Shown here piece by piece: positions 1-64,000 of a stretch of 64,000 nt of DNA. Positions within the stretch are counted from its first letter, which is position 1, and each line of letters begins with the position of its first letter. Source of the DNA: Caulobacter sp. 602-1 (GTDB lineage Bacteria > Pseudomonadota > Alphaproteobacteria > Caulobacterales > Caulobacteraceae); NCBI RefSeq assembly GCF_003931565.1, contig NZ_RRYI01000003.1, positions 62,001 through 126,000 on the forward strand, given 5' to 3'. The translations under genes and the position numbers were made by a program. The notes below the pieces were generated by a model. The model was not told the DNA's origin and did not search any database. It saw only the letters and a list, made by a program, of their open reading frames with translations.

Positions 1-1336
1 CGCTCGGAATGCCGAAGCCCAGTTGCAGCACCTGCGCCAGATAGGCCGGGTTGGTCAGCACGGCCAGAGGCTGCGGGTTCGGACGGCTGATGCCCAGGGG
101 CGTGTTCCCGGCCAGCAGCGCGAGCACCAGGCGCTCGTCATACTGTCCCGGAATCCGCCACGAACCGGTCTCGTGGAAGTAGTTGCCGCCGACGAAGCCC
201 GAGAAGCGGCCGCCGTCGTCATAACGCAGGCGCAGTTCCTGGCTCTGCTGACGGCCCTTGGCGTCCTCGGCGAAGGTCAGGATCGGCAGGCTCGTACCGT
301 CCGGATCGAACACTTCGTTCGAGTGGAAGGCGCGCGTGGCGGTGATCGACGACAGGGTCAGGCTGTCGCTGAGCTTGTACTCGGCCAGGGCGGTCAGGCC
401 GTAGACCTTGCGGTCCAGGCCCAGCGGCTTGCCGCCTTCGAAGCCCGCGCCCGGCGACAGGGTGGCGGCGGAGGCCACGCCGGTGTCGCCCAGCACCGCG
501 CCGGTGACCGGGTTGGTCGGATTGAAGGTGTGGCTCTTGAACGAGGTGCCGGTGGTGTCGTCGACCTGGTAGTTGCCGATCAGGTCCAGCTTCAGGTTAC
601 CCGGCTCCAGGTGGTAGGCGACGCGCACGGCCTGGCTGTCGGTCGAGTTGTAGGGGTCGCCGCCAGCCGCGTCGTCGACATAGCCGTCGACCTGGCGGGT
701 GCGGGCGGCGATGCGCAGCGCGCTGCCGTCGCCGAACGCGAAATTGACCATGGCGTCGCCGGTGAAATAGCCCCCGGTGCCGCCCTCGGCCTTCAGCGCC
801 CAGTCGGTCTTGGCCGGGTTGGCCTTGTTCTGCACCAGGTTCACCGCGCCGATCAGGGCGCCGCGCCCGAACAGGGTCGATTGCGGGCCCTTGGCGACCT
901 CGACCCGCTCCATGTCGAACAGCTCGACATACGAGCCGCGCGAGCGCGAGATCGACACGCCGTCCTGATAGATCGACACCCGCGCCTCGTCGGCGGACGA
1001 GCCGGAGTCGGAGGTGATGCCGCGCATCACGAAGCCGGAGTTGTTGTTCGACTGGTTTTGCACCAGGAAGCCGGGCGTGAAGGCCGACAGCTCCTCGAAC
1101 GACTTGACGCCGATGGCCTCCAGGAACTTGCCCGAATAGGCGGTGACCGCGATCGGCACCTCCACCGGGTCCTGGGCGCGCTTCTGGGCGGTGATGACCA
1201 GTTCGCCCAGCTGGGTGGCCTGATCGTTGTTGGCCGGCGCCGGCGTCTCATCGGCGGCCATGGCCGGAGCGGCGATGGCCAGGGCCAGGGCCAGGATGCT
1301 GGCGGTCAACAGCGTGGTGGTGCGGAAAGCGTGCAT
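1..1336 (-). CDS. TonB-dependent receptor, C-terminus beyond window
   Basis: Outer-membrane active transporter for a substrate that cannot be named from sequence; energy comes from TonB-ExbBD. Translation from the ATG at 1336 gives 445 residues before the window edge. A Sec signal peptide comes first (hydrophobic core TTTLLTASILALALAIA, then APAMAADE), followed by a TonB-box-like stretch (LGELVITAQKR) and a plug domain with the usual GLxxQNQSNNNSGFVMRGI-type and VEVAKGPQSTLFGRGA-type motifs. Beta-barrel repeats follow. The gene runs divergently from the pseudouridine synthase at 1429. A full receptor would have about 700-800 residues, so roughly 40% lies outside. Certain as to family, unknown as to substrate. 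Confidence 0.93.
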   Translation of the reverse strand, partial: MHAFRTTTLLTASILALALAIAAPAMAADETPAPANNDQATQLGELVITAQKRAQDPVEVPIAVTAYSGKFLEAIGVKSFEELSAFTPGFLVQNQSNNNSGFVMRGITSDSGSSADEARVSIYQDGVSISRSRGSYVELFDMERVEVAKGPQSTLFGRGALIGAVNLVQNKANPAKTDWALKAEGGTGGYFTGDAMVNFAFGDGSALRIAARTRQVDGYVDDAAGGDPYNSTDSQAVRVAYHLEPGNLKLDLIGNYQVDDTTGTSFKSHTFNPTNPVTGAVLGDTGVASAATLSPGAGFEGGKPLGLDRKVYGLTALAEYKLSDSLTLSSITATRAFHSNEVFDPDGTSLPILTFAEDAKGRQQSQELRLRYDDGGRFSGFVGGNYFHETGSWRIPGQYDERLVLALLAGNTPLGISRPNPQPLAVLTNPAYLAQVLQLGFGIPS

Positions 1337-1428
1337 CGAATATCCCCTCGGCGCCATACTAGACCTGGGCCGTAGGCATGGGCCGTGTCGGCGACGCGAC
1401 GAGCGTGTGACGGAGTGATGAAACCCCA

Positions 1429-2454
1429 GTGGATACAGTCGAAGATCAGCTGGATGACGACGCGCTGGACGGCGATGCTCCCGAAGTCGGCGCCGGCGAG
1501 GCGCTGACCGCCGAGTTGCCCGACAGCCTGGCCGGCCAGCGGCTGGACAAGGTGCTGGCCCCGCTGTTCCCCGACCTGTCGCGCGCCCGTCTGCAGGCCC
1601 TGATCGGCGAGGGCCGTCTCTCCCTGGACGGCCAGCCGATCACCGACGCCGCGCGCAAGGCCAGGGCCGGGACCTACGTGCTGTCGGTGCCGCCCCCATC
1701 CCCGGCCGAGCCGGAGCCCGAGGCCATCCCGCTATCGATCCTCTACGAGGACGAGCACCTGATCGTGGTCGACAAGGCCGCAGGCATGGCCGTGCATCCG
1801 GCGCCCGGCACGCCGAACGGCACGCTGGTCAACGCCCTGCTGCACCACTGCGGCGCCAGCCTGTCGGGCATCGGCGGCGTGGCGCGGCCCGGCATCGTCC
1901 ACCGCCTGGACAAGGACACGTCCGGCGTCATGGTCGCGGCCAAGAGCGACGTGGCGCATCAGGGCCTGTCGAAGCTGTTCGCCACCCACGACATCGACCG
2001 ACTCTATGTCGCCCTGACGCGCGGCGCCCCATCGCCCGCGTCGGGCACGATCGACACCCAGCTTGGCCGCTCCCCCAGCGACCGCAAGAAGATGGCCGTG
2101 CTGAAGTCCGGCGGCCGCCGGGCCATCACCCACTACCGGGTCGAGGCCGCGTTCGGGCCACAGGACAAACCGCTCGCCGCCCGGGTGGCGTGCCGCCTGG
2201 AAACCGGCCGCACCCACCAGATCCGCGTCCATATGGCCAGCAAGGGCTCGCCCTGCCTGGGCGATCCCGTCTACGGCGCAAGCCAGGCGGCGGGACCTGT
2301 CCGCGAGCAGGTCGCGGCGGCGGGCCTGAAGCGCCAGGCGCTGCACGCGGCGCTGCTGGGTTTCGTCCATCCGGTGACCGGCCAGGCCCTGCGCTTCGAG
2401 ACCCCCCTGCCCCCGGACATGGCGGCGCTGGAGGCGGGACTGGAAACGCTCTGA
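1429..2454 (+). CDS. RluA/RluD-family 23S rRNA pseudouridine synthase
   Basis: Converts uridines to pseudouridine in large-subunit rRNA. The 341-residue protein has an N-terminal S4 RNA-binding domain (about residues 30-85, with GQRLDKVLAPLFPDLSR) and a catalytic domain that holds the family signature HRLDKDTSG (about residues 160-168), whose Asp is the catalytic residue. The C-terminal RTHQIRVHMA motif is typical of RluA/C/D. The N-terminal 25 residues are acidic and poorly conserved in type. The start is a GTG at 1429; the nearby ATG at 1418 is in another frame. RluD is the likeliest subgroup because an S4 domain is present, but RluC cannot be excluded. Confidence 0.93.
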   Translation: MDTVEDQLDDDALDGDAPEVGAGEALTAELPDSLAGQRLDKVLAPLFPDLSRARLQALIGEGRLSLDGQPITDAARKARAGTYVLSVPPPSPAEPEPEAIPLSILYEDEHLIVVDKAAGMAVHPAPGTPNGTLVNALLHHCGASLSGIGGVARPGIVHRLDKDTSGVMVAAKSDVAHQGLSKLFATHDIDRLYVALTRGAPSPASGTIDTQLGRSPSDRKKMAVLKSGGRRAITHYRVEAAFGPQDKPLAARVACRLETGRTHQIRVHMASKGSPCLGDPVYGASQAAGPVREQVAAAGLKRQALHAALLGFVHPVTGQALRFETPLPPDMAALEAGLETL

Positions 2455-2581
2455 ACCCGGCCCATATTCACAAGGCGGGTTAAACTTGCGCCCCGGCAAC
2501 AAAAGCGCCCTAATTGCGCTGGCTTACCGGTCTAGTTCTTGGGCGGTCCAGTTTATCGGCCGGGTCATGTTGGAGCGTCCC

Positions 2582-3283
2582 ATGCGGCATCATCTCGCGA
2601 CTATCGCCCTGACCGCCGCGAGCATGAGCGCCGCCGTTCTCGCTGGCCCCGCTTTCGCGAGCGAGGACGACGAGGTCATCGCCACCGCCCAGGCCAAGCC
2701 CTCGGCCCAGGCCCTGACCGCCACGGCGCCGGCCGCTCCGGCGGCGCCGGCGCCGGTCAGGCAGCTGACCACCCAGGAACAGATCGCCGCCTTCATCGCC
2801 GCCAATCCCGGCCCCGAGGTCGACGACGGCCCGCGCGGCCTGCTGCCCGCCGATCGTGACGCGGACGGCAAACGCAAGGTCCACGGCTCGATGGGCGTGT
2901 CGGTCGGCACCGGCGGCTATCGCAGCGTCTACGCCACGGGCCTGTTCCCGGTCGGCGAGAACACCACGGTCGGGGTCGCCGTCTCCAAGACCGACTTCGG
3001 CAAGCACGGCGGCGGCTGGTATGATCCCTATTATGGCGGCGGCTATGGCCCCGGGTACGGGTACGGCGGCGGCTATGGCTACGGCCCGGGCTATGGCCGC
3101 GCGCGCGGCGGCGAGAGCCAGTCGGTCGCCCTGTCGATCGTCACCGGCAACCGGCGCGGCGGTTCCGACACGCCCGACGGCTGCGCGCCCGGCTTCCGCG
3201 ACGGCGGTCGCTATGTCGAGCCGATGTGGGTCGCGGGCATGCGTGACGGGAGCCACCCCTGCGCCGCGGCTGACGGACGTTAG
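2582..3283 (+). CDS. Secreted Gly/Tyr-rich protein, function unknown
   Basis: A 233-residue exported protein that I do not recognise. A Sec signal peptide is clear when translation starts at ATG 2582 (MRHHLATIALTAASMSAAVLA, cleaved near GPAFA-SE). A GGAG at 2572-2575 is well placed for this start; an in-frame ATG at 2567 is the alternative. An Ala/Pro-rich linker follows, then a central part with regular hydrophobic spacing, then a run rich in Gly and Tyr (GGGYGPGYGYGGGYGYG type, about residues 150-175). Two Cys pairs lie in the C-terminal 50 residues. It is probably periplasmic or attached to the outer membrane. No operon partner is evident. Confidence 0.75.
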   Translation: MRHHLATIALTAASMSAAVLAGPAFASEDDEVIATAQAKPSAQALTATAPAAPAAPAPVRQLTTQEQIAAFIAANPGPEVDDGPRGLLPADRDADGKRKVHGSMGVSVGTGGYRSVYATGLFPVGENTTVGVAVSKTDFGKHGGGWYDPYYGGGYGPGYGYGGGYGYGPGYGRARGGESQSVALSIVTGNRRGGSDTPDGCAPGFRDGGRYVEPMWVAGMRDGSHPCAAADGR

Positions 3284-3391
3284 GCGAGCCCGCACCAGAC
3301 ACCTCGAAATCGCCAAAAGTCGTATCGCCGTTCGCGGATGTTTAACGGCTTGGCCGCCATGGTGCCGGCCTCGGGCGTCTGAGGCAGATTG

Positions 3392-4234
3392 ATGCAGCCG
3401 GAAATCATCGCATACCACCATCCCGCGACGGGGACGGTGACCTATCTGATCGTCGATCCCGCCACCTATCTCTGCGCCATTGTCGATCCGGTCCTGGACT
3501 TCGATCCCGTCACCGAGGCGGTGGACGCCAGCTTCATCAACCGGATCATCGCCGAAATCCGCGCCCGCGACCTGGGCCCGACCTGGATCCTGGAGACCGG
3601 CCTTCACGCCGGTCACGTGTCGGCCGCCGGTCATCTGAAATACGAGACCGGCGCGTCGATCTGCATCGGCGCCAAGGTGGTCGACAGCCTCAAGCGCCTG
3701 GCTCCCAAGTTCGGCGAGACCATGGTCGACCTCGACGGCTGGGACTTCGACAAGCTGGCCCAGGACGGCGACAGCTTCCCGATGGGCGGCGTGGAGTTCA
3801 CGCCGATCGCCCTGACCGGCCGTCTGCCCGGCGCGGTCGCCTATCTGATGGGCGACGTGCTGTTCACCGGCGATCTGATGCTCGCCCCCGCCGAGGGCGC
3901 CGGCCGCTGCGACATCCCCGGCGCCGACGCCGGCAGGACCTGGGACGACGCGCGCAAGTTCCTCAAGCTGCCGCCGCGAACCCGCATCCTGCCCGGCGTC
4001 TGCGCCTCGGCGGTCTGCGAATCGACCGTGGCCGAGGAGAAGGCCGGCAACATTCAGCTGAACGACAAGATCGACCGGCTGGACTTCATCGCCCTGCGCA
4101 CCGCCGCCGACGCCATCCTGCCCGACCCGGTGCTGGCCTCGGCCGCCCTGCGCGTGGCCATTCGCTCCGGCAAGCTGCCGCCGCAGCCCGAGAGCGGCCC
4201 GCGCTTCCCGCCGGTCGACATCACCAAGCTCTAG
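3392..4234 (+). CDS. Metallo-beta-lactamase-fold protein with lost metal ligands
   Basis: The 280-residue protein follows the ETHE1/persulfide-dioxygenase or glyoxalase II pattern of the metallo-beta-lactamase fold along its whole length: the opening PATGTVTYLIVDP, the YLMGDVLFTGD strand, and a GRCDIPGADA segment. The metal site is degenerate. The THxHxDH motif reads TGLHAGH (residues 69-75), so the first His and the Asp are Gly. The next His ligand is Arg144 (LTGRLPG for TPGHTPG), and the final His is Val203 (PGVCAS). D161 and H72/H75 remain. It is therefore unlikely to bind two metals and may be a pseudoenzyme or a protein with another chemistry. A GAGG at 3381 supports ATG 3392. Confidence 0.85.
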   Translation: MQPEIIAYHHPATGTVTYLIVDPATYLCAIVDPVLDFDPVTEAVDASFINRIIAEIRARDLGPTWILETGLHAGHVSAAGHLKYETGASICIGAKVVDSLKRLAPKFGETMVDLDGWDFDKLAQDGDSFPMGGVEFTPIALTGRLPGAVAYLMGDVLFTGDLMLAPAEGAGRCDIPGADAGRTWDDARKFLKLPPRTRILPGVCASAVCESTVAEEKAGNIQLNDKIDRLDFIALRTAADAILPDPVLASAALRVAIRSGKLPPQPESGPRFPPVDITKL

Positions 4235-4300
4235 GGTTTCTTTTCCGAACGGACTTGCGCCAGGATCGCGCGCCGCGCATATGGTTCGCACGCGAAGCAT

Positions 4301-4735
4301 ATGGAGCAAGCCGCCATGGCCGAGGATTTCAGCGCCGCCCTGACCGCCGGCCAGGCCGGCTTCCTGCCCGACCTTCTGGGCCTGGAGTGGCGGGTGGCCA
4401 TGCCGGGCCACGTCAAGGGCCGCTTCGACGTCGACAAGCGCCACATGGCCCCCAACGGCTTCCTGCACGCGGCCAGCGTCATCGCCCTGGCCGACTCGGC
4501 GTCGGGATACGGCTGCATGATCTCCCTGCCCGAGGGCGGAACCAGCTTCACCACGATCGAACTGAAGTCGAACTTCCTGGGCACCGCCCGCGACGGCGGC
4601 GTGGCGGTGGAAGCCAAGCTGGTCCACGGCGGCAAGACCACCCAGGTCTGGGACGCCGTGGTGACCGCCGAGGCCACCGGAAAAACCATCGCTCTTTTCC
4701 GCTGCACCCAGATGATTCTGCGACCAAAAGGCTGA
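4301..4735 (+). CDS. PaaI-like hotdog-fold thioesterase
   Basis: Probable acyl-CoA thioesterase of 144 residues, the normal length for the PaaI/4HBT family. The hotdog helix appears as HMAPNGFLHAASVIALADSA (about residues 48-67), with Asn and His at the positions of the HGG-type active-site motif, followed by the strand TIELKSNFLGTA that carries the substrate-side residues. The C-terminal VWDAVVTAEATGKTIALFRCTQ strand is also typical. Two in-frame ATGs (4301 and 4316) are possible starts. The gene sits between the metallo-beta-lactamase-fold gene and tRNA-Ser, transcribed in the same direction, with no clear functional partner. Confidence 0.85.
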   Translation: MEQAAMAEDFSAALTAGQAGFLPDLLGLEWRVAMPGHVKGRFDVDKRHMAPNGFLHAASVIALADSASGYGCMISLPEGGTSFTTIELKSNFLGTARDGGVAVEAKLVHGGKTTQVWDAVVTAEATGKTIALFRCTQMILRPKG

Positions 4736-4838
4736 CCGCGAAAAACCTGGGAAGAAGGGCTTGCGTCCCGGCGGCGACGCCGCTAGGTATCGCGCCCTCG
4801 ACCTCGGGCGGTTCCAAAACCGCTCGGAACGGCGGCCT

Positions 4839-4928
<90 letters not shown>

Positions 4929-5053
4929 CCACCCCATCCCAGTCAGTGCCAGAACGCCCCCGGGCGTCCCGCAAATCCCTGAACCATAAGGGATAATCGC
5001 GAAAACGTGTTTCGACACGTCTCACGCGATCCAACACGCTCCGAGTCTCATTC

Positions 5054-5072
5054 GTGGGACGAAGTGTGGGAC
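5054..5072 (+). repeat. Putative integrase arm-type sites
   Basis: Two direct copies of GTGGGAC (5054-5060 and 5066-5072), 12 bp apart, lie between the tRNA and the integrase start. The second is followed by AAAATGG. A third copy with a similar flank (GTGGGACAGAAT, from 42547) lies about 65 bp inside the right repeat. The placement fits integrase arm-binding sites. This assignment is inferred from position and repetition. Confidence 0.45.
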
Positions 5073-5075
5073 AAA

Positions 5076-6386
5076 ATGGCCCGACTTTGGGAACGCCTGA
5101 CGGCGCTGCAGGTCAAAAGGACGACACGGCCGGGAATGCACCCGGACGGTGGCGGCCTCTATCTGATGGTCCAGAAGGGCGGCGGTAAGTCCTGGGTCTA
5201 TCGCTACATGCTGCAGGGCCGCGCCCGCGAGATGGGACTAGGTCCGGCCCATACGATCAGCTTGTCGGAAGCGCGCGCAATGGCGCGAGACGCCCGCCGC
5301 CTCAAGTTCGACGGCATCGACCCGATCGAGCAACGCCAACTGGCCCGCACCCGCAGCACGTTGGAAGCCGCCAAAGGCTTTACGTTCAAGCAGGCAGCGT
5401 TAGCGTACATCCGCGCGAACAAGGCCGGTTGGCGCAATGAAAAGCACGCCCAGCAATGGGAGAGCACGCTGACGACCTACGCCGATCCAATCTTCGGAAG
5501 TCGCGGCGTCTCGGATATCGACACCGGCATGGTCCTGGCCGTCCTTGAACCGATCTGGTCCACAAAGCCCGAGACCGCCAGCCGCGTGCGAGGACGCGTT
5601 GAGGCGGTGCTCGATTGGGCGACCGCCAGAGGGCTGCGCGAAGGCGAGAACCCGGCGCGCTGGAAGGGGCACCTTGAAAAGCTGCTGCCGGCGAAGTCGC
5701 GCGTCCATAAGGTCGAACATCACGCCGCCCTGCCCTACGCCGAGTTGAGCGCCTTCATGGCTGCGCTGAAGGACCAACCCGGCGCCGGGGCGCGGGCTCT
5801 TGAGTTCACGATCCTCACCGCCGCCCGCACCGGAGAGGTCATCGGCGCCGAATGGAACGAGATTGATCTCGGCGGCCGTGTCTGGATTATCCCGGCCGAC
5901 CGAATGAAGGGGCGTAAGGAACACCGCGTTCCACTCACGGCGCCCTTGATAGAGATCCTTGAAGGACGGAAGGCGGACTACGCCGCCGTGATCCGGCGCG
6001 TTCTCGAATCCAAAAGGCAGCCCATTCCAGACGAAATACCGCCCGTCGGCCCCCTCTTCTGGGGCACGCTGTTTGGTAAGAAGCTGAGCAACATGGCGAT
6101 GCTGGCGGTGCTGAAGCGAATGAAGCGCGAAGACCTCACCGCCCACGGTTTCCGCAGCACCTTCCGCGATTGGGCCGCCGAGACCACCGAGTATCGAAGC
6201 GAGATTGTCGAGATGGCCCTCGCCCACACGATCGGCAACAAGGTCGAGGCCGCCTATCGGCGTGGCGATCTGTTCGAAAAGCGTCGGTTGCTCATGGAGG
6301 ACTGGGCAGTCGCTACAGGCCGCGCACAGCGAGGGACAAAGCCCACTCCAGACGCACAAGGCGGGTCGGAAGTTCGCTCCGCCTAA
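5076..6386 (+). CDS. int: P4-type tyrosine recombinase/integrase
   Basis: Site-specific recombinase of 436 residues that would catalyse integration and excision at the tRNA-Ser 3' end. The N-terminal part has the DUF4102-like arm-binding domain (HPDGGGLYLMVQKGGGKSWVYRY), then a SAM-like core-binding domain (about residues 100-190). The catalytic domain contains the R-H-R-H-Y set: AARTGEVIGAEW (Arg), HGFRSTFRDWAA (His and Arg), ALAHTIGNKVEAAY (His and the Tyr nucleophile). The start chosen is ATG 5076; an in-frame GTG at 5007 would add 23 residues and overlap the arm-site repeats. It lies 147 bp after the tRNA in the standard int-next-to-att order. It looks intact. Confidence 0.93.
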   Translation: MARLWERLTALQVKRTTRPGMHPDGGGLYLMVQKGGGKSWVYRYMLQGRAREMGLGPAHTISLSEARAMARDARRLKFDGIDPIEQRQLARTRSTLEAAKGFTFKQAALAYIRANKAGWRNEKHAQQWESTLTTYADPIFGSRGVSDIDTGMVLAVLEPIWSTKPETASRVRGRVEAVLDWATARGLREGENPARWKGHLEKLLPAKSRVHKVEHHAALPYAELSAFMAALKDQPGAGARALEFTILTAARTGEVIGAEWNEIDLGGRVWIIPADRMKGRKEHRVPLTAPLIEILEGRKADYAAVIRRVLESKRQPIPDEIPPVGPLFWGTLFGKKLSNMAMLAVLKRMKREDLTAHGFRSTFRDWAAETTEYRSEIVEMALAHTIGNKVEAAYRRGDLFEKRRLLMEDWAVATGRAQRGTKPTPDAQGGSEVRSA

Positions 6387-6713
6387 GGAAAGTCCTGCTC
6401 TATCCGGCGCGCTGGGCCGGTGGTTCCGCTATCCAGCGACTGATGGTGGACGCGCCGGGTAATACCCGATCTGATGCCAGGCGTCCGTCATTTATCCGTA
6501 TACAGATGCTCCGCCTTGGGAACGTGTTTTGATGGCGCATCGTCGCCCCGTTTTCCGCTTGCCGTCGACCCATGCCAAGGCAGGCGGCTGGGTTGCGAGC
6601 CCGCTTCAGCGGTGTCGATCACCGCCGCATGAATCCCTAAGCAGCCTTCAGACCGGCCGCAGAGACATCCTGCCATTTTTGATCTTCGCGGCCGATCATG
6701 CCTGCGCGCCTGT
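6387..6713. other. Gene-free interval between integrase and hipA
   Basis: The two flanking genes converge here. I found no reading frame with a ribosome-binding site or a recognisable product on either strand, and no clear stem-loop with a T-tract. It probably contains the 3' ends of both transcripts. Confidence 0.5.
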
Positions 6714-8048
6714 TCAGCTTGCGGCGAGCGCGTGGCGGGTTTTGGGATAATAGTCGCGCTCACGGATCTTGAGGTTCAGGCCAAGGGTCTCGACGAGCTG
6801 CTCGGTCTCCCGGCCGATCAGATCATCAAAGTCCTTCAACCGCTGGCGAGGCAAATCCAGACTCGCCCGTTCGAGGGCTGTGATCATCGGGACGGCGACG
6901 CGGTCGATAAAGCGAAGGGCCGCCCCGCGCGAAAAACCGAACGTGGCGAAGAAAGCCAAAAGGTCGTTGGCGGTGATCTTGTCCGGATGATCGGCCCCGC
7001 CGATGTTGAAGGCCAGCTGATCGTTGAAATCCAGATTCATCCGGCTGGGCAGCAGATCATAGAGCGGCGCCAGCGACGGCGCGCCGCCATGCCGATAGAT
7101 CAGGCCGTGATTCTTGGCGTGATTGTCTGTGTTGCCGATCAGAAGATTGAAGATCGTCGCCGAAAGAAAGGCCTCGCGCGCCAACGCCGGAGCGGTCGTC
7201 TGCTTGAGCAGTGTGGCGATGGCGGCGCTGTCGAACACGCGCCCGGCCCCGCCATTGCGTTGATACTTCAGTGTCGCCGGCAGGCCGAGCGCCTGGGCGA
7301 AGTCTTCCTGGTGTAGCCGATAGACGACCCCATCGCGCACGACACGGTCGAACCGCTCGATGAGCAAGACCTCGACGCCATCGATGACCAAGGCTTTGGG
7401 AACCGAAACCTCCAAACCTACCGACTGGGCGAGATGCGCGGCGGCCTCCTCCAACCGCGCGTCGCGACCCAGACGGGTTTCGGGAACCTTGAGGATGTGG
7501 GTGGTCGGAACTTTCTTGCCCGCCTTGGGCGTTGCGAAGCCCTGCGCCGTGTGGGTCAGAGCAATCTTCCGCTGCACCCCGGCCACTGGCGAAGGGTCGC
7601 GCACGGCGTCGGGCAGCCGCTGCTTCTCTGCCAGACTATGGACAATTGCCGCGACCGCTTCCGGCGATAGCAATTCATAGTCTTCGGCCAAAACCCCGGG
7701 AACCTTGATAGGGTCTGCGCCAACGGGCAGGCAGGAGATCGCGCCCGAACAATCGGCGCCCAGGTGGCTCAGCAATCCGACAATGTCGTCGCGCGCCAGA
7801 CCTTCGCGGTCCATCACGCGCTGCATCTGATCGTTCTCAGGCAAAAGGTTGTCGAAGAAGGCGCGGGTGGCGACATCGCCGAAGTCCACCTGCTCGACCG
7901 GCATCGACAGCGACAGCGGCGGCCCGCCGGCCGCGACGTAGCGATCGTCATAGGCAAAGCTGATGGCGTGGTTCGCGTCGGAGGCGAGGTAGCCGGCCGG
8001 CAGTGCAAAGCCGTCCATGCGGACGACCAGGCCCATAGGATCGCTCAT
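6714..8048 (-). CDS. hipA: HipA-family serine/threonine kinase toxin
   Basis: Toxin kinase of 444 residues. In E. coli, HipA phosphorylates glutamyl-tRNA synthetase and induces persistence. The N-terminal HipA_N domain (about 1-115) has the FFDNLLPE motif, and the kinase core has the regulatory Ser region PSPVAGVQRKIAL (152-164). The catalytic loop is NTDNHAKN (307-313, with D308), and the metal-binding Asp is D331 in LYDLLPS. All key residues are present, so it should be active. It overlaps the upstream HTH gene by 4 bp (ATGA at 8045-8048), so antitoxin and toxin are co-translated in the normal hipBA order. The operators at 8677-8812 presumably control both. Confidence 0.94.
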   Translation of the reverse strand: MSDPMGLVVRMDGFALPAGYLASDANHAISFAYDDRYVAAGGPPLSLSMPVEQVDFGDVATRAFFDNLLPENDQMQRVMDREGLARDDIVGLLSHLGADCSGAISCLPVGADPIKVPGVLAEDYELLSPEAVAAIVHSLAEKQRLPDAVRDPSPVAGVQRKIALTHTAQGFATPKAGKKVPTTHILKVPETRLGRDARLEEAAAHLAQSVGLEVSVPKALVIDGVEVLLIERFDRVVRDGVVYRLHQEDFAQALGLPATLKYQRNGGAGRVFDSAAIATLLKQTTAPALAREAFLSATIFNLLIGNTDNHAKNHGLIYRHGGAPSLAPLYDLLPSRMNLDFNDQLAFNIGGADHPDKITANDLLAFFATFGFSRGAALRFIDRVAVPMITALERASLDLPRQRLKDFDDLIGRETEQLVETLGLNLKIRERDYYPKTRHALAAS

Positions 8049-8668
8049 CGCCGCGCCGCCAGCAGATCAACGCCGGCCGCCGAGCACACCGCCATCACTT
8101 TTCCCAGTTCCAGCGTGGGCTTGCCGTTTTCCAGTTCGGACAAGAAGCGTCGTCCGACGCCGGCGGCGTCGGCGAAGGCGGCTTGGGTCAGACCCATGGC
8201 CTCGCGCGCCTGACGGAGCAGCTTGCCCAAGGCGGCCGGAGAATTGACCGGCATCGGCCCCGACGGCGACTCACTGGTCGGTTGCGTCGACAATCGCCCG
8301 AGGCGGGCAGCCGGCGCCACAGGCTCAAGAGCCGTATCCACTGAGCGTCCGACTGCGGTAAGGCCAAGACTGCGCTCCACGGCGTTGTCTGCAGGGAGGC
8401 CGGCGACGCCTCCGGCCATGCGCGCCTCCAGCGCTTGGGCATTCGGGTCTCGTCCCCCGACCATGAGGGCATCGGCCTGAGAACGGCTAGCCTCGCTCAT
8501 GGACTTGCGGAGGTCTCTACCCGAGACGCCAGCCAAACCTCCGATGTCCAGAGCTTTGCTTGCCAGCGAGCCACCCATCGCCAATTTCATGGCCTGCGCG
8601 GCGGACGTCACGTCGCCGCCCATTGCCTTGGGGTTGAAACTTTTCTCGGATTTATCGCTGCCAGCCAT
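8045..8668 (-). CDS. hipB: HipB-type antitoxin with long N-terminal extension
   Basis: Antitoxin and autorepressor partner of HipA. The Cro/C1-type helix-turn-helix is confined to the last 65 residues (about 145-200: LGKLLRQAREAMGLTQAAFA, then AGVGRRFLSELENGKPT). E. coli HipB has 88 residues; this one has 207. The extra 140 residues are rich in Ala, Gly and Ser with no recognisable fold (repeated AMGG/LAMGGSL/LMVGGRD patterns) and may be disordered or mediate oligomerisation. The start at 8668 is supported by the first operator, which covers the ribosome-binding region just upstream. The HTH is C-terminal rather than N-terminal, an uncommon layout. Confidence 0.88.
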   Translation of the reverse strand: MAGSDKSEKSFNPKAMGGDVTSAAQAMKLAMGGSLASKALDIGGLAGVSGRDLRKSMSEASRSQADALMVGGRDPNAQALEARMAGGVAGLPADNAVERSLGLTAVGRSVDTALEPVAPAARLGRLSTQPTSESPSGPMPVNSPAALGKLLRQAREAMGLTQAAFADAAGVGRRFLSELENGKPTLELGKVMAVCSAAGVDLLAARR

Positions 8669-8676
8669 TTCCTAGA

Positions 8677-8812
8677 TCCCGTTCGGGAACATAAAGCGTC
8701 CTTCGAGCGCTGATGTCAATGCAAGCTCCCGTTCGGGAACGCGCCGATGCTCCCATACGGGAATAAATGGCAGAGCGTTGCGCTGATCTGCCGCGAAAAG
8801 TCCCGCACGGGA
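8677..8812. promoter_or_regulatory. Four-operator hipBA control region
   Basis: Four copies of a palindrome TCCC-N4-GGGA, most with CG flanking the centre: TCCCGTTCGGGA at 8677-8688 and 8727-8738 (identical), TCCCATACGGGA at 8751-8762, TCCCGCACGGGA at 8801-8812. Start-to-start spacings are 50, 24 and 50 bp. The first site ends 9 bp before the hipB start codon. Binding by HipB is an inference from position and symmetry; E. coli HipB uses four TATCC-N8-GGATA operators. Confidence 0.8.
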
Positions 8813-8938
8813 GCGCGGCTGGGAAGATACCTAGAGCGACGCCGAGATCATCGGCATCGACCTGCCGGTCGCAACCCGCCGCTCTGCCAAGCGCCGCAGA
8901 GCCTAATCCTCCACGGCCGGACACCGCACGCGAGATGC

Positions 8939-9181
8939 TCAGCGAGCTTGCAGCCATAGTCCGGGTAGCCCACGTGCGTCGCTCTCGCGGCCCGAGGCTG
9001 TCACCTCATAGCCTTCGTCCGTCAACCACATCACCAGTTCGGCCTTGAGTTTCGATCGCAGCGCGCCAGAAGCAATGTCGCTGCGGCGTGTGACGCCAGC
9101 AGGGGCCGGCCGCAGCGCCGCCGGCGAAACGACGGGGCAGTACAGTGGCGCTGGGAGACGCCCGTATCGTCCAGCGCCCCC
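8939..9181 (-). other. Open coding-like stretch without a start
   Basis: Directly after the DUF35 stop codon the minus strand stays open for about 80 codons in one frame, ending at a TGA at 8939-8941. The translation looks protein-like (contains KLKAELVMWLTDEGYEVTASG) rather than a shadow. No ATG with a ribosome-binding site precedes it, so it may be the tail of a damaged gene or a small gene with an unusual start. I do not recognise the product. From 8813 to 8938 I see nothing else. Confidence 0.3.
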
Positions 9182-9601
9182 TCAACTGGCAATACGGAAG
9201 GCGATGACCGGCAAGTCGCTCATCCGAAGCGTTTCCGCCTTTACGGGAACGGGACCCCGCTCGAACAGGGCTTTGAGATCATCCGGAGTCGGCTGCACGC
9301 CGAGCACGATAGCTTGCACGATGGGCCCCTCTTTCAGGCGGATGTGGCCGTAGACATAGGGCGCGATCGCATCAAATCGCGGATGACAGGCGGGCGATAT
9401 GTTGTGGGTCGCCAGCAGAAGCGTCCCATCGCCGCTCAGCTCGGTCGGTTCAACCTCCCAACTCCCGCAATGCTCACAGCAGCCGGTCGGCGGGAAAGTG
9501 TAGCCCTGGCATGACTTGCAGAGGGTTGCCAGGAAGACGTTCCTGGCCAGCCCTTCGTAATACGAACGAAGAGCGCTGGGTTTTTCCGCGACATTCGACA
9601 T
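9182..9601 (-). CDS. DUF35-type zinc-ribbon/OB-fold protein (thiolase partner)
   Basis: Small CoA-binding accessory protein of 139 residues. It has an N-terminal rubredoxin-like zinc ribbon with two CxxC knuckles (CKSC and CEHC, about 28-46) followed by an OB-fold domain (about 50-135). In characterised systems such proteins form complexes with thiolases or thiolase-like aldolases (archaeal HMG-CoA synthase complexes, steroid side-chain Ltp2/ChsH2). The ATG at 9601 lies one base after the thiolase stop, so the pair is translationally coupled. A TTG five codons upstream is an alternative start. Confidence 0.87.
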   Translation of the reverse strand: MSNVAEKPSALRSYYEGLARNVFLATLCKSCQGYTFPPTGCCEHCGSWEVEPTELSGDGTLLLATHNISPACHPRFDAIAPYVYGHIRLKEGPIVQAIVLGVQPTPDDLKALFERGPVPVKAETLRMSDLPVIAFRIAS

Positions 9602-9602
9602 G

Positions 9603-10883
9603 TCAAATGCCCCCAAGGACGATAACGGTGCTGATCATGGCGTATCCGTGCGTGTGAATGACGGAGATTTCAGGCGGCTTCGCGATCTGTCTTGGCCCCG
9701 CCTTGCCGCGCATTTGCAGGACGGCCTCGTAAGTATCTGTCCCCGCGCTCGCCCCCCATGCATGGCCAAAGGCGTGGCGGCCGCCGTGGGTTGACATAGG
9801 ACGGTCGCCGTCAAAGCGCAGGCGGCCTTCTCTCGCGGCCTCCAGCCCTTTTCCGCGCTCCAGATAGCCGATCGTCTCTGCGGTGCAGATGCCGGAGATG
9901 TGCGAGCAATCGTGGGTGTGCAGGTAGTCGATGTCGGCGGCCGTGATGCTGGCCATATCGAAGGCGCTGTCGATCGCCCGCTTATCGAACTCCCAATGGG
10001 TCGGGTCTTCGCCGTACCAAGGCAGGTCGCTATAGTTGATGCCAAACCCCTTGAGTTCGACCGGTTGCGACTTGCCGCCTTTGGCCAGGTCCGCGCGGGT
10101 GATGACCATGGCCGAGGCGCCGTCCGCCGTCGTTACCAGGCTCAGCAGCCGCGACGGCCAGGCGACAAAGGGATTGTGCGCGTCGGAGCGCCAGTATTCG
10201 TAGGGATCCGAGAAGCCTTCCCTGGCTGCGCGGTCTTCGAGCTTTTCCTGGATGTTGGCCTTGGGATTCATGGCGCCGTGCAACCGCCGTGTTCGGCAGA
10301 GTTCGAACATGCCGCGGTCGAAATCTTCGATCGAGAGGCCGTACTTGCGGCAGTAACCGAGCGCGACAAGACCATTGTAGGTCGAGAAGATGTCGTAGCC
10401 CTGCGGCACGCCATAGGCCTGATTGACCGCCATGTCGGTCCATAACCAAGTCTGCTGGTTTGAAATCGGCTCGCGCTCGTAAGGACTAAATCCCTTCACC
10501 TTGGTGCGCGTGGTCTCCAGGCCGTAGACGAGGACGGTGTCGTAGACGCCGGCCGCGACCGACATGGCGGCAAGGGCTGCGCCGACGTTGGTGGTCGAAC
10601 ACTGGGCCTCGAAGTGGACGCCGGCCTTGAACTGGGTTCCCGTCCATTTGGAGAGCTGGGAATAGGTGCCGGGCGCTTGCGAGCTGTGAACCATCGCATT
10701 GCCAGCGAACACGGCGTCGACATCCTGGCCAGTCAGCCCCGCATCGTCGAGGGCTTCCTTGACCGCGCTGGCCGTCAATTCCTGAATGCTCAGGCCTTTA
10801 AGGCCGGGCGTCTCGAGCAGGTCCCCAAACCGCGAGCAGCCGACACCTGAAATCACCGCGCGTTCGCGTAATCTGTTTCTCAT
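9603..10883 (-). CDS. SCP2-type thiolase
   Basis: Thiolase-superfamily protein of 426 residues acting on acyl-CoA. The nucleophilic Cys is in EAQCSTTN (about 90-97), the SCP2-type HDCSH motif is near 325, and the HGGRHAFGHAWGASAG glycine-rich loop near 370 replaces GGHPxGxSG. The sequence pattern is of the acetyl-CoA acetyltransferase/lipid-transfer group, and the coupled DUF35 gene implies a heteromeric thiolase or retro-aldolase. A GGAGGA sits a suitable distance before ATG 10883; an upstream in-frame extension to 10982 lacks support. No other beta-oxidation genes are adjacent, so the substrate is unknown. Confidence 0.88.
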   Translation of the reverse strand: MRNRLRERAVISGVGCSRFGDLLETPGLKGLSIQELTASAVKEALDDAGLTGQDVDAVFAGNAMVHSSQAPGTYSQLSKWTGTQFKAGVHFEAQCSTTNVGAALAAMSVAAGVYDTVLVYGLETTRTKVKGFSPYEREPISNQQTWLWTDMAVNQAYGVPQGYDIFSTYNGLVALGYCRKYGLSIEDFDRGMFELCRTRRLHGAMNPKANIQEKLEDRAAREGFSDPYEYWRSDAHNPFVAWPSRLLSLVTTADGASAMVITRADLAKGGKSQPVELKGFGINYSDLPWYGEDPTHWEFDKRAIDSAFDMASITAADIDYLHTHDCSHISGICTAETIGYLERGKGLEAAREGRLRFDGDRPMSTHGGRHAFGHAWGASAGTDTYEAVLQMRGKAGPRQIAKPPEISVIHTHGYAMISTVIVLGGI

Positions 10884-11116
10884 GAACTGAATCCTCCGCC
10901 GCTGGTTGACCGCGCTGGCAAATGGCTCGTCTGAAAACACATTCGGGTCGCCGGCGAGCCCGAAGTGACACAAGAGGATCACGTGGCCGACATCGCGCTT
11001 TGATCCTCATCAAACGGCTCAGGCGCGCGCGCAGGAGCCTTCGAAAACCCGCCCGTTGGCCCCCGCAACCGGTCGCCCGGCAAGGACCTAGACTCGACAC
11101 CAGCAGGGGATCGAAG

Positions 11117-11278
11117 CTTTCACGTTGGGCGCCTGGCCGCCCCTACGCCTGCTCGGACGATCGCGCCAAGGCCATCAAGCCCTGGACCGACACCTACAAC
11201 CTCAACCGACCCCACTGCGGCATCAAAGGCCTCACACCTTGGCAACGGGTGAACAACCCTCTTGGAAACGACACCTAG
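11117..11278 (+). pseudogene. IS481-like transposase C-terminal remnant
   Basis: The plus strand encodes about 50 residues that match the C-terminal end of IS481-family transposases: RPYACSDDRAKAI, then the typical W-x-x-x-YNxxRPHxxxxGxTPxxRVNN pattern ending NNPLGNDT and a stop. No DDE-domain upstream part is readable, and no terminal inverted repeat is evident. It is a relic of an insertion sequence in an accessory region, and probably marks a past rearrangement between the thiolase block and the stress block. Confidence 0.7.
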
Positions 11279-11614
11279 GCATCCTGGCGGTGACCCAGGC
11301 TTGGGGATGCACGGCCGCGACAATCCCTTCGGCGTCGCGAATGATCCCCGCCACACCAAGTTCGATGGACACGTCCTCGGCGTTCTTGATCAGCAGCGTG
11401 GCCGGCAGGCCTTTGGAGTCCCCCCACCAAAACCAACTCGATGGCGTCCCCGAGGGCGCTTCGCTAGCTGGGCCGGACCAGATTCTTCCGCCGGCAATCG
11501 ACGCGTTCGACGCCGCCCGGATAAGGAAAGGCCCCCATCGTGCCGCGGCAGGCTCCATTGGAGCTGACGCTGGCCTCCAACTCGACCGCGTCGCCAGTCC
11601 AAAGCACCCGCAAG
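11279..11614. other. Interval without a supportable gene
   Basis: Between the transposase remnant and the 3' end of the PRTase/esterase fusion gene. The minus strand has a short stretch (about 11270-11410, containing LLIKNAEDVSIELGVAG) that could be eroded coding sequence, but the similarity to amidohydrolase N-termini is too weak to call. Confidence 0.4.
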
Positions 11615-14254
11615 TCAAAGACCGAAGGGATAGGTATCGTCCTCGCCGGCGCGAACCTCGGTCGCCAACGGGGTCACGGCCCGCGTCTGGTCGAACCAGA
11701 CAAAGGCGTCGTACTGTTGGGACAAGCTGGCGTGGGCGTAATGACTCAGGCGCTCGCTGTCGGGGCGATAGACTACGCCGACATACCGCTCCAGCCGAGG
11801 TTCACGCAGATCGGTCCGCAAGGCCTCATTGTGACCCGGCCGCAGATCGATGAGGAACCGTTCGACGCCCACCGCGTGGCACCACGCCTCATAGCTGTCA
11901 GGGCGCGAGGGCTTGACCGTCTTGACCTCCGCCGGCGCGTCCCAGTCGGAAGCCGCCATCACCGTGCCGCTGTGAGTGCCCAAGCCTATGAGCGCGGCGT
12001 CGCTTCCGAAGCGTTCACGGCAGAGCTGGCCGATGTTCAGTTCGCCCCGCGCGGCGCCCATTTCGGTGTAGCGGGCGTCGCCGATATGGGAATTGTGGGC
12101 CCAGACCACCGCCTTGGCCTGCGGGCCGCGCATCCTCAGAACACGATCGAGCGTCTCGAACATATGCCGATCACGCAGGTTCCAGGACTCGTGGGCGCCA
12201 TAATACATGGCCCGATAGTAGCGTTCGGCGTCGACAACCAGTCGAGCGTTCTGGGTGGCGTCAAACAGGGTCTCGCCGTCCTGGGCGGCGTAGTCGGCGG
12301 CCTTGCGCATCAGATCGACCAGGATGCTCACCACCTGGCGCTCGCAGATCGCATAACCTTCGCTGATCGCAGCTCGGCCGTAAGTCGCCGGCGCGGCGTT
12401 CCAGGGCGCCATGCAGGCGTACCGATCGCGCGCTTCGGCGGCGGCGGCCGGATCGACCTCGTCGAGATAGGCCAGCACCGCAGCCATCGACGCGCGCATG
12501 TTATAGAGGTCAAGGCCATAGAAGCCGACGCGGTGAGCGACCGGCTTTCCGGCGTTGTGATCGCGCAGCCAGCGGGTGAAAGCCTCTACGTCGGTGTTCC
12601 GCCACATCCAAGTGGGAAAGCGGGTAAATGGCGACGGCGTCATCTCCCTGTGCGGCTTCAATCGCACGTGTCGATCTATGGCGGCGGCGTCGGGCCAGTC
12701 GGCCTCGACCGCGACGACCTCGAAGCCATGCTGTTCAATGAGCCGGCGGGTGATCGCCGCCCGGGCGCGATAGAACTCGCTCGTCCCATGGCTGGCCTCG
12801 CCGATCAGCACGACCCGGGCCTTGGCGTAGCGGTCGAAGGCGGCGGCGAAGGCGGGATCGTCGATGTCCGGCAGCGGTTCGGCCGCCGCGGCCAGGCGGG
12901 CCTGAGGCGTGACAGTCAGAGCCCGTGCATCTGCGGTCGCGACCGGGCCGCAAAGCTTGGCGCCAAACCAGTCCCCGGCCAGATGCATTACCTGTTCGAG
13001 CGCGCCGGCTTCCTCGAACAGGTGTCCCGCGTCGGGCACGATGCGCAGGGCCTTGTCACATCGCAGCACGGCCAGGGCCTGCCGGTTGAGCTCGATGACC
13101 TGATGATCCGCACCGCCGACGATGAGCAAGGTTGGCGCTGAAACCCGCGCTAGCGCGGCGCCCGCTAGGTCCGGCCGTCCGCCGCGAGAGACGACGGCGC
13201 CCACCCCCTCGCCCAGCCTGGCGGCCGCCACCAGAGCGGCGCCCGCACCGGTGCTGGCGCCAAACAAACCCAGCGGCAACCTAGCCAGATCCGGCTGACC
13301 CGAGATCCAGTTTATGGCCTGGACCAGTCGCTCGGCCAGGAAGTCGATGTCGAAGACCTTGCGGCGATCGGCGGCCTCGGTGTCGTCCAGCAGGTCGAAC
13401 AGCAGCGTCGCCAAGCCGCGCGTGTTGAGGGAGTCGGCCACGGCGCAATTGCGCGGGCTAAGCCTGCTGGAACCGCTGCCGTGAGCGAACACCACGATGC
13501 CCCGCGCCTCCTCTGGAACCTGAAGGTCACCCGTCAGGCCGCTCGGCGGCAGCCGCACCTCGCGCCGTTCAACGGTCCCGCCAGAGGCGGCGCCGTCCCA
13601 GGCCTGACGCAACAGCGAGATGGTTTCATCATCGGTCAGTTGATGGAAGTCGTCATAGAATCTGCCAACGCCCAGAAACGGCGACGGCGATGCCAGGCAG
13701 ATCACCGTGTCGGCCTCGGCGCGCATGGCTTCCAGGGTCTCGACTGGCGCGAGCGGGATGGCCAGCACGATGCGGGCGGCGCCCTGACGGCGGAGCGCCC
13801 GCAAGGCGGCCTTGGCCGTCGCGCCGGTCGCCAAGCCGTCATCGACCACGATGGCCGTGCGCCCGGCAGGGCTGATCCGAGAACGGTCGCCGAGATAGAG
13901 CGCCCTTCGCCGTTCGATCTCGCCAAGTTCGCGTCGCCGGACGTCCTGAAGATAGGCGGCGTCGGCGCCGGTCGCGGCGGCCAGATCCTCGTTAATGACG
14001 ACCTGCGCCTCTTGTCCGTCCACCACAGCGCCAACGGCGAGTTCAGATTGCCCCGGCGCGCCAAGCTTGCGCACGAGGATCAGGTCGATCGGCGCGGCCA
14101 GGGCCTTGGCGATTTCCACCGCGACCGGAACCCCGCCGCGCGGCAGGGCGTAGACCACGGGACGCGAGAGACCCAGCCCCGCCAGCCGCGCCGCCAATTG
14201 CCGGCCGGCGTCGGCGCGGTCCGCGAAGATCGCGGCGCTGTGGGGCGCGCTCAT
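11615..14254 (-). CDS. Fusion: phosphoribosyltransferase, alpha/beta hydrolase, erythromycin esterase
   Basis: An 879-residue three-domain protein. Residues about 5-215 are a type I phosphoribosyltransferase with the PRPP loop AIVVDDGLATGATA. Residues about 225-430 are a dienelactone-hydrolase-like alpha/beta hydrolase (VFAHGSGSSRLSPRN and the nucleophile elbow GLFGASTGAG). Residues about 450-879 are an erythromycin-esterase-like domain with the conserved GEASHGTSEFYRAR, VEADWPD and WAHNSHIGDAR motifs. PRTases of this type occur with nitroreductases and Hsp20 in dormancy or hypoxia regulons (for example near the mycobacterial DosR set), which matches the neighbours here. It overlaps the nitroreductase gene by 4 bp (14251-14254). 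The substrate of each domain is unknown; macrolide resistance should not be assumed. Confidence 0.9.
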   Translation of the reverse strand: MSAPHSAAIFADRADAGRQLAARLAGLGLSRPVVYALPRGGVPVAVEIAKALAAPIDLILVRKLGAPGQSELAVGAVVDGQEAQVVINEDLAAATGADAAYLQDVRRRELGEIERRRALYLGDRSRISPAGRTAIVVDDGLATGATAKAALRALRRQGAARIVLAIPLAPVETLEAMRAEADTVICLASPSPFLGVGRFYDDFHQLTDDETISLLRQAWDGAASGGTVERREVRLPPSGLTGDLQVPEEARGIVVFAHGSGSSRLSPRNCAVADSLNTRGLATLLFDLLDDTEAADRRKVFDIDFLAERLVQAINWISGQPDLARLPLGLFGASTGAGAALVAAARLGEGVGAVVSRGGRPDLAGAALARVSAPTLLIVGGADHQVIELNRQALAVLRCDKALRIVPDAGHLFEEAGALEQVMHLAGDWFGAKLCGPVATADARALTVTPQARLAAAAEPLPDIDDPAFAAAFDRYAKARVVLIGEASHGTSEFYRARAAITRRLIEQHGFEVVAVEADWPDAAAIDRHVRLKPHREMTPSPFTRFPTWMWRNTDVEAFTRWLRDHNAGKPVAHRVGFYGLDLYNMRASMAAVLAYLDEVDPAAAAEARDRYACMAPWNAAPATYGRAAISEGYAICERQVVSILVDLMRKAADYAAQDGETLFDATQNARLVVDAERYYRAMYYGAHESWNLRDRHMFETLDRVLRMRGPQAKAVVWAHNSHIGDARYTEMGAARGELNIGQLCRERFGSDAALIGLGTHSGTVMAASDWDAPAEVKTVKPSRPDSYEAWCHAVGVERFLIDLRPGHNEALRTDLREPRLERYVGVVYRPDSERLSHYAHASLSQQYDAFVWFDQTRAVTPLATEVRAGEDDTYPFGL

Positions 14255-14826
14255 GACAGCACCGCCTTGCCGACACGACGTATATCGGCGGCGCGCCGGC
14301 CCGGAGGCGGCGACGAACCCCTGGGATGGCCGACGATGATCGGCGCCACGGGCGTGAAGCCGGCCGGAATTCCCAGGTCTGCCTTGGCCGCATCGGTATT
14401 CAACCAGGTTTCCGAAAGGCCGATCCAGCACGTGCCCAGACCCTGGGCGGTCGCGGCCAACATCAGGTTCTGCGCGGCCAGGCAGCAATCCTTGAGAGCC
14501 ATCGGATCGGCGGTTGTCGCGCAGATGATGATCAGGACAGGGGCATTGTAGAAGATATTGAACGCCGGCGAGGCGAGCATTGACCGCAGGCCCGTCAGTT
14601 CGGGGTGATCCGTCGCCGCCGCTTGGAGGGCCGCCTTGGCCTTGGTCGAACACGCCGCCAACGTCGCCGCATCATCGATGACGAAAAAGCACCAGGGCTG
14701 CAGATTGATCCCGCTTGGAGCCCAGATAGCGGCGTCAATCAGAGCGGCGATCGCCGTGTCGGCCACCGGCTCGTCCCTATAGTCGCGGACAGCGCGGCGC
14801 TCGTGAATGGCTATGAGCACGTCCAT
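14251..14826 (-). CDS. Nitroreductase-family FMN oxidoreductase
   Basis: A 191-residue FMN-dependent NAD(P)H oxidoreductase of the NfsB/FRP fold. The N-terminal ERRAVRDYRDEPV is the FMN phosphate-binding motif, APSGINLQPWCFFVI the second FMN contact, and GLGTCWIGLSETW the C-terminal family motif. Length is normal. It is the first gene of a two-gene unit with the PRTase/hydrolase/esterase fusion (ATGA overlap). Natural substrates of such enzymes are seldom nitro compounds; the context suggests a redox or low-oxygen role. Confidence 0.92.
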   Translation of the reverse strand: MDVLIAIHERRAVRDYRDEPVADTAIAALIDAAIWAPSGINLQPWCFFVIDDAATLAACSTKAKAALQAAATDHPELTGLRSMLASPAFNIFYNAPVLIIICATTADPMALKDCCLAAQNLMLAATAQGLGTCWIGLSETWLNTDAAKADLGIPAGFTPVAPIIVGHPRGSSPPPGRRAADIRRVGKAVLS

Positions 14827-14928
14827 GTCGGTCTTGGCTCCTGAGAGGCCCCGCCGCTACCGCCGCGAGACGTGAGATCGGACGCCGCTGGCGTCTGATG
14901 ACGCCGCGACGAGGTGGTGAGGCGTTTG

Positions 14929-15105
14929 TCACGGCGACGGTCTTGGGCCCGACACTCTCATGGCTCCGCTCACGGCCCTTGCGCAGCGACGTGGCTCCAC
15001 CTCGAACAGGCGGTCGATCTCACGTCGCGGCGATCCGAGCTGGCTCGCAATGGCGCGATCCTGACCGCAGCCGGACGTGACCGAGACCTGAGCGGCAACC
15101 GTCAT
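14929..15105 (-). CDS. Possible 58-residue small protein behind an FNR-like box
   Basis: Minus-strand frame starting at ATG 15105 with a very strong GGAGGAGG ribosome-binding site 5 bases upstream and a perfect TTGAC-N4-GTCAA palindrome centred about 73 bp before the start codon. The 58-residue product (MTVAAQVSVTSGCG at the start, basic and Pro/Arg-rich at the end) matches nothing I know and could be a frame-damaged remnant of a longer stress gene. It precedes the nitroreductase gene by 102 bp on the same strand and might share its transcript. Confidence 0.35.
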   Translation of the reverse strand: MTVAAQVSVTSGCGQDRAIASQLGSPRREIDRLFEVEPRRCARAVSGAMRVSGPRPSP

Positions 15106-15171
15106 CTTGGCCTCCTCCGAAAGCGCAACACGGGGGACGTTCAATTGAAGGGCGACAGACCGGGGCACGCG

Positions 15172-15185
15172 TTGACGCAGGTCAA
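15172..15185. promoter_or_regulatory. FNR/FixK-type box
   Basis: TTGACGCAGGTCAA, a perfect palindrome (TTGAC-N4-GTCAA), one base per half-site away from the FNR/FixK consensus TTGAT-N4-ATCAA. It lies upstream of the minus-strand small frame and the nitroreductase unit. It is one of three such sites in 15-19 kb. Confidence 0.6.
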
Positions 15186-15478
15186 TGCCGCCCCGGCCAT
15201 AGCCATCGCCGCGTAAAATTCAGGTGGTAACGGCAAAGACTTGGCGAACGTCGCCTTGGACCGGAGCCAGGTTCCCACGCGTATCCAGCGTCGCACGGGA
15301 AGCTGCATCGCTGGTCATGAAGCATCGAGATCTGGCCTGCGCGACAATGATCTCGGCCCGCCCCCGGGATCGACGCGGCTGGTGATCTGCCAGTGTGGCG
15401 ATTGCGTTGGGTCAATACGATGAGACACGCGGTCGACCATCGTAACGGGACATCGGTCATTCACCAGGAGACGAGGCG

Positions 15479-16246
15479 ATGGATCGACTGAAGAACAAGG
15501 TCGCGATCATCACGGGCGGCGCCCTCGGGCTGGGCCGGGCCACGGCGCTGCGGATGTCCGAAGAAGGCGCAGCGGTCGCCATCTTCGACGTTCTCGACGA
15601 CCAGGGCGCCGCGCTCGCCGCAGAAATCACGGCCAAGGGGCGCCTGGCGCGCTACTGGCGATGCGACGTCAGCAATGAGGCTCAGGTGGAGCGTGCGATC
15701 CACGAAGCGGCCGAACACTTCGGTCGCATCGACATTCTGGTCAACAACGCCGGCGTGGCCGGGGCCAACAAGCCGACCCACGAGACGACCGAGGCCGAGT
15801 GGGATTGGGTCCAGGCCATCAACGTCAAGGGCGTATTCTTTTGCATCAAGCATGCCATTGCGCATTTGCGGCATGCTGGCGGTGGCAGCATCATCAACCT
15901 GTCGTCCATCTATGGACTGGTGGGAGGACCTGACGTCCCCGCCTACCACGCCTCCAAAGGCGCCGTCCGATTGATGAGCAAGACCGACGCGCTCACCTAT
16001 GCGGGCGATCGTATTCGCGTGAACTCCATCCACCCGGGCTTCATCTGGACGCCGATGGTTGAACAGCACCTCAGCGCCCAGGGCGATCTTGAGGCCACTC
16101 GCAAAGCCACGGATGCTCTTCATCCGCTCGGGCATATGGGCGAGGCTGACGATGTCGCCTGGGGCGCGGTCTATCTGGCTTCGGACGAAGCCAAGTTCGT
16201 AACCGGCTCGGAGTTGGTTATTGATGGCGGCTACACGGCGCGCTGA
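15479..16246 (+). CDS. Short-chain dehydrogenase/reductase
   Basis: Classical SDR of 255 residues with a full set of motifs: TGGALGLG cofactor loop (about 12-19), NNAG (about 89-92), active-site Ser in LSSIYG (about 142), YHASK (about 155-159), and the PG motif after the active site. An acidic residue at the end of beta-2 (IFDVLDD) predicts NAD(H) preference. It resembles 3-alpha/20-beta-hydroxysteroid or cyclopentanol dehydrogenases, but the substrate is unknown. An AGGAG-type site (GGAGACGAGGCG) precedes ATG 15479. It converges on the ACP gene across a strong stem-loop. Confidence 0.92.
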   Translation: MDRLKNKVAIITGGALGLGRATALRMSEEGAAVAIFDVLDDQGAALAAEITAKGRLARYWRCDVSNEAQVERAIHEAAEHFGRIDILVNNAGVAGANKPTHETTEAEWDWVQAINVKGVFFCIKHAIAHLRHAGGGSIINLSSIYGLVGGPDVPAYHASKGAVRLMSKTDALTYAGDRIRVNSIHPGFIWTPMVEQHLSAQGDLEATRKATDALHPLGHMGEADDVAWGAVYLASDEAKFVTGSELVIDGGYTAR

Positions 16247-16265
16247 CCCGCGCGCCGTGTAGCCG
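16228..16265 (+). terminator. Strong inverted repeat at the SDR 3' end
   Basis: Perfect 15-bp stem: CGGCTACACGGCGCG (16228-16242) pairs with CGCGCCGTGTAGCCG (16251-16265) around an 8-base loop that contains the SDR stop codon. No T-tract follows. It may act as a terminator or mRNA-end stabiliser between converging genes. Confidence 0.6.
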
Positions 16266-16319
16266 CAGGCCAGCGCAAGCCTTGTTCAGGCGCCGGAGGC
16301 TCCCCGGAATAGCCTCCCG

Positions 16320-16571
16320 CTACGGACCCTGGCGTCGGCTAGAAATATAGGCGACCGCAGCGGCGATCGTGGTCAGTTGCGCGGCCTCGGACTCGGGAAT
16401 TTCGATCCCGAGGCGCTGGTGCAGCGCCGTCAGCAGGTTGAGAAAGTCCATCGAGTCGAGGTCGGCCGGTTCGCGCAGGTCCGCAGACGGATCAAGCCCG
16501 TCGAAATCAATTTCTTGCGCGATGCGCCCTAGTTCATCGCGCAGCACCGCGCGGATGTCCTCGTCGGTCAC
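16320..16571 (-). CDS. Acyl carrier protein
   Basis: An 83-residue acidic four-helix carrier protein. The phosphopantetheine attachment site is the Ser in [10 protein letters not shown] (about residue 40), in place of the more common DSLD. It overlaps the upstream E2 remnant by 4 bp. In related bacteria an ACP of this kind is found beside acs and 2-oxoacid dehydrogenase genes. The carrier gene itself is intact although its upstream neighbours are broken, so whether it still has a role is uncertain. Confidence 0.87.
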
Positions 16572-16798
16572 AAAGCCTCCGGGGTCTGTAGCAGCCGACC
16601 GATTTCGGCGAGGAAGAGGCCGCCGCGGTGACCATCGCTGACCCGGTGATCTGCGGCCAGGGTGACGGTCGCGACCGGCCGCGCGGTGACCGATCCGTCC
16701 ACGATCCAGGGCCGCTGAACCACCTTGCCGAACCCCACGATGGCCACCTGCGGCGGATAGATGACGCCAAACAGAGCCTCGACGCCCCGGTCCCCCAT
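16568..16798 (-). pseudogene. 2-oxoacid dehydrogenase E2 (acyltransferase) C-terminal fragment
   Basis: About 76 residues equal to the end of the E2 catalytic domain: [20 protein letters not shown], the strand [15 protein letters not shown] with the catalytic HxxxDG-type motif, and a normal C-terminus. The lipoyl domain and most of the acyltransferase core are missing. Immediately upstream, in a different frame, lies the N-terminal part of an acetyl-CoA synthetase gene. The arrangement indicates one deletion that removed the end of acs and the start of the E2 gene. Confidence 0.78.
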
Positions 16799-17610
16799 AC
16801 TCGAACGCCCGGTCTCAGATCCAGCGCCGTGCGGCCCGTGACATGGTGGGCCACAACCGCCTCGTGGACATGCGCCGCCCCCGGGGGCCGCCCCGTCGTA
16901 CCGCTGGTGAAATGCAGCAGCGCCATGTCCTCGGGGCGGGTGGCCACGGTTTCGAACACCGGGTCAGCCGCCACGAGCGCGGCCGCCAGATCGATACAGC
17001 AGGCAGGCGCCAGGCCGAGGCATCCGGTCAGGAGGACGTGGCGAAGACTGGGGATGGCCTCCCGCCAGGATTCGATCTTGCGATGGTAGAGAGCCTCGGT
17101 GGTCACCAGGACATTGACCTCGCCAATCTCCATCCGCGCCTGCAGCGGCTCGGGTCCGAAGGCCGAGAACAGCGGCGTGAACGCCGCGCCAGCCTTCAGA
17201 GTCCCCAGAGCGGCGATGTAGAGCTCCGGAATTCGGCCCAGAACAGCATACACCCGATCGCCCGGCTTCACCTCCAGCGACCGCAGCAGGCTGGCGAAGC
17301 GATTGGCCCGTTGCGTCAGCTCCGCGTAGCTGAATTCTCGCACCGTATCGTCCCGACCGATCCAGCGCAGCGCCGGCCGAGCGCCCCGCCCTGCCCTGAT
17401 GTGCCGGTCAAGGGCCTCGTGGGCGATGTTCAGGCCGCCTTCCGGCAGTCCGGTCAACTCCGCTCGCGCCGTCTCCCAAGTAAAGGCGGCCGTCTCCGCA
17501 TCATAGTCCTTCAGATTGGCTCCAGCGCGGTCCGCCGCCGACTTGTGGATGACGGGCCAACGCACCCGAGCTTCCCCGAGGGGCGCGGAATGCTCATCAG
17601 GAGGCTCCAT
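16799..17610 (-). pseudogene. Acetate/acyl-CoA synthetase N-terminal fragment
   Basis: AMP-forming acyl-CoA synthetase cut at about 260 residues. Visible are an acetyl-CoA synthetase-like N-terminus (FTWETARAEL, LNIAHEALDRHI), the A-domain start (FSYAELTQRANRFASLLRSL), and the P-loop [12 protein letters not shown] in which the Lys of the usual TGxPKG is Pro. Homology stops around [10 protein letters not shown], where the reading passes out of frame into the E2 fragment. All later AMP-binding and CoA motifs are absent, so no activity is expected. Confidence 0.8.
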
Positions 17611-17677
17611 CACTATCGATAGGGTCAACCTGCCGAAAGCAACTCGCCTGACGGCGCGGAGCTCGCATCAAGATCGA

Positions 17678-18157
17678 CTATTTGGCGGCCTTGACCTCGA
17701 TCTTCTTGGGTTCCGGCCTGGCCGGAGTGGGGATGATCACCTTCAGGACGCCATGGCTCATCGTGGCCTTGATCTGATCGGTGGTGACGCCCGGGGGCAG
17801 TTCGATCGAGCGCGAGAACGAGCCATAACTGCGTTCGACGAAGTGGTAGTTCTTATCCTTCTTCTCGGACTCGAACTTCTTCTCGCCGCTGACGGTGAGC
17901 AGACCATCGCTGACCGCGACATCGACATCCTTTTCCTCGAGGCCGGGCAGTTCGACGGTCAGCTCAAGGCCGTCCTCGGTGTCAGCCAGATCCATCCGGG
18001 TCTTGACGTCGACCAGGCCGCGACCGGTCGCAAAAGGCGGCGCGAAATCCTCAACCAGACGATCGATCTCCCTCTGCAGGGATCCGAAAATATTGAACAT
18101 TGACCTAGCGCTTGCCAAACCCTCCTGCCTCACAGGAACCTGTACGGACTTATTCAT
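17678..18157 (-). CDS. Hsp20/alpha-crystallin small heat-shock protein
   Basis: ATP-independent holdase chaperone of 159 residues. The alpha-crystallin domain spans about 48-150 with the motifs DLADTEDGLELTVELPGL, the beta-strand GLLTVSGEKKFESEKKD and FSRSIELPPGV, and the A-x-x-x-x-GVL signature appears as MSHGVLKVIIP. The C-terminus carries an IxI/V-like IIPTPARP. Upstream sit an FNR-like box (18233-18246) and a weak copy of the CCTAGG element (18172-18182), both consistent with low-oxygen or redox control. Neighbouring BON, nitroreductase and kinase genes fit a stress-survival block. Confidence 0.95.
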   Translation of the reverse strand: MNKSVQVPVRQEGLASARSMFNIFGSLQREIDRLVEDFAPPFATGRGLVDVKTRMDLADTEDGLELTVELPGLEEKDVDVAVSDGLLTVSGEKKFESEKKDKNYHFVERSYGSFSRSIELPPGVTTDQIKATMSHGVLKVIIPTPARPEPKKIEVKAAK

Positions 18158-18232
18158 AACTATACCTCCAACCTAGATGCTTAAAGATAGGTGCCATTTT
18201 AACAAATTAAGCTCGAATGCGAGCGCGTCATA

Positions 18233-18246
18233 TTGATTTATCTCAA
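18233..18246. promoter_or_regulatory. FNR/FixK-like box upstream of hsp20
   Basis: TTGATTTATCTCAA: left half-site perfect, right half-site CTCAA with one mismatch to ATCAA. Centre about 82 bp before the Hsp20 start codon, a plausible distance for class II activation with a 40-base leader. It overlaps the stop codon of the upstream kinase gene. Confidence 0.5.
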
Positions 18247-18987
18247 ATGTTGCTGGGTGATCAGCGGCAGCCGGAGCCGAAACATCAACCCAGAGCGGGA
18301 GGAGTCGAAATCCAAGGCGGCTCCGATCTGCTTGCCAAGCTCGCGGATGAGCCGGAAGCCAAGCCCGCCGTCGGTGGCCGCGTTGAAAGTATCGGAAAGG
18401 CCCGGCCCGTCGTCCGCGACCTCAATCACGATGGAACCCTGAGGGTCCTTGCGACTTCGGACCAGAACCCTGCCGGTCTCATCCGGTGGATATGCATGTT
18501 TGATCGCGTTGGTGATGACTTCAGCGATGATCTGGGCGAGCGGTAGAGCCTGATCAGGCATGATCCTGCATCCAGCCGCCAAGTCTTCAACCACCTCGAT
18601 CCGGCCGGAGAAGATGGATCCCAGAGCCCCGCAGATCTCGTGCAGGTGCTCGCTCAGATCGGCGGAAGCGCCCGATCCGCCGCGCGCGAACGAGCGGTGC
18701 AGACGGGCGACCGCTTCGATCTGGGCGCGAATATTTTCCAAGAGCATCTGGACCGCTTCACTCGCCGGCTCGACGCTCTCCAAGGGCTGCCGCGCCAGAT
18801 CCAGAGCCTTTAGGCGCACGAACCCGGCAAGGAGTGACAAGTGGTTGGCGATACGATGATCAGCCTCGGCAATGAGGTTGCATTCGTCGCAGAGCCCCGT
18901 GATGCCGATGGACGGATTCACACGCTGATCGGCCCATCCCGCTCCTGCAAAGGCGTCACCGTGCAAATCCAGCCCTCCAACCATCAT
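18238..18987 (-). CDS. HisKA_2/HWE-type sensor histidine kinase
   Basis: Cytosolic histidine kinase of about 249 residues with no membrane segment and only a short N-terminal lead. The phosphoacceptor His is in EADHRIANHLSLL (about 45-57). The ATPase domain has the N box EVITNAIKHAYP, G1 box VADDGPGL, and G2 GLGFRLI. No sensory domain is apparent, so it may depend on a partner for input. The start is uncertain: ATG 18987 has no good ribosome-binding site, whereas a TTG at 18966 follows GGAGGG. The promoter region carries a perfect FNR/FixK box and one copy of the 35-bp repeat. Confidence 0.87.
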   Translation of the reverse strand: MMVGGLDLHGDAFAGAGWADQRVNPSIGITGLCDECNLIAEADHRIANHLSLLAGFVRLKALDLARQPLESVEPASEAVQMLLENIRAQIEAVARLHRSFARGGSGASADLSEHLHEICGALGSIFSGRIEVVEDLAAGCRIMPDQALPLAQIIAEVITNAIKHAYPPDETGRVLVRSRKDPQGSIVIEVADDGPGLSDTFNAATDGGLGFRLIRELGKQIGAALDFDSSRSGLMFRLRLPLITQQHLR

Positions 18988-19034
18988 CAGCGACAAACGA
19001 GACGCACCAAAGCCCGCTCCGGGCTTTCACAACC

Positions 19035-19069
19035 AGACTCGGATCATCCCTAGGTGCTTGTGCCCAGAG
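19035..19069 (-). repeat. 35-bp promoter-region element, copy 1
   Basis: AGACTCGGATCATCCCTAGG followed by TGCTTGTGCCCAGAG. It matches 20746-20780 at 32 of 35 positions, all differences being transitions. It lies 48 bp or less before the kinase gene start and has the same orientation relative to the downstream minus-strand gene as copy 2. The core holds a CCTAGG palindrome. It is probably a binding site for a regulator shared by both genes. Confidence 0.65.
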
Positions 19070-19091
19070 ACCTGTGAGACCTCCTCGGGAT

Positions 19092-19105
19092 TGATCGCCA
19101 TCAAC
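19092..19105. promoter_or_regulatory. Consensus FNR/FixK box
   Basis: TTGATCGCCATCAA, an exact match to TTGAT-N4-ATCAA. It is located upstream of the minus-strand histidine kinase gene, just beyond the 35-bp element, about 110 bp from the kinase start. Confidence 0.72.
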
Positions 19106-19226
19106 ACGTATCTTGGCCCAGCTCGCGGCGTCAGGTGATCTTCGGCGTAAAAGTGCGGGCGCTCCAGATGACTGGAGCGCCCAAGCAGCGCGGCTCACAG
19201 GGGAAACGAGGCCGCGCTGAAGAAGG

Positions 19227-19874
19227 TCAGCCAATCGCGAGATGATCCACGACCGAGTGGACACCAGGGGCCGCCCACACAGCGCGTTCGACAGCCTCGC
19301 GTTCGTGCAAGCTGTGGACCTTGCCCTCGAGCGTCACCTTTCCATCGGACGCCGAGACGCGAATGCGCGCCGCCTCGACCGAAGCGTCGCGCTTCAGCGC
19401 GTCCTCGATACGGTGCGAGACGTCGGCGGGCGATACGTGGCGCTTGAGGGAAATCTGGTTGCTGACGCCGATGACGCCCCGCAGGTTGCGCACGGCGGCC
19501 TCGGCGGCGTGGCGCTGATAGTCCCAGTCCAGTTCGCCGGACAAGGTGATCCAGCCCTTGCTCACCTTCACCTGCACAACATTGTCGGGAAGAAAAACGT
19601 CCCAATTCAGCGCTTGCACGGCGCGGGCGGCGATATCTTCGTCCCTATGGGTCGAGGACCCTGGATAGCGCACCGTGATCTCATCGACGATGGCGGCCAC
19701 ACCCTTGACGCGCTTGGCTATCCGCTCGGCCGCCGCCTTCTGGGCGTAGTTGGGAACGTGGCCGCTGAGAACGGCGACACCTCGGTCTACAGCCACGCCT
19801 ATATGGGCGGAATCGATGCTTGGCTCCCAATCGAGAGCGTCGATGACGTTCTGGCGAACACTTTTGTCGTTCAT
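19227..19874 (-). CDS. Triple BON-domain protein
   Basis: A 215-residue protein made of three BON domains (about 4-70, 78-145, 150-215), each with the alpha-beta pattern and a central Gly (VAVLSGHVPN, WITLSGELDW, VTLEGKVHS). There is no signal peptide, so unlike OsmY it should be cytoplasmic. Such three-BON proteins recur next to Hsp20, universal stress and nitroreductase genes in FNR/FixK-controlled blocks. The molecular role is unknown; membrane or ligand association has been proposed for BON domains. A TGATCC-TGC-GGATCA palindrome lies upstream at 19915-19929. Confidence 0.9.
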   Translation of the reverse strand: MNDKSVRQNVIDALDWEPSIDSAHIGVAVDRGVAVLSGHVPNYAQKAAAERIAKRVKGVAAIVDEITVRYPGSSTHRDEDIAARAVQALNWDVFLPDNVVQVKVSKGWITLSGELDWDYQRHAAEAAVRNLRGVIGVSNQISLKRHVSPADVSHRIEDALKRDASVEAARIRVSASDGKVTLEGKVHSLHEREAVERAVWAAPGVHSVVDHLAIG

Positions 19875-20142
19875 GTCAGATCTCCGTTCCTATGGGTCAG
19901 GTTCGATCCGCCGATGATCCTGCGGATCAATCAGACGCGAGACTTCATGTGTTGCTATTTCCGGCGGCCAGGAGCCAAGCCCCGGAGCGGGCCGTGATCA
20001 CCAGGGCTCAATGGAATCCCCCAGACCTCTGACTGGCGTTCCTTCTGGAGGTCCGCATCCGCGTGGACGCCCCGGCGACGAATGGCGTCAGCCCATTGAC
20101 CCGCTTCGTGGACCGTCACCTCGCTGGACCAGAATGGCGGCG

Positions 20143-20511
20143 TCATGCCGTCGCCGACATGAAGGTGGGCGATGTCCACGGCGAACAAAGCGACAGCTCC
20201 GCTCCGGAGCAAATGAAACGCCCCGCCAAATCCCCGCCGCGGAGAAAGATCCTGATCTCGGTCGGATAGCCGGCCCGGGCAAGCTTCTGGCCGAGGGTCT
20301 TGGCCGCGTCTTCCGCGCTGGAGCCGCTTTGAAACAAGATGGGATCACGGCGCGGATCCAGACGAACCGCCCACCCCTCGCCCAGAGGCTCCACCGAGAT
20401 CAGCCGCACCGACTCATTTTCCTGCTCGCTCGGAGCGCGGCTTTCCCGACTGTCCTGAGCCAAGGCAGAGCCCGTGGCGCCGACGCGAGTCTGATTGAAG
20501 CCCGGCATCAC
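20143..20511 (-). CDS. DUF2188-like small protein
   Basis: A 122-residue product whose middle part (about 36-100: VRLISVEPLGEGWAVRL, then ILFQSGSSAEDAAKTLGQKL and EIRIFLRGGDLAGRFI) has the alternating strand-helix pattern of DUF2188-type proteins, which are often seen in stress loci. Its start overlaps the stop of the preceding small gene by 4 bp (20508-20511). The C-terminal 20 residues look less regular, so the 3' end may be shifted. From 19955 to 20142 no further gene is convincing. Confidence 0.55.
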   Translation of the reverse strand: MMPGFNQTRVGATGSALAQDSRESRAPSEQENESVRLISVEPLGEGWAVRLDPRRDPILFQSGSSAEDAAKTLGQKLARAGYPTEIRIFLRGGDLAGRFICSGAELSLCSPWTSPTFMSATA

Positions 20512-20684
20512 CGGCTGGCCCCGGCGCTCTTCTCGGGCGAGGTCAGTCGATCAAGCTTTGCTTTCTCGCTCGCCAGCAACCGCATCAGCATATCCCGGTC
20601 GCGGCCTCCCCCATCCTCCTGCGAAAGTCGGCTGTGGAACCGCTCGATGTTCACCTGGCAAAGCCACGCGCTATCGACGTCCAT
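20508..20684 (-). CDS. Small conserved-type helical protein (58 aa)
   Basis: Short protein starting at ATG 20684, with GGGAG about 9 bases upstream. It contains the pattern NIERFHSRLSQEDGGGRDRD followed by LLASEKAKLDRL, which is characteristic of a widespread family of 50-60 residue alphaproteobacterial proteins of unknown function that are predicted to be two helices. It is coupled by an ATGA overlap to the DUF2188-like gene. Copy 2 of the 35-bp element lies 62 bp before its start, as copy 1 does for the kinase gene. Confidence 0.6.
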   Translation of the reverse strand: MDVDSAWLCQVNIERFHSRLSQEDGGGRDRDMLMRLLASEKAKLDRLTSPEKSAGASR

Positions 20685-20745
20685 GAACCGGTCTCCCAAC
20701 ATCCAAGGCTGCCGCTAGAGAAACCCAAGGGATGCAACTTCGACT

Positions 20746-20780
20746 AGACTCGGATCGTCCCTAGGTACTTGTGCCCAAAG
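20746..20780 (-). repeat. 35-bp promoter-region element, copy 2
   Basis: AGACTCGGATCGTCCCTAGG followed by TACTTGTGCCCAAAG; 32 of 35 identical to 19035-19069. It sits between the divergent small-protein gene (start 20684, minus) and the large hybrid kinase (plus). It may regulate one or both. Confidence 0.65.
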
Positions 20781-20947
20781 GCGGTTGCGGCCGGGTCGCG
20801 ACGTCCCGCCGTGAGGCTCACGCAACCCGTGGTCCACAAACTGGTCTTGCCCAGGCTCGCGGCAAGCCCGACGATGCTGCAAACAGGCGACGCGCGATGC
20901 CCCTCCGGGCGCCGCCGGTGGTTGGCAACAGGAAGAAAAGACAAGCG

Positions 20948-23900
20948 ATGGCCAGACCAGCGCGGACCGGCCGAAAGGGCGGCAATCTGGGCGACAAGCG
21001 CGGAGCGTCCAGCGCCGACGGCCTGAAAGCCGCTGTCGCCACCGGAGTTCCTGTCGTCGCAGTTGGCGCCTCGGCCGGTGGTCTGGAGCCGATTACCCGC
21101 CTGCTGGCCGCGATTCCGGCCAAGAACGGCCTGGCCTTTGTCGTCATCCAGCACCTGGACCCGACGAGCAAAAGTCTGTTGCCTGAGTTGCTAGGCCGGC
21201 AGACCGCGATGACGGTGCAAGCTGCCACGGACGGGATCAAGGTGATGCCCGACCAGGTCTATGTCATCCCCCCGGGCGCCCATCTGACGATCGGGTCTGG
21301 CAGGCTGCACCTGTCGACCAGGCCAACCGCCGCCGGGGCGGGCCTGCCCATCAACGTGTTCCTGCAGTCACTCGCGACCCAGTGCGGTGAGCGCGGCATC
21401 GGTGTCATCCTGTCAGGAAGCGGGTCCGACGGCGCCGAGGGGCTCAAGGCCTTGAAGCAGGCCGGGGGGCTGGCGCTGGTGCAGGACCCAGAGGAAGCCC
21501 AGCAGGACAGCATGCCACGCCAGGCGATGATGATCGCCAACCCTGACCATGTCCTGCGCGTGGAGGACATGCCTGAGATCCTAGCCCGCTATGTCGCCCA
21601 CAACTATGTCAAGGCGCGCCCGTCGGCATCCACGGAAGAGGCGCGGGAAATCGCCGACCCGGCGGCGCTGGCCGCGATCATTGAACGGCTCAAGTCCGCG
21701 ACGGGGCAGGATTTCGCACGCTATAAGACCGGCACGCTGCAGCGTCGTGTCGAACGACGCATGGCTCTGCATGGCGTTCATGCCTGGGCAGACTATCTCG
21801 CCTTGCTCCGCACGAGCCCGGTCGAGACCAGCGCCCTGGCCAAGGATCTGCTGATCAACGTCACCCGGTTCTTCCGAGACGCCGGCGCCTTCAGCGCGAT
21901 GGCCGAACGCATTGCGGACCTCTTACACGGGCATACGTCCGACCAGCCCGCGCGAATCTGGGTCGCCGGCTGCAGCACCGGCGAAGAGGCCTATTCGCTG
22001 GGCATCCTGTTCCGCGAGCAGATCGCCGCGACGCGAGCGGGCCTGGGTCTGCAGATCTTCGCGACGGACATTGATGAGGACGCTCTTCAGATCGGGCGGG
22101 CGGGACTGTATCCGGGCAGCATCGCCTCCGACGTTTCGCCCAAGCGGCTCAAGCAGTTCTTTGTCCAGGAGGATGGACATTTCAAGGTCACCAAGGAACT
22201 GCGCGAGGCCGTGATCTTCAGCCGGCATGATGTGCTGAGCGATTCCCCCTTCTCACGGCTGGATCTGGTCTCCTGCCGCAACCTTCTCATCTATCTGACG
22301 CCGGAAGCGCAGGCTCACGTGTTGGCCTTGGCTCATTTTGCGCTTCGGGAGGGCGGTCTGCTGCTGCTCGGCTCGGCGGAATCGGTGGCCGCGGCCCCGG
22401 GCCTGTTCGAGCCGGTGGACGAAAAACTGCGGATCTACCGGCGTAGCGGCCGGGGGCGGCCGGCGCGGGCGCGCTTCTCGATACTGGAGCCAGGACAGGC
22501 ATCGGGAGCCTGGAATCGGTCGCTCCGTCAGTCCATCCAAAGATCGCCGTCGCTGCCGGATCTGGTCCAGCGCACGATGCTTGAGACCTACGCTCCGGCC
22601 GCCGTGGTGACCAATCGCCAGCTCGTCCCGCTGTATTTTTTTGGCGGAGCCGACCGGTATCTGAAAATTGTCTCCGGCGAACCCGGCCAGGACCTGCTGA
22701 CGATCGCCCGGGAGGGGCTGCGTCCAAAACTTCGCGATGCGATCGCTCGCGCCTTCCGCGCCAAGCGTCGCGTCTCGGAACACGGCGTCAGCTTCGAGCG
22801 GGAGGGCAAAACCGTCACAGTGACGATCGAGGCGCAGCGGATCGCCGATGAGCAGGAAGCGCTCGTTCTGGTCAGCTTCATCGACGAGCCGGGTAGCCCC
22901 GAGGCGGCGCGGGCGCCCGGCGGCAAAGGCGGCGATCGCTCGGAGTTGATCCTGCTGCGTCAGCAGCTGGCCGAAACGCGCAAGGAACTCAACCGGACCA
23001 TCCATGAGCTTCGGGAGACGAACGAAGAGCTCAAGACGAAAAACGAAGAAGCGATGTCGCTGAATGAGGAGTTCCTCTCCACCAACGAGGAGCTTGAATC
23101 CTCGAAGGAGGAGCTGCAGTCGCTGAACGAGGAACTGACCACCGTCAACAACCAGCTGCGTCAGACGTTGCAGCAACAGGAGCAGACATCCACGGATCTC
23201 GCCAATCTATTGGATAGCTCGGCCGTGGCCACGATCATGCTGGACGCCCAGCTCCGCATCAAGGTCTTCAACCCGCGCATGAAGGCGCTGTTTTCTCTGA
23301 TCGACGCTGATATTGGTCGGCCGCTCGCTGATCTGGTTCCAAAATTCGCCGATCCGCAACTGCCCGCCGACGCCCAAGCGGCGCGCTCGACCGGAACGCC
23401 AAGCGATCGTGAGATCCGCGCGGAATCAGGCGCTTGGTACGTTCGCTCGGTTTTGCCCTACCGGACCGAGGCCGGGGCCATCGAGGGAGCCGTGGTCACC
23501 TTCGCCGATGTTTCTCAGTTGAAGCAGGCGGAACTCGACGCCGCCGCCGCGCGCCAATATGCCGAGACCGTCATCAACGCCGTGCATGACCCCCTGGTGG
23601 TGCTCAATCCCAACGCCACGATCGTATCGGCCAATGCGGCGTTCTGCGCGGCGTTTGATCTGGCGCCAGACACCATCGCGGGTCGGGCGCTGAGCGATCT
23701 TGAGCGCCCGTTTCTGAGCCACGAACGATTGATCGCGCTGGTGACGGGGATCAATGCGCAGGCGCCTGGGATCATCGACCCCGTCGATCTCGAAGGCGAG
23801 CAACCGGGCGGCGGACGCCGCATATGGCGGGCCAGGGCGCGCGGCTTTCAGGCGCCATCCACAGAGCACCCGCTTGTGCTGTTGGCGCTGAACGACGTCA

Positions 23901-26080
23901 CCGACGAGCGCCACATCGTCCGGCAACAACTGCAGCTCATGATCGACGCCATGCCAGGAGCTTTCCTGGCGGCCGATAAACAGGGTCTGATCCAGTTCGC
24001 CAGCGGTCAGGTTGAACCCCTTTTCGGATACAGGGCCGATGAGCTGATTGGCCAGAGGATCGACGTTCTGGTGCCCGCCGACATGCAGGAAAGACATGCG
24101 GCGCTCCATGCCGGCTATTTCGAGAACCCCACCCGCAGACCGATGGGAGCGGGCCTCAAGATCAACGGGGTCACCAAGGACGGTCGCAAAATCCCGCTGG
24201 ATATCGGCCTCAGTCCGATGGCCATCGCCGACGGTTTCCTCGTGATGGTCGCCGTTCACGATCTGCAGGCGGTCCGAGAGGGCGAGGCGCGACTGCGTGA
24301 AGCCCGAGAGGCGGCCGACCGCGCCAATCGAACGAAATCAAGATTCCTGGCGGCCGCGAGCCATGATCTTCGACAACCGTTGCAGACCATCGGCTTCCTG
24401 ATCGGTGTTCTGGAAAGGCGGGTGACCGAACCTGAAACACGCGGGACCCTGGCCAAGCTGGACGACGCCATCGTCCACATGGGTGAACTGCTCGACGGCC
24501 TGCTCGACATCAACCAGATCGAAGGCGGCGCTATCAAGCCGCAGATCGCCGAGATGGCTGTCGCCCCTCTGCTGGCGCGCGCTGTCGATGAATTCTCGCC
24601 GCTCGCGGCCGCGAAGGGCCTTCAGCTCCACGCGGTCCCCTCGTCAGCGATGATCCTGAGCGACCAGCGGCTGCTGGCGCGCATGGTCGGCAATCTGCTC
24701 TCCAACGCGATCAAATACACAGACCATGGCAAGATTCTGATCGGTTGCCGGCGACGGGGAGGCGCCCTGCAGATTGAGGTCTGGGACACCGGCATCGGCA
24801 TTCCGCCGGAAAGCAGCGAAGCGATCTTCGAGGAGTTTCATCGCGTCGAGCCCACAGATTCCGGCAGGTTCGGCATGGGCCTGGGGCTCTACATCGTGCA
24901 GCGTTTCGCGCACCTGCTCGGGCATAGGGTCGAGGTCCGCTCGGTTCCCGGCAAGGGATCAGTGTTCGCCCTGGTGATTTCGGGCGCCCTGTTTGCCACC
25001 TCCGGCCAGGGACGGGTTGGCAAGCGCGACCCGCGCTCATCGCCGCCGGTTGTCCTCGTGATGGAGGATGACGCCACGCAGCGTGAAACCCTGCGTACGC
25101 TTCTGGAGCTCGAGGGCTATTGCGTGATCGCGGCGCGCACCGGCGCCGAGGCGCTGGCGTATTTCAATTCCCCGGCGGCCATCCATCCAACCCTTATTGT
25201 CACCGACTATAACCTGCCTGGGGCCATGACCGGGCTGGACGTCATTCGGCAAGCGCGAGCGCGGACGAAAGCGACGCTTCCCGCGCTGATTATCAGCGGC
25301 GACAAATTGGAGGCGAGTCGGGCGGCCACCGAGGCCGTCGGCGTGAAATTCATCGCCAAGCCCATGAGGGCCTCTGATCTGTTGGCGGCGCTGGACCCAC
25401 TTGCCGACATCGTGAGCCCCGGTTGGCGCGCGAGCCAGAAGCCGGCCACCCGGGTGACCAAGCCATTGGCGTCCGCGCCCGATGCCAACATCGCGGTGAT
25501 TGATGATGAGCCCAGCATTCGCGACAGCATTCGCGAGATGCTTGAGGCCGAAGGCTACAGGGTTGCGGCCTATCCCTCGGGTCAGGCGTTTCTGTCCGAT
25601 GCCGACCACCAGCGATTCCGCTGCCTGATCGTCGACATGACCTTGCCCGGAATGGACGGTCTCGAGTTGCAGAGTCGACTGAAGTCCGAAGGCTCTGGCA
25701 CGGCGATAGTCTTCGTTACCGGGAGCGCCAGCTTGCCCCTGGCGGTAAAGGCGATCCGCGAGGGCGCGGTCGACTTCCTGCAAAAACCGGTGAGCAACGC
25801 GGCGCTGCGAGACAGCGTCGCTCGCGTACTGGCGGACAATCAGGAAAGCGCCGACCGAGGCGCGGAGCGTGGCGAGATCGCCGCCCGCCTCGCCACACTG
25901 ACCCAGCGCGAGCGCCAAGTGATGGAGCGTATTGTCGAAGGCAAGTTAAACAAGAATATCGCGATCGAACTGGGCATCAGCCAGCGCACAACCGAACATC
26001 ACCGTCAGAGCGTCATGCGAAAGATCGGCGCCAGTTCGTTGGCCATGCTGATAAGAATGGTGGGCCTCAATCGTCAGTGA
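20948..26080 (+). CDS. Giant hybrid: CheB-CheR-PAS-histidine kinase-REC-REC-LuxR
   Basis: A 1710-residue soluble signalling protein. In order: CheB methylesterase (about 35-215; Ser in GASAGG, His in IQHLDP, Asp in LSGSGSDG); CheR methyltransferase (about 235-500; VAGCSTGEEAYSLG SAM site); Glu/Asn-rich coiled coil (about 670-745); three PAS-like domains (about 750-1110); HisKA with ASHDLRQPLQT; HATPase with NLLSNAIKYT and WDTGIGIP; receiver 1 (Asp in IVTDYNLPG); receiver 2 (Asp in IVDMTLPGMDG); and a FixJ/NarL-type LuxR HTH (LTQREREQ-like LTQRERQVME). Kinase, phosphoacceptors and DNA-binding output are in one chain. ATG 20948 is chosen; ATG 20897 is possible. No transmembrane segment. Confidence 0.92.
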   Translation: MARPARTGRKGGNLGDKRGASSADGLKAAVATGVPVVAVGASAGGLEPITRLLAAIPAKNGLAFVVIQHLDPTSKSLLPELLGRQTAMTVQAATDGIKVMPDQVYVIPPGAHLTIGSGRLHLSTRPTAAGAGLPINVFLQSLATQCGERGIGVILSGSGSDGAEGLKALKQAGGLALVQDPEEAQQDSMPRQAMMIANPDHVLRVEDMPEILARYVAHNYVKARPSASTEEAREIADPAALAAIIERLKSATGQDFARYKTGTLQRRVERRMALHGVHAWADYLALLRTSPVETSALAKDLLINVTRFFRDAGAFSAMAERIADLLHGHTSDQPARIWVAGCSTGEEAYSLGILFREQIAATRAGLGLQIFATDIDEDALQIGRAGLYPGSIASDVSPKRLKQFFVQEDGHFKVTKELREAVIFSRHDVLSDSPFSRLDLVSCRNLLIYLTPEAQAHVLALAHFALREGGLLLLGSAESVAAAPGLFEPVDEKLRIYRRSGRGRPARARFSILEPGQASGAWNRSLRQSIQRSPSLPDLVQRTMLETYAPAAVVTNRQLVPLYFFGGADRYLKIVSGEPGQDLLTIAREGLRPKLRDAIARAFRAKRRVSEHGVSFEREGKTVTVTIEAQRIADEQEALVLVSFIDEPGSPEAARAPGGKGGDRSELILLRQQLAETRKELNRTIHELRETNEELKTKNEEAMSLNEEFLSTNEELESSKEELQSLNEELTTVNNQLRQTLQQQEQTSTDLANLLDSSAVATIMLDAQLRIKVFNPRMKALFSLIDADIGRPLADLVPKFADPQLPADAQAARSTGTPSDREIRAESGAWYVRSVLPYRTEAGAIEGAVVTFADVSQLKQAELDAAAARQYAETVINAVHDPLVVLNPNATIVSANAAFCAAFDLAPDTIAGRALSDLERPFLSHERLIALVTGINAQAPGIIDPVDLEGEQPGGGRRIWRARARGFQAPSTEHPLVLLALNDVTDERHIVRQQLQLMIDAMPGAFLAADKQGLIQFASGQVEPLFGYRADELIGQRIDVLVPADMQERHAALHAGYFENPTRRPMGAGLKINGVTKDGRKIPLDIGLSPMAIADGFLVMVAVHDLQAVREGEARLREAREAADRANRTKSRFLAAASHDLRQPLQTIGFLIGVLERRVTEPETRGTLAKLDDAIVHMGELLDGLLDINQIEGGAIKPQIAEMAVAPLLARAVDEFSPLAAAKGLQLHAVPSSAMILSDQRLLARMVGNLLSNAIKYTDHGKILIGCRRRGGALQIEVWDTGIGIPPESSEAIFEEFHRVEPTDSGRFGMGLGLYIVQRFAHLLGHRVEVRSVPGKGSVFALVISGALFATSGQGRVGKRDPRSSPPVVLVMEDDATQRETLRTLLELEGYCVIAARTGAEALAYFNSPAAIHPTLIVTDYNLPGAMTGLDVIRQARARTKATLPALIISGDKLEASRAATEAVGVKFIAKPMRASDLLAALDPLADIVSPGWRASQKPATRVTKPLASAPDANIAVIDDEPSIRDSIREMLEAEGYRVAAYPSGQAFLSDADHQRFRCLIVDMTLPGMDGLELQSRLKSEGSGTAIVFVTGSASLPLAVKAIREGAVDFLQKPVSNAALRDSVARVLADNQESADRGAERGEIAARLATLTQRERQVMERIVEGKLNKNIAIELGISQRTTEHHRQSVMRKIGASSLAMLIRMVGLNRQ

Positions 26081-26098
26081 CGGCGAGGCTTGTGCTCA

Positions 26099-26629
26099 TC
26101 ACGCCAGGCAACTCGGAGGCTGGCGTCCGCGAAGATGGCAACGAGCGACCGGTCGGGCGCGGCGGCCGCAATGGCCTGTCAGATGAGTCTGCAGGGTCCG
26201 GAACGTGTATTCAGGGACGCCGCTTGAGCCGATGGATGCCGCCGGGCTCGAAAGCGACCTTAGCCAGTCGCCCCATACCGGCCACCAAGAGCCTTCGCCC
26301 GACGTCGCCTGGGAAAGCCAATCCGTGGAATCGGCATGGCGGTCATGTTGAGGTCGCGTGTGAAACCGATAGTGGCGATCCATCCGTCCCGGCTCGGAGA
26401 CGATGCCGGCATTGTGGCCGCCGCTGGTCAGAAGGAAGGTCAGGGCCGCATCCGTCAAGTGATGCAGCTTGAAGACCGAGCGCCAGGGCGCCACGTGGTC
26501 CCATTCGGTGGCCACCGCGAAGATCGGCGCCTGGATGTCCTCAAGCGAGATCGGCCGGCCTTCGACCTCGAAGCGTCCTTCGGCAAGGTCGTTGTCCAGG
26601 ACCAGAGATCGCAGATATGCTGGCGCACC
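26099..26629 (-). pseudogene. PHA synthase (PhaC) C-terminal remnant
   Basis: The minus strand encodes about 150 residues of the class I poly-3-hydroxyalkanoate synthase C-terminus: AYLRSLVLDNDLAEG, DIQAPIFAV, TEWDHVAPWRSVFKLH (catalytic Asp region), LTSGGHNAGIVSEPG (catalytic His), and EGSWWPVWGDWL. An in-frame TAG at 26630-26632 stops the frame upstream, and the N-terminal two thirds with the lipase-box Cys are absent. The break lies next to the AlpA-type gene, which suggests that an element junction truncated phaC. PHA genes commonly accompany FixK-type low-oxygen blocks. Confidence 0.75.
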
Positions 26630-26644
26630 CTACCAAAGGGAGAG

Positions 26645-26845
26645 CTAACTGGCCTCGTGTCGATATCCAGCGGGATCGGAGATCCAGCAATTGATCAACG
26701 ACTCCCGCCAACCCGCGCCGTGAGCGCTGATCTGGACCTGTTTCGGGAACGAGCCTTCGCTGATCTTTCGATAGAGGGTCGATCGGCTAAGGCCGGTTCG
26801 CGCAAGCACGGTCTTGAGGCGAACTATGCGGTCGAGGTCGGCCAT
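26645..26845 (-). CDS. AlpA-family DNA-binding regulator
   Basis: A 66-residue winged or excisionase-like HTH protein with the AlpA signature RIVRLKTVLARTGLSRSTLYRKISEGSFPK followed by a truncated-looking end (the usual GWRxSEVxxWI is present as GAGWRESLINCWI). AlpA-type proteins regulate integrases or act as excisionases in P4-like islands, which fits the integrase at the left end. ATG 26845 follows GGAG with 8-base spacing. Confidence 0.85.
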   Translation of the reverse strand: MADLDRIVRLKTVLARTGLSRSTLYRKISEGSFPKQVQISAHGAGWRESLINCWISDPAGYRHEAS

Positions 26846-27053
26846 CGTTGTAAGCTCCACAGACTGGGATCTCAGGGCATTTGATGAGCCAGAATTGGAT
26901 TGCTCGCCGTCAGCGGCAAGGCCTCGCGGGGCGAGATCGTACTGTGGGAAACAAAGACAGGCTCTGGGCGGCGAAAGCGTAGGTCGGCGCGCCCGGCGGC
27001 GGCAGTAGCGTCGCCTAATGACCTTGGCGGCGGTCCGCTGCGGCGCTCGCGGG

Positions 27054-27290
27054 CTACTTCTTCAGGCGCACGCCTGGCCCGCCGATCTCGTCGGCCGACA
27101 GAAACATCACGCCGGCATTCTCTAACGACTGTCGAACCGCATCGACATTTGCGGCAGAGCTTCGGCCAGGTCCGACCGAACTCTCCATACGCACAATGGT
27201 CGGCAACGAGACGCCCGAGGCCGCTACCAATTGCGGCTGGCTCCAGCCCAAAAGAGCGCGAGCGGCCTTGATCTGCTCAGCCGTGATCAT
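27054..27290 (-). CDS. XRE-family transcriptional regulator (78 aa)
   Basis: Small Cro/C1-type HTH protein (about 5-45: ITAEQIKAARALLGWSQPQL, then ASGVSLPTIVRME) with a short beta-rich tail (GVMFLSADEIGGPGVRLKK) typical of a common alphaproteobacterial single-domain repressor family. It is divergent from the four-gene cassette starting at 27392, and a perfect AT-rich palindrome lies 5 bp before its start codon, so autorepression and control of the cassette are likely. Confidence 0.9.
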   Translation of the reverse strand: MITAEQIKAARALLGWSQPQLVAASGVSLPTIVRMESSVGPGRSSAANVDAVRQSLENAGVMFLSADEIGGPGVRLKK

Positions 27291-27294
27291 TGAG

Positions 27295-27368
27295 CGATAA
27301 TTTTATTATCGTGCATGATCATTTTATAATTGACCTCTCGCCAGTGACGGGTGATAATAAAATCGTCA
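27295..27368. promoter_or_regulatory. Palindromic operator region between XRE gene and cassette
   Basis: A 17-bp perfect palindrome CGATAAT-TTT-ATTATCG at 27295-27311 and a second related AT-rich site with TGACG...CGTCA arms at 27345-27368 (core GATAATAAAATC). They fill the divergent intergenic region, the expected position for operators of the XRE repressor. Confidence 0.55.
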
Positions 27369-27391
27369 CTCATGATTATAGAGCAGAGGCC

Positions 27392-27889
27392 ATGGAGTCA
27401 CGTCGAAAGGCGGGGCGCGCGCCTGCGCGCGTGGATGAGCCGTCCAGGCGAGCAATGATGGTTGGCAGCGCCGTCACGTGTGGGGCTGCGGCTATGCCCG
27501 CGCCCCAGGTCGTAGCGGACCCGTCTGTCGCCATCTGCCACCGCTGGCTGGCCATCGACGCCGAACAACGGCGTCTCCAGTTAGAGTGGGGAACGCTCGA
27601 AGGCCGGCTGATGACCAAGCACAACTGGTATCAGCTGTCACCGAACCAGCGGGCCGCGATCCCCGAAGGCGCCAGGCTTGCCGAAATCGACGCTCGGCTC
27701 GACGTGCTGGAGATCGAGGGGCACGCCCTCCTGAAGGCCATGCGGCCGAAGCCCGCGAAGAGCATCGAGGCTGTTGTCGCCAACCTGTCGGTGGCGGCCC
27801 GCCTGATCTTCGTGGAAGACCATCCCGAAGCCCACGGCCTGATCACGCGCGCAGCCCGCGACCTCGCGGCCTTCTCCGGTGGAAAGTGA
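27392..27889 (+). CDS. Tat-like N-terminus protein, paralogue of 28681-29175
   Basis: A 165-residue protein I cannot name. The N-terminus has a twin-arginine-like motif and hydrophobic run (SRRAMMVGSAVTCGAAAM, about 19-36). The rest is predicted helical, with the pattern CHRWLAIDAEQRRLQLEWGTLE, also seen in the fourth gene of this cassette (CAEWLTLDAEIDRLGLRWSDLE), so the two are paralogues. AGAGG precedes ATG 27392; a TTG-started extension from 27290 would overlap the operators and is rejected. The stop overlaps the next start (GTGA). Confidence 0.7.
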   Translation: MESRRKAGRAPARVDEPSRRAMMVGSAVTCGAAAMPAPQVVADPSVAICHRWLAIDAEQRRLQLEWGTLEGRLMTKHNWYQLSPNQRAAIPEGARLAEIDARLDVLEIEGHALLKAMRPKPAKSIEAVVANLSVAARLIFVEDHPEAHGLITRAARDLAAFSGGK

Positions 27890-28347
27890 CACGCCGGGTT
27901 GCCCGGCGGCGCGACGGCGCCGACCACCCGCTGGCGGCGACGTTCCGCCGTAACGCGGCCGGCTTCCACGAAGCGGCCGAGGCTGCCCTGCCGCGACATC
28001 CCGAGGCCACCCGCTACTTCCTGGCCATCGCGATTGAACTGGCGCTGAAGGCGCACTTGCTACACCGAGGGGTCAGCGACGATTGGAACCGTGCCTATCT
28101 CCGCCACGACCTGAGCAAAGCGTTGAGGTTCGCGCGGCGCGCCGGCTTCAACGGCGCGCCGGCGGCCCTTCCAGAATTGGCCGCGCTTCTTGGCCCATAC
28201 TACCAAGTCCATGCCATTTCACAGATGTCGCCGGAGGCCATCGCGTCGGTCTGCTGGTCGCAGGCCTGTACGACGGTTCGTGATCTGATCGACGCCGTCG
28301 TCGAGCCGGCCGGGTTTGATGCTTCCGATCATGAAGGCGCCGCGTGA
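27886..28347 (+). CDS. HEPN-like helical protein
   Basis: A 153-residue protein starting at GTG 27886, overlapping the previous stop by 4 bp. Its core (FHEAAEAALPRHPEATRYFL, AIAIELALKAHLLHRG, then LRHDLSKALRFARRAGF) shows the layout of HEPN-type or DUF4145-like four-helix proteins, in which the ELALKAHLLHRG helix is the usual signature. HEPN proteins are often RNases or binding partners in toxin and defence systems, but a catalytic RxxxxH is not obvious here apart from R-x-x-L-RHDL. It has no established function in this cassette. Confidence 0.6.
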   Translation: MTRRVARRRDGADHPLAATFRRNAAGFHEAAEAALPRHPEATRYFLAIAIELALKAHLLHRGVSDDWNRAYLRHDLSKALRFARRAGFNGAPAALPELAALLGPYYQVHAISQMSPEAIASVCWSQACTTVRDLIDAVVEPAGFDASDHEGAA

Positions 28348-28688
28348 TGGCGCCCCTCCGCAGACCTTGGCCGCTCGTGGCCAGCCAGGGGTGGCGGTGG
28401 CGACATCCTGATCTCTGGCGCGGCCGTGTCTTCGATCCGCACAACGCCCAGCAAGTCATGTCCTACGCCGTGCTCCGCCTTCGACGCGAGACGCGGGACG
28501 TCTTCGTGCTCAATCACATCGAGGCGCTCGACTACGCGCTGATCGCTCGCCACCTGGGGCTTTCCGTTGGCGACGTTCAGGCATGCCTGGCCGACGCACT
28601 CTGCGAGCTTTCCCGCACGGTCGATCTGATCGAGCGCGTCCGCCCTAAGCCCATCAACCTTTCCAATGCGGAGCATCCCGATGTCTGA
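28347..28688 (+). CDS. Sigma-70 region-4-like HTH protein
   Basis: A 113-residue protein. The second half (LRRETRDVFVLNHIEALDYALIA, then HLGLSVGDVQACLADALCEL) has the spacing of sigma region 4.2 or the ECF sigma C-terminal HTH, while the region 2 core domain is absent. It may bind DNA or act as a partner to a sigma factor. The ATG at 28347 shares a base with the previous stop (TGATG), and the end overlaps the next gene by 8 bp. Confidence 0.65.
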   Translation: MAPLRRPWPLVASQGWRWRHPDLWRGRVFDPHNAQQVMSYAVLRLRRETRDVFVLNHIEALDYALIARHLGLSVGDVQACLADALCELSRTVDLIERVRPKPINLSNAEHPDV

Positions 28689-29175
28689 CGACAAGGAGCC
28701 CTTCGCCGTTTCCCGGCGCGTCGTCATCGGCGCGGCCAGCGCCGCGCCGGTGGTCGCCGGGGCCGGCGGCGCCGCAGCCCCGGACGCGGCCGTTGCCCGC
28801 TGCGCCGAATGGTTGACCCTCGACGCGGAGATCGACCGTCTGGGTCTGCGCTGGTCGGATCTAGAGACCATCCTCGTGCGCCAGAAGCGATGGGAGCGCA
28901 TGACGCCAGAGGAGCGTGGGGAATTGTTGCCCTCCGAAGAGATGGACGCCATCGACGAGCAGTTGAAGCCGCTGTTCGACCAACGCGAGGCCTGGCTCGA
29001 AGCCCTGCCCAAGGTTCGAGCGCACGACCTGCACGGCGTCGTCGCCAAGCTGGAAGTGGCGCTACAGGTCATGGTCCATCAGCAGGGCGACGGGTACGAC
29101 CTCTTCAAGGCGACCATGGACGAGTTGCGCACCGCGCGCTGTCCCAATTGCGGGGCGCCCGTTTGCAAGCGCTAG
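28681..29175 (+). CDS. Tat-like N-terminus protein with C-terminal CxxC, paralogue of 27392-27889
   Basis: A 164-residue protein with an N-terminal twin-arginine-like segment (SRRVVIGAASAAPVVAGAGG, about 11-30), then a helical body that parallels the first cassette gene in the W-L-x-x-D-A-E pattern and in a V-A-K-L-E-V-A helix. It ends in CPNCGAPVCKR, which could bind zinc; the paralogue lacks this. If exported by Tat it would act in the periplasm, which is at odds with its HTH and HEPN neighbours, so the RR motif may be a different membrane or binding feature. Confidence 0.7.
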   Translation: MSDDKEPFAVSRRVVIGAASAAPVVAGAGGAAAPDAAVARCAEWLTLDAEIDRLGLRWSDLETILVRQKRWERMTPEERGELLPSEEMDAIDEQLKPLFDQREAWLEALPKVRAHDLHGVVAKLEVALQVMVHQQGDGYDLFKATMDELRTARCPNCGAPVCKR

Positions 29176-29465
29176 CCGCGCCACCCACGGCAGCCGCCTT
29201 GCCCTCCCCAACCTGCGGGAGCCAGGACCGGAACGGTCGGTGCTCGCCCTGGAGCGCTTGGAGAGCCTCTGCCGGGCGGGATGGTGCGGGTCAAGGGCGG
29301 CTTCGCCGTCGCTCCGCGATGCGCCCGGAGGGCGCACCCTTGACGCGCGCCAGCCCGTCTGGCCCTCGTTCCACCAAGCGATCCAGGGCGTCTTGTCTCC
29401 GAGCGAAGGTCGGCGGCGGCTTCAAGCTCGGGGGTCGGCCGGATAGGCCCAGCCCGGCGGCCGCC

Positions 29466-29714
29466 TCAGCGGACTTTCTTCAAGCGCACGCGGTCCTTCC
29501 CGGTCAGCAGAAAGGCGTCATAGCCGGCGTCACGCCAGGCCTTGCGCTGCACTTGGCTGGTGTGTGGATCGGTGGTGTTCGCCCACCACGGCTGGCGGGC
29601 CGCGCTCTTGGGGAGCATGGCGCCGAGGATGCGTTCGATCTCGGCGAAGGTCAGTTCGAGTTCGTCATCACGCTGGCGACGCAGATGACCCGACAGGGGA
29701 TCGTACTTGGACAT
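29466..29714 (-). CDS. DUF7662-like small protein
   Basis: An 82-residue protein of a widespread unknown family that begins MSKYDPLSGHL, has the central motif LTFAEIERILGAMLPKSA, then RQPWWAN and a QRKAWRDAGYDA segment, ending in the strand DRVRLKKV. Such proteins are often found in mobile elements. Function unknown. The interval 29176-29465 before it contains no gene that I can support. Confidence 0.8.
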   Translation of the reverse strand: MSKYDPLSGHLRRQRDDELELTFAEIERILGAMLPKSAARQPWWANTTDPHTSQVQRKAWRDAGYDAFLLTGKDRVRLKKVR

Positions 29715-29858
29715 GCCTCTGCATGGCTGATTGATCCGAACGGGTCGAATCCAGGGGCGCTAGCGTAACTGGAGAACGACCTTGAAATGCCGCCGCGCAA
29801 AGCCTTCTTGCGCCGCCAAGAACCTTTCCGGTTGGCGCTTCACCGGCCAACCGATGCG

Positions 29859-30302
29859 ATGGAGACTTTCGTGACCGATACGCCCGAAGCCCGGACGCCC
29901 AATGTCGTTGACCTCCACGTCGGAGGCCGCGTGCGCATGCGTCGGAAGATGCTGGGCATCAGCCAGGAGCATTTGGCCGACGCGCTAGGGCTGACCTTCC
30001 AGCAGGTCCAGAAGTACGAGCGCGGCGCCAATCGGGTCAGCGCGTCGAAACTCTATGAGATCGCCAAAACGCTTCAGGTCCCGGTGTCATACTTCTTCGA
30101 TGGGCTCGCCGACCCTGTCACCGATGAGAGGGACGATGTCGGCGAGGCCGCCAATCGGGTCATCACGGACTTTCTGAATACGCCCGAGGGCCTGGAGCTG
30201 GCCGCGATCTTCCCGAAGATTGGCAAGGGTCGTGTTCGCCGACAGATCCTCGACCTCGTTCGCGCCATGGCGGACGACGAGGGTCAGCAGAAGTCGTCGT
30301 AG
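29859..30302 (+). CDS. XRE-family transcriptional regulator (147 aa)
   Basis: Helix-turn-helix regulator of a type very common in alphaproteobacteria. The HTH is at about 20-75 (VGGRVRMRRKMLGISQEHLA, then LTFQQVQKYERGANRVSAS), followed by VPVSYFFDGL and a helical C-terminal tail that ends in an Arg-rich LVRAM segment. ATG 29859 is used; a GTG 12 bp further is also possible. It is located just before the mobilisation genes and faces traD, so it may control them. Confidence 0.9.
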   Translation: METFVTDTPEARTPNVVDLHVGGRVRMRRKMLGISQEHLADALGLTFQQVQKYERGANRVSASKLYEIAKTLQVPVSYFFDGLADPVTDERDDVGEAANRVITDFLNTPEGLELAAIFPKIGKGRVRRQILDLVRAMADDEGQQKSS

Positions 30303-30321
30303 GAACTGGCGAGCTCGGCGG

Positions 30322-30636
30322 TCAGTCAGGCGTGTAGTCGTTCTCAAACGCCCGCTTCCCGCCGCGCCGCCAGAGGGCGAGCGTATGTTCGCGATCTTCG
30401 CCCCGTAGCATCATCGCCAGGGTGAGGAATGCGCCGTAAAGGGCGGCGCGATCGTCGCCGGTCAGCTCGACGAGCCCGGCCTTGTGCACCAAGCCGCCCA
30501 ACTCGATCAGGTGGTGGGTGCGCTCGCGGCGTTGCATCACCCAGGCCCGCGTGTCGGTCCTGGCCCGCAGCGCCTCAAGCCGGTGTCGCGCTGCCTTGGT
30601 TCGCCGGGCCGCGTCATTGGTCGCCGTTAGCAGCAC
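30322..30636 (-). CDS. traD: TraD-family conjugal transfer protein
   Basis: About 104 residues, with the TraD core RRERTHHLIELGGLVHKAGL (about 39-58) and the ALYGAFLTLAMML helix, as in Ti- and rhizobial-plasmid TraD accessory proteins of the relaxosome. The start is set at GTG 30636, overlapping the traC stop by 23 bp; a later internal ATG (MQRRERT) would give a shorter protein close to plasmid TraD size. It is not the TraG/VirD4 coupling ATPase despite the shared letter. Confidence 0.8.
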   Translation of the reverse strand: MLLTATNDAARRTKAARHRLEALRARTDTRAWVMQRRERTHHLIELGGLVHKAGLVELTGDDRAALYGAFLTLAMMLRGEDREHTLALWRRGGKRAFENDYTPD

Positions 30637-30880
30637 GCGCAGGGTCTGCCTTCCCGCTGCGAAAGAACCCCGCGCCCCGTTTGCGCCACTCCGCTTTGCG
30701 GGCCGCGTCGCCACCTTCGACCAAACCAAGCAGCCCGCCCGCCAAGATCTCGACATCCAGCGCGTCGGCCCCGGTGGCGATCACCAGTTCGCCGAGCTGC
30801 TTGACCTTCCGCTCCTTGAGCGTCCTGGCCTTGTCTTCCAGCGTCTTCAGTTCGGCATCAAAGTCACGAGGTTTGCGCAT
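30614..30880 (-). CDS. traC: TraC-family conjugal transfer protein
   Basis: An 88-residue relaxosome accessory protein beginning MRKPRDFDAELKTLEDKA with the family motif KVKQLGELVIATGADALD (about 26-43). GGAG lies 6 bases before ATG 30880. In Ti and rhizobial plasmids traC and traD are transcribed away from traA with oriT between them, which is exactly the order here. TraC is thought to bind DNA near oriT. Confidence 0.87.
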   Translation of the reverse strand: MRKPRDFDAELKTLEDKARTLKERKVKQLGELVIATGADALDVEILAGGLLGLVEGGDAARKAEWRKRGAGFFRSGKADPARAANGDQ

Positions 30881-30994
30881 CGCAGTCTCCATGATGGCGG
30901 GATGCGCTCAGGATAAAACAGCGGGTCTCGGAATGCTGTAAGGTCGCCGGAACACACTGGGACGGCCCGGTCCCTTCCGAGATTTTAATCTTGG

Positions 30995-31021
30995 AGGGCG
31001 CGCTTATACGTCGTGCCGACG
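30995..31021 (-). other. oriT: Putative origin of transfer (oriT) with nic region
   Basis: In the traC-traA intergenic region the minus strand reads CGTCGGCACGACG-TATAAGCGCGCCCT. The right part resembles the RSF1010/Ti-type nic core (TAAGTGCGCCCT; TATAATTGCGCCCT), and a 5-bp inverted repeat CGTCG-TGC-CGACG at 31009-31021 lies directly beside it, as at known oriTs. Position, hairpin and core agree. The exact nick is predicted within TAAGCG/CGCCCT. Confidence 0.82.
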
Positions 31022-31051
31022 TGCGCTGAGGATAGTAAGTGGTCTGTCGCC

Positions 31052-33922
31052 ATGGCGATCTACCACTTCTCCGTCAAAGTCATCAGTCGCGCCACCGGGG
31101 CCAGCGCCGTGGCCTCTGCCGCCTATCGCTCCGCCTCGCGGCTGCACGACGAGCGGCTGGATCGCGACCACGACTTCACCAACAAGAGCGGCGTCGTCCA
31201 TTCCGAGGTGATGCTGCCGGACGGCGCGCCCGAGCATCTCTCCGATCGCACGACGCTGTGGAACGCGGTCGAGGCCGGCGAGAAGCGCAAGGACGCCCAG
31301 CTCTCCCGCGAGGTTGAGTTCGCCATCCCGCGCGAAATGGACCAGGCGCAGGGGATCGAGCTAGCCCGCGACTTCGTCCGGCGCGAGATGGTGACACGCG
31401 GCATGGTCGCCGACCTCAATGTGCATTGGGATATCGGCGCCGACGGGCTGGCCAAGCCCCACGCCCATGTCATGCTGACCATGCGTGAGATTGGGCGCGA
31501 AGTCGGCGAGGACGGCTTTGGCGCCAAGGTCCGCGACTGGAACCGCACCGAGCTGGTCGAGCACTGGCGCGAGGCCTGGGCCGATCACGTCAATGCGCGG
31601 TTGGCGCAGCTGGATATCGACGCCCGGATCGATCACCGCAGCCTGCAGGACCAGGGCATTGACCTGGAGCCGCAGAACAAGATCGGCCCGGCCGCGGGGC
31701 GTCGGGCCGATGAAGGCCTGGAGGCCGATCGGCTCGACGAACACCACGAGATCGCGCGCGCCAATGGCGAGCGGATCATCGCCGATCCGCGCATTGCTCT
31801 GGACGCCATCACCAAGTCGCAGGCGACCTTCAACCGTCGCGATCTGGCGATGTTTCTTCACCGCCATTCGGACGGCAAGGCGCAGTTCGACCGCGCCATG
31901 GGCGCGGTGCAGGCCTCGCCCGAACTCATCGCCCTGGGCCAGGACGGACGCGGCCAGGAGCGCTTCACCAGCCGCGAGATGATCGCGGTCGAGGACCGCC
32001 TGCATCGCGCCTCCGCTGTGATGGCCGAGCGCCGCGCGCACCGGGTCAGCGAGCTGGATCAGCGCAGTGCTTTGGCGCGGGCCGAGCAACGCGGTCTCAT
32101 CCTCTCTGGCGAGCAGAAGGCGGCGTTCGAGCATGTCACCGCGACCCGCGATCTGGGCGTGGTGGTCGGCTATGCCGGCACCGGCAAGTCGGCGCTGCTG
32201 GGCGTGGCGCGCGAGGCGTGGGAAGCCTCGGGTTATCAGGTGCGAGGGCTAGCTCTGTCGGGCGTCGCCGCCGAGAACCTGGAGGGCGGATCGGGCATCG
32301 CCTCACGCACGATCGCCAGCCTGGAGCATCAGTGGGCGCAGGGGCGCGAACTGCTGGACGCCCGCGACGTGCTGGTGATCGACGAGGCCGGGATGATCGG
32401 CTCGCGCCAGATGGAACGATTGCTGTCGGCCGCTGAGAAGGCCGGGGCCAAGGCTGTGCTGGTCGGCGATCCCGAGCAGCTTCAGGCCATCGAGGCTGGT
32501 GCAGCGTTCCGGTCAATCGCCGAGCGCCATTCGCACGTCGAGATCACCCAGGTTCGCCGGCAGCATGAAGAGTGGCAGCGCGATGCCACCCGGCATCTGG
32601 CCAACGGCCGCACGGGCGAGGCGCTGGCGGCTTACGAGGCGCGCGGCATGCTCCACGCCGCCGAGACCCGCGACCAGGCGCGCGAGGATCTGGTCGAGCG
32701 TTGGAATCGCGACCGCGTGGCCGAGCCGGGCAAGAGCCGGATCATCCTCACCCACACCAATGACGAGGTGCGCGATCTCAATCTGACGGCGCGCGAGCGG
32801 CTGCGTCAGGCAGGCACGTTGGGCGCGGACGTGAAGGTCGGGGCCGAGCGCGGCGAGCGGCAGTTCGCGACTGGCGATCGGCTGATGTTCCTGAAGAACG
32901 ATCGCGGGCTCGGCGTGAAGAACGGCATGTTGGGCGAGATCGAGCAGGTCTCGCGCACTCACATGACTGTCCGTCTCGACGCGGGGCGCTCGGTCGCCTT
33001 CGACCTGAAGGACTATGCCCAGGTCGATCACGGCTATGCGGCCACCATCCATAAGAGCCAGGGCGTCACTGTCGATCGGACCCATGTGCTGGCGACGCCG
33101 GGGATGGATCGCCACGGCGCCTATGTCGCCCTGTCGCGACATCGCGACAGCGTTCAGCTCCATTACGGCCGTGACGAGTTCGAGGATCTCGGCAAGTTGA
33201 CCCGCGTGCTGTCGCGCGAGCGGGCCAAGGACATGGCCAGCGACTTTGCCGAACGACGCGACATTCATGTGCCGGCGTCGATGCGGCCCAAGGAGCCGCC
33301 ATCGCGCGAGCGCGGGATGTTCGCCGGGTTCCGGCCGGCCAGCCCCGCGCATCAGCCGGCGGCGCCGACGCGCGATCACGACCAGCTTGCGCAGCGCCAG
33401 GCGATGGAGCGCCACGCCCGCGCCGCGGCCGACGTCATGCGCATGAACGACCGCGGCTTGCCGGTGCTCGCCCATCAGCGGAAGGCGCTAGAGGAGGCGC
33501 GCGAGGCTATGGGGAAGATCGGCCCGCACGCGGCCAAGGACTTGGAGCGGGCCTATGTCCGCGATCCGGCCCTGGCTGGCGAAACCGCTTCGGGTCGCAC
33601 TCAGCGGGCAATCCGCGTCCTTCAGCTTGAGGCCGAGGTCCGGGCCGATCCGCGCCTGCGCGCCGATCGCTTCGTTGAGCGCTGGCAGGGCCTGGAGCGT
33701 CAACGTTCGGCCCTGCATCGCGCGGGCGACATGAGCGGCGCAAGCCAGGTCAAGGACCGCATGGGCGCCATGGCCAAGAGCTTGGAGCGGGACCCGCAGG
33801 TGGAGTCGCTGCTGCGCGCTCGCCGACCGGAACTTGGGCTGCCGAATGAGATGGGTCGCAGCGTTGGCCAGAGCCTTTCTGACCATCTCGGTATCGGTCG
33901 TGGCCGGGGGCTTGGCTTGTAG
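31052..33922 (+). CDS. traA: TraA-type relaxase/helicase (MOBQ)
   Basis: A 956-residue relaxase that would nick oriT and unwind the transferred strand. The N-terminal MobA/MobL domain (about 1-230) has a candidate catalytic Tyr25 in SAAYRSASRL and the metal-binding PHAHVML at 136-142. The RecD/TraI-like helicase follows, with Walker A GYAGTGKSALLG (about 380), Walker B VLVIDEAGM, and late motifs HGYAATIHKSQG and YVALSRHRD. The C-terminal about 200 residues are Arg-rich and helical. It is a little shorter than Ti TraA (about 1100) but all motifs are present. ATG 31052 directly follows the oriT region. Confidence 0.94.
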   Translation: MAIYHFSVKVISRATGASAVASAAYRSASRLHDERLDRDHDFTNKSGVVHSEVMLPDGAPEHLSDRTTLWNAVEAGEKRKDAQLSREVEFAIPREMDQAQGIELARDFVRREMVTRGMVADLNVHWDIGADGLAKPHAHVMLTMREIGREVGEDGFGAKVRDWNRTELVEHWREAWADHVNARLAQLDIDARIDHRSLQDQGIDLEPQNKIGPAAGRRADEGLEADRLDEHHEIARANGERIIADPRIALDAITKSQATFNRRDLAMFLHRHSDGKAQFDRAMGAVQASPELIALGQDGRGQERFTSREMIAVEDRLHRASAVMAERRAHRVSELDQRSALARAEQRGLILSGEQKAAFEHVTATRDLGVVVGYAGTGKSALLGVAREAWEASGYQVRGLALSGVAAENLEGGSGIASRTIASLEHQWAQGRELLDARDVLVIDEAGMIGSRQMERLLSAAEKAGAKAVLVGDPEQLQAIEAGAAFRSIAERHSHVEITQVRRQHEEWQRDATRHLANGRTGEALAAYEARGMLHAAETRDQAREDLVERWNRDRVAEPGKSRIILTHTNDEVRDLNLTARERLRQAGTLGADVKVGAERGERQFATGDRLMFLKNDRGLGVKNGMLGEIEQVSRTHMTVRLDAGRSVAFDLKDYAQVDHGYAATIHKSQGVTVDRTHVLATPGMDRHGAYVALSRHRDSVQLHYGRDEFEDLGKLTRVLSRERAKDMASDFAERRDIHVPASMRPKEPPSRERGMFAGFRPASPAHQPAAPTRDHDQLAQRQAMERHARAAADVMRMNDRGLPVLAHQRKALEEAREAMGKIGPHAAKDLERAYVRDPALAGETASGRTQRAIRVLQLEAEVRADPRLRADRFVERWQGLERQRSALHRAGDMSGASQVKDRMGAMAKSLERDPQVESLLRARRPELGLPNEMGRSVGQSLSDHLGIGRGRGLGL

Positions 33923-33931
33923 GAGGATGGG

Positions 33932-34633
33932 ATGGATCAGGACATCGGATCAGAAGCGCCCACCGATCCGGCGGCGGTCGCGTTCGAGGCGTTGCGGCGG
34001 GAGGTGGCCTTGCTGAACGTCGCTCTGGCGGGGTTCGCCGCCGAACGCGCGTCGACGCCAGACTACAGCGAGACGCTGGGGGAGATCGCTCAAGGCGTGA
34101 GGGTCGCGGTTGGGCGGATCGGGAAGCTGGCGACGAGTCCGGCGTTGGCCGCAACGCCCGCTCAGATAGCGCAGCAGATCGCGGCGGCCGGCGACGAGGC
34201 ACGGCGACAGGACCGCGCAATGTTGCACCAGGCGCAGGAGATGCTTCAACGGGCGGCCGGCGATCTTCGCGGCTGGGTCGATATGGCGCGGTTGGCCAGC
34301 GTGCAGAACTGGCGGCTTTTGCAGGCGGCGTTGGCCGGTGTGGTCGGCGGGGCTTTACTCGGCGCGAGCTTCCCGGTCGTCGTCGCACAAGCGGCTCCAC
34401 AACAGTGGGCTTGGCCCGAGAGAAGGGCGGCGCACGTGCTTCACCGCGATATGTGGCCGGCCGGTGAGCGACTACTGGCTGTTGCTGACCCGCAGCGTTG
34501 GCAGGAGATGCAAGCCGCGCGACGGGTCGTTGAGCAAAACCGTGATGTGCTGGTTCGGTGTGTAGCGGCCGCTCAAAAGGCCAAGGGCGCAAAGCGATGC
34601 CTGATCAGCGTGGACTCCCTGAACGCGTCATGA
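33932..34633 (+). CDS. DUF6118-like protein downstream of relaxase
   Basis: A 233-residue protein that begins 9 bp after traA. The N-terminal half is helical (AFEALRREVALLNVALAGFA, then YSETLGEIAQ), and a single membrane segment is predicted around LLQAALAGVVGGALLGASFPVVVA (about 129-152), with a soluble C-terminal part (WQEMQAARRVVEQNRD). The layout fits the DUF6118 family found next to alphaproteobacterial traA genes. It may tether the relaxosome to the membrane, but no function has been shown. Confidence 0.7.
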   Translation: MDQDIGSEAPTDPAAVAFEALRREVALLNVALAGFAAERASTPDYSETLGEIAQGVRVAVGRIGKLATSPALAATPAQIAQQIAAAGDEARRQDRAMLHQAQEMLQRAAGDLRGWVDMARLASVQNWRLLQAALAGVVGGALLGASFPVVVAQAAPQQWAWPERRAAHVLHRDMWPAGERLLAVADPQRWQEMQAARRVVEQNRDVLVRCVAAAQKAKGAKRCLISVDSLNAS

Positions 34634-34650
34634 TGCGCATCTTCTCGCCA

Positions 34651-34679
34651 TTGAATGGGATAGCACTCAGTGCTACATA
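34651..34679 (+). promoter_or_regulatory. Promoter and palindromic operator of the toxin-antitoxin pair
   Basis: A -35-like TTGAAT (34651-34656), 17-bp spacer, and -10-like TACATA (34674-34679). The spacer holds a perfect 15-bp palindrome TAGCACT-C-AGTGCTA (34661-34675), suited to HigA-type autorepression. The expected transcription start would fall at or very near the toxin ATG (34686), which also lacks a ribosome-binding site, so the mRNA may be leaderless. Confidence 0.55.
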
Positions 34680-34685
34680 TTACTC

Positions 34686-35069
34686 ATGACCGAGGCCAAG
34701 GAAGTCGCGCGGGTCTTCAAGACGGCTTGGTTCACCAAGGCGGCCAAGAAAGCGCTGATCAAGGACAGTGAGCTTTGCGCGGCGGTTGCGGCGGTAATGG
34801 CTGGCCAGGCCGATGATCTGGGTGGCGGGGTGTTCAAGAAGCGCCTCGACAAGAACCGTAGCCGCAGCATCATCCTGGCCAAAGGTCGAAGGTATTGGGT
34901 TTACGCCTATCTGTTCGCGAAGAAGGACAGGGCGAATATCGACGACGACGAATTGAAGGCCTTCCGCAAGCTAGCCGACCTCTACGCCGAAAAGACCGAC
35001 GTGGAGATCGACAAGGAGCTAGAGGCCAAGGTGATTGTGGAGATCTGTCATGACCAAGCGCAAGTTTAA
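34686..35069 (+). CDS. RelE/HigB-like toxin (DUF1044-type)
   Basis: A 127-residue toxin of the RelE/ParE superfamily, in the group that precedes its antitoxin. Core features: FKTAWFTKAAKKALI, GGGVFKKRLDKNRSRSIILAK, RRYWVYAYLFAKKDRANID, and ELKAFRKLADLY. RNase toxins of this group usually cut mRNA at the ribosome. It overlaps the antitoxin gene by 20 bp. A stabilising role for the island is likely. Confidence 0.88.
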   Translation: MTEAKEVARVFKTAWFTKAAKKALIKDSELCAAVAAVMAGQADDLGGGVFKKRLDKNRSRSIILAKGRRYWVYAYLFAKKDRANIDDDELKAFRKLADLYAEKTDVEIDKELEAKVIVEICHDQAQV

Positions 35070-35370
35070 GAGCGACGCCTTCGAGGCGATCCATGACAAC
35101 GTCGCCGGGATGTACCGGGCCGGCACGATCGACAAGGCGACGATGCGCGACTTCGACGCGACGTGCCTGACCGTGCCGCCGATGATCGAGCCCGCGCAGA
35201 TCAAGCAACTCCGCGAGAGCAATCATGTCAGCCAGCCGGTCTTCGCCCGCTACCTCAACACCAGTGAGAGCACTGTGGAAAAGTGGGAGGCTGGTGCCAA
35301 GAGGCCCAGCGGGGTGGCGCTCAAGCTGCTAGCGATTGTCCAGAAGCACGGCTTGCAGATTTTGGCCTAA
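35050..35370 (+). CDS. HigA-type antitoxin, XRE HTH
   Basis: A 106-residue antitoxin. The C-terminal HTH (about 50-95: AQIKQLRESNHVSQPVFARY, then STVEKWEAGAKRPSG) is of the HigA/NadS type, and the N-terminal FEAIHDNVAGMYRAG stretch probably masks the toxin. It starts inside the toxin gene (ATG 35050), so the two are co-translated. It would repress from the palindrome at 34661-34675. Confidence 0.9.
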   Translation: MTKRKFKSDAFEAIHDNVAGMYRAGTIDKATMRDFDATCLTVPPMIEPAQIKQLRESNHVSQPVFARYLNTSESTVEKWEAGAKRPSGVALKLLAIVQKHGLQILA

Positions 35371-35828
35371 GGGACGTCGCTTGAGGGCGCGCCAATGCGG
35401 CTTTCACCGGAACTGGAAATTTTGACTCATCGCTGAACTTGGGAGGGACCGCATTCTGGCCGGACTGATACGGCGGCGCAGACAGCGGCCACAGCCTTGG
35501 AGGCGCGTCGTTCGCTCTCCCGGATGAACGCACCCATTTAGAAATCGTCCGACGCTCTCAGCCTGGGCGTATCGCCGCTGCGCGCCAAGACTTGTATCCA
35601 ATCCATCACTGGTTAAGCTTCAGCTGCAAGTCACCCCAAGGGCGATTGATCAGGACCACCCGTCTTACGTTTGAATTTTTCGAGAGCGCTGATGGCCGGT
35701 CCACCGGAATATGACGACTGGTTGGCCCTGGCGGGCACCCGCGCGCTCTTCCACCTGGCAAATTCTGGCCGTCAGGGTGATCCGCCGCTCGTGGACGGCA
35801 CCCGCGATGTCGCAAGGAAAAAGCGTAA
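35371..35828. other. Non-coding interval before the glycan cluster
   Basis: No convincing gene on either strand. Base composition drops toward the right. A short A/G-rich AAGGAAAAAG at 35815-35825 is the probable ribosome-binding site of the next gene. The rest shows no stem-loop or repeat that I can support; the cluster promoter should lie here. Confidence 0.5.
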
Positions 35829-36701
35829 ATGAACGAAGGGAGACTGAACTCAGCGGTCGAGGCCGATCCATTGCCCCCTACCGAACGAGCACGCTCTGAC
35901 TTCGTGCGCGACATGGTGCAGCGGCGAGAAAACCCTCAGCAGGGTTTAGCCTCTTGGCCCGGCCCGACGCCACGGCGTCTCGTTCAGTTTTGGGACGACT
36001 TGCAGAATCTACCCGAAGATGTCCGGGCCTGCATGGATTCTTGGAAGCAACTGGAGCGCCAGGGCTTCGAATTGGAAGTGTTCGACAAGCGCTCCGCGAG
36101 TACATTTATCCGCACCCACTTAGGGGCTCGCTATGATGATGCGTTCAACCGGTGTTACCATCCATCAATGATGTCGGATTACTTCCGATATGCATACGTG
36201 TTCGTAGAGGGCGGCTTCTACATCGATGCCGACGACGTCTATCACGGCAGGTCAATTGACCATCTATTCGAGGATGGGCGACTAAAACTTCAGCCGTTCT
36301 GCTATGATATTCCAACGGGACAAATGGTGGCTCCGTCGATATTTACAGAACCTGGATCCAATCAGCCGGGATGGATTTTCTACTTCAACACGACCCCTTT
36401 GATCGCATCGCGCCATCACCCGATAGTTGAGAAAGCTTTGTTGAACGCCACCGCATCTCTGGAGGCGGATAGCACTGATGGTCTACCCGAGGTCCAAGCC
36501 TCGACTGGGCCGGGAAATCTCACCCGGTCGGTGTTCGAGACTATTAGCCAAGGATGTTCGCCTGAAGCGCTAATGGTCGCGCATGATTGGGAGCTGATAT
36601 CCACCAGCCAGTGGCCGCTCAGCTACCGCAATGACTCGCGGAACTGGAGATTGTCCAATCAGCGATTGTACCGCGCGTCCTCAGTGTCGGAGGCGGAATG
36701 A
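35829..36701 (+). CDS. DXD glycosyltransferase (sugar-binding DXD/OCH1 type)
   Basis: A 290-residue cytoplasmic glycosyltransferase of the Gly_transf_sug type (GT32-like). PTPRRLVQFWDDLQNLPEDV opens the nucleotide-sugar fold, DYFRYAYVFVEGGFYIDADD (about 117-136) has the DXD metal site (D133-D135/D136), and an HHPIVEKALLNA segment follows. It has no signal or membrane segment. It is the first gene of three with ATGA overlaps (36698-36701). Base composition is markedly more AT-rich than the flanking genes, a sign of recent transfer. Donor and acceptor are unknown. Confidence 0.88.
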   Translation: MNEGRLNSAVEADPLPPTERARSDFVRDMVQRRENPQQGLASWPGPTPRRLVQFWDDLQNLPEDVRACMDSWKQLERQGFELEVFDKRSASTFIRTHLGARYDDAFNRCYHPSMMSDYFRYAYVFVEGGFYIDADDVYHGRSIDHLFEDGRLKLQPFCYDIPTGQMVAPSIFTEPGSNQPGWIFYFNTTPLIASRHHPIVEKALLNATASLEADSTDGLPEVQASTGPGNLTRSVFETISQGCSPEALMVAHDWELISTSQWPLSYRNDSRNWRLSNQRLYRASSVSEAE

Positions 36702-38926
36702 ATCTGGCCGGAAAACCGCCGTCGCTCCTTCGCTTGGCTTTTCGCCTAGGGTACGGCCTTCGCAGGATCCTTCCGACGCAGACGTCAAAATCATTTGGGC
36801 CGCGAATGGGCTCAGACGGGCAAACCATCGAGAAGATCTATGTGATCAATCTCGATCGCCAGCCAAATCGATGGTCCCGCGTAAAGAGCGAGCTTAGGCG
36901 TGTAAGGGACAGGTATGGCAAAGAACTTCTCAGGCTGGCGGAGCGTCATACCGCTGTTGATGCAAGAAAGTTTCTCCAGGATCCGCCCAGAGACGCGGAT
37001 GTAGATCCATTTTACACTTTGGCCGATCAACTTTTTGTCGAGCCACAGCCTCGAACGCTTCCGACACGTTTCGAGCTTGAAGCGCCGATTCGAATGAGCA
37101 GGGCTGAAGTTGCTGTCGCCAAATCACACATAGAGGTTTGGAGGCACATTGCGCGGGGGGCGCAATCACATGCTCTCATTCTTGAAGACGATGTGTGGTT
37201 CCATCCAGGTTTTGCCCGTCAACTTGACCAAGCGTGGAGCTTCATCTCAAACGCAGGCGGTGAACATGGAGATGTAGATGTCCTCTACGTTTCATACATG
37301 GAATCGAAAAATGGAGCTCCAAAATCATTTACGTCGAGCTATGTATTTAGACCAGAGCGGGGGCTGTGGAATCTGTCTGGGTACATCCTCTCCCGACAAG
37401 GTGCAGAGAAGCTTCTTCGTTTACTGCCCTGTCGCGGCCCGGTAGACCTCTGGATAAACCACCAGTTCAACGCACTGAACGTCGTCGCAACGACGCGTGC
37501 TTTGATCGGCCAGAGAAGAGACACCGCCTCAACCAACTCTTACTCGATTCTTCCGACGCTCTCGAAGATCGGCGCGATAGACAGCGAGGGCGCTGCCCTA
37601 TTCAACGCTCGCCCGCCTCAACTGCCTGTTTTTGCGTTTGGCCCTGCCAACTCGGGCCAGTCATCCCTTGCAATGGCGCTGTCCATGCTCGGTTACCGAT
37701 GCTGCAGCGACCTTGTTGGGCTGCCGATCCAAGAGTTGAAGCGGCTTCGTGAGGGAAGTGCTGATCGCGTATTTGGGGCCTACGTTAACGTGGGTTGTCT
37801 TGAGTCAATGATTGAAGACCTTTGGCGAAGGTACCCGCAGGCCAAGTTCATCGTGACGCGGCCTTCAGCCAATTTCTCTAGCCAGGCCGTCGAGGCTATT
37901 CTAGCCCGCATCGGGGGCGCGGACATCATCGAACTCGATCCTGGCGCCGTCGATGCTTGGCGGATTCTCTGCGAGCACCTCAGATGTGCGCCACCATTGT
38001 GCCCATTCCCGAGCATGGCCGACTTGGGGCAGCGGCATGTTATCGAAGCATGCGAACAACCCGCCCCTGCCCGCAGGCGCGCTACACCCAAGCGGGATCG
38101 GTCCCCTTGGGTCGTTGATCCGGATCATGGCGCTTGGTTGGGCATCCGGGTTGCGTCCAGCCCTGCTGAGGGCGAGGAAAATTGGGTCCAAGTTGAAGGC
38201 GATGCTGCCCGGCTCAGCCCAGTGGATTGGTCTGCACGGACGGACACTTTTACTGGCAACTTGGCATTGTTTCGCCCTTCGAATGTTGAGTACGACGATG
38301 TTGGGGGCGCGACGATATACGTTCGGCAGGAAAACCTGGGGGCCCGACAGTTCAGTGCAGGCGCGTTGAGCAGTCACGCGGAGCACTGCTTTGGAAGGTT
38401 CGAGGCTACGTTCCAAGCGTCGAACGCGCCAGGTGTGGTCACCGGATTCTTTCTACACCGTAATTCACCACATCAAGAAATTGACATCGAGATTGCTGGC
38501 AATCTACCAAATCGATTGCTTGTCAATGTCTTCTACAACCCAGGTGGCCCAGGCGCTAAATTTGACTACGGCTACCGGGGCTCCCCAAGTTACATTGAGT
38601 TGGGCTTCGATGCTTCGAAGGGGCTGCATCGTTACGCTATCGAATGGACTCCGAGCGAGATCCGATGGTTTGTGGATGATCTACTTGTCCATCGGCGCGT
38701 GCTTTGGGACCCAACCCCAATTCCACACCTGCCCATGAAGCTGCATTTCAACACTTGGCCTTCCCGCGCCTCTCAGCTTGCGGGGCGTCTCAACACCCGT
38801 CGGCTTCCAGCAATGGCCCAGGTTCAATCAATACGCGCACGCGCGCATGGTCCTTCAGTATTCAGGCAAAATTCAAAAGTGCTCCGGATGTCTGGCGAGA
38901 CCGTCATCAACGGGGTGCCAAGATGA
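36698..38926 (+). CDS. GT25 glycosyltransferase - sulfotransferase-like - GH16 fusion
   Basis: A 742-residue three-domain protein. Residues about 44-285: family 25 (LPS-type) glycosyltransferase with EKIYVINLDRQPNRW, SHIEVWRHI, ALILEDDVWF (LEDD 162-165) and SGYILSRQGAEKLL. Residues about 309-450: a sulfotransferase-like P-loop domain, with the phosphosulfate-loop-like FGPANSGQSSLA (313-325) and WRRYPQAKFIVTRPS. Residues about 515-715: a GH16 beta-jelly-roll with the catalytic signature EIDIE (E594, D596, E598), then HRYAIEWTPSEIRWFVDD. There is no signal peptide, although GH16 enzymes are normally secreted. It is linked by ATGA overlaps to both neighbours. Domain calls are firm for GT25 and GH16, moderate for the middle domain. 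Confidence 0.87.
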   Translation: MNLAGKPPSLLRLAFRLGYGLRRILPTQTSKSFGPRMGSDGQTIEKIYVINLDRQPNRWSRVKSELRRVRDRYGKELLRLAERHTAVDARKFLQDPPRDADVDPFYTLADQLFVEPQPRTLPTRFELEAPIRMSRAEVAVAKSHIEVWRHIARGAQSHALILEDDVWFHPGFARQLDQAWSFISNAGGEHGDVDVLYVSYMESKNGAPKSFTSSYVFRPERGLWNLSGYILSRQGAEKLLRLLPCRGPVDLWINHQFNALNVVATTRALIGQRRDTASTNSYSILPTLSKIGAIDSEGAALFNARPPQLPVFAFGPANSGQSSLAMALSMLGYRCCSDLVGLPIQELKRLREGSADRVFGAYVNVGCLESMIEDLWRRYPQAKFIVTRPSANFSSQAVEAILARIGGADIIELDPGAVDAWRILCEHLRCAPPLCPFPSMADLGQRHVIEACEQPAPARRRATPKRDRSPWVVDPDHGAWLGIRVASSPAEGEENWVQVEGDAARLSPVDWSARTDTFTGNLALFRPSNVEYDDVGGATIYVRQENLGARQFSAGALSSHAEHCFGRFEATFQASNAPGVVTGFFLHRNSPHQEIDIEIAGNLPNRLLVNVFYNPGGPGAKFDYGYRGSPSYIELGFDASKGLHRYAIEWTPSEIRWFVDDLLVHRRVLWDPTPIPHLPMKLHFNTWPSRASQLAGRLNTRRLPAMAQVQSIRARAHGPSVFRQNSKVLRMSGETVINGVPR

Positions 38927-40527
38927 AAATACTCTCCTACAACCCAGGCCATGACGGCGCATTTTCATATATTGAAGGCGGCCGCTTGGTATTCTCCATC
39001 GAGGCGGAAAAGAGTTCAAAATTTCGACATTCGTCACTGTCGATTCCCGATGCTTTCGACGCACTTGCCGAACTTGACGACGTTCCCGACGTGCTGTGCA
39101 AGGGGGGGTGGTGGCCCGGAGACGCGCCGCGCGAAGGAGAGGCTGCAGCTGATTACCGAGGCACTGATCGCCACCAGGTAATTATCAGAAAAAAGAGTCT
39201 ACTGGGAAAGACTATCGACATATTTTCTTCATCCCACGAACGCTCGCATCTTCTGTGCGCGTTCGGAATGTCTAATCTGCCGAAGGGCACTCCATGCTAC
39301 GCGTTGCTCTGGGAAGGCGTTCTCGGAGCATTCTACGAGATCGACGCGGCACTGAATATCACAAAGATAGCTGACGTGATGCCAGAGCCAGGCCACCGCT
39401 ACGCGATGCTTTATGCACTAGCAGATCCGACTTTCGATAATAATACCGCAGAATTCTCCCGATTATCCGACGCCGGAAAGCTGATGGCGCTAGCTTCTTT
39501 CTCAAAAAGAAGTCAACCGACGAGCGAGGAAGAGGCGATTATGTCTTTTCTGCTCCAGGATTGCGAACATCTTAGGCCTCGGGATTGCGAATCTCTGAAG
39601 GATTTTCGCCATTACAATATTGGTCTGGAAGATCAAGAATTCCGCAATTTTGCGGGAATCTTCAGTGACCGCCTATTCGATCGCTTTTATAGATTCGCTG
39701 AAGAAAATTTGGCCCGTGGAATGCCGCTTCTAATAGCGGGTGGATGTGGACTTAATTGTGACTGGAACACTAAGTGGAAGGACTCCGGATTATTTAGCGA
39801 CGTATTCGTGCCTCCTGTTGCTAACGACTCGGGTTCAGCGATTGGCACTGCTATTGACGCACAGCTATATTTTACAGGCGACCCGAAGATTTCGTGGGAT
39901 GTCTACTCAGGACTGAATTTCGTTTCTGACGAAATTGTCGATGAAACCCTGTTTGATAAATGGGAGCCGAGCATTGCGAACGTTGCCGCAATGTTGGCCA
40001 ACGATCTTGTTTTGGGATGGGCCAGCGGCCGGTATGAAATCGGGCCGCGCGCGCTCGGTAATCGCTCCATATTGGCAGCCCCCTTTAGATCTACCACCAG
40101 AGAGCGGCTGAATGTCATCAAACAGCGGGAGCAGTTTCGTCCAATCGCGCCGGTCTGCTTGGAGGACGACGCCGAGAAATGGTTTGGGTGCAATCATCCT
40201 AGCCCATTTATGCTTTACACTTATCGAGCATCTACAACTGATCTTGCAGCAGTGACTCATGTAAACAGAACTGCACGCATTCAGACCGTGTCTGCGCTTA
40301 CCAATCATTCAATGTTTGATTTGCTAACAGAGTTCAAAGTTCTAACTGGCTATGGCGTTCTATGTAACACCTCTCTGAATTTTAATGGGAAGGGTTTTAT
40401 CAATACGATGTCTGATCTATCGGCCTATACGTTGCAACATCAGCTTGACGGCTTTGTGGTGGACGGGCAGATCTACATGCGGAAATCATCGGTTGGGTAC
40501 CAGGAATACCTTCGAGACCGGAGCTGA
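38923..40527 (+). CDS. NodU/CmcH-type O-carbamoyltransferase
   Basis: A 534-residue protein that would transfer a carbamoyl group from carbamoyl phosphate to a sugar hydroxyl. The N-terminal Kae1-like part begins KILSYNPGHDGAFSYIEGG, keeping the HD, and LLWEGVLGAFYEID; GGCGLNCDWN lies in the middle. The C-terminal carbamoyltransferase domain has GWASGRYEIGPRALGNRSIL and KQREQFRPIAPVCL, both family hallmarks, and CNTSLNFNGKG near the end. The start at ATG 38923 overlaps the previous stop. NodU decorates rhizobial Nod factors; here the substrate is presumably the glycan made by the preceding genes. Confidence 0.92.
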   Translation: MKILSYNPGHDGAFSYIEGGRLVFSIEAEKSSKFRHSSLSIPDAFDALAELDDVPDVLCKGGWWPGDAPREGEAAADYRGTDRHQVIIRKKSLLGKTIDIFSSSHERSHLLCAFGMSNLPKGTPCYALLWEGVLGAFYEIDAALNITKIADVMPEPGHRYAMLYALADPTFDNNTAEFSRLSDAGKLMALASFSKRSQPTSEEEAIMSFLLQDCEHLRPRDCESLKDFRHYNIGLEDQEFRNFAGIFSDRLFDRFYRFAEENLARGMPLLIAGGCGLNCDWNTKWKDSGLFSDVFVPPVANDSGSAIGTAIDAQLYFTGDPKISWDVYSGLNFVSDEIVDETLFDKWEPSIANVAAMLANDLVLGWASGRYEIGPRALGNRSILAAPFRSTTRERLNVIKQREQFRPIAPVCLEDDAEKWFGCNHPSPFMLYTYRASTTDLAAVTHVNRTARIQTVSALTNHSMFDLLTEFKVLTGYGVLCNTSLNFNGKGFINTMSDLSAYTLQHQLDGFVVDGQIYMRKSSVGYQEYLRDRS

Positions 40528-40806
40528 CTGCCCCCATTGTCTACCCGTCTCAATAGCCTGCCAGAGGCGGCATCGGGTCGCTCAGGTAACTGATGCTTGC
40601 TGGCGCGGATGTCCGCTCCTGAAGCCAGTCCAGCTTCCGCCAGTGGTGACAAACCGACCGGTGACAGATGTCCCATCCCCTCGGCTAAGATCGATCGAGT
40701 GCCCCGATGGAAGGCCTACTTCAAGACCCGGCAGGGAGTACTCCTCGTGGTCGGCGGTTTCCATAGCGGTTAATGACAAGCTGGGCGTTTATAGGGGCTC
40801 TCGGAA

Positions 40807-41580
40807 ATGGAAGACGTATTCGTCGCAACAAGCGCCAAAGCCCTAGGCGCTGCAGTCCAGGAGGCCGTCGAACACGTCTACCAGCTTGAGGCGCAGCTCG
40901 ATCACGCACACCACCTCGCACGGCCTTATGAGGGAATGGGCGCGGTCGCCAATGTTCCAGGCTTGAACGGTGCTCGCCAGAATATCCAAGCGCTGCCTGG
41001 TCAGATCGACGCTGCGAAACAACGCGTCACCGACCTCATCAAAAGGCTTTCCGAGCGAATGATCGAGGATGATCGCGCCGCGCGAGAAGGGCGTGATTTC
41101 TGGTTTCGGCGGTTCATGCTGAGCTTGCAGATCGGAAATGGCGCGGCATTTCTGGCGACAGTCGCGGGGCTGCTGCAAGCCGATAAAGATGTCTTGTCGG
41201 TCATGGCGGTTCTGGTTTGGCCACCCGCCACCTATTTCGGCTTGGGCGTTGGCGCCGCAGGCCTCCTTCCGCTCCTAATGTTCGCCCGTCAGTCTGTTTC
41301 ACGCCCGACTTGGGTCCGGATTGCGCACGCGGCGGTATTGCTTTTCGTCACTTTCTCCATGGGTCTCTTCGCACTCGGAGCCGGCTCGGTCGTGGTGGAG
41401 ATTCGACAGCTGGGGCAGCCTGCCGTTGCGGCCGCGCAGAAGGCTGCAGCAAACAAGGCGGCAGCGCAGGAACCAGTTGCTGCCCCTCGGGCGCCAACGA
41501 GCGGCCAAACTAGTTCGCCTACTCACGCTGCCCCGGACCCACAAGGGTCGCTGCCTGAAGCTCCAAAGTCGAAGCCCTAG
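40807..41580 (+). CDS. Membrane protein with N-terminal coiled region
   Basis: A 257-residue protein I do not recognise. The first 100 residues are helical and soluble (LEAQLDHAHHLARPYEGMG, AKQRVTDLIKRLSERMIEDD). Three or four membrane segments follow at about 103-123, 130-160 (two short segments possible) and 170-197. An Ala/Pro/Gln-rich tail ends the protein. The next gene starts 2 bp after the stop, so the two form one unit. The non-coding gap 40528-40806 precedes it. Position next to attR suggests an accessory, perhaps defence, function, but nothing in the sequence shows this. Confidence 0.65.
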   Translation: MEDVFVATSAKALGAAVQEAVEHVYQLEAQLDHAHHLARPYEGMGAVANVPGLNGARQNIQALPGQIDAAKQRVTDLIKRLSERMIEDDRAAREGRDFWFRRFMLSLQIGNGAAFLATVAGLLQADKDVLSVMAVLVWPPATYFGLGVGAAGLLPLLMFARQSVSRPTWVRIAHAAVLLFVTFSMGLFALGAGSVVVEIRQLGQPAVAAAQKAAANKAAAQEPVAAPRAPTSGQTSSPTHAAPDPQGSLPEAPKSKP

Positions 41581-41582
41581 TC

Positions 41583-42341
41583 ATGGCGGCCAATGATCCG
41601 TACACGGCACTCGAAGCTGCCCTGGGCGATATCGCCGCGATTGGGAACAGCTTGGGCGACGCCTCGACGAATATCCGTGTCACCGGTGACGACCCGAAGT
41701 TCCTGTCACTTGCTTTGTTCTGGCGAGCCTGCAACCACTTCCAAGCGTTCACGATGCTCTGGAAAGCTAAGCTCTATATCGACGCGGAAATCATTGTCCG
41801 CAGCAGCATCGAGACGGCGATTTGCCTAGCCAATCTCAACGCTCGGCGAATGGACTTTATGAACGACCTAATTGCGGACCTATCCCACACCATGGGCGGG
41901 CAAATGAAAATGCTTCGGCGGGGTCAGTTCGATTTCACCGACGAGGTCGCGGCGCAGTGGGCTGAAGAATTGGCTTCGAAGGGCGCGCGGATGGACCTTG
42001 AGACTCTAGCCAAGGGCGGCCACGTCGATAACCTGTACGCGTTTCACCGGCTGCTCTCGGCGTTCGCAGTCCACATCACCGGTATGTCAGTCGGGCGTCA
42101 CTGCCCTTTCGGCGATGATGACGACGGCTGGAGCAAGACATTGGAAGCAACGAAGGAAGCTGACCGGCGTCGCTCGGTCCTCTGGATGCTCACGGCGATG
42201 ACCGCGACCCTGTTGGCCCACGCCGAGATCATTGACGACAAAGTCCACATGGACCGGATGACTGCGTTGCTGGAGAAGCTGAAGCCGGTGATTGAAGCCT
42301 TCGCTGACGGACAGTCCCCCAAAGCCGGAGGTGGCCTCTGA
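41583..42341 (+). CDS. DUF5677-like helical protein
   Basis: A 252-residue, mostly helical protein. The stretch LFWRACNHFQAFTMLWKAKL, then IDAEIIVRSSIETAICLANL (about 38-82), matches the pattern of DUF5677-type proteins, which are often found in accessory regions. Further helices carry HRLLSAFAVHITGM and a W-M-L-T-A-M segment. Its coupling to the membrane protein (2-bp gap) suggests a two-component membrane/cytosol unit. No catalytic motif is evident. Confidence 0.65.
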   Translation: MAANDPYTALEAALGDIAAIGNSLGDASTNIRVTGDDPKFLSLALFWRACNHFQAFTMLWKAKLYIDAEIIVRSSIETAICLANLNARRMDFMNDLIADLSHTMGGQMKMLRRGQFDFTDEVAAQWAEELASKGARMDLETLAKGGHVDNLYAFHRLLSAFAVHITGMSVGRHCPFGDDDDGWSKTLEATKEADRRRSVLWMLTAMTATLLAHAEIIDDKVHMDRMTALLEKLKPVIEAFADGQSPKAGGGL

Positions 42342-42615
42342 CCTGCCGCACTTGACGTCTCCATTCCGGAGGCCTGCTAAGGGCCGCTCCTGGTGCCCCT
42401 TTACTCTGGTCTCTCGATTCATCTTCACCAGAATCAATCGCTTCAACGCACACTAAAACCGGCACATTCAGCGAAATTTATATTCGAGGCGCGGACCCTC
42501 GATTTTATGAGAATTGCTCATATTTTCGCAGTTTGCGGATCGATTTGTGGGACAGAATCCCATCAAAAATCAGATAACGCTTTGTAAAATTGAAGAACTT
42601 TTGAAAGTTGAATGT

Positions 42616-42630
42616 CCACCCTCTCCGCCA
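42616..42630 (+). repeat. attR core, copy of tRNA-Ser 3' end
   Basis: CCACCCTCTCCGCCA, identical to 4914-4928, with partial similarity (GAAT) just upstream. It is not part of any tRNA structure here, as expected for the displaced 3' end left at the far side of an integrated element. Confidence 0.82.
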
Positions 42631-42914
42631 GCCACCTTTGAAGAAAAAGAAATCTTTCCAACACCTTCGGGCATGGCTCACGAACAGTCGGCGCGGGTTC
42701 GCCACCGGCATGTTCTGAAGCTGGATCTTCGCTTGCTTCGGCCGCGCGATGGCCTCGGGCGCGCGCGCGATCTGCGCGTCGGGGCGTCTCGCATCCTCAT
42801 GGCGCGCGCCCGGCCAAGCCGGGGCTCAGGCGATAGATGACCCCGGCGGTACAGGTGTCAAAGTTCTCCGGCTTCAGGTCCGGACACAGCCAAAAGCACG
42901 GGCACGTCAATTAT

Positions 42915-42927
42915 ATTGTTCGACAAT
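42915..42927. promoter_or_regulatory. Palindromic operator candidate upstream of gntR
   Basis: ATTGT-TCG-ACAAT, perfect 5-bp arms around 3 bases, in an AT-rich stretch about 125 bp before the GntR start. TTGT/ACAA half-sites are typical of FadR-subgroup GntR regulators, so autoregulation is plausible. Confidence 0.45.
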
Positions 42928-43049
42928 TTAATCCATAATGAACAACACTTTACCGTCGCGCGGGCGGAACAATCTCTTTTCACTCATCGATTCCGATCCC
43001 ACAGTCGCGTGGGGATTCCCCGTGAACCGCCGAAAGCCGATTGTCCTCC

Positions 43050-43796
43050 ATGCCAGCCAAGACACCCCCGAGCAGGTCCGCCACCGCACCTTCGCCGACG
43101 GCGGAAGACGTGGCGGATGCTCTCAGGCGCCAGATTCAGGACGGCCTTCTGCCTCCGGGTGAATGGCTGCGAGAGGTCCGGATCTGCACCGAGTTCGGCG
43201 TGGGACGCTCGATCGCGCGAACGGCGCTGCGCGAACTGGGCGACGACGGTCTGGTGAACCTCGAGGAAAATCGCGGCGCCTATGTCGCCGCGACCACGGT
43301 CCAGGAGGTCTTCGACCTCTACGAGGTCCGGGCCGCGCTCTACGGATTGGCGGCCCGGTTCGCTTGCATCCGCGCGACGCCGCAGCACCTGACCGAGACC
43401 TTGAAACTGGTGGACGCCCTGTTCGAGGCGACCGAGCGCGGCGCGCCGGCCGACGAATTGATCCACCGCAGCGAGGTCATTTTTGACCAGTTGGCAAGCG
43501 TCTCCAGCGCCGACGCGCAGAAGATGATCGCGTCGATCCGCCGAAAGACCCGCTGGCACTATTCTTATGCGAGCCTGGCGCTTAGCAACGACGGCGGTCC
43601 TTTCGAACATTGGCGTGTGGTCCGGGAGGGTCTGGCCGAACGGGACGGCGCCAAGGCCGCCGAAGGCGCCCGCAATATCCTCTACTACATGCAGAACGAG
43701 GTGATGCGGCTGATGATTTCCCGCGGCTTCGGCCTCCAGTCCGTGGGGACTCAAGGCGCGCCGCGCCAAGCGCGCAAACGCCGCGCATCCGAGTGA
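43050..43796 (+). CDS. GntR-family (FadR/FCD) transcriptional regulator
   Basis: A 248-residue regulator with an N-terminal winged HTH (about 25-85: VADALRRQIQDGLLPPGEWL, then FGVGRSIARTALRELGDDGL, ENRGAYVA) and a C-terminal all-helical FCD ligand domain (VRAALYGLAARFAC, EHWRVVREGLAERDG). FCD members sense small acids or sugar acids. The nearest downstream gene is a GH1 glycosidase, and glucuronate-releasing GH115 lies further on, so control of sugar use is possible. The ATG at 43050 is used. Confidence 0.92.
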   Translation: MPAKTPPSRSATAPSPTAEDVADALRRQIQDGLLPPGEWLREVRICTEFGVGRSIARTALRELGDDGLVNLEENRGAYVAATTVQEVFDLYEVRAALYGLAARFACIRATPQHLTETLKLVDALFEATERGAPADELIHRSEVIFDQLASVSSADAQKMIASIRRKTRWHYSYASLALSNDGGPFEHWRVVREGLAERDGAKAAEGARNILYYMQNEVMRLMISRGFGLQSVGTQGAPRQARKRRASE

Positions 43797-44108
43797 GGCG
43801 CGTCTAGCCTAGGCCTGTCCGGCGCTGGCTTTGGAGAGCCCATGGGACGGGCGTGATCTTGGGCGTCGGTTCAGGATCGGGCGCTTTGCGTCCACTGGGA
43901 TTCGCCCTCGTAGAACAACGATCGTTGACGCCGTCACGGCGATAGGACAACATTCACTGCCTAGAGAGTTAGTTATTTAGCGGCGAATACGATTTGGCGA
44001 GCGGCAGGTCGGACGTTCGAAATCGACGGCGGGACAGTCTTCTGGATCTCACCTCGCGCCTGGCGGGCGGCCTCGCGTCGCCCGCCATTCTTTTCCGGAG
44101 AGACGAGA
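43797..44108. other. Intergenic region between gntR and GH1 gene
   Basis: No gene supported. It contains an AT-rich patch (around 43965-43985, AGTTAGTTATTTAGCGG) that could hold the GH1 promoter, and TTTTCCGGAGAGACGAG before the start as ribosome-binding region. Confidence 0.4.
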
Positions 44109-45413
44109 ATGACGATGGATCGACGCGATCTGCTGCTTGGCGCCGGCGCCGCCCTGACGCCTCTGATCGCCGCCGCCGAGATCAAGCCCAAGCGGCCGGC
44201 TCCCGCGGGGTTCCTGTGGGGCACGGCGATCTCGGCCTATCAGAGCGAGGGCGGCAACACCAACAGCGACGCCTGGCTCATGGAGAACATCCGGCACAGC
44301 ATGTTCAAGGAACGCTCGGGCGACGCCTGCGACAGCTACCACCGCTATGCCGAGGACTTCGCGATCGCCGGCGGCCTGGGCCTCAACTGCTACCGGATGG
44401 GCGTGGAGTGGGCCCGGATAGAACCCAGCGAGGGCGAGTTCTCCGAGGCCGAACTCGACCACTACGCCCGTATGCTCGAGGCCTGCCGCGCGCGGGGCCT
44501 CAAACCCATGGTGACCCTGAACCACTTCACCACGCCGCTATGGTTCGCCATGCGCGGGGGCTTCGAGGTCCCTGACGCCCCGGCCCTCTTCGCCCGATAC
44601 TGCCGCAAGGTCGCCGAGCGCCTGGGCGGGCTGATGCACATGACCACGACCTTCAATGAGGCCAATATCCGCCTGCTGGTCGACCTCATGCCCGGGATCC
44701 AGAACGCCATTCCCGCCGTGAAGGCCGCCATCGCCGCGGCGGCCAGGGCCACCGACTCCCCGCGCTTCTCCCGTCTGGCCTATGCCGACTCGCAAGTCGT
44801 CTCGCCGATCATGCAGGAAGCCCACCGCCGCGCCTACGACGCCATCAAGGCGGTCCGGCCGAACCTGCCGGTCGGCGTCACCCTGACCACCCAGGACATC
44901 CAGTCGGCCGGCGATCCCAGCCTGGTCGCGATCTATCAGCGCAAGCTCTACGGCGATTGGGTCGAGGTCGCCCGCAGCCACGCCGATTTCTTCGGGGTTC
45001 AGACCTACACCCGGTTTGTCGTCGACGAACAGGGAGTGCGCCCGCCGCCCAAGGGCGCCGAGCTGACCCTGGCCGGCTACGAGTTCTACCCTCAGGCGCT
45101 CGCCAACACGATCCGCTGGGCGCACAAGGCCATCGGCAAGCCGATCTACGTCACCGAAAGCGGGGTCGCCACCAACGACGACGCGCGCCGCATTGCCTTC
45201 ATCGACCAGGCTCTGGACGGCGTCCGCCAGTGCCTGGCCGAGGGCATACCCGTCCACAGCTACCTCTACTGGTCGCTGCTGGACAATTTCGAGTGGACGT
45301 CCGGCTACGGCGTGCCGTTCGGCCTGGTGGCCGTCGATCGCAAGACCTTCAAGCGCACGCCGCGCCCCAGCGCCGCGCACCTGGGCGCCATCGCCCGCGC
45401 CAACCTGATCTAG
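44109..45413 (+). CDS. GH1 family beta-glycosidase with Tat-like signal
   Basis: A 434-residue GH1 retaining beta-glycosidase. The N-terminus MTMDRRDLLLGAGAALTPLI has a twin-arginine-type motif, so periplasmic export as a folded protein is likely. Acid/base Glu184 lies in TTFNEAN (TFNEP in most members), nucleophile Glu350 in YVTESGVA (ITENG in most), and SLLDNFEWTSGY is the C-terminal GH1 signature. Both variant motifs keep the catalytic Glu. Its stop codon shares CTAG with the stop of the converging acyl-CoA dehydrogenase gene. Substrate not determinable. Confidence 0.92.
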   Translation: MTMDRRDLLLGAGAALTPLIAAAEIKPKRPAPAGFLWGTAISAYQSEGGNTNSDAWLMENIRHSMFKERSGDACDSYHRYAEDFAIAGGLGLNCYRMGVEWARIEPSEGEFSEAELDHYARMLEACRARGLKPMVTLNHFTTPLWFAMRGGFEVPDAPALFARYCRKVAERLGGLMHMTTTFNEANIRLLVDLMPGIQNAIPAVKAAIAAAARATDSPRFSRLAYADSQVVSPIMQEAHRRAYDAIKAVRPNLPVGVTLTTQDIQSAGDPSLVAIYQRKLYGDWVEVARSHADFFGVQTYTRFVVDEQGVRPPPKGAELTLAGYEFYPQALANTIRWAHKAIGKPIYVTESGVATNDDARRIAFIDQALDGVRQCLAEGIPVHSYLYWSLLDNFEWTSGYGVPFGLVAVDRKTFKRTPRPSAAHLGAIARANLI

Positions 45414-47131
45414 AAGATCGAGACCGGCGCGTCCGAGGCCACGTCGCTGCCCGAGGCCACGAACGCCAGCAAGGCGTCGACCTTGGGCAGTTCGCACTCG
45501 AAGAAATAGCGACAGGCCCGGCGCTTGCCTTCGGCGAAGTCGTCCGGGCCCGGCGGGACGGCCGTGGCCTGGTCCAGCCAGAGCCAGGCGACCACAACGT
45601 GACCGAAGGCCCAAAGGAACGGCGTGGCGTTGGCCAGCGCGGCCTGCCCTCCACGACCTCGCAGCCCTTCGATCGTGTCGACCACCGCGCTCCAGGCGCG
45701 CGTCAGGGCGCCGGCGTGGTCCTGCAGCCCCGCGACCGCCAGGGCCGCCCGCGCGGTCCGCTCGATCGATCGTTCCAGGACCGCGAGACCCGATCCATCC
45801 TGCAGGATTTTACGGCCCAGCAGGTCCAGGCCCTGGATGCCGGTCGTGCCTTCGTGGATGGGGTTCAGGCGATTGTCGCGCCACAGCTGCTCGACATCGA
45901 AATCGCGCGTGTAGCCATAGCCGCCGTGGATCTGGATCGCGATGTCGTTGGCCAGCAGGCCGTGCTCCGATGGCCAGGTCTTGGCGATCGGCGTCAGCAG
46001 ACCCAGAAGCGCCGCGTCGTCGGCATTGCCGGGCGACGTGTCGACCAGCCTCGCGCAGTAGAGACACAGCGCCAGCGCGCCTTCGACATAGGCCTTCTGC
46101 TGCAGCAACATCCGCCGCACGTCGGGGTGCTCGATGATCGGCGTCGGCGCGCCGGATCGCCGCCCATGAGAGCGTCCCTGCAACCGCTCGCGGGCGTAGG
46201 CGACGGCCAGCCGGTAGCCGCGATAGCCCAGCGCCGCGGCGCCCAGCCCGACACCGATCCGGGCCTCGTTCATCATCAGGAACATCTGCTTCAGGCCCTG
46301 GCCGGGCTCGCCGACGATCCATCCGACCGCCCCGCCCCGCTCGCCGAAGTTCAGCAGGCAGTTGGCCGTGCCGCGGTAGCCCATCTTGTGGTTCAAGCCC
46401 GCCACGGCGACGTCGTTTCGCGAGCCGTCCGGCAGGATCTTGGGCACGATGAACAGCGAGATGCCCGCCGTCCCCTCGGGCAGCGCGCCGGACGCGTCCG
46501 GGACCTTGGCCAGCACCAGGTGGACGATGTTCTCGCTGACGTCCTGGTCGCCGCCCGAGATCCACATCTTGTTGCCGGCGAGACGATAGCGCGCGCCCAG
46601 CTCGTCGTCGCCATCAGGCGTCGCCCGGGTGCTGATATCGGCCAGGCTGGACCCGGCCTGTGGCTCGGACAGACACATCGTGCCGAACCAGCGCCCCTCG
46701 ATCTCGGGTCGCGCGAAGGCCTCGAACTGGGCCTCCGACCCGAACGTGGCGATCAGGCGCGCATTGGCCACCGTCAGCATCGGATAGGCGGCCGTCGCGA
46801 CATTGGCGGCGGCGAAGAAGGCGAACGAGGCCGAGCACAGCAGATAAGGCAAGCCCAGCCCGCCCTGCTCCTCGGGAAAACCGGCCGAGAACAGGCCCAG
46901 GTCCGCGTATTGAGCCAGCGCCTCGCCGATCGCGCCGCAGACGCGAACCTGGCCGTCGTCGAGCCACGGCTCCTCGACGTCGTTGCGCTTGAAGTGCGTC
47001 AGGAACCGCTCGGCCGCCAGCTTCTCGGAAAGATCCAGGATCGCATCGGCCGTCTCGCGATCGATCAGATCGCCGGCCTTCAGCCAGGTGTGCAGCAGGA
47101 AGTCGACATCGCGACGATCAAGAACGCTCAT
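45410..47131 (-). CDS. Acyl-CoA dehydrogenase (long, with C-terminal extension)
   Basis: FAD-dependent acyl-CoA dehydrogenase of 573 residues, in the longer class related to FadE5/DUF-extended members. The N-terminal helical domain includes EEQGGLGLP; the middle domain has the FAD/substrate motif GTMCLSEPQAGSSLADI; IHGGYGYTRDFDVEQLWRD is the classical C-terminal signature (about 415-433), followed by GTTGIQGLDLLGRKI. The C-terminal 100 residues pack as a further helical domain. ATG 47131 shares a base with the SDR stop (TGATG). It is the third gene of the TetR-SDR-ACAD operon, probably for degradation of an acid-type substrate. Confidence 0.93.
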   Translation of the reverse strand: MSVLDRRDVDFLLHTWLKAGDLIDRETADAILDLSEKLAAERFLTHFKRNDVEEPWLDDGQVRVCGAIGEALAQYADLGLFSAGFPEEQGGLGLPYLLCSASFAFFAAANVATAAYPMLTVANARLIATFGSEAQFEAFARPEIEGRWFGTMCLSEPQAGSSLADISTRATPDGDDELGARYRLAGNKMWISGGDQDVSENIVHLVLAKVPDASGALPEGTAGISLFIVPKILPDGSRNDVAVAGLNHKMGYRGTANCLLNFGERGGAVGWIVGEPGQGLKQMFLMMNEARIGVGLGAAALGYRGYRLAVAYARERLQGRSHGRRSGAPTPIIEHPDVRRMLLQQKAYVEGALALCLYCARLVDTSPGNADDAALLGLLTPIAKTWPSEHGLLANDIAIQIHGGYGYTRDFDVEQLWRDNRLNPIHEGTTGIQGLDLLGRKILQDGSGLAVLERSIERTARAALAVAGLQDHAGALTRAWSAVVDTIEGLRGRGGQAALANATPFLWAFGHVVVAWLWLDQATAVPPGPDDFAEGKRRACRYFFECELPKVDALLAFVASGSDVASDAPVSIF

Positions 47132-47919
47132 CAGATGACCGTCATGCCGCCGTCGACGACCAGGATCTGGCCGGTGATGTGGCCGCCCGCGTCCGAGGCC
47201 AGAAGCAGGGCCGGGCCCATCAGGTCGGTGTCGCCGCCCAGCTTGCCCAGCGGCGTCCGGCGCAGCATGTCCTCTCCGTGCTCGCCCAGCGTCGCTTCCG
47301 TCATCTTTGAGGGGAAATAGCCGGGCGCCAGGGCGTTGACCCGGATGTTCTTCGGACCCCATTCGGCGGCAAGAGCCCGGGTCAGATTGACCACCGCGCC
47401 CTTGGCGGTGTTGTAGGCGATCGTGCCCAGCTGGTCGGGATGGTGGCCCTGCAGGCCCTCGATCGAGGCGACATTCACCACCGAGCCCTTGCCCTGCTTG
47501 AGAAACGCCGCGCGCGCCACCGCCTGGGTCAGCAGGAACAGGCCCGTGACGTTCAGGTCGATGACCTTGTTCCAGCCCTCCAGCGGATAGTCTTCGGCCG
47601 GCGCGCCCCAGGCGGCGCCGGCATTGTTGACCAGCACGTCGATGCGCCCGAACCGCTCGAGCACCCGTTCGGTCAGCGCCGAGGCCGTCTGCGGCGAGCC
47701 CAGGTCCGCCGCGAAGCCGACGGCCGTGATCCCCTTCGCCGAAAGCTGCTCGACCGCCGCGTCCAGTTCGGCCTGCTTACGCGCCACCAGCGCTAGCGAA
47801 GCGCCGTATTCGCCCAGCGCGCTGGCGATCTGCAAACCCAGGCCCCGCGACCCGCCCGTCACCAGCGCCACCTTGCCGGAGAGGTCGAAGAGCCCCGCCA
47901 GCGTTCCATCCTTGCTCAT
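47131..47919 (-). CDS. SDR family oxidoreductase
   Basis: Classical short-chain dehydrogenase of 262 residues: TGGSRGLG cofactor loop (about 21-28), Arg-Lys after beta-2 (ALVARKQ) implying NADP(H), NNAG (about 98-101), Ser in VASIEG (about 151), and YNTAK (about 168-172). It resembles gluconate 5-dehydrogenase or 3-oxoacyl-ACP reductase types. The start at ATG 47919 shares one base with the TetR stop, and its own stop does so with the next gene, so the three genes are tightly coupled. Confidence 0.93.
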   Translation of the reverse strand: MSKDGTLAGLFDLSGKVALVTGGSRGLGLQIASALGEYGASLALVARKQAELDAAVEQLSAKGITAVGFAADLGSPQTASALTERVLERFGRIDVLVNNAGAAWGAPAEDYPLEGWNKVIDLNVTGLFLLTQAVARAAFLKQGKGSVVNVASIEGLQGHHPDQLGTIAYNTAKGAVVNLTRALAAEWGPKNIRVNALAPGYFPSKMTEATLGEHGEDMLRRTPLGKLGGDTDLMGPALLLASDAGGHITGQILVVDGGMTVI

Positions 47920-48641
47920 CACTTGTCCTTAGATGCCATGGCGTCCTGGCGTATCGCCTCGAAGCCTGCGGCCATGAACCGCGCCATGTGCCGCCGGATC
48001 GACACGAAATCGTCGGAAGAGCACAAACCGTGTGACAGCTCGTCAAGGCGGCCGGTGCGGGCCATGTTGTGGGTCATGGCGCCCGACACGAAGTGGTACC
48101 CCCAGAAGATCGTCGCCTCGTCGCAATCGGGCATCGCCTTCTTGAGCAGGTCGATCAGGGCCAGGACCACCGGGTTGAAGTACTTGCTCATCTTCTCGGC
48201 GCCCCAGCCGGCGGCGCTGTTGGCCTGAGCGCTGATCTTGCCGAAGGCCAGCCACTGCTCGGTGTCGTCGATTTGGACGTTCAGGTCGGTGTCGATCCAG
48301 GCGTGCAGCGCCCCTTCGACCGTGACCTTGTCGCCCACCGCCTCGGCGTAGCGGCGCATGGCCTCGAGACGGTTGCGGGCCGAGATCGGGGCCCGCCGCG
48401 CCCACACCGCCTCGTACAGGCTCTCCTTGCCGTTGAAGTGGTAGTGGATGAGCGTCGAACTCACGCCGATTCGCGCCGCCACGTCCTTGAGGGTGACGCC
48501 ATGATAGCCGAACTCGGCGAACAGCTGCTCGGCGGCGTCCAGGATGCGCTCGATCGAGGCCTCGCGGACGCGAGCCTTGTGGTTGGGCGCGCGAGGGCGC
48601 GCGGGCGGCTGTCCTGGCGTGGCTTGGTCGGTGCTGCTCAT
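47919..48641 (-). CDS. TetR-family transcriptional regulator
   Basis: A 240-residue regulator. The N-terminal HTH (about 27-75) reads SIERILDAAEQLFAEFGYHG, then TLKDVAARIGVSSTLIHYHF, the normal TetR pattern. A helical ligand domain follows. It heads the operon with the SDR and acyl-CoA dehydrogenase and lies 106 bp after the TonB receptor gene on the same strand. The palindrome upstream of the receptor (51101-51128) is a likely operator for it. Confidence 0.93.
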   Translation of the reverse strand: MSSTDQATPGQPPARPRAPNHKARVREASIERILDAAEQLFAEFGYHGVTLKDVAARIGVSSTLIHYHFNGKESLYEAVWARRAPISARNRLEAMRRYAEAVGDKVTVEGALHAWIDTDLNVQIDDTEQWLAFGKISAQANSAAGWGAEKMSKYFNPVVLALIDLLKKAMPDCDEATIFWGYHFVSGAMTHNMARTGRLDELSHGLCSSDDFVSIRRHMARFMAAGFEAIRQDAMASKDK

Positions 48642-48747
48642 TTCGACTCGGGTAGCGGTTTCGCCTCCACCCCGTCAACGCGGGGCCGCGGAAAGGTCGA
48701 GAGGGTGAAGGCGCCCATGAGGATCGCCTTCACCCCCACGGCCACGC

Positions 48748-51018
48748 TCAGAAGTCGTAGCCGACGCGAACGCCGAACGTCCGAGGCCGCAGGATCGCGT
48801 AGCGGCTGTAGACGAAGGCCTCGGGGTGGATGTAGGTCGTCGCCCGGCTGTTGCCGAGGTTCTCGCCGTAGAGCATCACGTTGATGTTGTCCTTGCGGAT
48901 CCCGGTCTGCAGGTTGACGTGGGTGTAGGCGTCGGTGCTGTCGTACAGCGGGCTCTTCACGCCCGCCTTGCCCGGCGTGTTCGGAAACCCGTTCGGGAAC
49001 GAGCCCACGTGCTGGACCTGGACGCTGGTGAAGCCCCGCGCCCCATTCTTGAGCGTATAGGCGTATGTGCCAAACAGCGTCCCCTGAACGTGGGGCGAGG
49101 CCAGGCGCGCGCCGTCCACGGCGCCGGAGATCACCGCCTCCTGCGCCGTCAGCTCGGTCACCTTGGCGTTGTTCAGGGCGCCGTTGACGCCGATCGTCCA
49201 GCCGGGAGCCGGAACGAAACTGACCTCGGCCTCGAAGCCCTTGCTGATCGCCCGGCCGACATTGGTCGCGAACTGCACCGAGTCCGACTGGCGGTTGGCC
49301 TGGACCTGGATGTTCTTCCAGTCGATCAGGTAGGCGGCCATGTTCGCCGTCAAGCGGCCGTCCAGCCACCGCCCCTTCGCGCCGACCTCGTAGTTGACGA
49401 GGTTGTCAGACCCCGCGCCGGCCGGGATGACGAGATCCGTGGGGGTGACGGTGCTGACGCTTCCGGCCCGGCTGTTGTAGACGGGCGTCCGATAGCCGGT
49501 GGAGATCGTGGCGTAGGTCGTCAGCGCACGCGAGGGCTTGTAGCTCAGGCTGGCCTTCCACGACGCCTTCGACGCCGACGGGTATTTGGTGTGCGCCGCC
49601 GCGCTCGGCGTCAGGGCCAGCGGCCCCGAAATCCCGACCAGGGCGTAGGTGAAGTAGGCGGTGTTGAAGCCCGGCTTGGTGTCGACCGCGCCGCCGTACT
49701 TGCCGTAGCGGACGCCCCCGGTGGCCGACAGCTTGTCGGTCAGGTGGTAGGTCAGCTCGCCAAAGCCGGCCAATTCATAGGTCTTGGTGTCGCTGCCGAA
49801 CGCGGCGAAGGTCGTACCTGGCAGTCCGGTGATCTTGCGCGCGCTCAGATACGCGGCGCTGGAGCGGTCCTCGCCGTTCAGGTCGGTGTCGCGATGCAGG
49901 TAGAAGCCGCCCGCCACCCAATCGACCTTGCCGCTGGTGGTCGAGGCCAGGCGTGTTTCCTGGACGAAGGTCTTCGAGGTGAAGCTGTCGAACAGATAGA
50001 ACGGCACTGCCAGGTTGAAGGTGCCGGCCAGGTCGACGTTGAACAGGCTGTCGGCGACCGAGTAGGTCGATGAACTGGTCAGGCGCGCGCCGTCGAATTG
50101 GTACTCCAGCGTGCCGTTGTAGATCTGGGTCTTCGACGTGTACTGATCATTGATGGTGCTGTAGCGCTTGCGGTCGCCCAGCGACGGCGTGGTCAGCGAG
50201 GCGTCATTGGGGTCGCTGTCCTCGTAGGAGGCCAGCAGCCGCACGCTCAGCCGGTCATTGGGCCTGTAGAGCAGGATCGCCCGACCGCCCCAGTCCTTCA
50301 GGGAATTCGAGTTCTTCTCGCCCGTGCCGGTGTTGTCGACGAAGCCATCCTCGTCCCGGTAGAAGCCGACGACGCGCAGACCCAGCTTGTCCTTGACCAG
50401 GGGGACATTGACCATGGCGTTGTAGCGTTGGCGCCAGCTCTTGGCATCCCCGGTATAGCCGATGTCGGCCTGGACCGTAGCGTCATAGCCCGTCGTATCG
50501 GGGCTCTTGGTCAGGACGCGCAGCGCGCCCGACAGCGAGCCCGAGCCGAACAGCGTGCCTTGCGGGCCGCGCAGGAACTCGACGCGCTCCACGTCGTACA
50601 GGCTGGGATCGAGCGTGACGGTGTTGCCGATCGTGCTGAGCGGCAGCTCGTCCAGATATATGGTGGTGGTGGTCTGCAGGCCCGCGCCCCAACCGTTCGT
50701 CGAGATCCCGCGGACGGTGAAGCGGGCGTTGTTGTCGCTGGCCCGGTTCAACACCACGCCCGGCGTCTCCCGCGCGACGCCTTCGAAACTGACGACGCCC
50801 TTTTGCGTCAGCTCGCTCTGGGAAAAGGCGGTGATGCTGAGCGGCACGTCCTGGAGACGTTCGCTGCGGCGGGTCGCGGTGACGACGACCTCCTCCACGC
50901 TGCTTACCGTGTTGCTGACGGCTTTGGCGTCGGTGGACGCGGCGCTGGTTTGCGCGACGGCGGACGTCGCCGCGGCCATGAGCGCGAGCAGCGACGCCGA
51001 ATAGACTAGACGGCTCAT
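48748..51018 (-). CDS. TonB-dependent receptor
   Basis: Outer-membrane receptor of 756 residues. Signal peptide MSRLVYSASLLALMAAATSA-VAQ; a TonB box-like VEEVVVTATRR (about 38-48); plug with VPLSITAFSQSEL, ARFTVRGIST and VEFLRGPQGTLFGSGS; barrel ending in an aromatic residue (VRVGYDF). GGGAGGG is ideally placed before ATG 51018. It belongs to the sphingomonad/caulobacter-type receptors used for plant-derived or aromatic compounds. It is followed on the same strand by the TetR-SDR-ACAD operon, which suggests uptake of that operon's substrate. Confidence 0.95.
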   Translation of the reverse strand: MSRLVYSASLLALMAAATSAVAQTSAASTDAKAVSNTVSSVEEVVVTATRRSERLQDVPLSITAFSQSELTQKGVVSFEGVARETPGVVLNRASDNNARFTVRGISTNGWGAGLQTTTTIYLDELPLSTIGNTVTLDPSLYDVERVEFLRGPQGTLFGSGSLSGALRVLTKSPDTTGYDATVQADIGYTGDAKSWRQRYNAMVNVPLVKDKLGLRVVGFYRDEDGFVDNTGTGEKNSNSLKDWGGRAILLYRPNDRLSVRLLASYEDSDPNDASLTTPSLGDRKRYSTINDQYTSKTQIYNGTLEYQFDGARLTSSSTYSVADSLFNVDLAGTFNLAVPFYLFDSFTSKTFVQETRLASTTSGKVDWVAGGFYLHRDTDLNGEDRSSAAYLSARKITGLPGTTFAAFGSDTKTYELAGFGELTYHLTDKLSATGGVRYGKYGGAVDTKPGFNTAYFTYALVGISGPLALTPSAAAHTKYPSASKASWKASLSYKPSRALTTYATISTGYRTPVYNSRAGSVSTVTPTDLVIPAGAGSDNLVNYEVGAKGRWLDGRLTANMAAYLIDWKNIQVQANRQSDSVQFATNVGRAISKGFEAEVSFVPAPGWTIGVNGALNNAKVTELTAQEAVISGAVDGARLASPHVQGTLFGTYAYTLKNGARGFTSVQVQHVGSFPNGFPNTPGKAGVKSPLYDSTDAYTHVNLQTGIRKDNINVMLYGENLGNSRATTYIHPEAFVYSRYAILRPRTFGVRVGYDF

Positions 51019-51100
51019 TCTTCCCTCCCTGTCGCCGCCGCGCCTTGATGACGCCGTTCGACGAACGCCGCGACCATCGCATCGGCGTGCTTGGAGAGTC

Positions 51101-51128
51101 AATATTGACTGACACGTTAGTCAGTATT
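51101..51128. promoter_or_regulatory. Palindromic operator upstream of TonB receptor
   Basis: AATATTGACTGACACGTTAGTCAGTATT in two halves: left AATATTGACTGA, right TTAGTCAGTATT, around CACG. The inner arms TGACT/AGTCA are exact, the outer arms AATA/TATT also pair. A 28-bp site of this kind fits a TetR dimer or pair of dimers. It is 83 bp before the receptor start. Confidence 0.65.
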
Positions 51129-51244
51129 TGAGCGACGTCGCATGCCACGCCCCCGAAAGCTGGACCGGTTTGAGCGGAAATCTCCGCGTTGCGAGGCCTG
51201 GGCCGCGGCGCGAGGAATGGATCGCTTCGAGGGGCGCGGATCCG

Positions 51245-51646
51245 TTACTCGCAGTAGCGACGCAGACCATCATACCCCAGGTAGGTGCCGCTGCGTGGGT
51301 CGAAGGATCTGTATTTGCGAGCGCAGTAGGCGATCCAGTCCGGGTCGCTCAGGCGCGGCTTGACCCGCTCCTTTTCCTGTTGGGAGCCGGCGATCGCCGC
51401 GCCGAGGGCGAAGCCCAGCAGGCCGGCGATGATGGCTTCGTCATGATCATCACGACGATCGCCATGGCGACGCAGGTAGTCTTGGCGGTAGTCCCACTGG
51501 CGTTGGCTCCAGCCGGAAGGAGGCGGACGCCGCTCGAAGCGATGCGGATCATGCGAGGGGCGATGGGGCGCCTGCGCGAGCGCGGCGACCGGACCTTGAA
51601 TCGCAAGAGCGAGGGCCAAGGCGCCCGTGAGAAGAACTTTCCGCAT
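51245..51646 (-). CDS. BA14K-family secreted protein
   Basis: A 133-residue exported protein. Sec signal MRKVLLTGALALALAIQGPVAALAQ, then a Pro/Arg/His-rich linker with SGWSQRQWDYRQDYLRRHG, a short hydrophobic segment (AIIAGLLGFALGAAIAGS), and the BA14K end with DWIAYCARKYRSFDPRSGTY and YLGYDGLRRYC. GGGAG precedes ATG 51646. BA14K proteins were described as Brucella surface antigens with lectin-like activity; the biological role is unclear. Confidence 0.88.
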   Translation of the reverse strand: MRKVLLTGALALALAIQGPVAALAQAPHRPSHDPHRFERRPPPSGWSQRQWDYRQDYLRRHGDRRDDHDEAIIAGLLGFALGAAIAGSQQEKERVKPRLSDPDWIAYCARKYRSFDPRSGTYLGYDGLRRYCE

Positions 51647-51732
51647 TTCGAGTCTCCCGTAGGTCGAACAGAATTGGCGACGGGTCCGACGGTCATGGGC
51701 GCCCGCCAAGGGTGATCGCCCGTGACGGCCGG

Positions 51733-51837
51733 CTACAAATCTCGGAACTGGAGCACGACCCGAAGCTGTCCCCTCGGCGGCGCGGCGAGCGGCTGCGCGC
51801 TGGCGAGAGCGGCTGCGACCAGAGCGCGTATCAGCAT
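51733..51837 (-). CDS. Possible 34-residue leader-like peptide
   Basis: ATG 51837 preceded by AAAGG opens a short frame, MLIRALVAAALASAQPLAAP and further to RDL, which looks like a signal peptide followed by a few mature residues. It may be the start of a gene broken by a frameshift or a tiny secreted peptide. Weak support; the remaining interval 51838-52111 holds nothing that I can assign. Confidence 0.22.
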   Translation of the reverse strand: MLIRALVAAALASAQPLAAPPRGQLRVVLQFRDL

Positions 51838-52111
51838 GAAGACGACCTTTCGAGCCAGACGCCGCTGAAACCTGTCATGGACGCGGCGCCAGCGAATTGA
51901 CGCGCCTCAACATGCCGATCGAGCCGAACCCTCGTGGCCTTGGCGGGATCGTCATGGGGTCTGTCCGGGTGGCAAGGGCCACGGACCAAGACGGGCCGCC
52001 GAAAGGTCAATGCGATACAGACCGATTTACGCTTGAGCTGCGTCAAGGTGAGGGGCGCGAAAGCCGCCCCAATAAGGCTCCCTTGCGGTCGCACGAGGCT
52101 GGGAAGACCGA

Positions 52112-53542
52112 TTGACCCGCTTGCTGTCCATGCGGTCGGCGATCGTCGGCGGCGCCGCCGCCTTGTTGGCCGGCTGCGCCACGGGCCCCGACTACCACGC
52201 GCCGACGCTTGCCGCGCTGAAGGTGCCCGAGCAATTCGCGACCGGGGCGCGAGAGACCTCAGCAGACGCCGACCTGGCCCGCTGGTGGCGGGCCTTCGAC
52301 GACCCGATCCTGACGGCCCTGGTGGAGCGGGGGCTGGCCGCCAACCTCGATATCGACGAGGCGGGGTCGCGGGTGCGGGCGGCGCGCGCCGATCTTCGCG
52401 CGGCGCGGGGCGCTCTGCTGCCCAGTCTGGACGCCTTCGGCTCGGGAACCCGCCAAGTCGGCGAACGCACATCGGGTCAGACCTCCGGCCGCGCCAGCTA
52501 CCAGACCGGCTTCGACGCCGCCTACGAGACCGACATCTTCGGCGGCGGACGCCGTTCGGTCGAGGCCGCCCGCGCCACGGCCGAGGGGACGCGCGCCAAC
52601 CTGCGGGCGGTCCAGCTCACCGTCGCCGCCGAGATCGCGCTGAACTATCTCGACGCCCGCGAGGCCCAAGCCCGGCTGCGCATCGCCCGCGATACGCTTT
52701 CCAGCCTGGACGAGACCGTGGAAATCACCGGCTGGCGGCTGAAGGCGGGCCTGGTGGGGTCGCTCGACCTGGAGCAGGCGCGCCAGCTCCGCGCCCAGAC
52801 CGCGGCGAGCGTCCCGGCGATCGAGACGACCTACGCCGGCGCGGCCAACCGGCTAGCGGTGCTGCTGGGCGAAGCGCCAGGCGCGGTGAACGGCTTGCTC
52901 GAACCCGCCGCCGAGCCGCCGGCCGCGCCCGTCGTCCAACCCGCCGCGATTCCCGCCGACGTGGTCCGGCGGCGTCCGGACGTGGCGCTGGCCGAACGCA
53001 CCCTGGCGGCGGAGACCGCCCGCATCGGCGTCCAGACGGCCCAGCTCTATCCGGCGCTTGTACTGAGCGGGACCTTCTCCGGCTCGGGCGGTTCGCTGTC
53101 GACCGCCGCCGGCGACATGGCCGGCAGCCTGGTCGGCGGGATCACCGCCCCGATCTTCCACGGCGGCCAGATCCGCGCCGCCGTGGAGGCTCAGCGGGCC
53201 AGTGCGGCCAGCGCCTTGGCCGCCTATCGCTCCAGCGTCCTCACCGCGCTGGAGGAGGCAGAGAACGCCCTCGTCTCGGTGTCCTCCGCGGATCGTCGTG
53301 AACAGGCCTTGGTCGCCGCCGAGGCGGCCGCCCGCAACGCCGTCGACATCGCCCGTGTCCAATACCGCTCCGGCCGCACCGATTTCCAATCGCTGCTGGA
53401 ATCCGAGCGCACCCTGCTGTCCAGCCAGGACAGCCTGGCCTCGGCGCGCGTCGCCCGGGCCGCCGCGGCGGTGCAGCTCTACAAGGCCCTGGGCGGCGGC
53501 TGGCAGGCCGCGCCCGCCCCCTCCAGCGTCGCCGCTCCCTAG
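52112..53542 (+). CDS. NodT-family outer-membrane efflux lipoprotein
   Basis: TolC-like outer-membrane channel of 476 residues. An N-terminal lipoprotein signal ends in LLAGCATG, so the Cys is acylated. Two OEP repeats span about 50-250 and 270-460 (NLDIDEAGSRVRAARADLRA; NAVDIARVQYRSGRTDFQSLL). DVVRRRPDVALAER is the NodT hallmark. GGGAAG lies 5 bases before a TTG start at 52112; ATG 52130 would still keep the lipobox. It is the first of four co-directional genes that make a tripartite export pump. Confidence 0.92.
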   Translation: MTRLLSMRSAIVGGAAALLAGCATGPDYHAPTLAALKVPEQFATGARETSADADLARWWRAFDDPILTALVERGLAANLDIDEAGSRVRAARADLRAARGALLPSLDAFGSGTRQVGERTSGQTSGRASYQTGFDAAYETDIFGGGRRSVEAARATAEGTRANLRAVQLTVAAEIALNYLDAREAQARLRIARDTLSSLDETVEITGWRLKAGLVGSLDLEQARQLRAQTAASVPAIETTYAGAANRLAVLLGEAPGAVNGLLEPAAEPPAAPVVQPAAIPADVVRRRPDVALAERTLAAETARIGVQTAQLYPALVLSGTFSGSGGSLSTAAGDMAGSLVGGITAPIFHGGQIRAAVEAQRASAASALAAYRSSVLTALEEAENALVSVSSADRREQALVAAEAAARNAVDIARVQYRSGRTDFQSLLESERTLLSSQDSLASARVARAAAAVQLYKALGGGWQAAPAPSSVAAP

Positions 53543-53551
53543 AGAATCCAG

Positions 53552-54865
53552 ATGGACCAGACATCAGCCTCCACGTCCGACGCCCGCGCCAAGATCGACG
53601 CGTTTCTGGGCGTGAAACCTGGCGCGCGTCGACGTTGGCCGCTGGTGATCGCCCTCCTGGTCGTCGGCGTGGCGCTGGCGCTGCTGATCTGGTTCCTGCT
53701 GCGCGGCGCGGGCGACGAGCCCCGCTACGCCACCTCTCCGGTCGAGCGCGGCGATCTTCGGGTGACCGTCTCGGCCACCGGCAACCTCGCGCCCACCAAC
53801 AAGGTGGAGGTCGGCTCCGAGCTCTCCGGCATCGTCAGCGCGGTCTATGTCGACAACAACGACCGCGTAACCAAGGGCCAGATCCTGGCCCGACTGGACA
53901 CTTCGCGCCTGGAGGACACGGTCCGCGAAAGCGAAGCCGCCCTGGCTTCGGCGGAGGCCAGCGTCGCCCAGGCCCAGGCCACCCTGACCGAGGCGCGGGC
54001 AAGTCTTACCCGCATGGAAGAGGTCTATCGTCTATCCGGCGGCAAGGCGCCCTCCGCCACCGAACTGGACGTCGCGCGCGCCGAGCAGGCCCGAGCCGCG
54101 GCCAACCTTCGCGCCGCCCAGGCCGCAGTGGGCCAGGCTCGGGCGAACCTGTCGTCAAACCGCACCCAGCTTTCCAAGGCCACGATCCGCTCGCCGGTGA
54201 ACGGCGTGGTGCTGTCACGGGACGTGGAGCCCGGCTCGACCGTAGCCGCGACGCTGAACGCGCCCGTGCTGTTCACCCTGGCCGAGGACCTTTCGAAGAT
54301 GCAACTGGAGGTGAAGGTTGACGAGGCCGACGTGGGTCAGGTGAAGGACGGCCAGAAGGCCACCTTCCAGGTCGACGCCTATCCCGGCCGGACGTTCAAC
54401 GCCGTGGTCAAGCGCCTGGACCTCGGCTCCACGACAACCACGAGCTCCAGCGGTTCAGGCCAGGTGGTCGCCTATACGGCGGTGTTGACGGCCGACAATC
54501 CCGATCTTGCGCTCCGTCCCGGCATGACCGGCACAGCCGCCATCGTGGCGACGGAGAAGTCCAATGTGCTGCTGGTCCCGAACGCGGCGCTCAGGTTCGC
54601 GCCCGACGCGGCCGCCGCCCGGAGTACGAGCGGGGCGACCAGCATGCTGATCCAGAGGATGCCGCGCTCGCAGGGACAGACCGCCGACGTCGCGATCGGG
54701 CGGGGCAGCCGCCAGACCGTCTATGTCTTGCGGGACGACGGCGAACTACGACCGATTCCGGTTCAGGCCGGCGACAGCAACGGCAGCCAGACCGAGGTCG
54801 CCGGCGACGCGCTGAAGGTCGGGATGAAGGTCGTCACCGGCCAGCTCGCCGGGGCGGCGCGATGA
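53552..54865 (+). CDS. MacA-like periplasmic adaptor (HlyD/RND-MFP family)
   Basis: Membrane-fusion protein of 437 residues that bridges the ABC transporter and the outer-membrane channel. One N-terminal membrane anchor (WPLVIALLVVGVALALLIWFLL, about 29-50), barrel-sandwich/lipoyl halves (SELSGIVSAVYVDNNDRVTKG and KATIRSPVNGVVLSRDVEPGS), a long helical hairpin (about 125-200), and a beta-barrel with VDAYPGRTFNAVVKRL. The length exceeds E. coli MacA (371) because of C-terminal insertions. The stop overlaps the next start by 4 bp. Confidence 0.93.
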   Translation: MDQTSASTSDARAKIDAFLGVKPGARRRWPLVIALLVVGVALALLIWFLLRGAGDEPRYATSPVERGDLRVTVSATGNLAPTNKVEVGSELSGIVSAVYVDNNDRVTKGQILARLDTSRLEDTVRESEAALASAEASVAQAQATLTEARASLTRMEEVYRLSGGKAPSATELDVARAEQARAAANLRAAQAAVGQARANLSSNRTQLSKATIRSPVNGVVLSRDVEPGSTVAATLNAPVLFTLAEDLSKMQLEVKVDEADVGQVKDGQKATFQVDAYPGRTFNAVVKRLDLGSTTTTSSSGSGQVVAYTAVLTADNPDLALRPGMTGTAAIVATEKSNVLLVPNAALRFAPDAAAARSTSGATSMLIQRMPRSQGQTADVAIGRGSRQTVYVLRDDGELRPIPVQAGDSNGSQTEVAGDALKVGMKVVTGQLAGAAR

Positions 54866-55578
54866 CCGCCGAGCCGCTGATCTCGCTGCGCGGGATCACC
54901 AAGACCTTCGGCGACGGCGCGGCGGCGTTCCAGGCGCTGAAGGGCATCGATCTCGACGTCCAGGTCGGCGACTTCGTGGCGGTGATGGGACCGTCGGGCT
55001 CCGGGAAGTCCACGATGATGAACATCCTGGGCTGCCTCGATACGCCCACCGGCGGCGAATACGTCTTCAAGGGCATTCATGTGGAACAGCTCGATCGGGA
55101 CGAGCGGGCCCTGCTGCGGCGGCGCTATCTGGGCTTCATCTTCCAGGGCTACAACCTGCTCGCGCGAACCAGCGCTCTGGAGAATGTCGAGTTGCCGCTG
55201 CTCTATCGCGGCGAACCGAAGCGGACCCGGCGGGAGATCGCCATGGAGGCTCTTCGGAAGGTCGGACTGGCGGATTGGTCGCACCACATGCCCGCCGAAC
55301 TCTCCGGCGGCCAGCAGCAGCGCGTCGCCATCGCCAGGGCCATCGTCACCCAGCCCGAAGTGCTGCTCGCCGACGAGCCCACCGGAAACCTCGACACCGA
55401 GCGCTCGCTCGAGATCATGCGGCTGCTCGAACAGTTCAACGATGAGGCCGGGATCACCATCCTGATGGTGACGCACGAACCGGACATGGCGACCTTCGCC
55501 CGCACCACCGTGAAGTTCCGCGACGGTCTGGTCGAGGCTATCGAGGTCGGCCAACGCCAGGACGGAGCCGCGCCATGA
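54862..55578 (+). CDS. MacB-type ABC transporter ATPase
   Basis: ATP-binding subunit of 238 residues from the LolD/MacB group. Walker A is GPSGSGKST (about 44-52), Q-loop FQGYNLL, signature LSGGQQQR (about 148-155), Walker B VLLADEPTGNLD (about 166-177), and the switch His in VTHEP. Unlike E. coli MacB, in which ATPase and permease are fused, they are separate genes here. ATGA overlaps connect it to both neighbours. Confidence 0.95.
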   Translation: MTAEPLISLRGITKTFGDGAAAFQALKGIDLDVQVGDFVAVMGPSGSGKSTMMNILGCLDTPTGGEYVFKGIHVEQLDRDERALLRRRYLGFIFQGYNLLARTSALENVELPLLYRGEPKRTRREIAMEALRKVGLADWSHHMPAELSGGQQQRVAIARAIVTQPEVLLADEPTGNLDTERSLEIMRLLEQFNDEAGITILMVTHEPDMATFARTTVKFRDGLVEAIEVGQRQDGAAP

Positions 55579-56795
55579 ACGCCGTCCTGATCACCACCTT
55601 CGCCCTGGCGCTCCGGGAGATCCGCCGGCACCTGATGCGGTCGTTTCTCACCGTGCTCGGCATCGTCATTGGCGTGGGCTCCGTGGTCACGATGGTGACG
55701 CTCGGCAACGGCACCACCGCCGCCGTCCAGCAGCAGATCTCAAGCCTGGGCGCCAACATCCTGCAGATCCGGCCCGGCCAGGGGTTTGGGCGCGGCGGCG
55801 GCGGCGGTTCGCAGCCGCAGCCCTTCGAGGCCGACGATATCGAGGCGCTCAGGCAACAGGTGGCCGGCCTGGTGTCGGTCGCCCCCCTTGTCCAGTCGTC
55901 GGGCCTGGCGGTCCGCAACGCCGCCAACTGGTCGACCACCATCTATGGCACCAGCAACGACTACCTGAAGGCGCAGTCCTGGAGCGTGGACGCGGGGCGA
56001 ACCTTCACGGTGGCCGAGGAACAAGCGGGCAAGACGGTGTGCCTCATCGGCTCCACGGTCCGGCGCAACCTGTTCCGCGACGAGAACCCGGTCGGCGCCT
56101 CCATCCGCATCCGCGACCTTTCGTGCCAGGTGGTTGGCGCGCTGGCGGCGCGCGGGTCCAGCATGGGCCCCATGGACCAGGACGACGTGGTGATCATGCC
56201 GGTGAAGGCCGCGCAACGCCGGATCACGGGCAACCAACACGTCAGCATGATCATGGTCTCGGTGGACCCGGCCTACGACTCCAAGACCGTTCAGGCCTCG
56301 ATCAAGTCGCTGCTGCGCGAGCGCCGCCACCTGCAGCCGGCCGACGCCGATGACTTCAACATCTTCGACACCCAGCAGATCTCGGAGACCCTGCGGAGCA
56401 CGACCCAGATGCTGACCGGCCTCCTGGGCGCCGTCGCCGCGGTCAGCCTGCTGGTGGGCGGGATCGGGATCATGAACATCATGCTGGTGTCGGTAACCGA
56501 GCGCACGCGCGAGATCGGCGTCCGGCTGGCCATCGGCGCGCTCGGGCGCGAGGTGCTTCTGCAGTTCCTGGTGGAGGCCGTGGTGCTGTCCAGCCTGGGC
56601 GGCCTGCTGGGCCTGACGCTGGCCCTATGCGCCAGCCTGATCCTCGCGCCCATGCTGAATGTGCCGTACATCTTCGACCCGACCATCAACACGGTGGCCT
56701 TCGTCTTCTCGGCCCTGATCGGCGTGCTGTTCGGCTACTTCCCCGCCCGCCGGGCCGCGCGGCTCAATCCAATGGACGCGCTTCGTCACGAATAG
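55575..56795 (+). CDS. MacB-type ABC transporter permease
   Basis: Permease of 406 residues. One N-terminal membrane helix (LTVLGIVIGVGSVVTMVTLG), a periplasmic MacB_PCD domain (about 45-270), and three C-terminal helices in the FtsX fold, with GGIGIMNIMLVSVTERTREIGVRLAIGA as the family motif (about 295-322). A Gly-rich insert (GRGGGGGSQPQ) lies in the early periplasmic part. With the preceding genes it forms an OMF-adaptor-ATPase-permease operon; the exported compound (macrolide, peptide, siderophore or lipid) cannot be told. Confidence 0.95.
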   Translation: MNAVLITTFALALREIRRHLMRSFLTVLGIVIGVGSVVTMVTLGNGTTAAVQQQISSLGANILQIRPGQGFGRGGGGGSQPQPFEADDIEALRQQVAGLVSVAPLVQSSGLAVRNAANWSTTIYGTSNDYLKAQSWSVDAGRTFTVAEEQAGKTVCLIGSTVRRNLFRDENPVGASIRIRDLSCQVVGALAARGSSMGPMDQDDVVIMPVKAAQRRITGNQHVSMIMVSVDPAYDSKTVQASIKSLLRERRHLQPADADDFNIFDTQQISETLRSTTQMLTGLLGAVAAVSLLVGGIGIMNIMLVSVTERTREIGVRLAIGALGREVLLQFLVEAVVLSSLGGLLGLTLALCASLILAPMLNVPYIFDPTINTVAFVFSALIGVLFGYFPARRAARLNPMDALRHE

Positions 56796-56920
56796 CCCAA
56801 CGGATGGACCGGACTGAAACTGGACCGCCCCCGGTTTGCCGCAGGCCTGGTGCCGAAGGTCTAAGATGGATGGCTCGCCAAGCTTGAAAGAAGACGCCCT
56901 TCGCGAGTTGGCGGCGAGCG

Positions 56921-57062
56921 GGAACCGCGCGGGTCCTGCTGGTCCAAGCCGCCGAGGACCCCATCGCGCCTCCTGACAACGCCGCCAAGCTGCGTCAGGA
57001 CATCGGCCAGCGCCTGATGCTGGTGAACCTCCGCCACGCCACATTGTCGTCGCTTCGAGCTT
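56921..57062 (+). pseudogene. Alpha/beta-hydrolase C-terminal remnant
   Basis: A plus-strand stretch encoding about 45 residues, TARVLLVQAAEDPIAPPDNA, then LRQDIGQRLMLVNLRHA, which matches the last strand-loop-helix of alpha/beta hydrolases (catalytic Asp in ED-P; His replaced or displaced). It has no start and frames break on both sides. It lies between the export operon and the HEXXH gene. Confidence 0.5.
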
Positions 57063-57114
57063 TACCATGGCTCCCGCCGCGCATCTTCGGAGGAGCGCTG
57101 AAAAGGGGGAGACC

Positions 57115-58428
57115 ATGGCGTCGCGTTTCATCGGCGGATATGCCGGCTTGTTGGCGGCGTCCTTGTTGCTGCTGTCGGCCAACGGCGCGGCGGCGCGGTC
57201 GCGGTTGGACACCGGGCTGGCCATGGCGGCCTTCGAGCATGCCCAGTCCCTTTGCGAGGCTGATCAAGGGCGGGCGTGGGGCGTCAGCCTCTGCGGTCCG
57301 ATCATCATCGCCGATCCCGCGACGCGAGAGTTTATCGCCAACATGGATGGCGCGGATGCGCCGCTCGAGCGGGATGGCGAGGTCTTCAAGGGCCGTCTTC
57401 CCGACACCGTGCCGATCGCCAATACCGCGGCGCGCTGGAACGGCCGCGTCTGGACCATGCTTATCGCGCCCCTGCCGAAGGATGAGCCCGCGCTTTCCAT
57501 CCTGCTGATGCATGAGGCCTGGCATCGCATCCAGGACCAGATCGGGTTGGCCGCGGTCAACGCCGACCAGCCCCAACTGGCGACCGAGGCGGGGAGGCTA
57601 TCGCTGCGCCTAGAACTCCGCGCCCTGTCGGCGGCGCTCGCCGCGACCGATCCGACCGAGCGGCGCGTGGCCATCGGGGACGCTCTGACCTTCCGCGCCT
57701 GGCGGCACGCCCGGTTCCCAGAGTCGGCGACGGCCGAAGACGCCATGGAGCGGCACGAGGGCCTCGCCGAATACTCCGGACGCATTCTGTCGCGCGACGA
57801 TGCGATGATCCGACATCTGACGGACCACCTGGGCCGCGGCGACAGGGTTCGCGAATACGCGCGATCCTTCGCCTACTACACCGGACCAGCCTACGGTGTT
57901 TTGCTGGACGCGGCGTCGCCGGACTGGAAGGCGACATGGGACCGGCGTGAGGGCTTGTCCCAAATGCTATCCAAGACCCTGGGCCTGACGGTCACATCCG
58001 ACGACGAGGCGTTCGCGGCGAGCGGTCGGCGCTACGGGGCGGCGACGGTCCGGGCCGAGGAAGCCGCCAGGGCGCTTGAACAGTCGGCCCGCATCGCCGC
58101 CCTGAGGGCCGGTCTGGTGGAAGGTTCCGTGCTGGTCGCGCCTGTTTCCGGCGCGAATTTCAGCTTCGATCCCAACACGGTGACGCCCTTGCCGCCGGAG
58201 GGAGCCGTTTATGGCGTCATTCGCGCCGCGGCGGACTGGGGTGTGCTCGACGTCGAGAAGGCAGCTCTTCTTTCGCGCGATTGGTCGCGTCTGTCGGTGG
58301 CGCACAACGGCGCCGTTCCCACGAAAGACGGTCTTAAAGGCGACGGCTGGACGCTGACGCTCAAACCAGACTGGGCGCTGACGCCAGCACCGCGCGATGG
58401 CGACTGGACGATCCGGCGGCGGCCCTGA
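57115..58428 (+). CDS. Secreted protein with HEXXH metallopeptidase-like motif
   Basis: A 437-residue exported protein of no family that I can name. Signal peptide YAGLLAASLLLLSANGAAA (cleavage near residue 28). The core has LLMHEAWHRIQDQIG (HEAWH, H133/E134/H137) and 80 residues later MERHEGLAEYSGR, whose Glu (E215 or E219) could be the third zinc ligand, as in gluzincins. A C-terminal domain (about 310-437) is beta-rich. GGGGGAG lies before ATG 57115. It could be a periplasmic zinc protease or a non-peptidase relative. Confidence 0.75.
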   Translation: MASRFIGGYAGLLAASLLLLSANGAAARSRLDTGLAMAAFEHAQSLCEADQGRAWGVSLCGPIIIADPATREFIANMDGADAPLERDGEVFKGRLPDTVPIANTAARWNGRVWTMLIAPLPKDEPALSILLMHEAWHRIQDQIGLAAVNADQPQLATEAGRLSLRLELRALSAALAATDPTERRVAIGDALTFRAWRHARFPESATAEDAMERHEGLAEYSGRILSRDDAMIRHLTDHLGRGDRVREYARSFAYYTGPAYGVLLDAASPDWKATWDRREGLSQMLSKTLGLTVTSDDEAFAASGRRYGAATVRAEEAARALEQSARIAALRAGLVEGSVLVAPVSGANFSFDPNTVTPLPPEGAVYGVIRAAADWGVLDVEKAALLSRDWSRLSVAHNGAVPTKDGLKGDGWTLTLKPDWALTPAPRDGDWTIRRRP

Positions 58429-58442
58429 GGCCGATTTCCCGA

Positions 58443-61028
58443 TCAGTTCATATCGACGACAACCTCTTCCAGCACCGCGTTGTCGTCCAGGCGCCAGACC
58501 TTCACCACGTGCGCGCCCGCAGCGACGTCCGGGAACGACGCCTCGACCGTGTGGACGTGGTCCTTGACCGCCGCCACCCAGGCGACCTGCTGGGGCGTCG
58601 CGGCCGCGCCGGGGGTCGGGACCAGATCGGACGTCACCACCTGCACGGGGCCATCGTCGAGCGAGACGCCGATGCGGATCCCCTTGCCGCCCGTCGCGTC
58701 CAAGGTCGGGGCCAAGCGCAGCCGGACCTTGGCCGGACCCGCGCGCGGAACGGTCACCGCGTAGTCCAGGCGAACCCCGTCGCGGATCTCCGTCGCGGGC
58801 CGGCCTTGCGGCAGGGCGAGCACGGCGTCGCCATGGCCAAGGTTCGACAGCACCGTCCAGGTCAGGCCTTGGCCGCCCACGGCGCGGTCGAACTTGGCGG
58901 CCTCGATCGTGACGCGGTTCGGGTCGCTGGCGGCCGAGCGTGCGAAGACGACCTTGGCCGCCAGCTTTTCCGGCGGGGTGTCCGCCGACACGCGGGCGAC
59001 GCTGGGCATGGTCTGCTGGGTCGGATCGTTCCAGATCACATAGCTCATGTGGACCTGGTTCATCATGCCGTCCCACTTGCCGCCGTTCAGCGCGTGGTAC
59101 TGGGCGGTCAGGTCGGCGTCACGCTTGAAGGCGGCCTCGACCTTGTCGGCGAAGACGTTGGCGCGGGCGTCGTTGCGCGCCGACAGCCGCCGGTTCCAGG
59201 CCGTGGCGTAGTACATCTCGTAGAGGTTGGCGAAAGCCGTCACCGGATATTCGACCAGCTGGAAATAGGCGTCCTGCTGGTCGGGCCGCAGCCGCGCCTT
59301 GATGGCCGCCACCTTGGCCGACAGCGCCCGCCAGCGGTCGACGATGTCGCCGAATTCCCCACCGTCCAGCGGCCCCGCGCCATTGTCCGGGCCCAGCGGG
59401 AACGTGTCCTGGTCGATCAGCTCGGGCTTCCTGCGCGCGGCGAGGGTCGAATAGGTCTCCAGAACCTCGCCGATCTCGCCGCCGAGCGCCGGACCAAAGG
59501 CCTCGCCGGCCCACTCACGCGGGAAGGCCGCCAGGGCCTTGGGCGTCATCGCCTCGGGATTCCAGGCCATGCGCAGGAAGAAGCTGAGCGGATGCTCCAT
59601 GGGCTTGATGTCGCCGACATTGACGATCCAAAGGTTCCGCGCCTGGCGCTTGTAGGCCAGGTCCATCTGCTGCCAGACCTTGGCGACCTGGTTGGTGTTG
59701 ATCCACTTGTAGTTCCGCGGCCCGCCGACGTAGTCGAAGTGGTAGTAGACGCCGTAGCCGCCGGCGCGCGGCAGCTTGTCCTTGCCGGCCACCGGCAGGC
59801 GCCGGATCTGGCCCCAGTTGTCGTCGGAGAACAGCAGGGTCACGTCATCGGGCACCCGCATGCCGTGGTCGTAATAGTCCTGGACCTCCTTGTAGAGGGC
59901 CCAGACCTGCGGGGTCTGGTCGGCCGGCTTGCCGGTCACGTCGGCGATGATCTGGCGCTGGTCGGCGACGACCTTCTCCAGGAGCTGGGTCGCCGCGCCC
60001 TCGGCCATCGGCTCGTCGCCGTCGCCGCGCATGCCGACGGTCACGACGCTCTCGTACGGCGCGCCGTCGCCCTTCGACATCATCCGCTCGATGCCGCCGC
60101 GCCAGAAGGTCCGAAGGTTGTCGCCGTTGGTCGCGTAGTCCCATCGGCCGCCGGTCACGCCCTTGTCGGTGTTCCGATGCCATTCGCTCTGGGCCCGGGT
60201 CATCGGCTCGTGGTGCGAGCTGCCCATGACCACGCCCATCTCGTCCGCCAGCGCCTTGTTGCGCGGATCGTCGTCATTGAACGCCTTGGGCGCCCACATG
60301 GCCGGCCACAGGTAGTTGCCCTTCAGGCGCAGGGTCAGCTCGAAGACGTGAGCATAGAGATCGGCGTTGATCCCGCCGAACGTCTTCTTGGCCCAGCCGC
60401 TGAAGGCCGGGTCCTCGTCGTTGATGAAGAAGCCGCGATACCGGACGCGCGGATGGTCCGCCCGGGCTCCGGCGGTCAGGAAGAGATCGCTCTTCTTCGC
60501 CACAGGGACGTCCGCCCACCAGGCCCAGGGCGACACGCCGATGCGCTCGGACAGGTCATAGGTCCCGAACACCGCTCCACGCCGGTCGGCTCCGACGATG
60601 ACCAGAGCGCGCGGCACGTTGGCGACGGGCCGCTCGACCACCACCTGCCGAAAGCCCTCCCACTGACCGGCCAGATCCTCGACCTTCAGCTTGCCGCTCT
60701 TGACCAAGCCGTCGATGACGGGACTGGCGCCCAGCACGCCGATGATCACGATCGGGCCGCGCGCCTGGGAGAGGTCCGATACCTTGGCCGCCTCGCCGCC
60801 GCTGACGCGCGCCAGGTCGCCGCGCAGACCCTCGGCGGCGTGGCGCACCGCCGGATCGGCCGCCGCGTCGACATAGACCGCCGCCGGCGCGCCCTTGCGG
60901 ATCAACGCCAGGCTGGACAGCTTGCCCGTGGCGCAGACGCTGACAGGCGTGTCGCACGCGAACGCGGCCGGAGCGGACAGCAGAACGAGCGCGCACGCCA
61001 CCGGTGTCAGAAACTTGTGGTGGGTCAC
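58443..61028 (-). CDS. GH115 xylan alpha-glucuronidase
   Basis: An 861-residue glycoside hydrolase of family 115, which removes (4-O-methyl)glucuronic acid from xylan. Signal peptide LTPVACALVLLSAPAAFA, an N-terminal domain with GPIVIIGVLG, then the catalytic TIM barrel (RYRGFFINDEDPAFSGWAKK; RLKGNYLWPAMWAPKAFNDD; GSSHHEPMTRAQSEWHRN; LLFSDDNWGQIRRLP), a helical region with EYPVTAFANLYEMYYA, and a C-terminal domain to VVVDMN. Length is as expected. It suggests the host uses plant hemicellulose. It faces the FAD oxidoreductase at 61247 across a 218-bp divergent promoter region. Confidence 0.95.
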   Translation of the reverse strand: MTHHKFLTPVACALVLLSAPAAFACDTPVSVCATGKLSSLALIRKGAPAAVYVDAAADPAVRHAAEGLRGDLARVSGGEAAKVSDLSQARGPIVIIGVLGASPVIDGLVKSGKLKVEDLAGQWEGFRQVVVERPVANVPRALVIVGADRRGAVFGTYDLSERIGVSPWAWWADVPVAKKSDLFLTAGARADHPRVRYRGFFINDEDPAFSGWAKKTFGGINADLYAHVFELTLRLKGNYLWPAMWAPKAFNDDDPRNKALADEMGVVMGSSHHEPMTRAQSEWHRNTDKGVTGGRWDYATNGDNLRTFWRGGIERMMSKGDGAPYESVVTVGMRGDGDEPMAEGAATQLLEKVVADQRQIIADVTGKPADQTPQVWALYKEVQDYYDHGMRVPDDVTLLFSDDNWGQIRRLPVAGKDKLPRAGGYGVYYHFDYVGGPRNYKWINTNQVAKVWQQMDLAYKRQARNLWIVNVGDIKPMEHPLSFFLRMAWNPEAMTPKALAAFPREWAGEAFGPALGGEIGEVLETYSTLAARRKPELIDQDTFPLGPDNGAGPLDGGEFGDIVDRWRALSAKVAAIKARLRPDQQDAYFQLVEYPVTAFANLYEMYYATAWNRRLSARNDARANVFADKVEAAFKRDADLTAQYHALNGGKWDGMMNQVHMSYVIWNDPTQQTMPSVARVSADTPPEKLAAKVVFARSAASDPNRVTIEAAKFDRAVGGQGLTWTVLSNLGHGDAVLALPQGRPATEIRDGVRLDYAVTVPRAGPAKVRLRLAPTLDATGGKGIRIGVSLDDGPVQVVTSDLVPTPGAAATPQQVAWVAAVKDHVHTVEASFPDVAAGAHVVKVWRLDDNAVLEEVVVDMN

Positions 61029-61246
61029 GCTTCCTCCAGGCTCGGCGCTTGGATTGGCCGATCATCTGACCAACTCGGTCACAAGGTCAGACCATAGCAA
61101 GACAATCGCCGCGCACAAGGGCTTGGCCGAGGCTGCGCAAGGGCGACCGCCGCCCTTGCGCGGGGGCTAACCTTCGCCATGAGCAGCCCCCCTTGGGAAC
61201 CGCAACCAGCCTCAAGAGCTAAGCCTCCGCTCCAAGAGAGGCCCTG

Positions 61247-62485
61247 ATGACCGGAACCACGATCAAACGCGACCTCCGGACCGGCCGATCGCTTTGGGCG
61301 GACAGTCCTGGGTTGGGCGTGCCAGTGCGTCCGCTGACCGCCGCGATCAGCGTCGACGTCGCCATCGTCGGGGCCGGCGTCAGCGGGGCCTTCATGGCCC
61401 ATGAACTGTCGAAGGATCATGCGGTCGCGGTGCTCGACCGTCGGCCGCCGCTGATGGGTTCCACCTTGGCGTCGACGGCGTTGCTGCAATGGGAGATCGA
61501 TCTTCCGCTGACGGCGCTCGCCAAGAAGATTGGCGCGGCGAACGCCAGGCGAGCCTATCTCAGGTCGCGCCAGGCCGTGGACGCCCTGAAGCGCATCGTG
61601 GCCGAGGAACGGATCGTCTGTGGACTGAAGGACAAGACGTCGCTCTATCTGGCGGGCGACGAATACGGCCATCGCGCGCTGGAAGCCGAGGCGGCGGCCC
61701 GCGCCGAGATCGGGCTGGATAGTCGGTACTTGGACGCCGCGGCGTTGCGTGAGCGGTTCGGCGTGGAGCGGACCGGCGCCATCCTCTCCAGCGGTTCGGC
61801 CAGCGGCGATCCGGCTCGGCTGGCGGCGGCGCTGCTACGACGCGCCCAGGCGCGCGGCGCGCGGGTCTGGTCGCCCGTCGAGGTGCTGAAGGCCGTCAGC
61901 GATCCGGATGGAGTGACCCTGCTGACCGACACCGATCATGTGGTGCGGGCCAGATCGCTGGTGTTCTGCTGCGGATACGAGTTTCCAAAGGGCGTCCCGA
62001 CGCCGGGGGCGGAGATCATCTCGACCTGGGCGATGGCGTCCAAGCCGCGCCAGCGCTGTCCCGCCTGGCTGAGGAGCACGCTGGTCTGGGAGGCGTCCGA
62101 TCCGTACCTCTATCTGCGCATGGGCGGCGACGGTCGCCTGATCGTCGGCGGCGAGGACGAGGCGTCGGCGGACGCGCACGAGGATAAGGCCAAGCTGAAG
62201 CGCAAGCGCGAGGTCATCACCGCCAAGCTGCGGCGGCTGTTGCCCGATGTCGCGTTCGAGACCGACTACGGTTGGGCCGGGGCCTTTGGCGAGAGCGCCA
62301 CCGGCCTTCCCAACATCGGGCCCGTCATGGGCATGGATCACACCTGGGCCGTCATGGGGTTCGGCGGCAACGGCATCACCTATTCGGTCATCGCTTCGCA
62401 GATCGTCGCGGCGGAGGTGCGAGGCAAAACCGACCCGGACGCCGATCTCTACAGACCGGCCAAAAGCGACGCTGGCGCCGCATGA
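61247..62485 (+). CDS. FAD-dependent oxidoreductase (DAO family)
   Basis: A 412-residue flavoprotein of the D-amino-acid oxidase/glycine oxidase fold. The dinucleotide-binding motif VAIVGAGVSGAFMAHEL is at about 37-53, preceded by an N-terminal lead (RSLWADSPGLGVPV) typical of GabB/PuuB-like members. Late motifs DGRLIVGGEDEAS and GFGGNGITYSVIASQI close the FAD site. GAGAGG precedes ATG 61247. The substrate is unknown; position next to GH115 is not enough to infer sugar oxidation. Confidence 0.92.
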   Translation: MTGTTIKRDLRTGRSLWADSPGLGVPVRPLTAAISVDVAIVGAGVSGAFMAHELSKDHAVAVLDRRPPLMGSTLASTALLQWEIDLPLTALAKKIGAANARRAYLRSRQAVDALKRIVAEERIVCGLKDKTSLYLAGDEYGHRALEAEAAARAEIGLDSRYLDAAALRERFGVERTGAILSSGSASGDPARLAAALLRRAQARGARVWSPVEVLKAVSDPDGVTLLTDTDHVVRARSLVFCCGYEFPKGVPTPGAEIISTWAMASKPRQRCPAWLRSTLVWEASDPYLYLRMGGDGRLIVGGEDEASADAHEDKAKLKRKREVITAKLRRLLPDVAFETDYGWAGAFGESATGLPNIGPVMGMDHTWAVMGFGGNGITYSVIASQIVAAEVRGKTDPDADLYRPAKSDAGAA

Positions 62486-62722
62486 CCCCGCGAGCGGCTG
62501 GGCCGACCCAGCGCTTGATCTCCCGCCTGAGCACACGGTCCGCGTCAGATCCCGATGCCGGGCCGTGGTGCGTAGCGATTCACTCAGGAGGGATCGCCGC
62601 GACTGAATTCCGAAGTCAGCCGCAGCGCAGCTTTCGCGGAAGTCATGCGTTTCCTGGGGCGAGCCCGTTGAGCCGCCGCGCCTGCGGCATGCCCCGTTCA
62701 TAGCGCGACTTCAGGAGCATCC

Positions 62723-63331
62723 ATGACCAGACCCGCGAGCCAAGCAAAGCAGACAGCGGCAAAGGCCGCGGCGGTCGCGCAGGCGCGCTCTGTCGCTCCG
62801 AAGGTGCCGGTTCGGATTGGCTCGACGCCGGCCACGAAGTTTCGCGGTAATCCCGCGATTTTCGGCCGACTTGTCGAGGACCACGACAAGCATCGCGCTC
62901 TGTTGGCGATGATCGACGCCACCAGCCCGAACGATCCCGCGCGAAAGACGCTGTTTGAAGAATTTGTTCGAGACGTTCACGGCCACGCCGCGGCCGAGGA
63001 GCAAGCGCTGTGGTCCACCGTCATGCGCAACCCCGAGACGACCGAGTTCGCGCGGCACGCGGTGGGCGACCATCACAAGTTGGACAAGCTGATGGCGGAC
63101 GCCGCTGCCCGAGACATCTCGTCGCCCGGCTGGCTCACCCATTTCGCGGCTCTCAAGGAAGAGTATCTCGAACACATCCTCGAAGAAGAGACCGAGCAGT
63201 TTGTTGAAGCCGAGAAGACGCTATCCGAGCAGGATCAGCGCTACATGCAGAAGGTGTTCAACCGCAGGAAGAAAGCCGAAAAGGCGGCTGCGGTGATCGA
63301 GAAGAAAATCGCGCTAAAGCCTATCGCTTAG
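62723..63331 (+). CDS. Hemerythrin-like HHE domain protein
   Basis: A 202-residue protein with a basic Ala-rich N-terminus and an HHE cation-binding domain (about 45-175). His and Glu candidates of the diiron site: LVEDHDKHRALL, FVRDVHGHAAAEEQALW, HAVGDHHKLDKLM, and EEYLEHILEEETEQF. Such proteins bind non-haem diiron and may sense or buffer oxygen, NO or iron. A Lys-rich tail follows. GGAGCAT lies before ATG 62723. From 62486 to 62722 there is no other gene. Confidence 0.92.
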   Translation: MTRPASQAKQTAAKAAAVAQARSVAPKVPVRIGSTPATKFRGNPAIFGRLVEDHDKHRALLAMIDATSPNDPARKTLFEEFVRDVHGHAAAEEQALWSTVMRNPETTEFARHAVGDHHKLDKLMADAAARDISSPGWLTHFAALKEEYLEHILEEETEQFVEAEKTLSEQDQRYMQKVFNRRKKAEKAAAVIEKKIALKPIA

Positions 63332-63426
63332 CGTCGTCGCAGCGTCAGAAGGCGCCCTTGCTTCTCTTCCGGCAGCCACACATCCGCGTCCGCTAGCCGC
63401 CAGTCCATTTTCGGAGCGTCGACGGT

Positions 63427-64000
63427 CTAAAGGCTGTAAAGACGGGCCGCGTTGTCGTGCAGGACGTTGCGACGCTCGTCCGGGCTCAGAAAATCGGCCG
63501 CCTCCCGGGCCATCCGCGTCTTCTCGGCATAGGTCCAGCGCATGCTCTGGCCGATATCCGAGCCCCATACCAGGCGGTCGGGGCCGAAGCTGTCGACCAT
63601 GCGCCGCACGATCCGGGCGGCGCGCACGTCCGCGGCGACGCAGCGCTCGAAATTGATCTCGGTGATCTTGAAGTGGACGTTCGGCACGTCCTCGAAGATC
63701 TTGATCGTACGATCGATGCCGAAGTCCGGCGCTGGCGGCATGACCACCGTCTCGCCCGCCTCCTCCGCCAGCTTGACCTCGTACTGGGTCATGCCGAACG
63801 GCATGGCGCCGTGGTCGAGCAGGATCGGCAGATCCCGAAACTGCCTGGCGATGATCCTCACCAGCGGCAGCAGATAGGGCAGCTGGTTCATGAACATGAT
63901 CATGGTCATCGGCGTGCCGAGATCGGCGCAGGTCTTCCAGACCTCCATGGCCGCCGGCGAGCTCATCCAGGCGGTGTCCAGCAGCCAGGGCCGCGCGTTG
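63427..64000 (-). CDS. Amidohydrolase_2 family protein, N-terminus beyond window
   Basis: The C-terminal 190 residues of a TIM-barrel metal-dependent hydrolase of the amidohydrolase-2 type (2-pyrone-4,6-dicarboxylate lactonase, 4-oxalomesaconate hydratase and similar). Visible: PILLDHGAMPFG with a metal/catalytic His, a VHFKITEINFE strand, RLVWGSDIGQSMRW with the conserved catalytic Asp, and the closing NVLHDNAARLYSL. The frame stays open to the window edge. Substrate unknown; related enzymes act in aromatic or lignin-derived acid degradation. Confidence 0.9.
   Translation of the reverse strand, partial: NARPWLLDTAWMSSPAAMEVWKTCADLGTPMTMIMFMNQLPYLLPLVRIIARQFRDLPILLDHGAMPFGMTQYEVKLAEEAGETVVMPPAPDFGIDRTIKIFEDVPNVHFKITEINFERCVAADVRAARIVRRMVDSFGPDRLVWGSDIGQSMRWTYAEKTRMAREAADFLSPDERRNVLHDNAARLYSL

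Follow-up and report, generated by a model that had tools for sequence, protein, structure and literature searches.

A putative mobile glycan-modification cassette built around a GT25–GH16 fusion protein in an apparently integrated element of Caulobacter sp. 602-1

The window, i.e., the whole stretch of 64,000 nucleotides from Caulobacter sp. 602-1 analyzed here, carries three overlapping genes for glycan-related enzymes next to the genes of a mobile element. The features used in this analysis are as follows:

4839..4928, forward strand: tRNA-Ser (CGA), probable insertion site of the element (ARAGORN; in 3 of 4 fetched same-genus genomes, similarity to the window does not extend beyond it)
5007..6386, forward strand: tyrosine integrase beside the tRNA (Pfam)
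31013..33922, forward strand: MobA/TraA-type relaxase-helicase (Pfam MobA_MobL, 5.9e-70)
35829..36701, forward strand: gene 1, DXD-motif glycosyltransferase (Gly_transf_sug), 290 aa (Pfam PF04488, 1.5e-7; 4-base overlap with gene 2)
36698..38926, forward strand: gene 2, GT25, sulfotransferase-fold P-loop domain and GH16, 742 aa in a single open frame with an ATG start
36719..36778, forward strand: basic amphipathic N-terminal stretch of gene 2, about residues 8–27, possible membrane anchor (hydrophobic moment scan; model helix 9–22)
36830..37447, forward strand: GT25 domain of gene 2, residues 45–250, with LEDD at 162–165 (Pfam 3.7e-12; acids in 27/27 copies)
37613..38002, forward strand: sulfotransferase-fold domain of gene 2, residues about 306–435, truncated and probably inactive (Pfam, conservation)
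38183..38848, forward strand: GH16 domain of gene 2, residues about 496–717, with EIDIE at 594–598 (Pfam, conservation)
38923..40527, forward strand: gene 3, NodU/CmcH-type carbamoyltransferase, 534 aa (PF16861, 1.1e-53; PF02543, 6.2e-22; 4-base overlap with the end of gene 2)
42616..42630, forward strand: 15-base direct repeat of the 3' end of the tRNA-Ser, candidate right end of the element (exact match to 4914–4928, without confirmation by synteny)

Besides the integrase and the relaxase, the element has a TraD-type gene and HipBA-like and RelE/HTH pairs. A left end at the tRNA-Ser is supported by sequence comparison: three of the four same-genus genomes lose similarity at the end of the tRNA, while the fourth carries a related integrase at that site. 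On the right, none of 100 shuffles contained an overlapping 15-base pattern with one mismatch. Relatives of the right-flank regulator in the same genus are not near this tRNA on the contigs holding both (G027 and G047), and in two relatives the sequence that follows the tRNA matches other parts of the strain's own genome. The cassette has a GC content of 53.8%, compared with 64.7% for positions 4929–35828 and 67.6% for the DNA right of the repeat. It is a low-GC insert in an apparently tRNA-Ser-integrated element.

Gene 2 had been described in a first-pass annotation as joining a GT25 glycosyltransferase, a sulfotransferase-like domain and a GH16 domain within 742 residues, and profile searches bore this out, with each domain above its curated Pfam cut-off. 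Glyco_transf_25 (PF01755) matched residues 45–250 (E 3.7e-12, 47 bits vs a cut-off of 24), Sulfotransfer_4 matched residues 311–388 (25.1 bits vs 22.8, E 1.8e-5), and Glyco_hydro_16 (PF00722) matched residues 544–694 (E 4.9e-27). The LEDD motif, the FGPANSGQSSLA loop and the EIDIE signature all lie where they had been placed from the letters. The middle segment has a P-loop and a sulfotransferase fold and the C-terminal segment has the beta-jelly-roll of GH16, and the caution that either might prove to be some other fold found no support. The Sulfotransfer_4 match covers profile positions 2–97 of 215 only, i.e., under half of the profile. Among solved structures, the GT25 part had weak sequence matches to procollagen galactosyltransferase (about 1e-4), while the match list of a structural search with the whole model was taken up by GH16. 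The full-chain model has a mean pLDDT of 65.2 and a pTM of 0.43.

A scan of genome contigs identified 21 loci encoding relatives of gene 2 (41–72% identity). A frame error in the window can be excluded because 19 of these match over at least 713 query residues and the other two end at contig edges. Likewise, the suspicion that the frame joins separate genes through a sequencing error is ruled out by the identical architecture in 27 copies, window included, which align over 770 columns (two near-identical pairs within); the aligned relatives are 38–71% identical.

Across this alignment, the catalytic acids of the GT25 domain (E163, D164 and D165) and of the GH16 domain (E594, D596 and E598) are invariant in all 27 copies, in line with the motifs originally named for these domains. 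The P-loop of the middle domain is kept less strictly (S319 in 23, G320 in 22, S/T322 in 25 and S323 in 24 of the 27), and the copies from Aliarcobacter, Colwellia, Sphingobium and R. leguminosarum have lost or changed it while retaining the GT25 and GH16 acids. Segment 387–396, which we take to be where sulfotransferases carry the Arg and Ser that hold the 3'-phosphate of PAPS, is hardly conserved (R388 in one copy and S394 in five of 27), and this Arg and Ser pair is not a feature of the middle domain among the 27 copies. Mean pairwise identity is 0.65 for GH16 and 0.60 for GT25, falls to 0.50 in the middle domain, and is lowest in the linker (0.32) and the tail (0.15). The GT25 and GH16 sites look strongly selected, the third site does not, and the invariance of the catalytic residues across classes suggests that both the GT25 and the GH16 activities are under selection. 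With a P-loop that erodes in the most distant copies and an unconserved second cofactor segment, sulfation by the middle domain is not supported, and an active sulfotransferase is rejected for most copies on account of that segment; of the sulfotransferase-like domain first proposed, the fold stands but the activity lacks support.

No signal-peptide-like or transmembrane stretch was detected in any of the 27 copies of gene 2 by a hydropathy scan (19-residue window above 1.65), and the absence of a signal peptide noticed at first thus holds by this measure. An N-terminal stretch with a hydrophobic moment of at least 0.49 is present in 26 of the 27 copies, the exception (L002) having been entered without its N-terminal part, and the structure model has a helix at residues 9–22. 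We infer that the gene 2 protein may be located at the cytoplasmic face of the membrane.

Gene 2 is the middle gene of a cassette with a second glycosyltransferase and a carbamoyltransferase, a context absent from the first-pass annotation. Gene 1 lies directly upstream of gene 2 in all 29 loci that hold gene 2 plus upstream DNA, the window's own copy included (in one, L045, it is split into two frames); in its DXD motif, D133 and D135 are unchanged across all 20 aligned copies. Gene 3 is present in 23 of the 29 loci (22 by tblastn, plus the window). In four loci whose flanks reach 7 kb or more on either side (L036, L037, L044 and L045) it was not found by tblastn, while two more (L038 and L040) have DNA too short to judge. 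Its arrangement varies: it is placed first in L046 and L047, lies in opposite orientation and is cut by the locus end in L002, and is in two pieces in L043 and L026. Gene 3 is a carbamoyltransferase by Pfam, scoring 258.4 bits against a cut-off of 1000 for the NodU equivalog of NCBIfam; another carbamoyltransferase relative was seen in a nucleoside-like cluster on a Salmonella plasmid. Besides genes 1–3, every neighboring family is limited to at most 4 of 30 loci, and no exporter, regulator or scaffold-making gene recurs beside the cassette in this set. This pattern suggests that the unit moves as a cassette whose core is genes 1 and 2. Promoter and terminator sites in positions 35371–40806 were no more numerous than in shuffles, and none of the three proteins matched a model of PADLOC-DB 2.0.0 at 0.1.

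The cassette is found in alpha-, beta- and gammaproteobacteria and in Campylobacterota, both in genomes and on plasmids. A plasmid scan returned 155 records with any gene 2 match; among the 40 matches listed, nine cover at least 80% of the protein, i.e., plasmids of Citrobacter freundii (IncC, blaLMB-1), Rhizorhabdus wittichii (pSWIT02), Klebsiella michiganensis, Sphingobium herbicidovorans and Rhizobium leguminosarum and four of Aliarcobacter, and a further 31 records have similarity to the GH16 end only. In IMG/VR, one contig of possibly viral origin (L048) has a full gene 2 copy and the cassette. Copies are sparse among close relatives, with one other full-length copy (G165, same order, 55%) in 199 genomes of relatives and one other copy in 398 genomes drawn from the phylum, the strain's own genome included in both sets. 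The closest copies (71–72%) include an alphaproteobacterial MAG and Rheinheimera, a gammaproteobacterium, followed by the Citrobacter plasmid copy at 70%. In the gene 2 tree, copies of distant classes stand side by side, but several long branches come together, with 7 of the 24 forks left open and the window copy outside every starred set. The labels of some MAGs are questionable, in that the copies assigned to Methylomirabilota and to Burkholderiaceae barely differ and L038, labelled Fusobacteriaceae, has the same score as the Aliarcobacter plasmid copy. The 3,901 bases of the Citrobacter copy that hold genes 2 and 3 had no blastn match in 20,395 E. coli records. Among 50,697 phage records, genes 1 and 2 had no match, by which an origin as phage genes was rejected; 140 phage records, mostly of cyanophages, contain distant relatives of gene 3, all below 60% identity.

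Next, we evaluated the genes flanking the cassette. From 26 of 28 relative loci (L021–L048), we collected 131 neighbor proteins, with up to three genes of at least 120 aa per side under a longest-frame rule; together these matched 185 PADLOC models at 1e-10. When 40 of the 131 were scanned singly at the same threshold, clear matches were obtained for GajB in L021, GajA and GajB in L036, Avs4 in L037 and ThsA in L039, with weaker or less specific ones in L023 (helicase), L027 (RtcR), L033 (RmrA) and L034 (TIR-like, 2.5e-11), and 31 had no match. Annotation and Pfam added DUF262/GmrSD in L042 and L047, Abi_2 in L043 and Shedu in L045. Overall, a clear defence-type neighbor (Gabija, Avs4, Thoeris, Shedu, GmrSD or Abi) is present in 8 of the 28 loci; Shedu and Lit are also present in a related locus, L066. 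Among the 25 models listed from the pooled scan are also strong matches to Orf5, PDC-S06 and GajA (1.5e-143), which come from the other 91 neighbors and did not enter this count. A control of 83 proteins from 14 stretches elsewhere on the contigs of 14 of these loci matched 9 models (best 2.9e-37), which are of types that housekeeping genes could match as well. Defence-type neighbors are thus far above the control, a contrast that is strong but rough because the sets differ in size and source loci and the models are redundant, and that does not separate defence genes from other mobile-element cargo. In a search of six large neighbors against solved structures, one is an arsenite oxidase (L022) and the other five had nothing at 1e-4; metabolic genes lie near the cassette in L046 and L047.

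Taken together, we propose, with a probability of roughly 0.4, that the genes at 35829–40527 form a self-contained, horizontally mobile glycan-modification cassette that acts at the membrane and is possibly envelope-protective. Its proteins would act at the cytoplasmic face of the inner membrane, with gene 2 presumably tethered by its basic amphipathic helix. Gene 1 and then the GT25 domain of gene 2 would add sugars in turn onto a lipid-linked or membrane-bound acceptor, and the GH16 domain, a lichenase-like retaining fold, would cut the beta-glycan to length or pass it to a final acceptor. In loci that have it, the carbamoyltransferase would cap a sugar hydroxyl, and the middle domain may serve as a scaffold or nucleotide sensor that has lost sulfotransferase activity. 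These catalytic steps are predicted from the anatomy of the proteins. The product might alter the cell envelope and thereby shield both its carrier and the mobile element against phages or rival elements. That it concerns the envelope is a guess because the cassette includes neither a flippase nor a polymerase or exporter, and the defence role is a hypothesis based on guilt by association. A single LPS acceptor is unlikely because the carriers include sphingomonads, which to our knowledge are without LPS. In a report on Pseudomonas LPS core genes, glycosyltransferases are paired with the carbamoyltransferase WapO (PMC8005017), and the chemistry of the cassette would therefore fit envelope glycans. 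A bolder and more doubtful version of the proposal is an immune system acting through glycan chemistry, in which two glycosyltransferase domains, a cytoplasmic GH16 and a carbamoyl cap would remodel a membrane-linked glycan so as to block phage or plasmid entry, spread on plasmids and integrated elements across Gram-negative phyla.

The same proteins could instead be intracellular effectors that glycosylate, deglycosylate or carbamoylate phage nucleic acid, nucleotides or proteins rather than the envelope. An effector of this kind would need no export signal, and none was detected by hydropathy; it would also sit well with the defence-type neighbors, two of them GmrSD-type (known GmrSD relatives act on modified phage DNA), and with a weak similarity (8.9e-10) of the GT25 part to phage glucosyltransferases in PHROG. 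However, GH16 folds of the kind found in gene 2 cut polymeric beta-glycans, not nucleoside sugars, no nucleic-acid-binding domain was found in the cassette proteins by Pfam, and genes 1 and 2 are unmatched in the phage records, so that we consider this explanation unlikely.

A purely metabolic role is also improbable in our view, although it has points in its favor. The product would then be a small carbamoylated glycoside or a storage or stress glycan unrelated to phages, carried as part of the ordinary load of mobile elements. NodU/CmcH-type enzymes are tailoring enzymes for Nod factors and antibiotics, the Salmonella plasmid relative of the carbamoyltransferase lies in a nucleoside-like cluster, and one copy of the cassette adjoins the arsenite oxidase and two adjoin metabolic genes. 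Against this, no exporter, regulator or scaffold-making gene recurs by the cassette, and defence-type neighbors stand well above the control. The reading offered at first, in which a single cytoplasmic enzyme extends one glycan, sulfates it and trims it, is very improbable: it agrees with the three domains, but its sulfation step conflicts with the partial Sulfotransfer_4 match, the unconserved second cofactor segment and the four groups of copies in which the P-loop is lost or altered with the GT25 and GH16 acids retained.

For the mobile, membrane-associated cassette that we favor, it is unusual for a glycan builder to be fused to a glycan cutter in a protein that is not exported, and since this protein is strictly paired with a second glycosyltransferase, two or three genes would suffice to test the pathway. 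A clinical Citrobacter isolate already carries the cassette on a conjugative plasmid, where it is annotated only as a family 16 glycosylhydrolase. If its role is defence, glycan remodelling would be an addition to the known chemistries of bacterial immunity; otherwise the cassette is still a mobile glycan pathway that has yet to be studied. The architecture had been noted as unfamiliar, and among the matches listed in a literature search, of which subscription journals were mostly outside the scope, no title or abstract dealt with a GT25–sulfotransferase–GH16 protein or with the cassette; the papers listed for a plasmid name were all unrelated.

Several known systems share parts of this cassette. 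Mobile surface-modification genes are known from the serotype-conversion (gtr) clusters of phages, which, like the cassette, place glycosyltransferases that may change the surface on mobile DNA; the cassette differs in having no flippase or membrane transferase and in adding a GH16 domain and a carbamoyltransferase, with a surface effect that is putative here. The GT25 LPS glycosyltransferases (PF01755), of the LgtB type, have the whole domain and the LEDD acids in common with gene 2, which differs by its fusion to a P-loop domain and GH16 and by its position outside an LPS locus in the window. Compared with the GH16 lichenases BglS and ExoK, gene 2 is non-exported and fused to a glycosyltransferase, and scores under both NCBIfam cut-offs (89.7 of 300 and 56.4 of 350, respectively). 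The middle domain shares a P-loop and core fold with the bacterial sulfotransferases SgdX2 and Cpz8 and with Pfam Sulfotransfer_4, but unlike SgdX2 and Cpz8 has only about 130 residues and an unconserved second cofactor segment. Like the carbamoyltransferases NodU, CmcH, TobZ and presumably WapO of Pseudomonas LPS, gene 3 contains both Pfam carbamoyltransferase domains, and it is about 32% identical to annotated rhizobial NodU, under the NodU cut-off (258 of 1000 bits). The parts of the cassette thus belong to known families, and their combination and mobile spread appear undescribed.

Two genes lie between the cassette and the 15-base copy of the tRNA-Ser 3' end that forms the candidate right repeat, and both may be additional cargo. 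The product of the first (257 aa) had no match above the cut-off in a Pfam search, and that of the second (252 aa) is a DUF5677 protein (Pfam). These genes are listed below with two other features of the window annotated through Pfam.

40807-42341, the genes for the 257-aa and 252-aa proteins, inside the low-GC stretch
6714-8668, HipA-like protein and its HTH partner, close to the integrase
20771-26080, hybrid signalling protein of 1769 aa with CheB, CheR, PAS, histidine kinase, response regulator and LuxR-type domains

Near-identical cassettes occur among loci L024, L033, L037, L038 and L045, with MAG labels that name different phyla; binning errors probably lie behind some of these labels. 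On the Sinorhizobium sojae plasmid pSJ05684a (L067:3297-13178), the cassette is decayed: GH16 persists only as a short fragment and the carbamoyltransferase gene (gene 3) as two pieces, with insertion sequences surrounding these remnants.

Close to the Sphingobium copy, unknown genes and one of the ThiF family accompany a gene with a multiubiquitin domain (L046:6950-9373), possibly a bacterial ubiquitin-like conjugation operon. A Salmonella plasmid carries a gene 3 relative at 48.6% identity (L068:7995-13532), neighboured by genes for thymidylate synthase, inosine/xanthosine triphosphatase, an amidohydrolase and an MFS transporter, a set that looks like a nucleoside-type product cluster.
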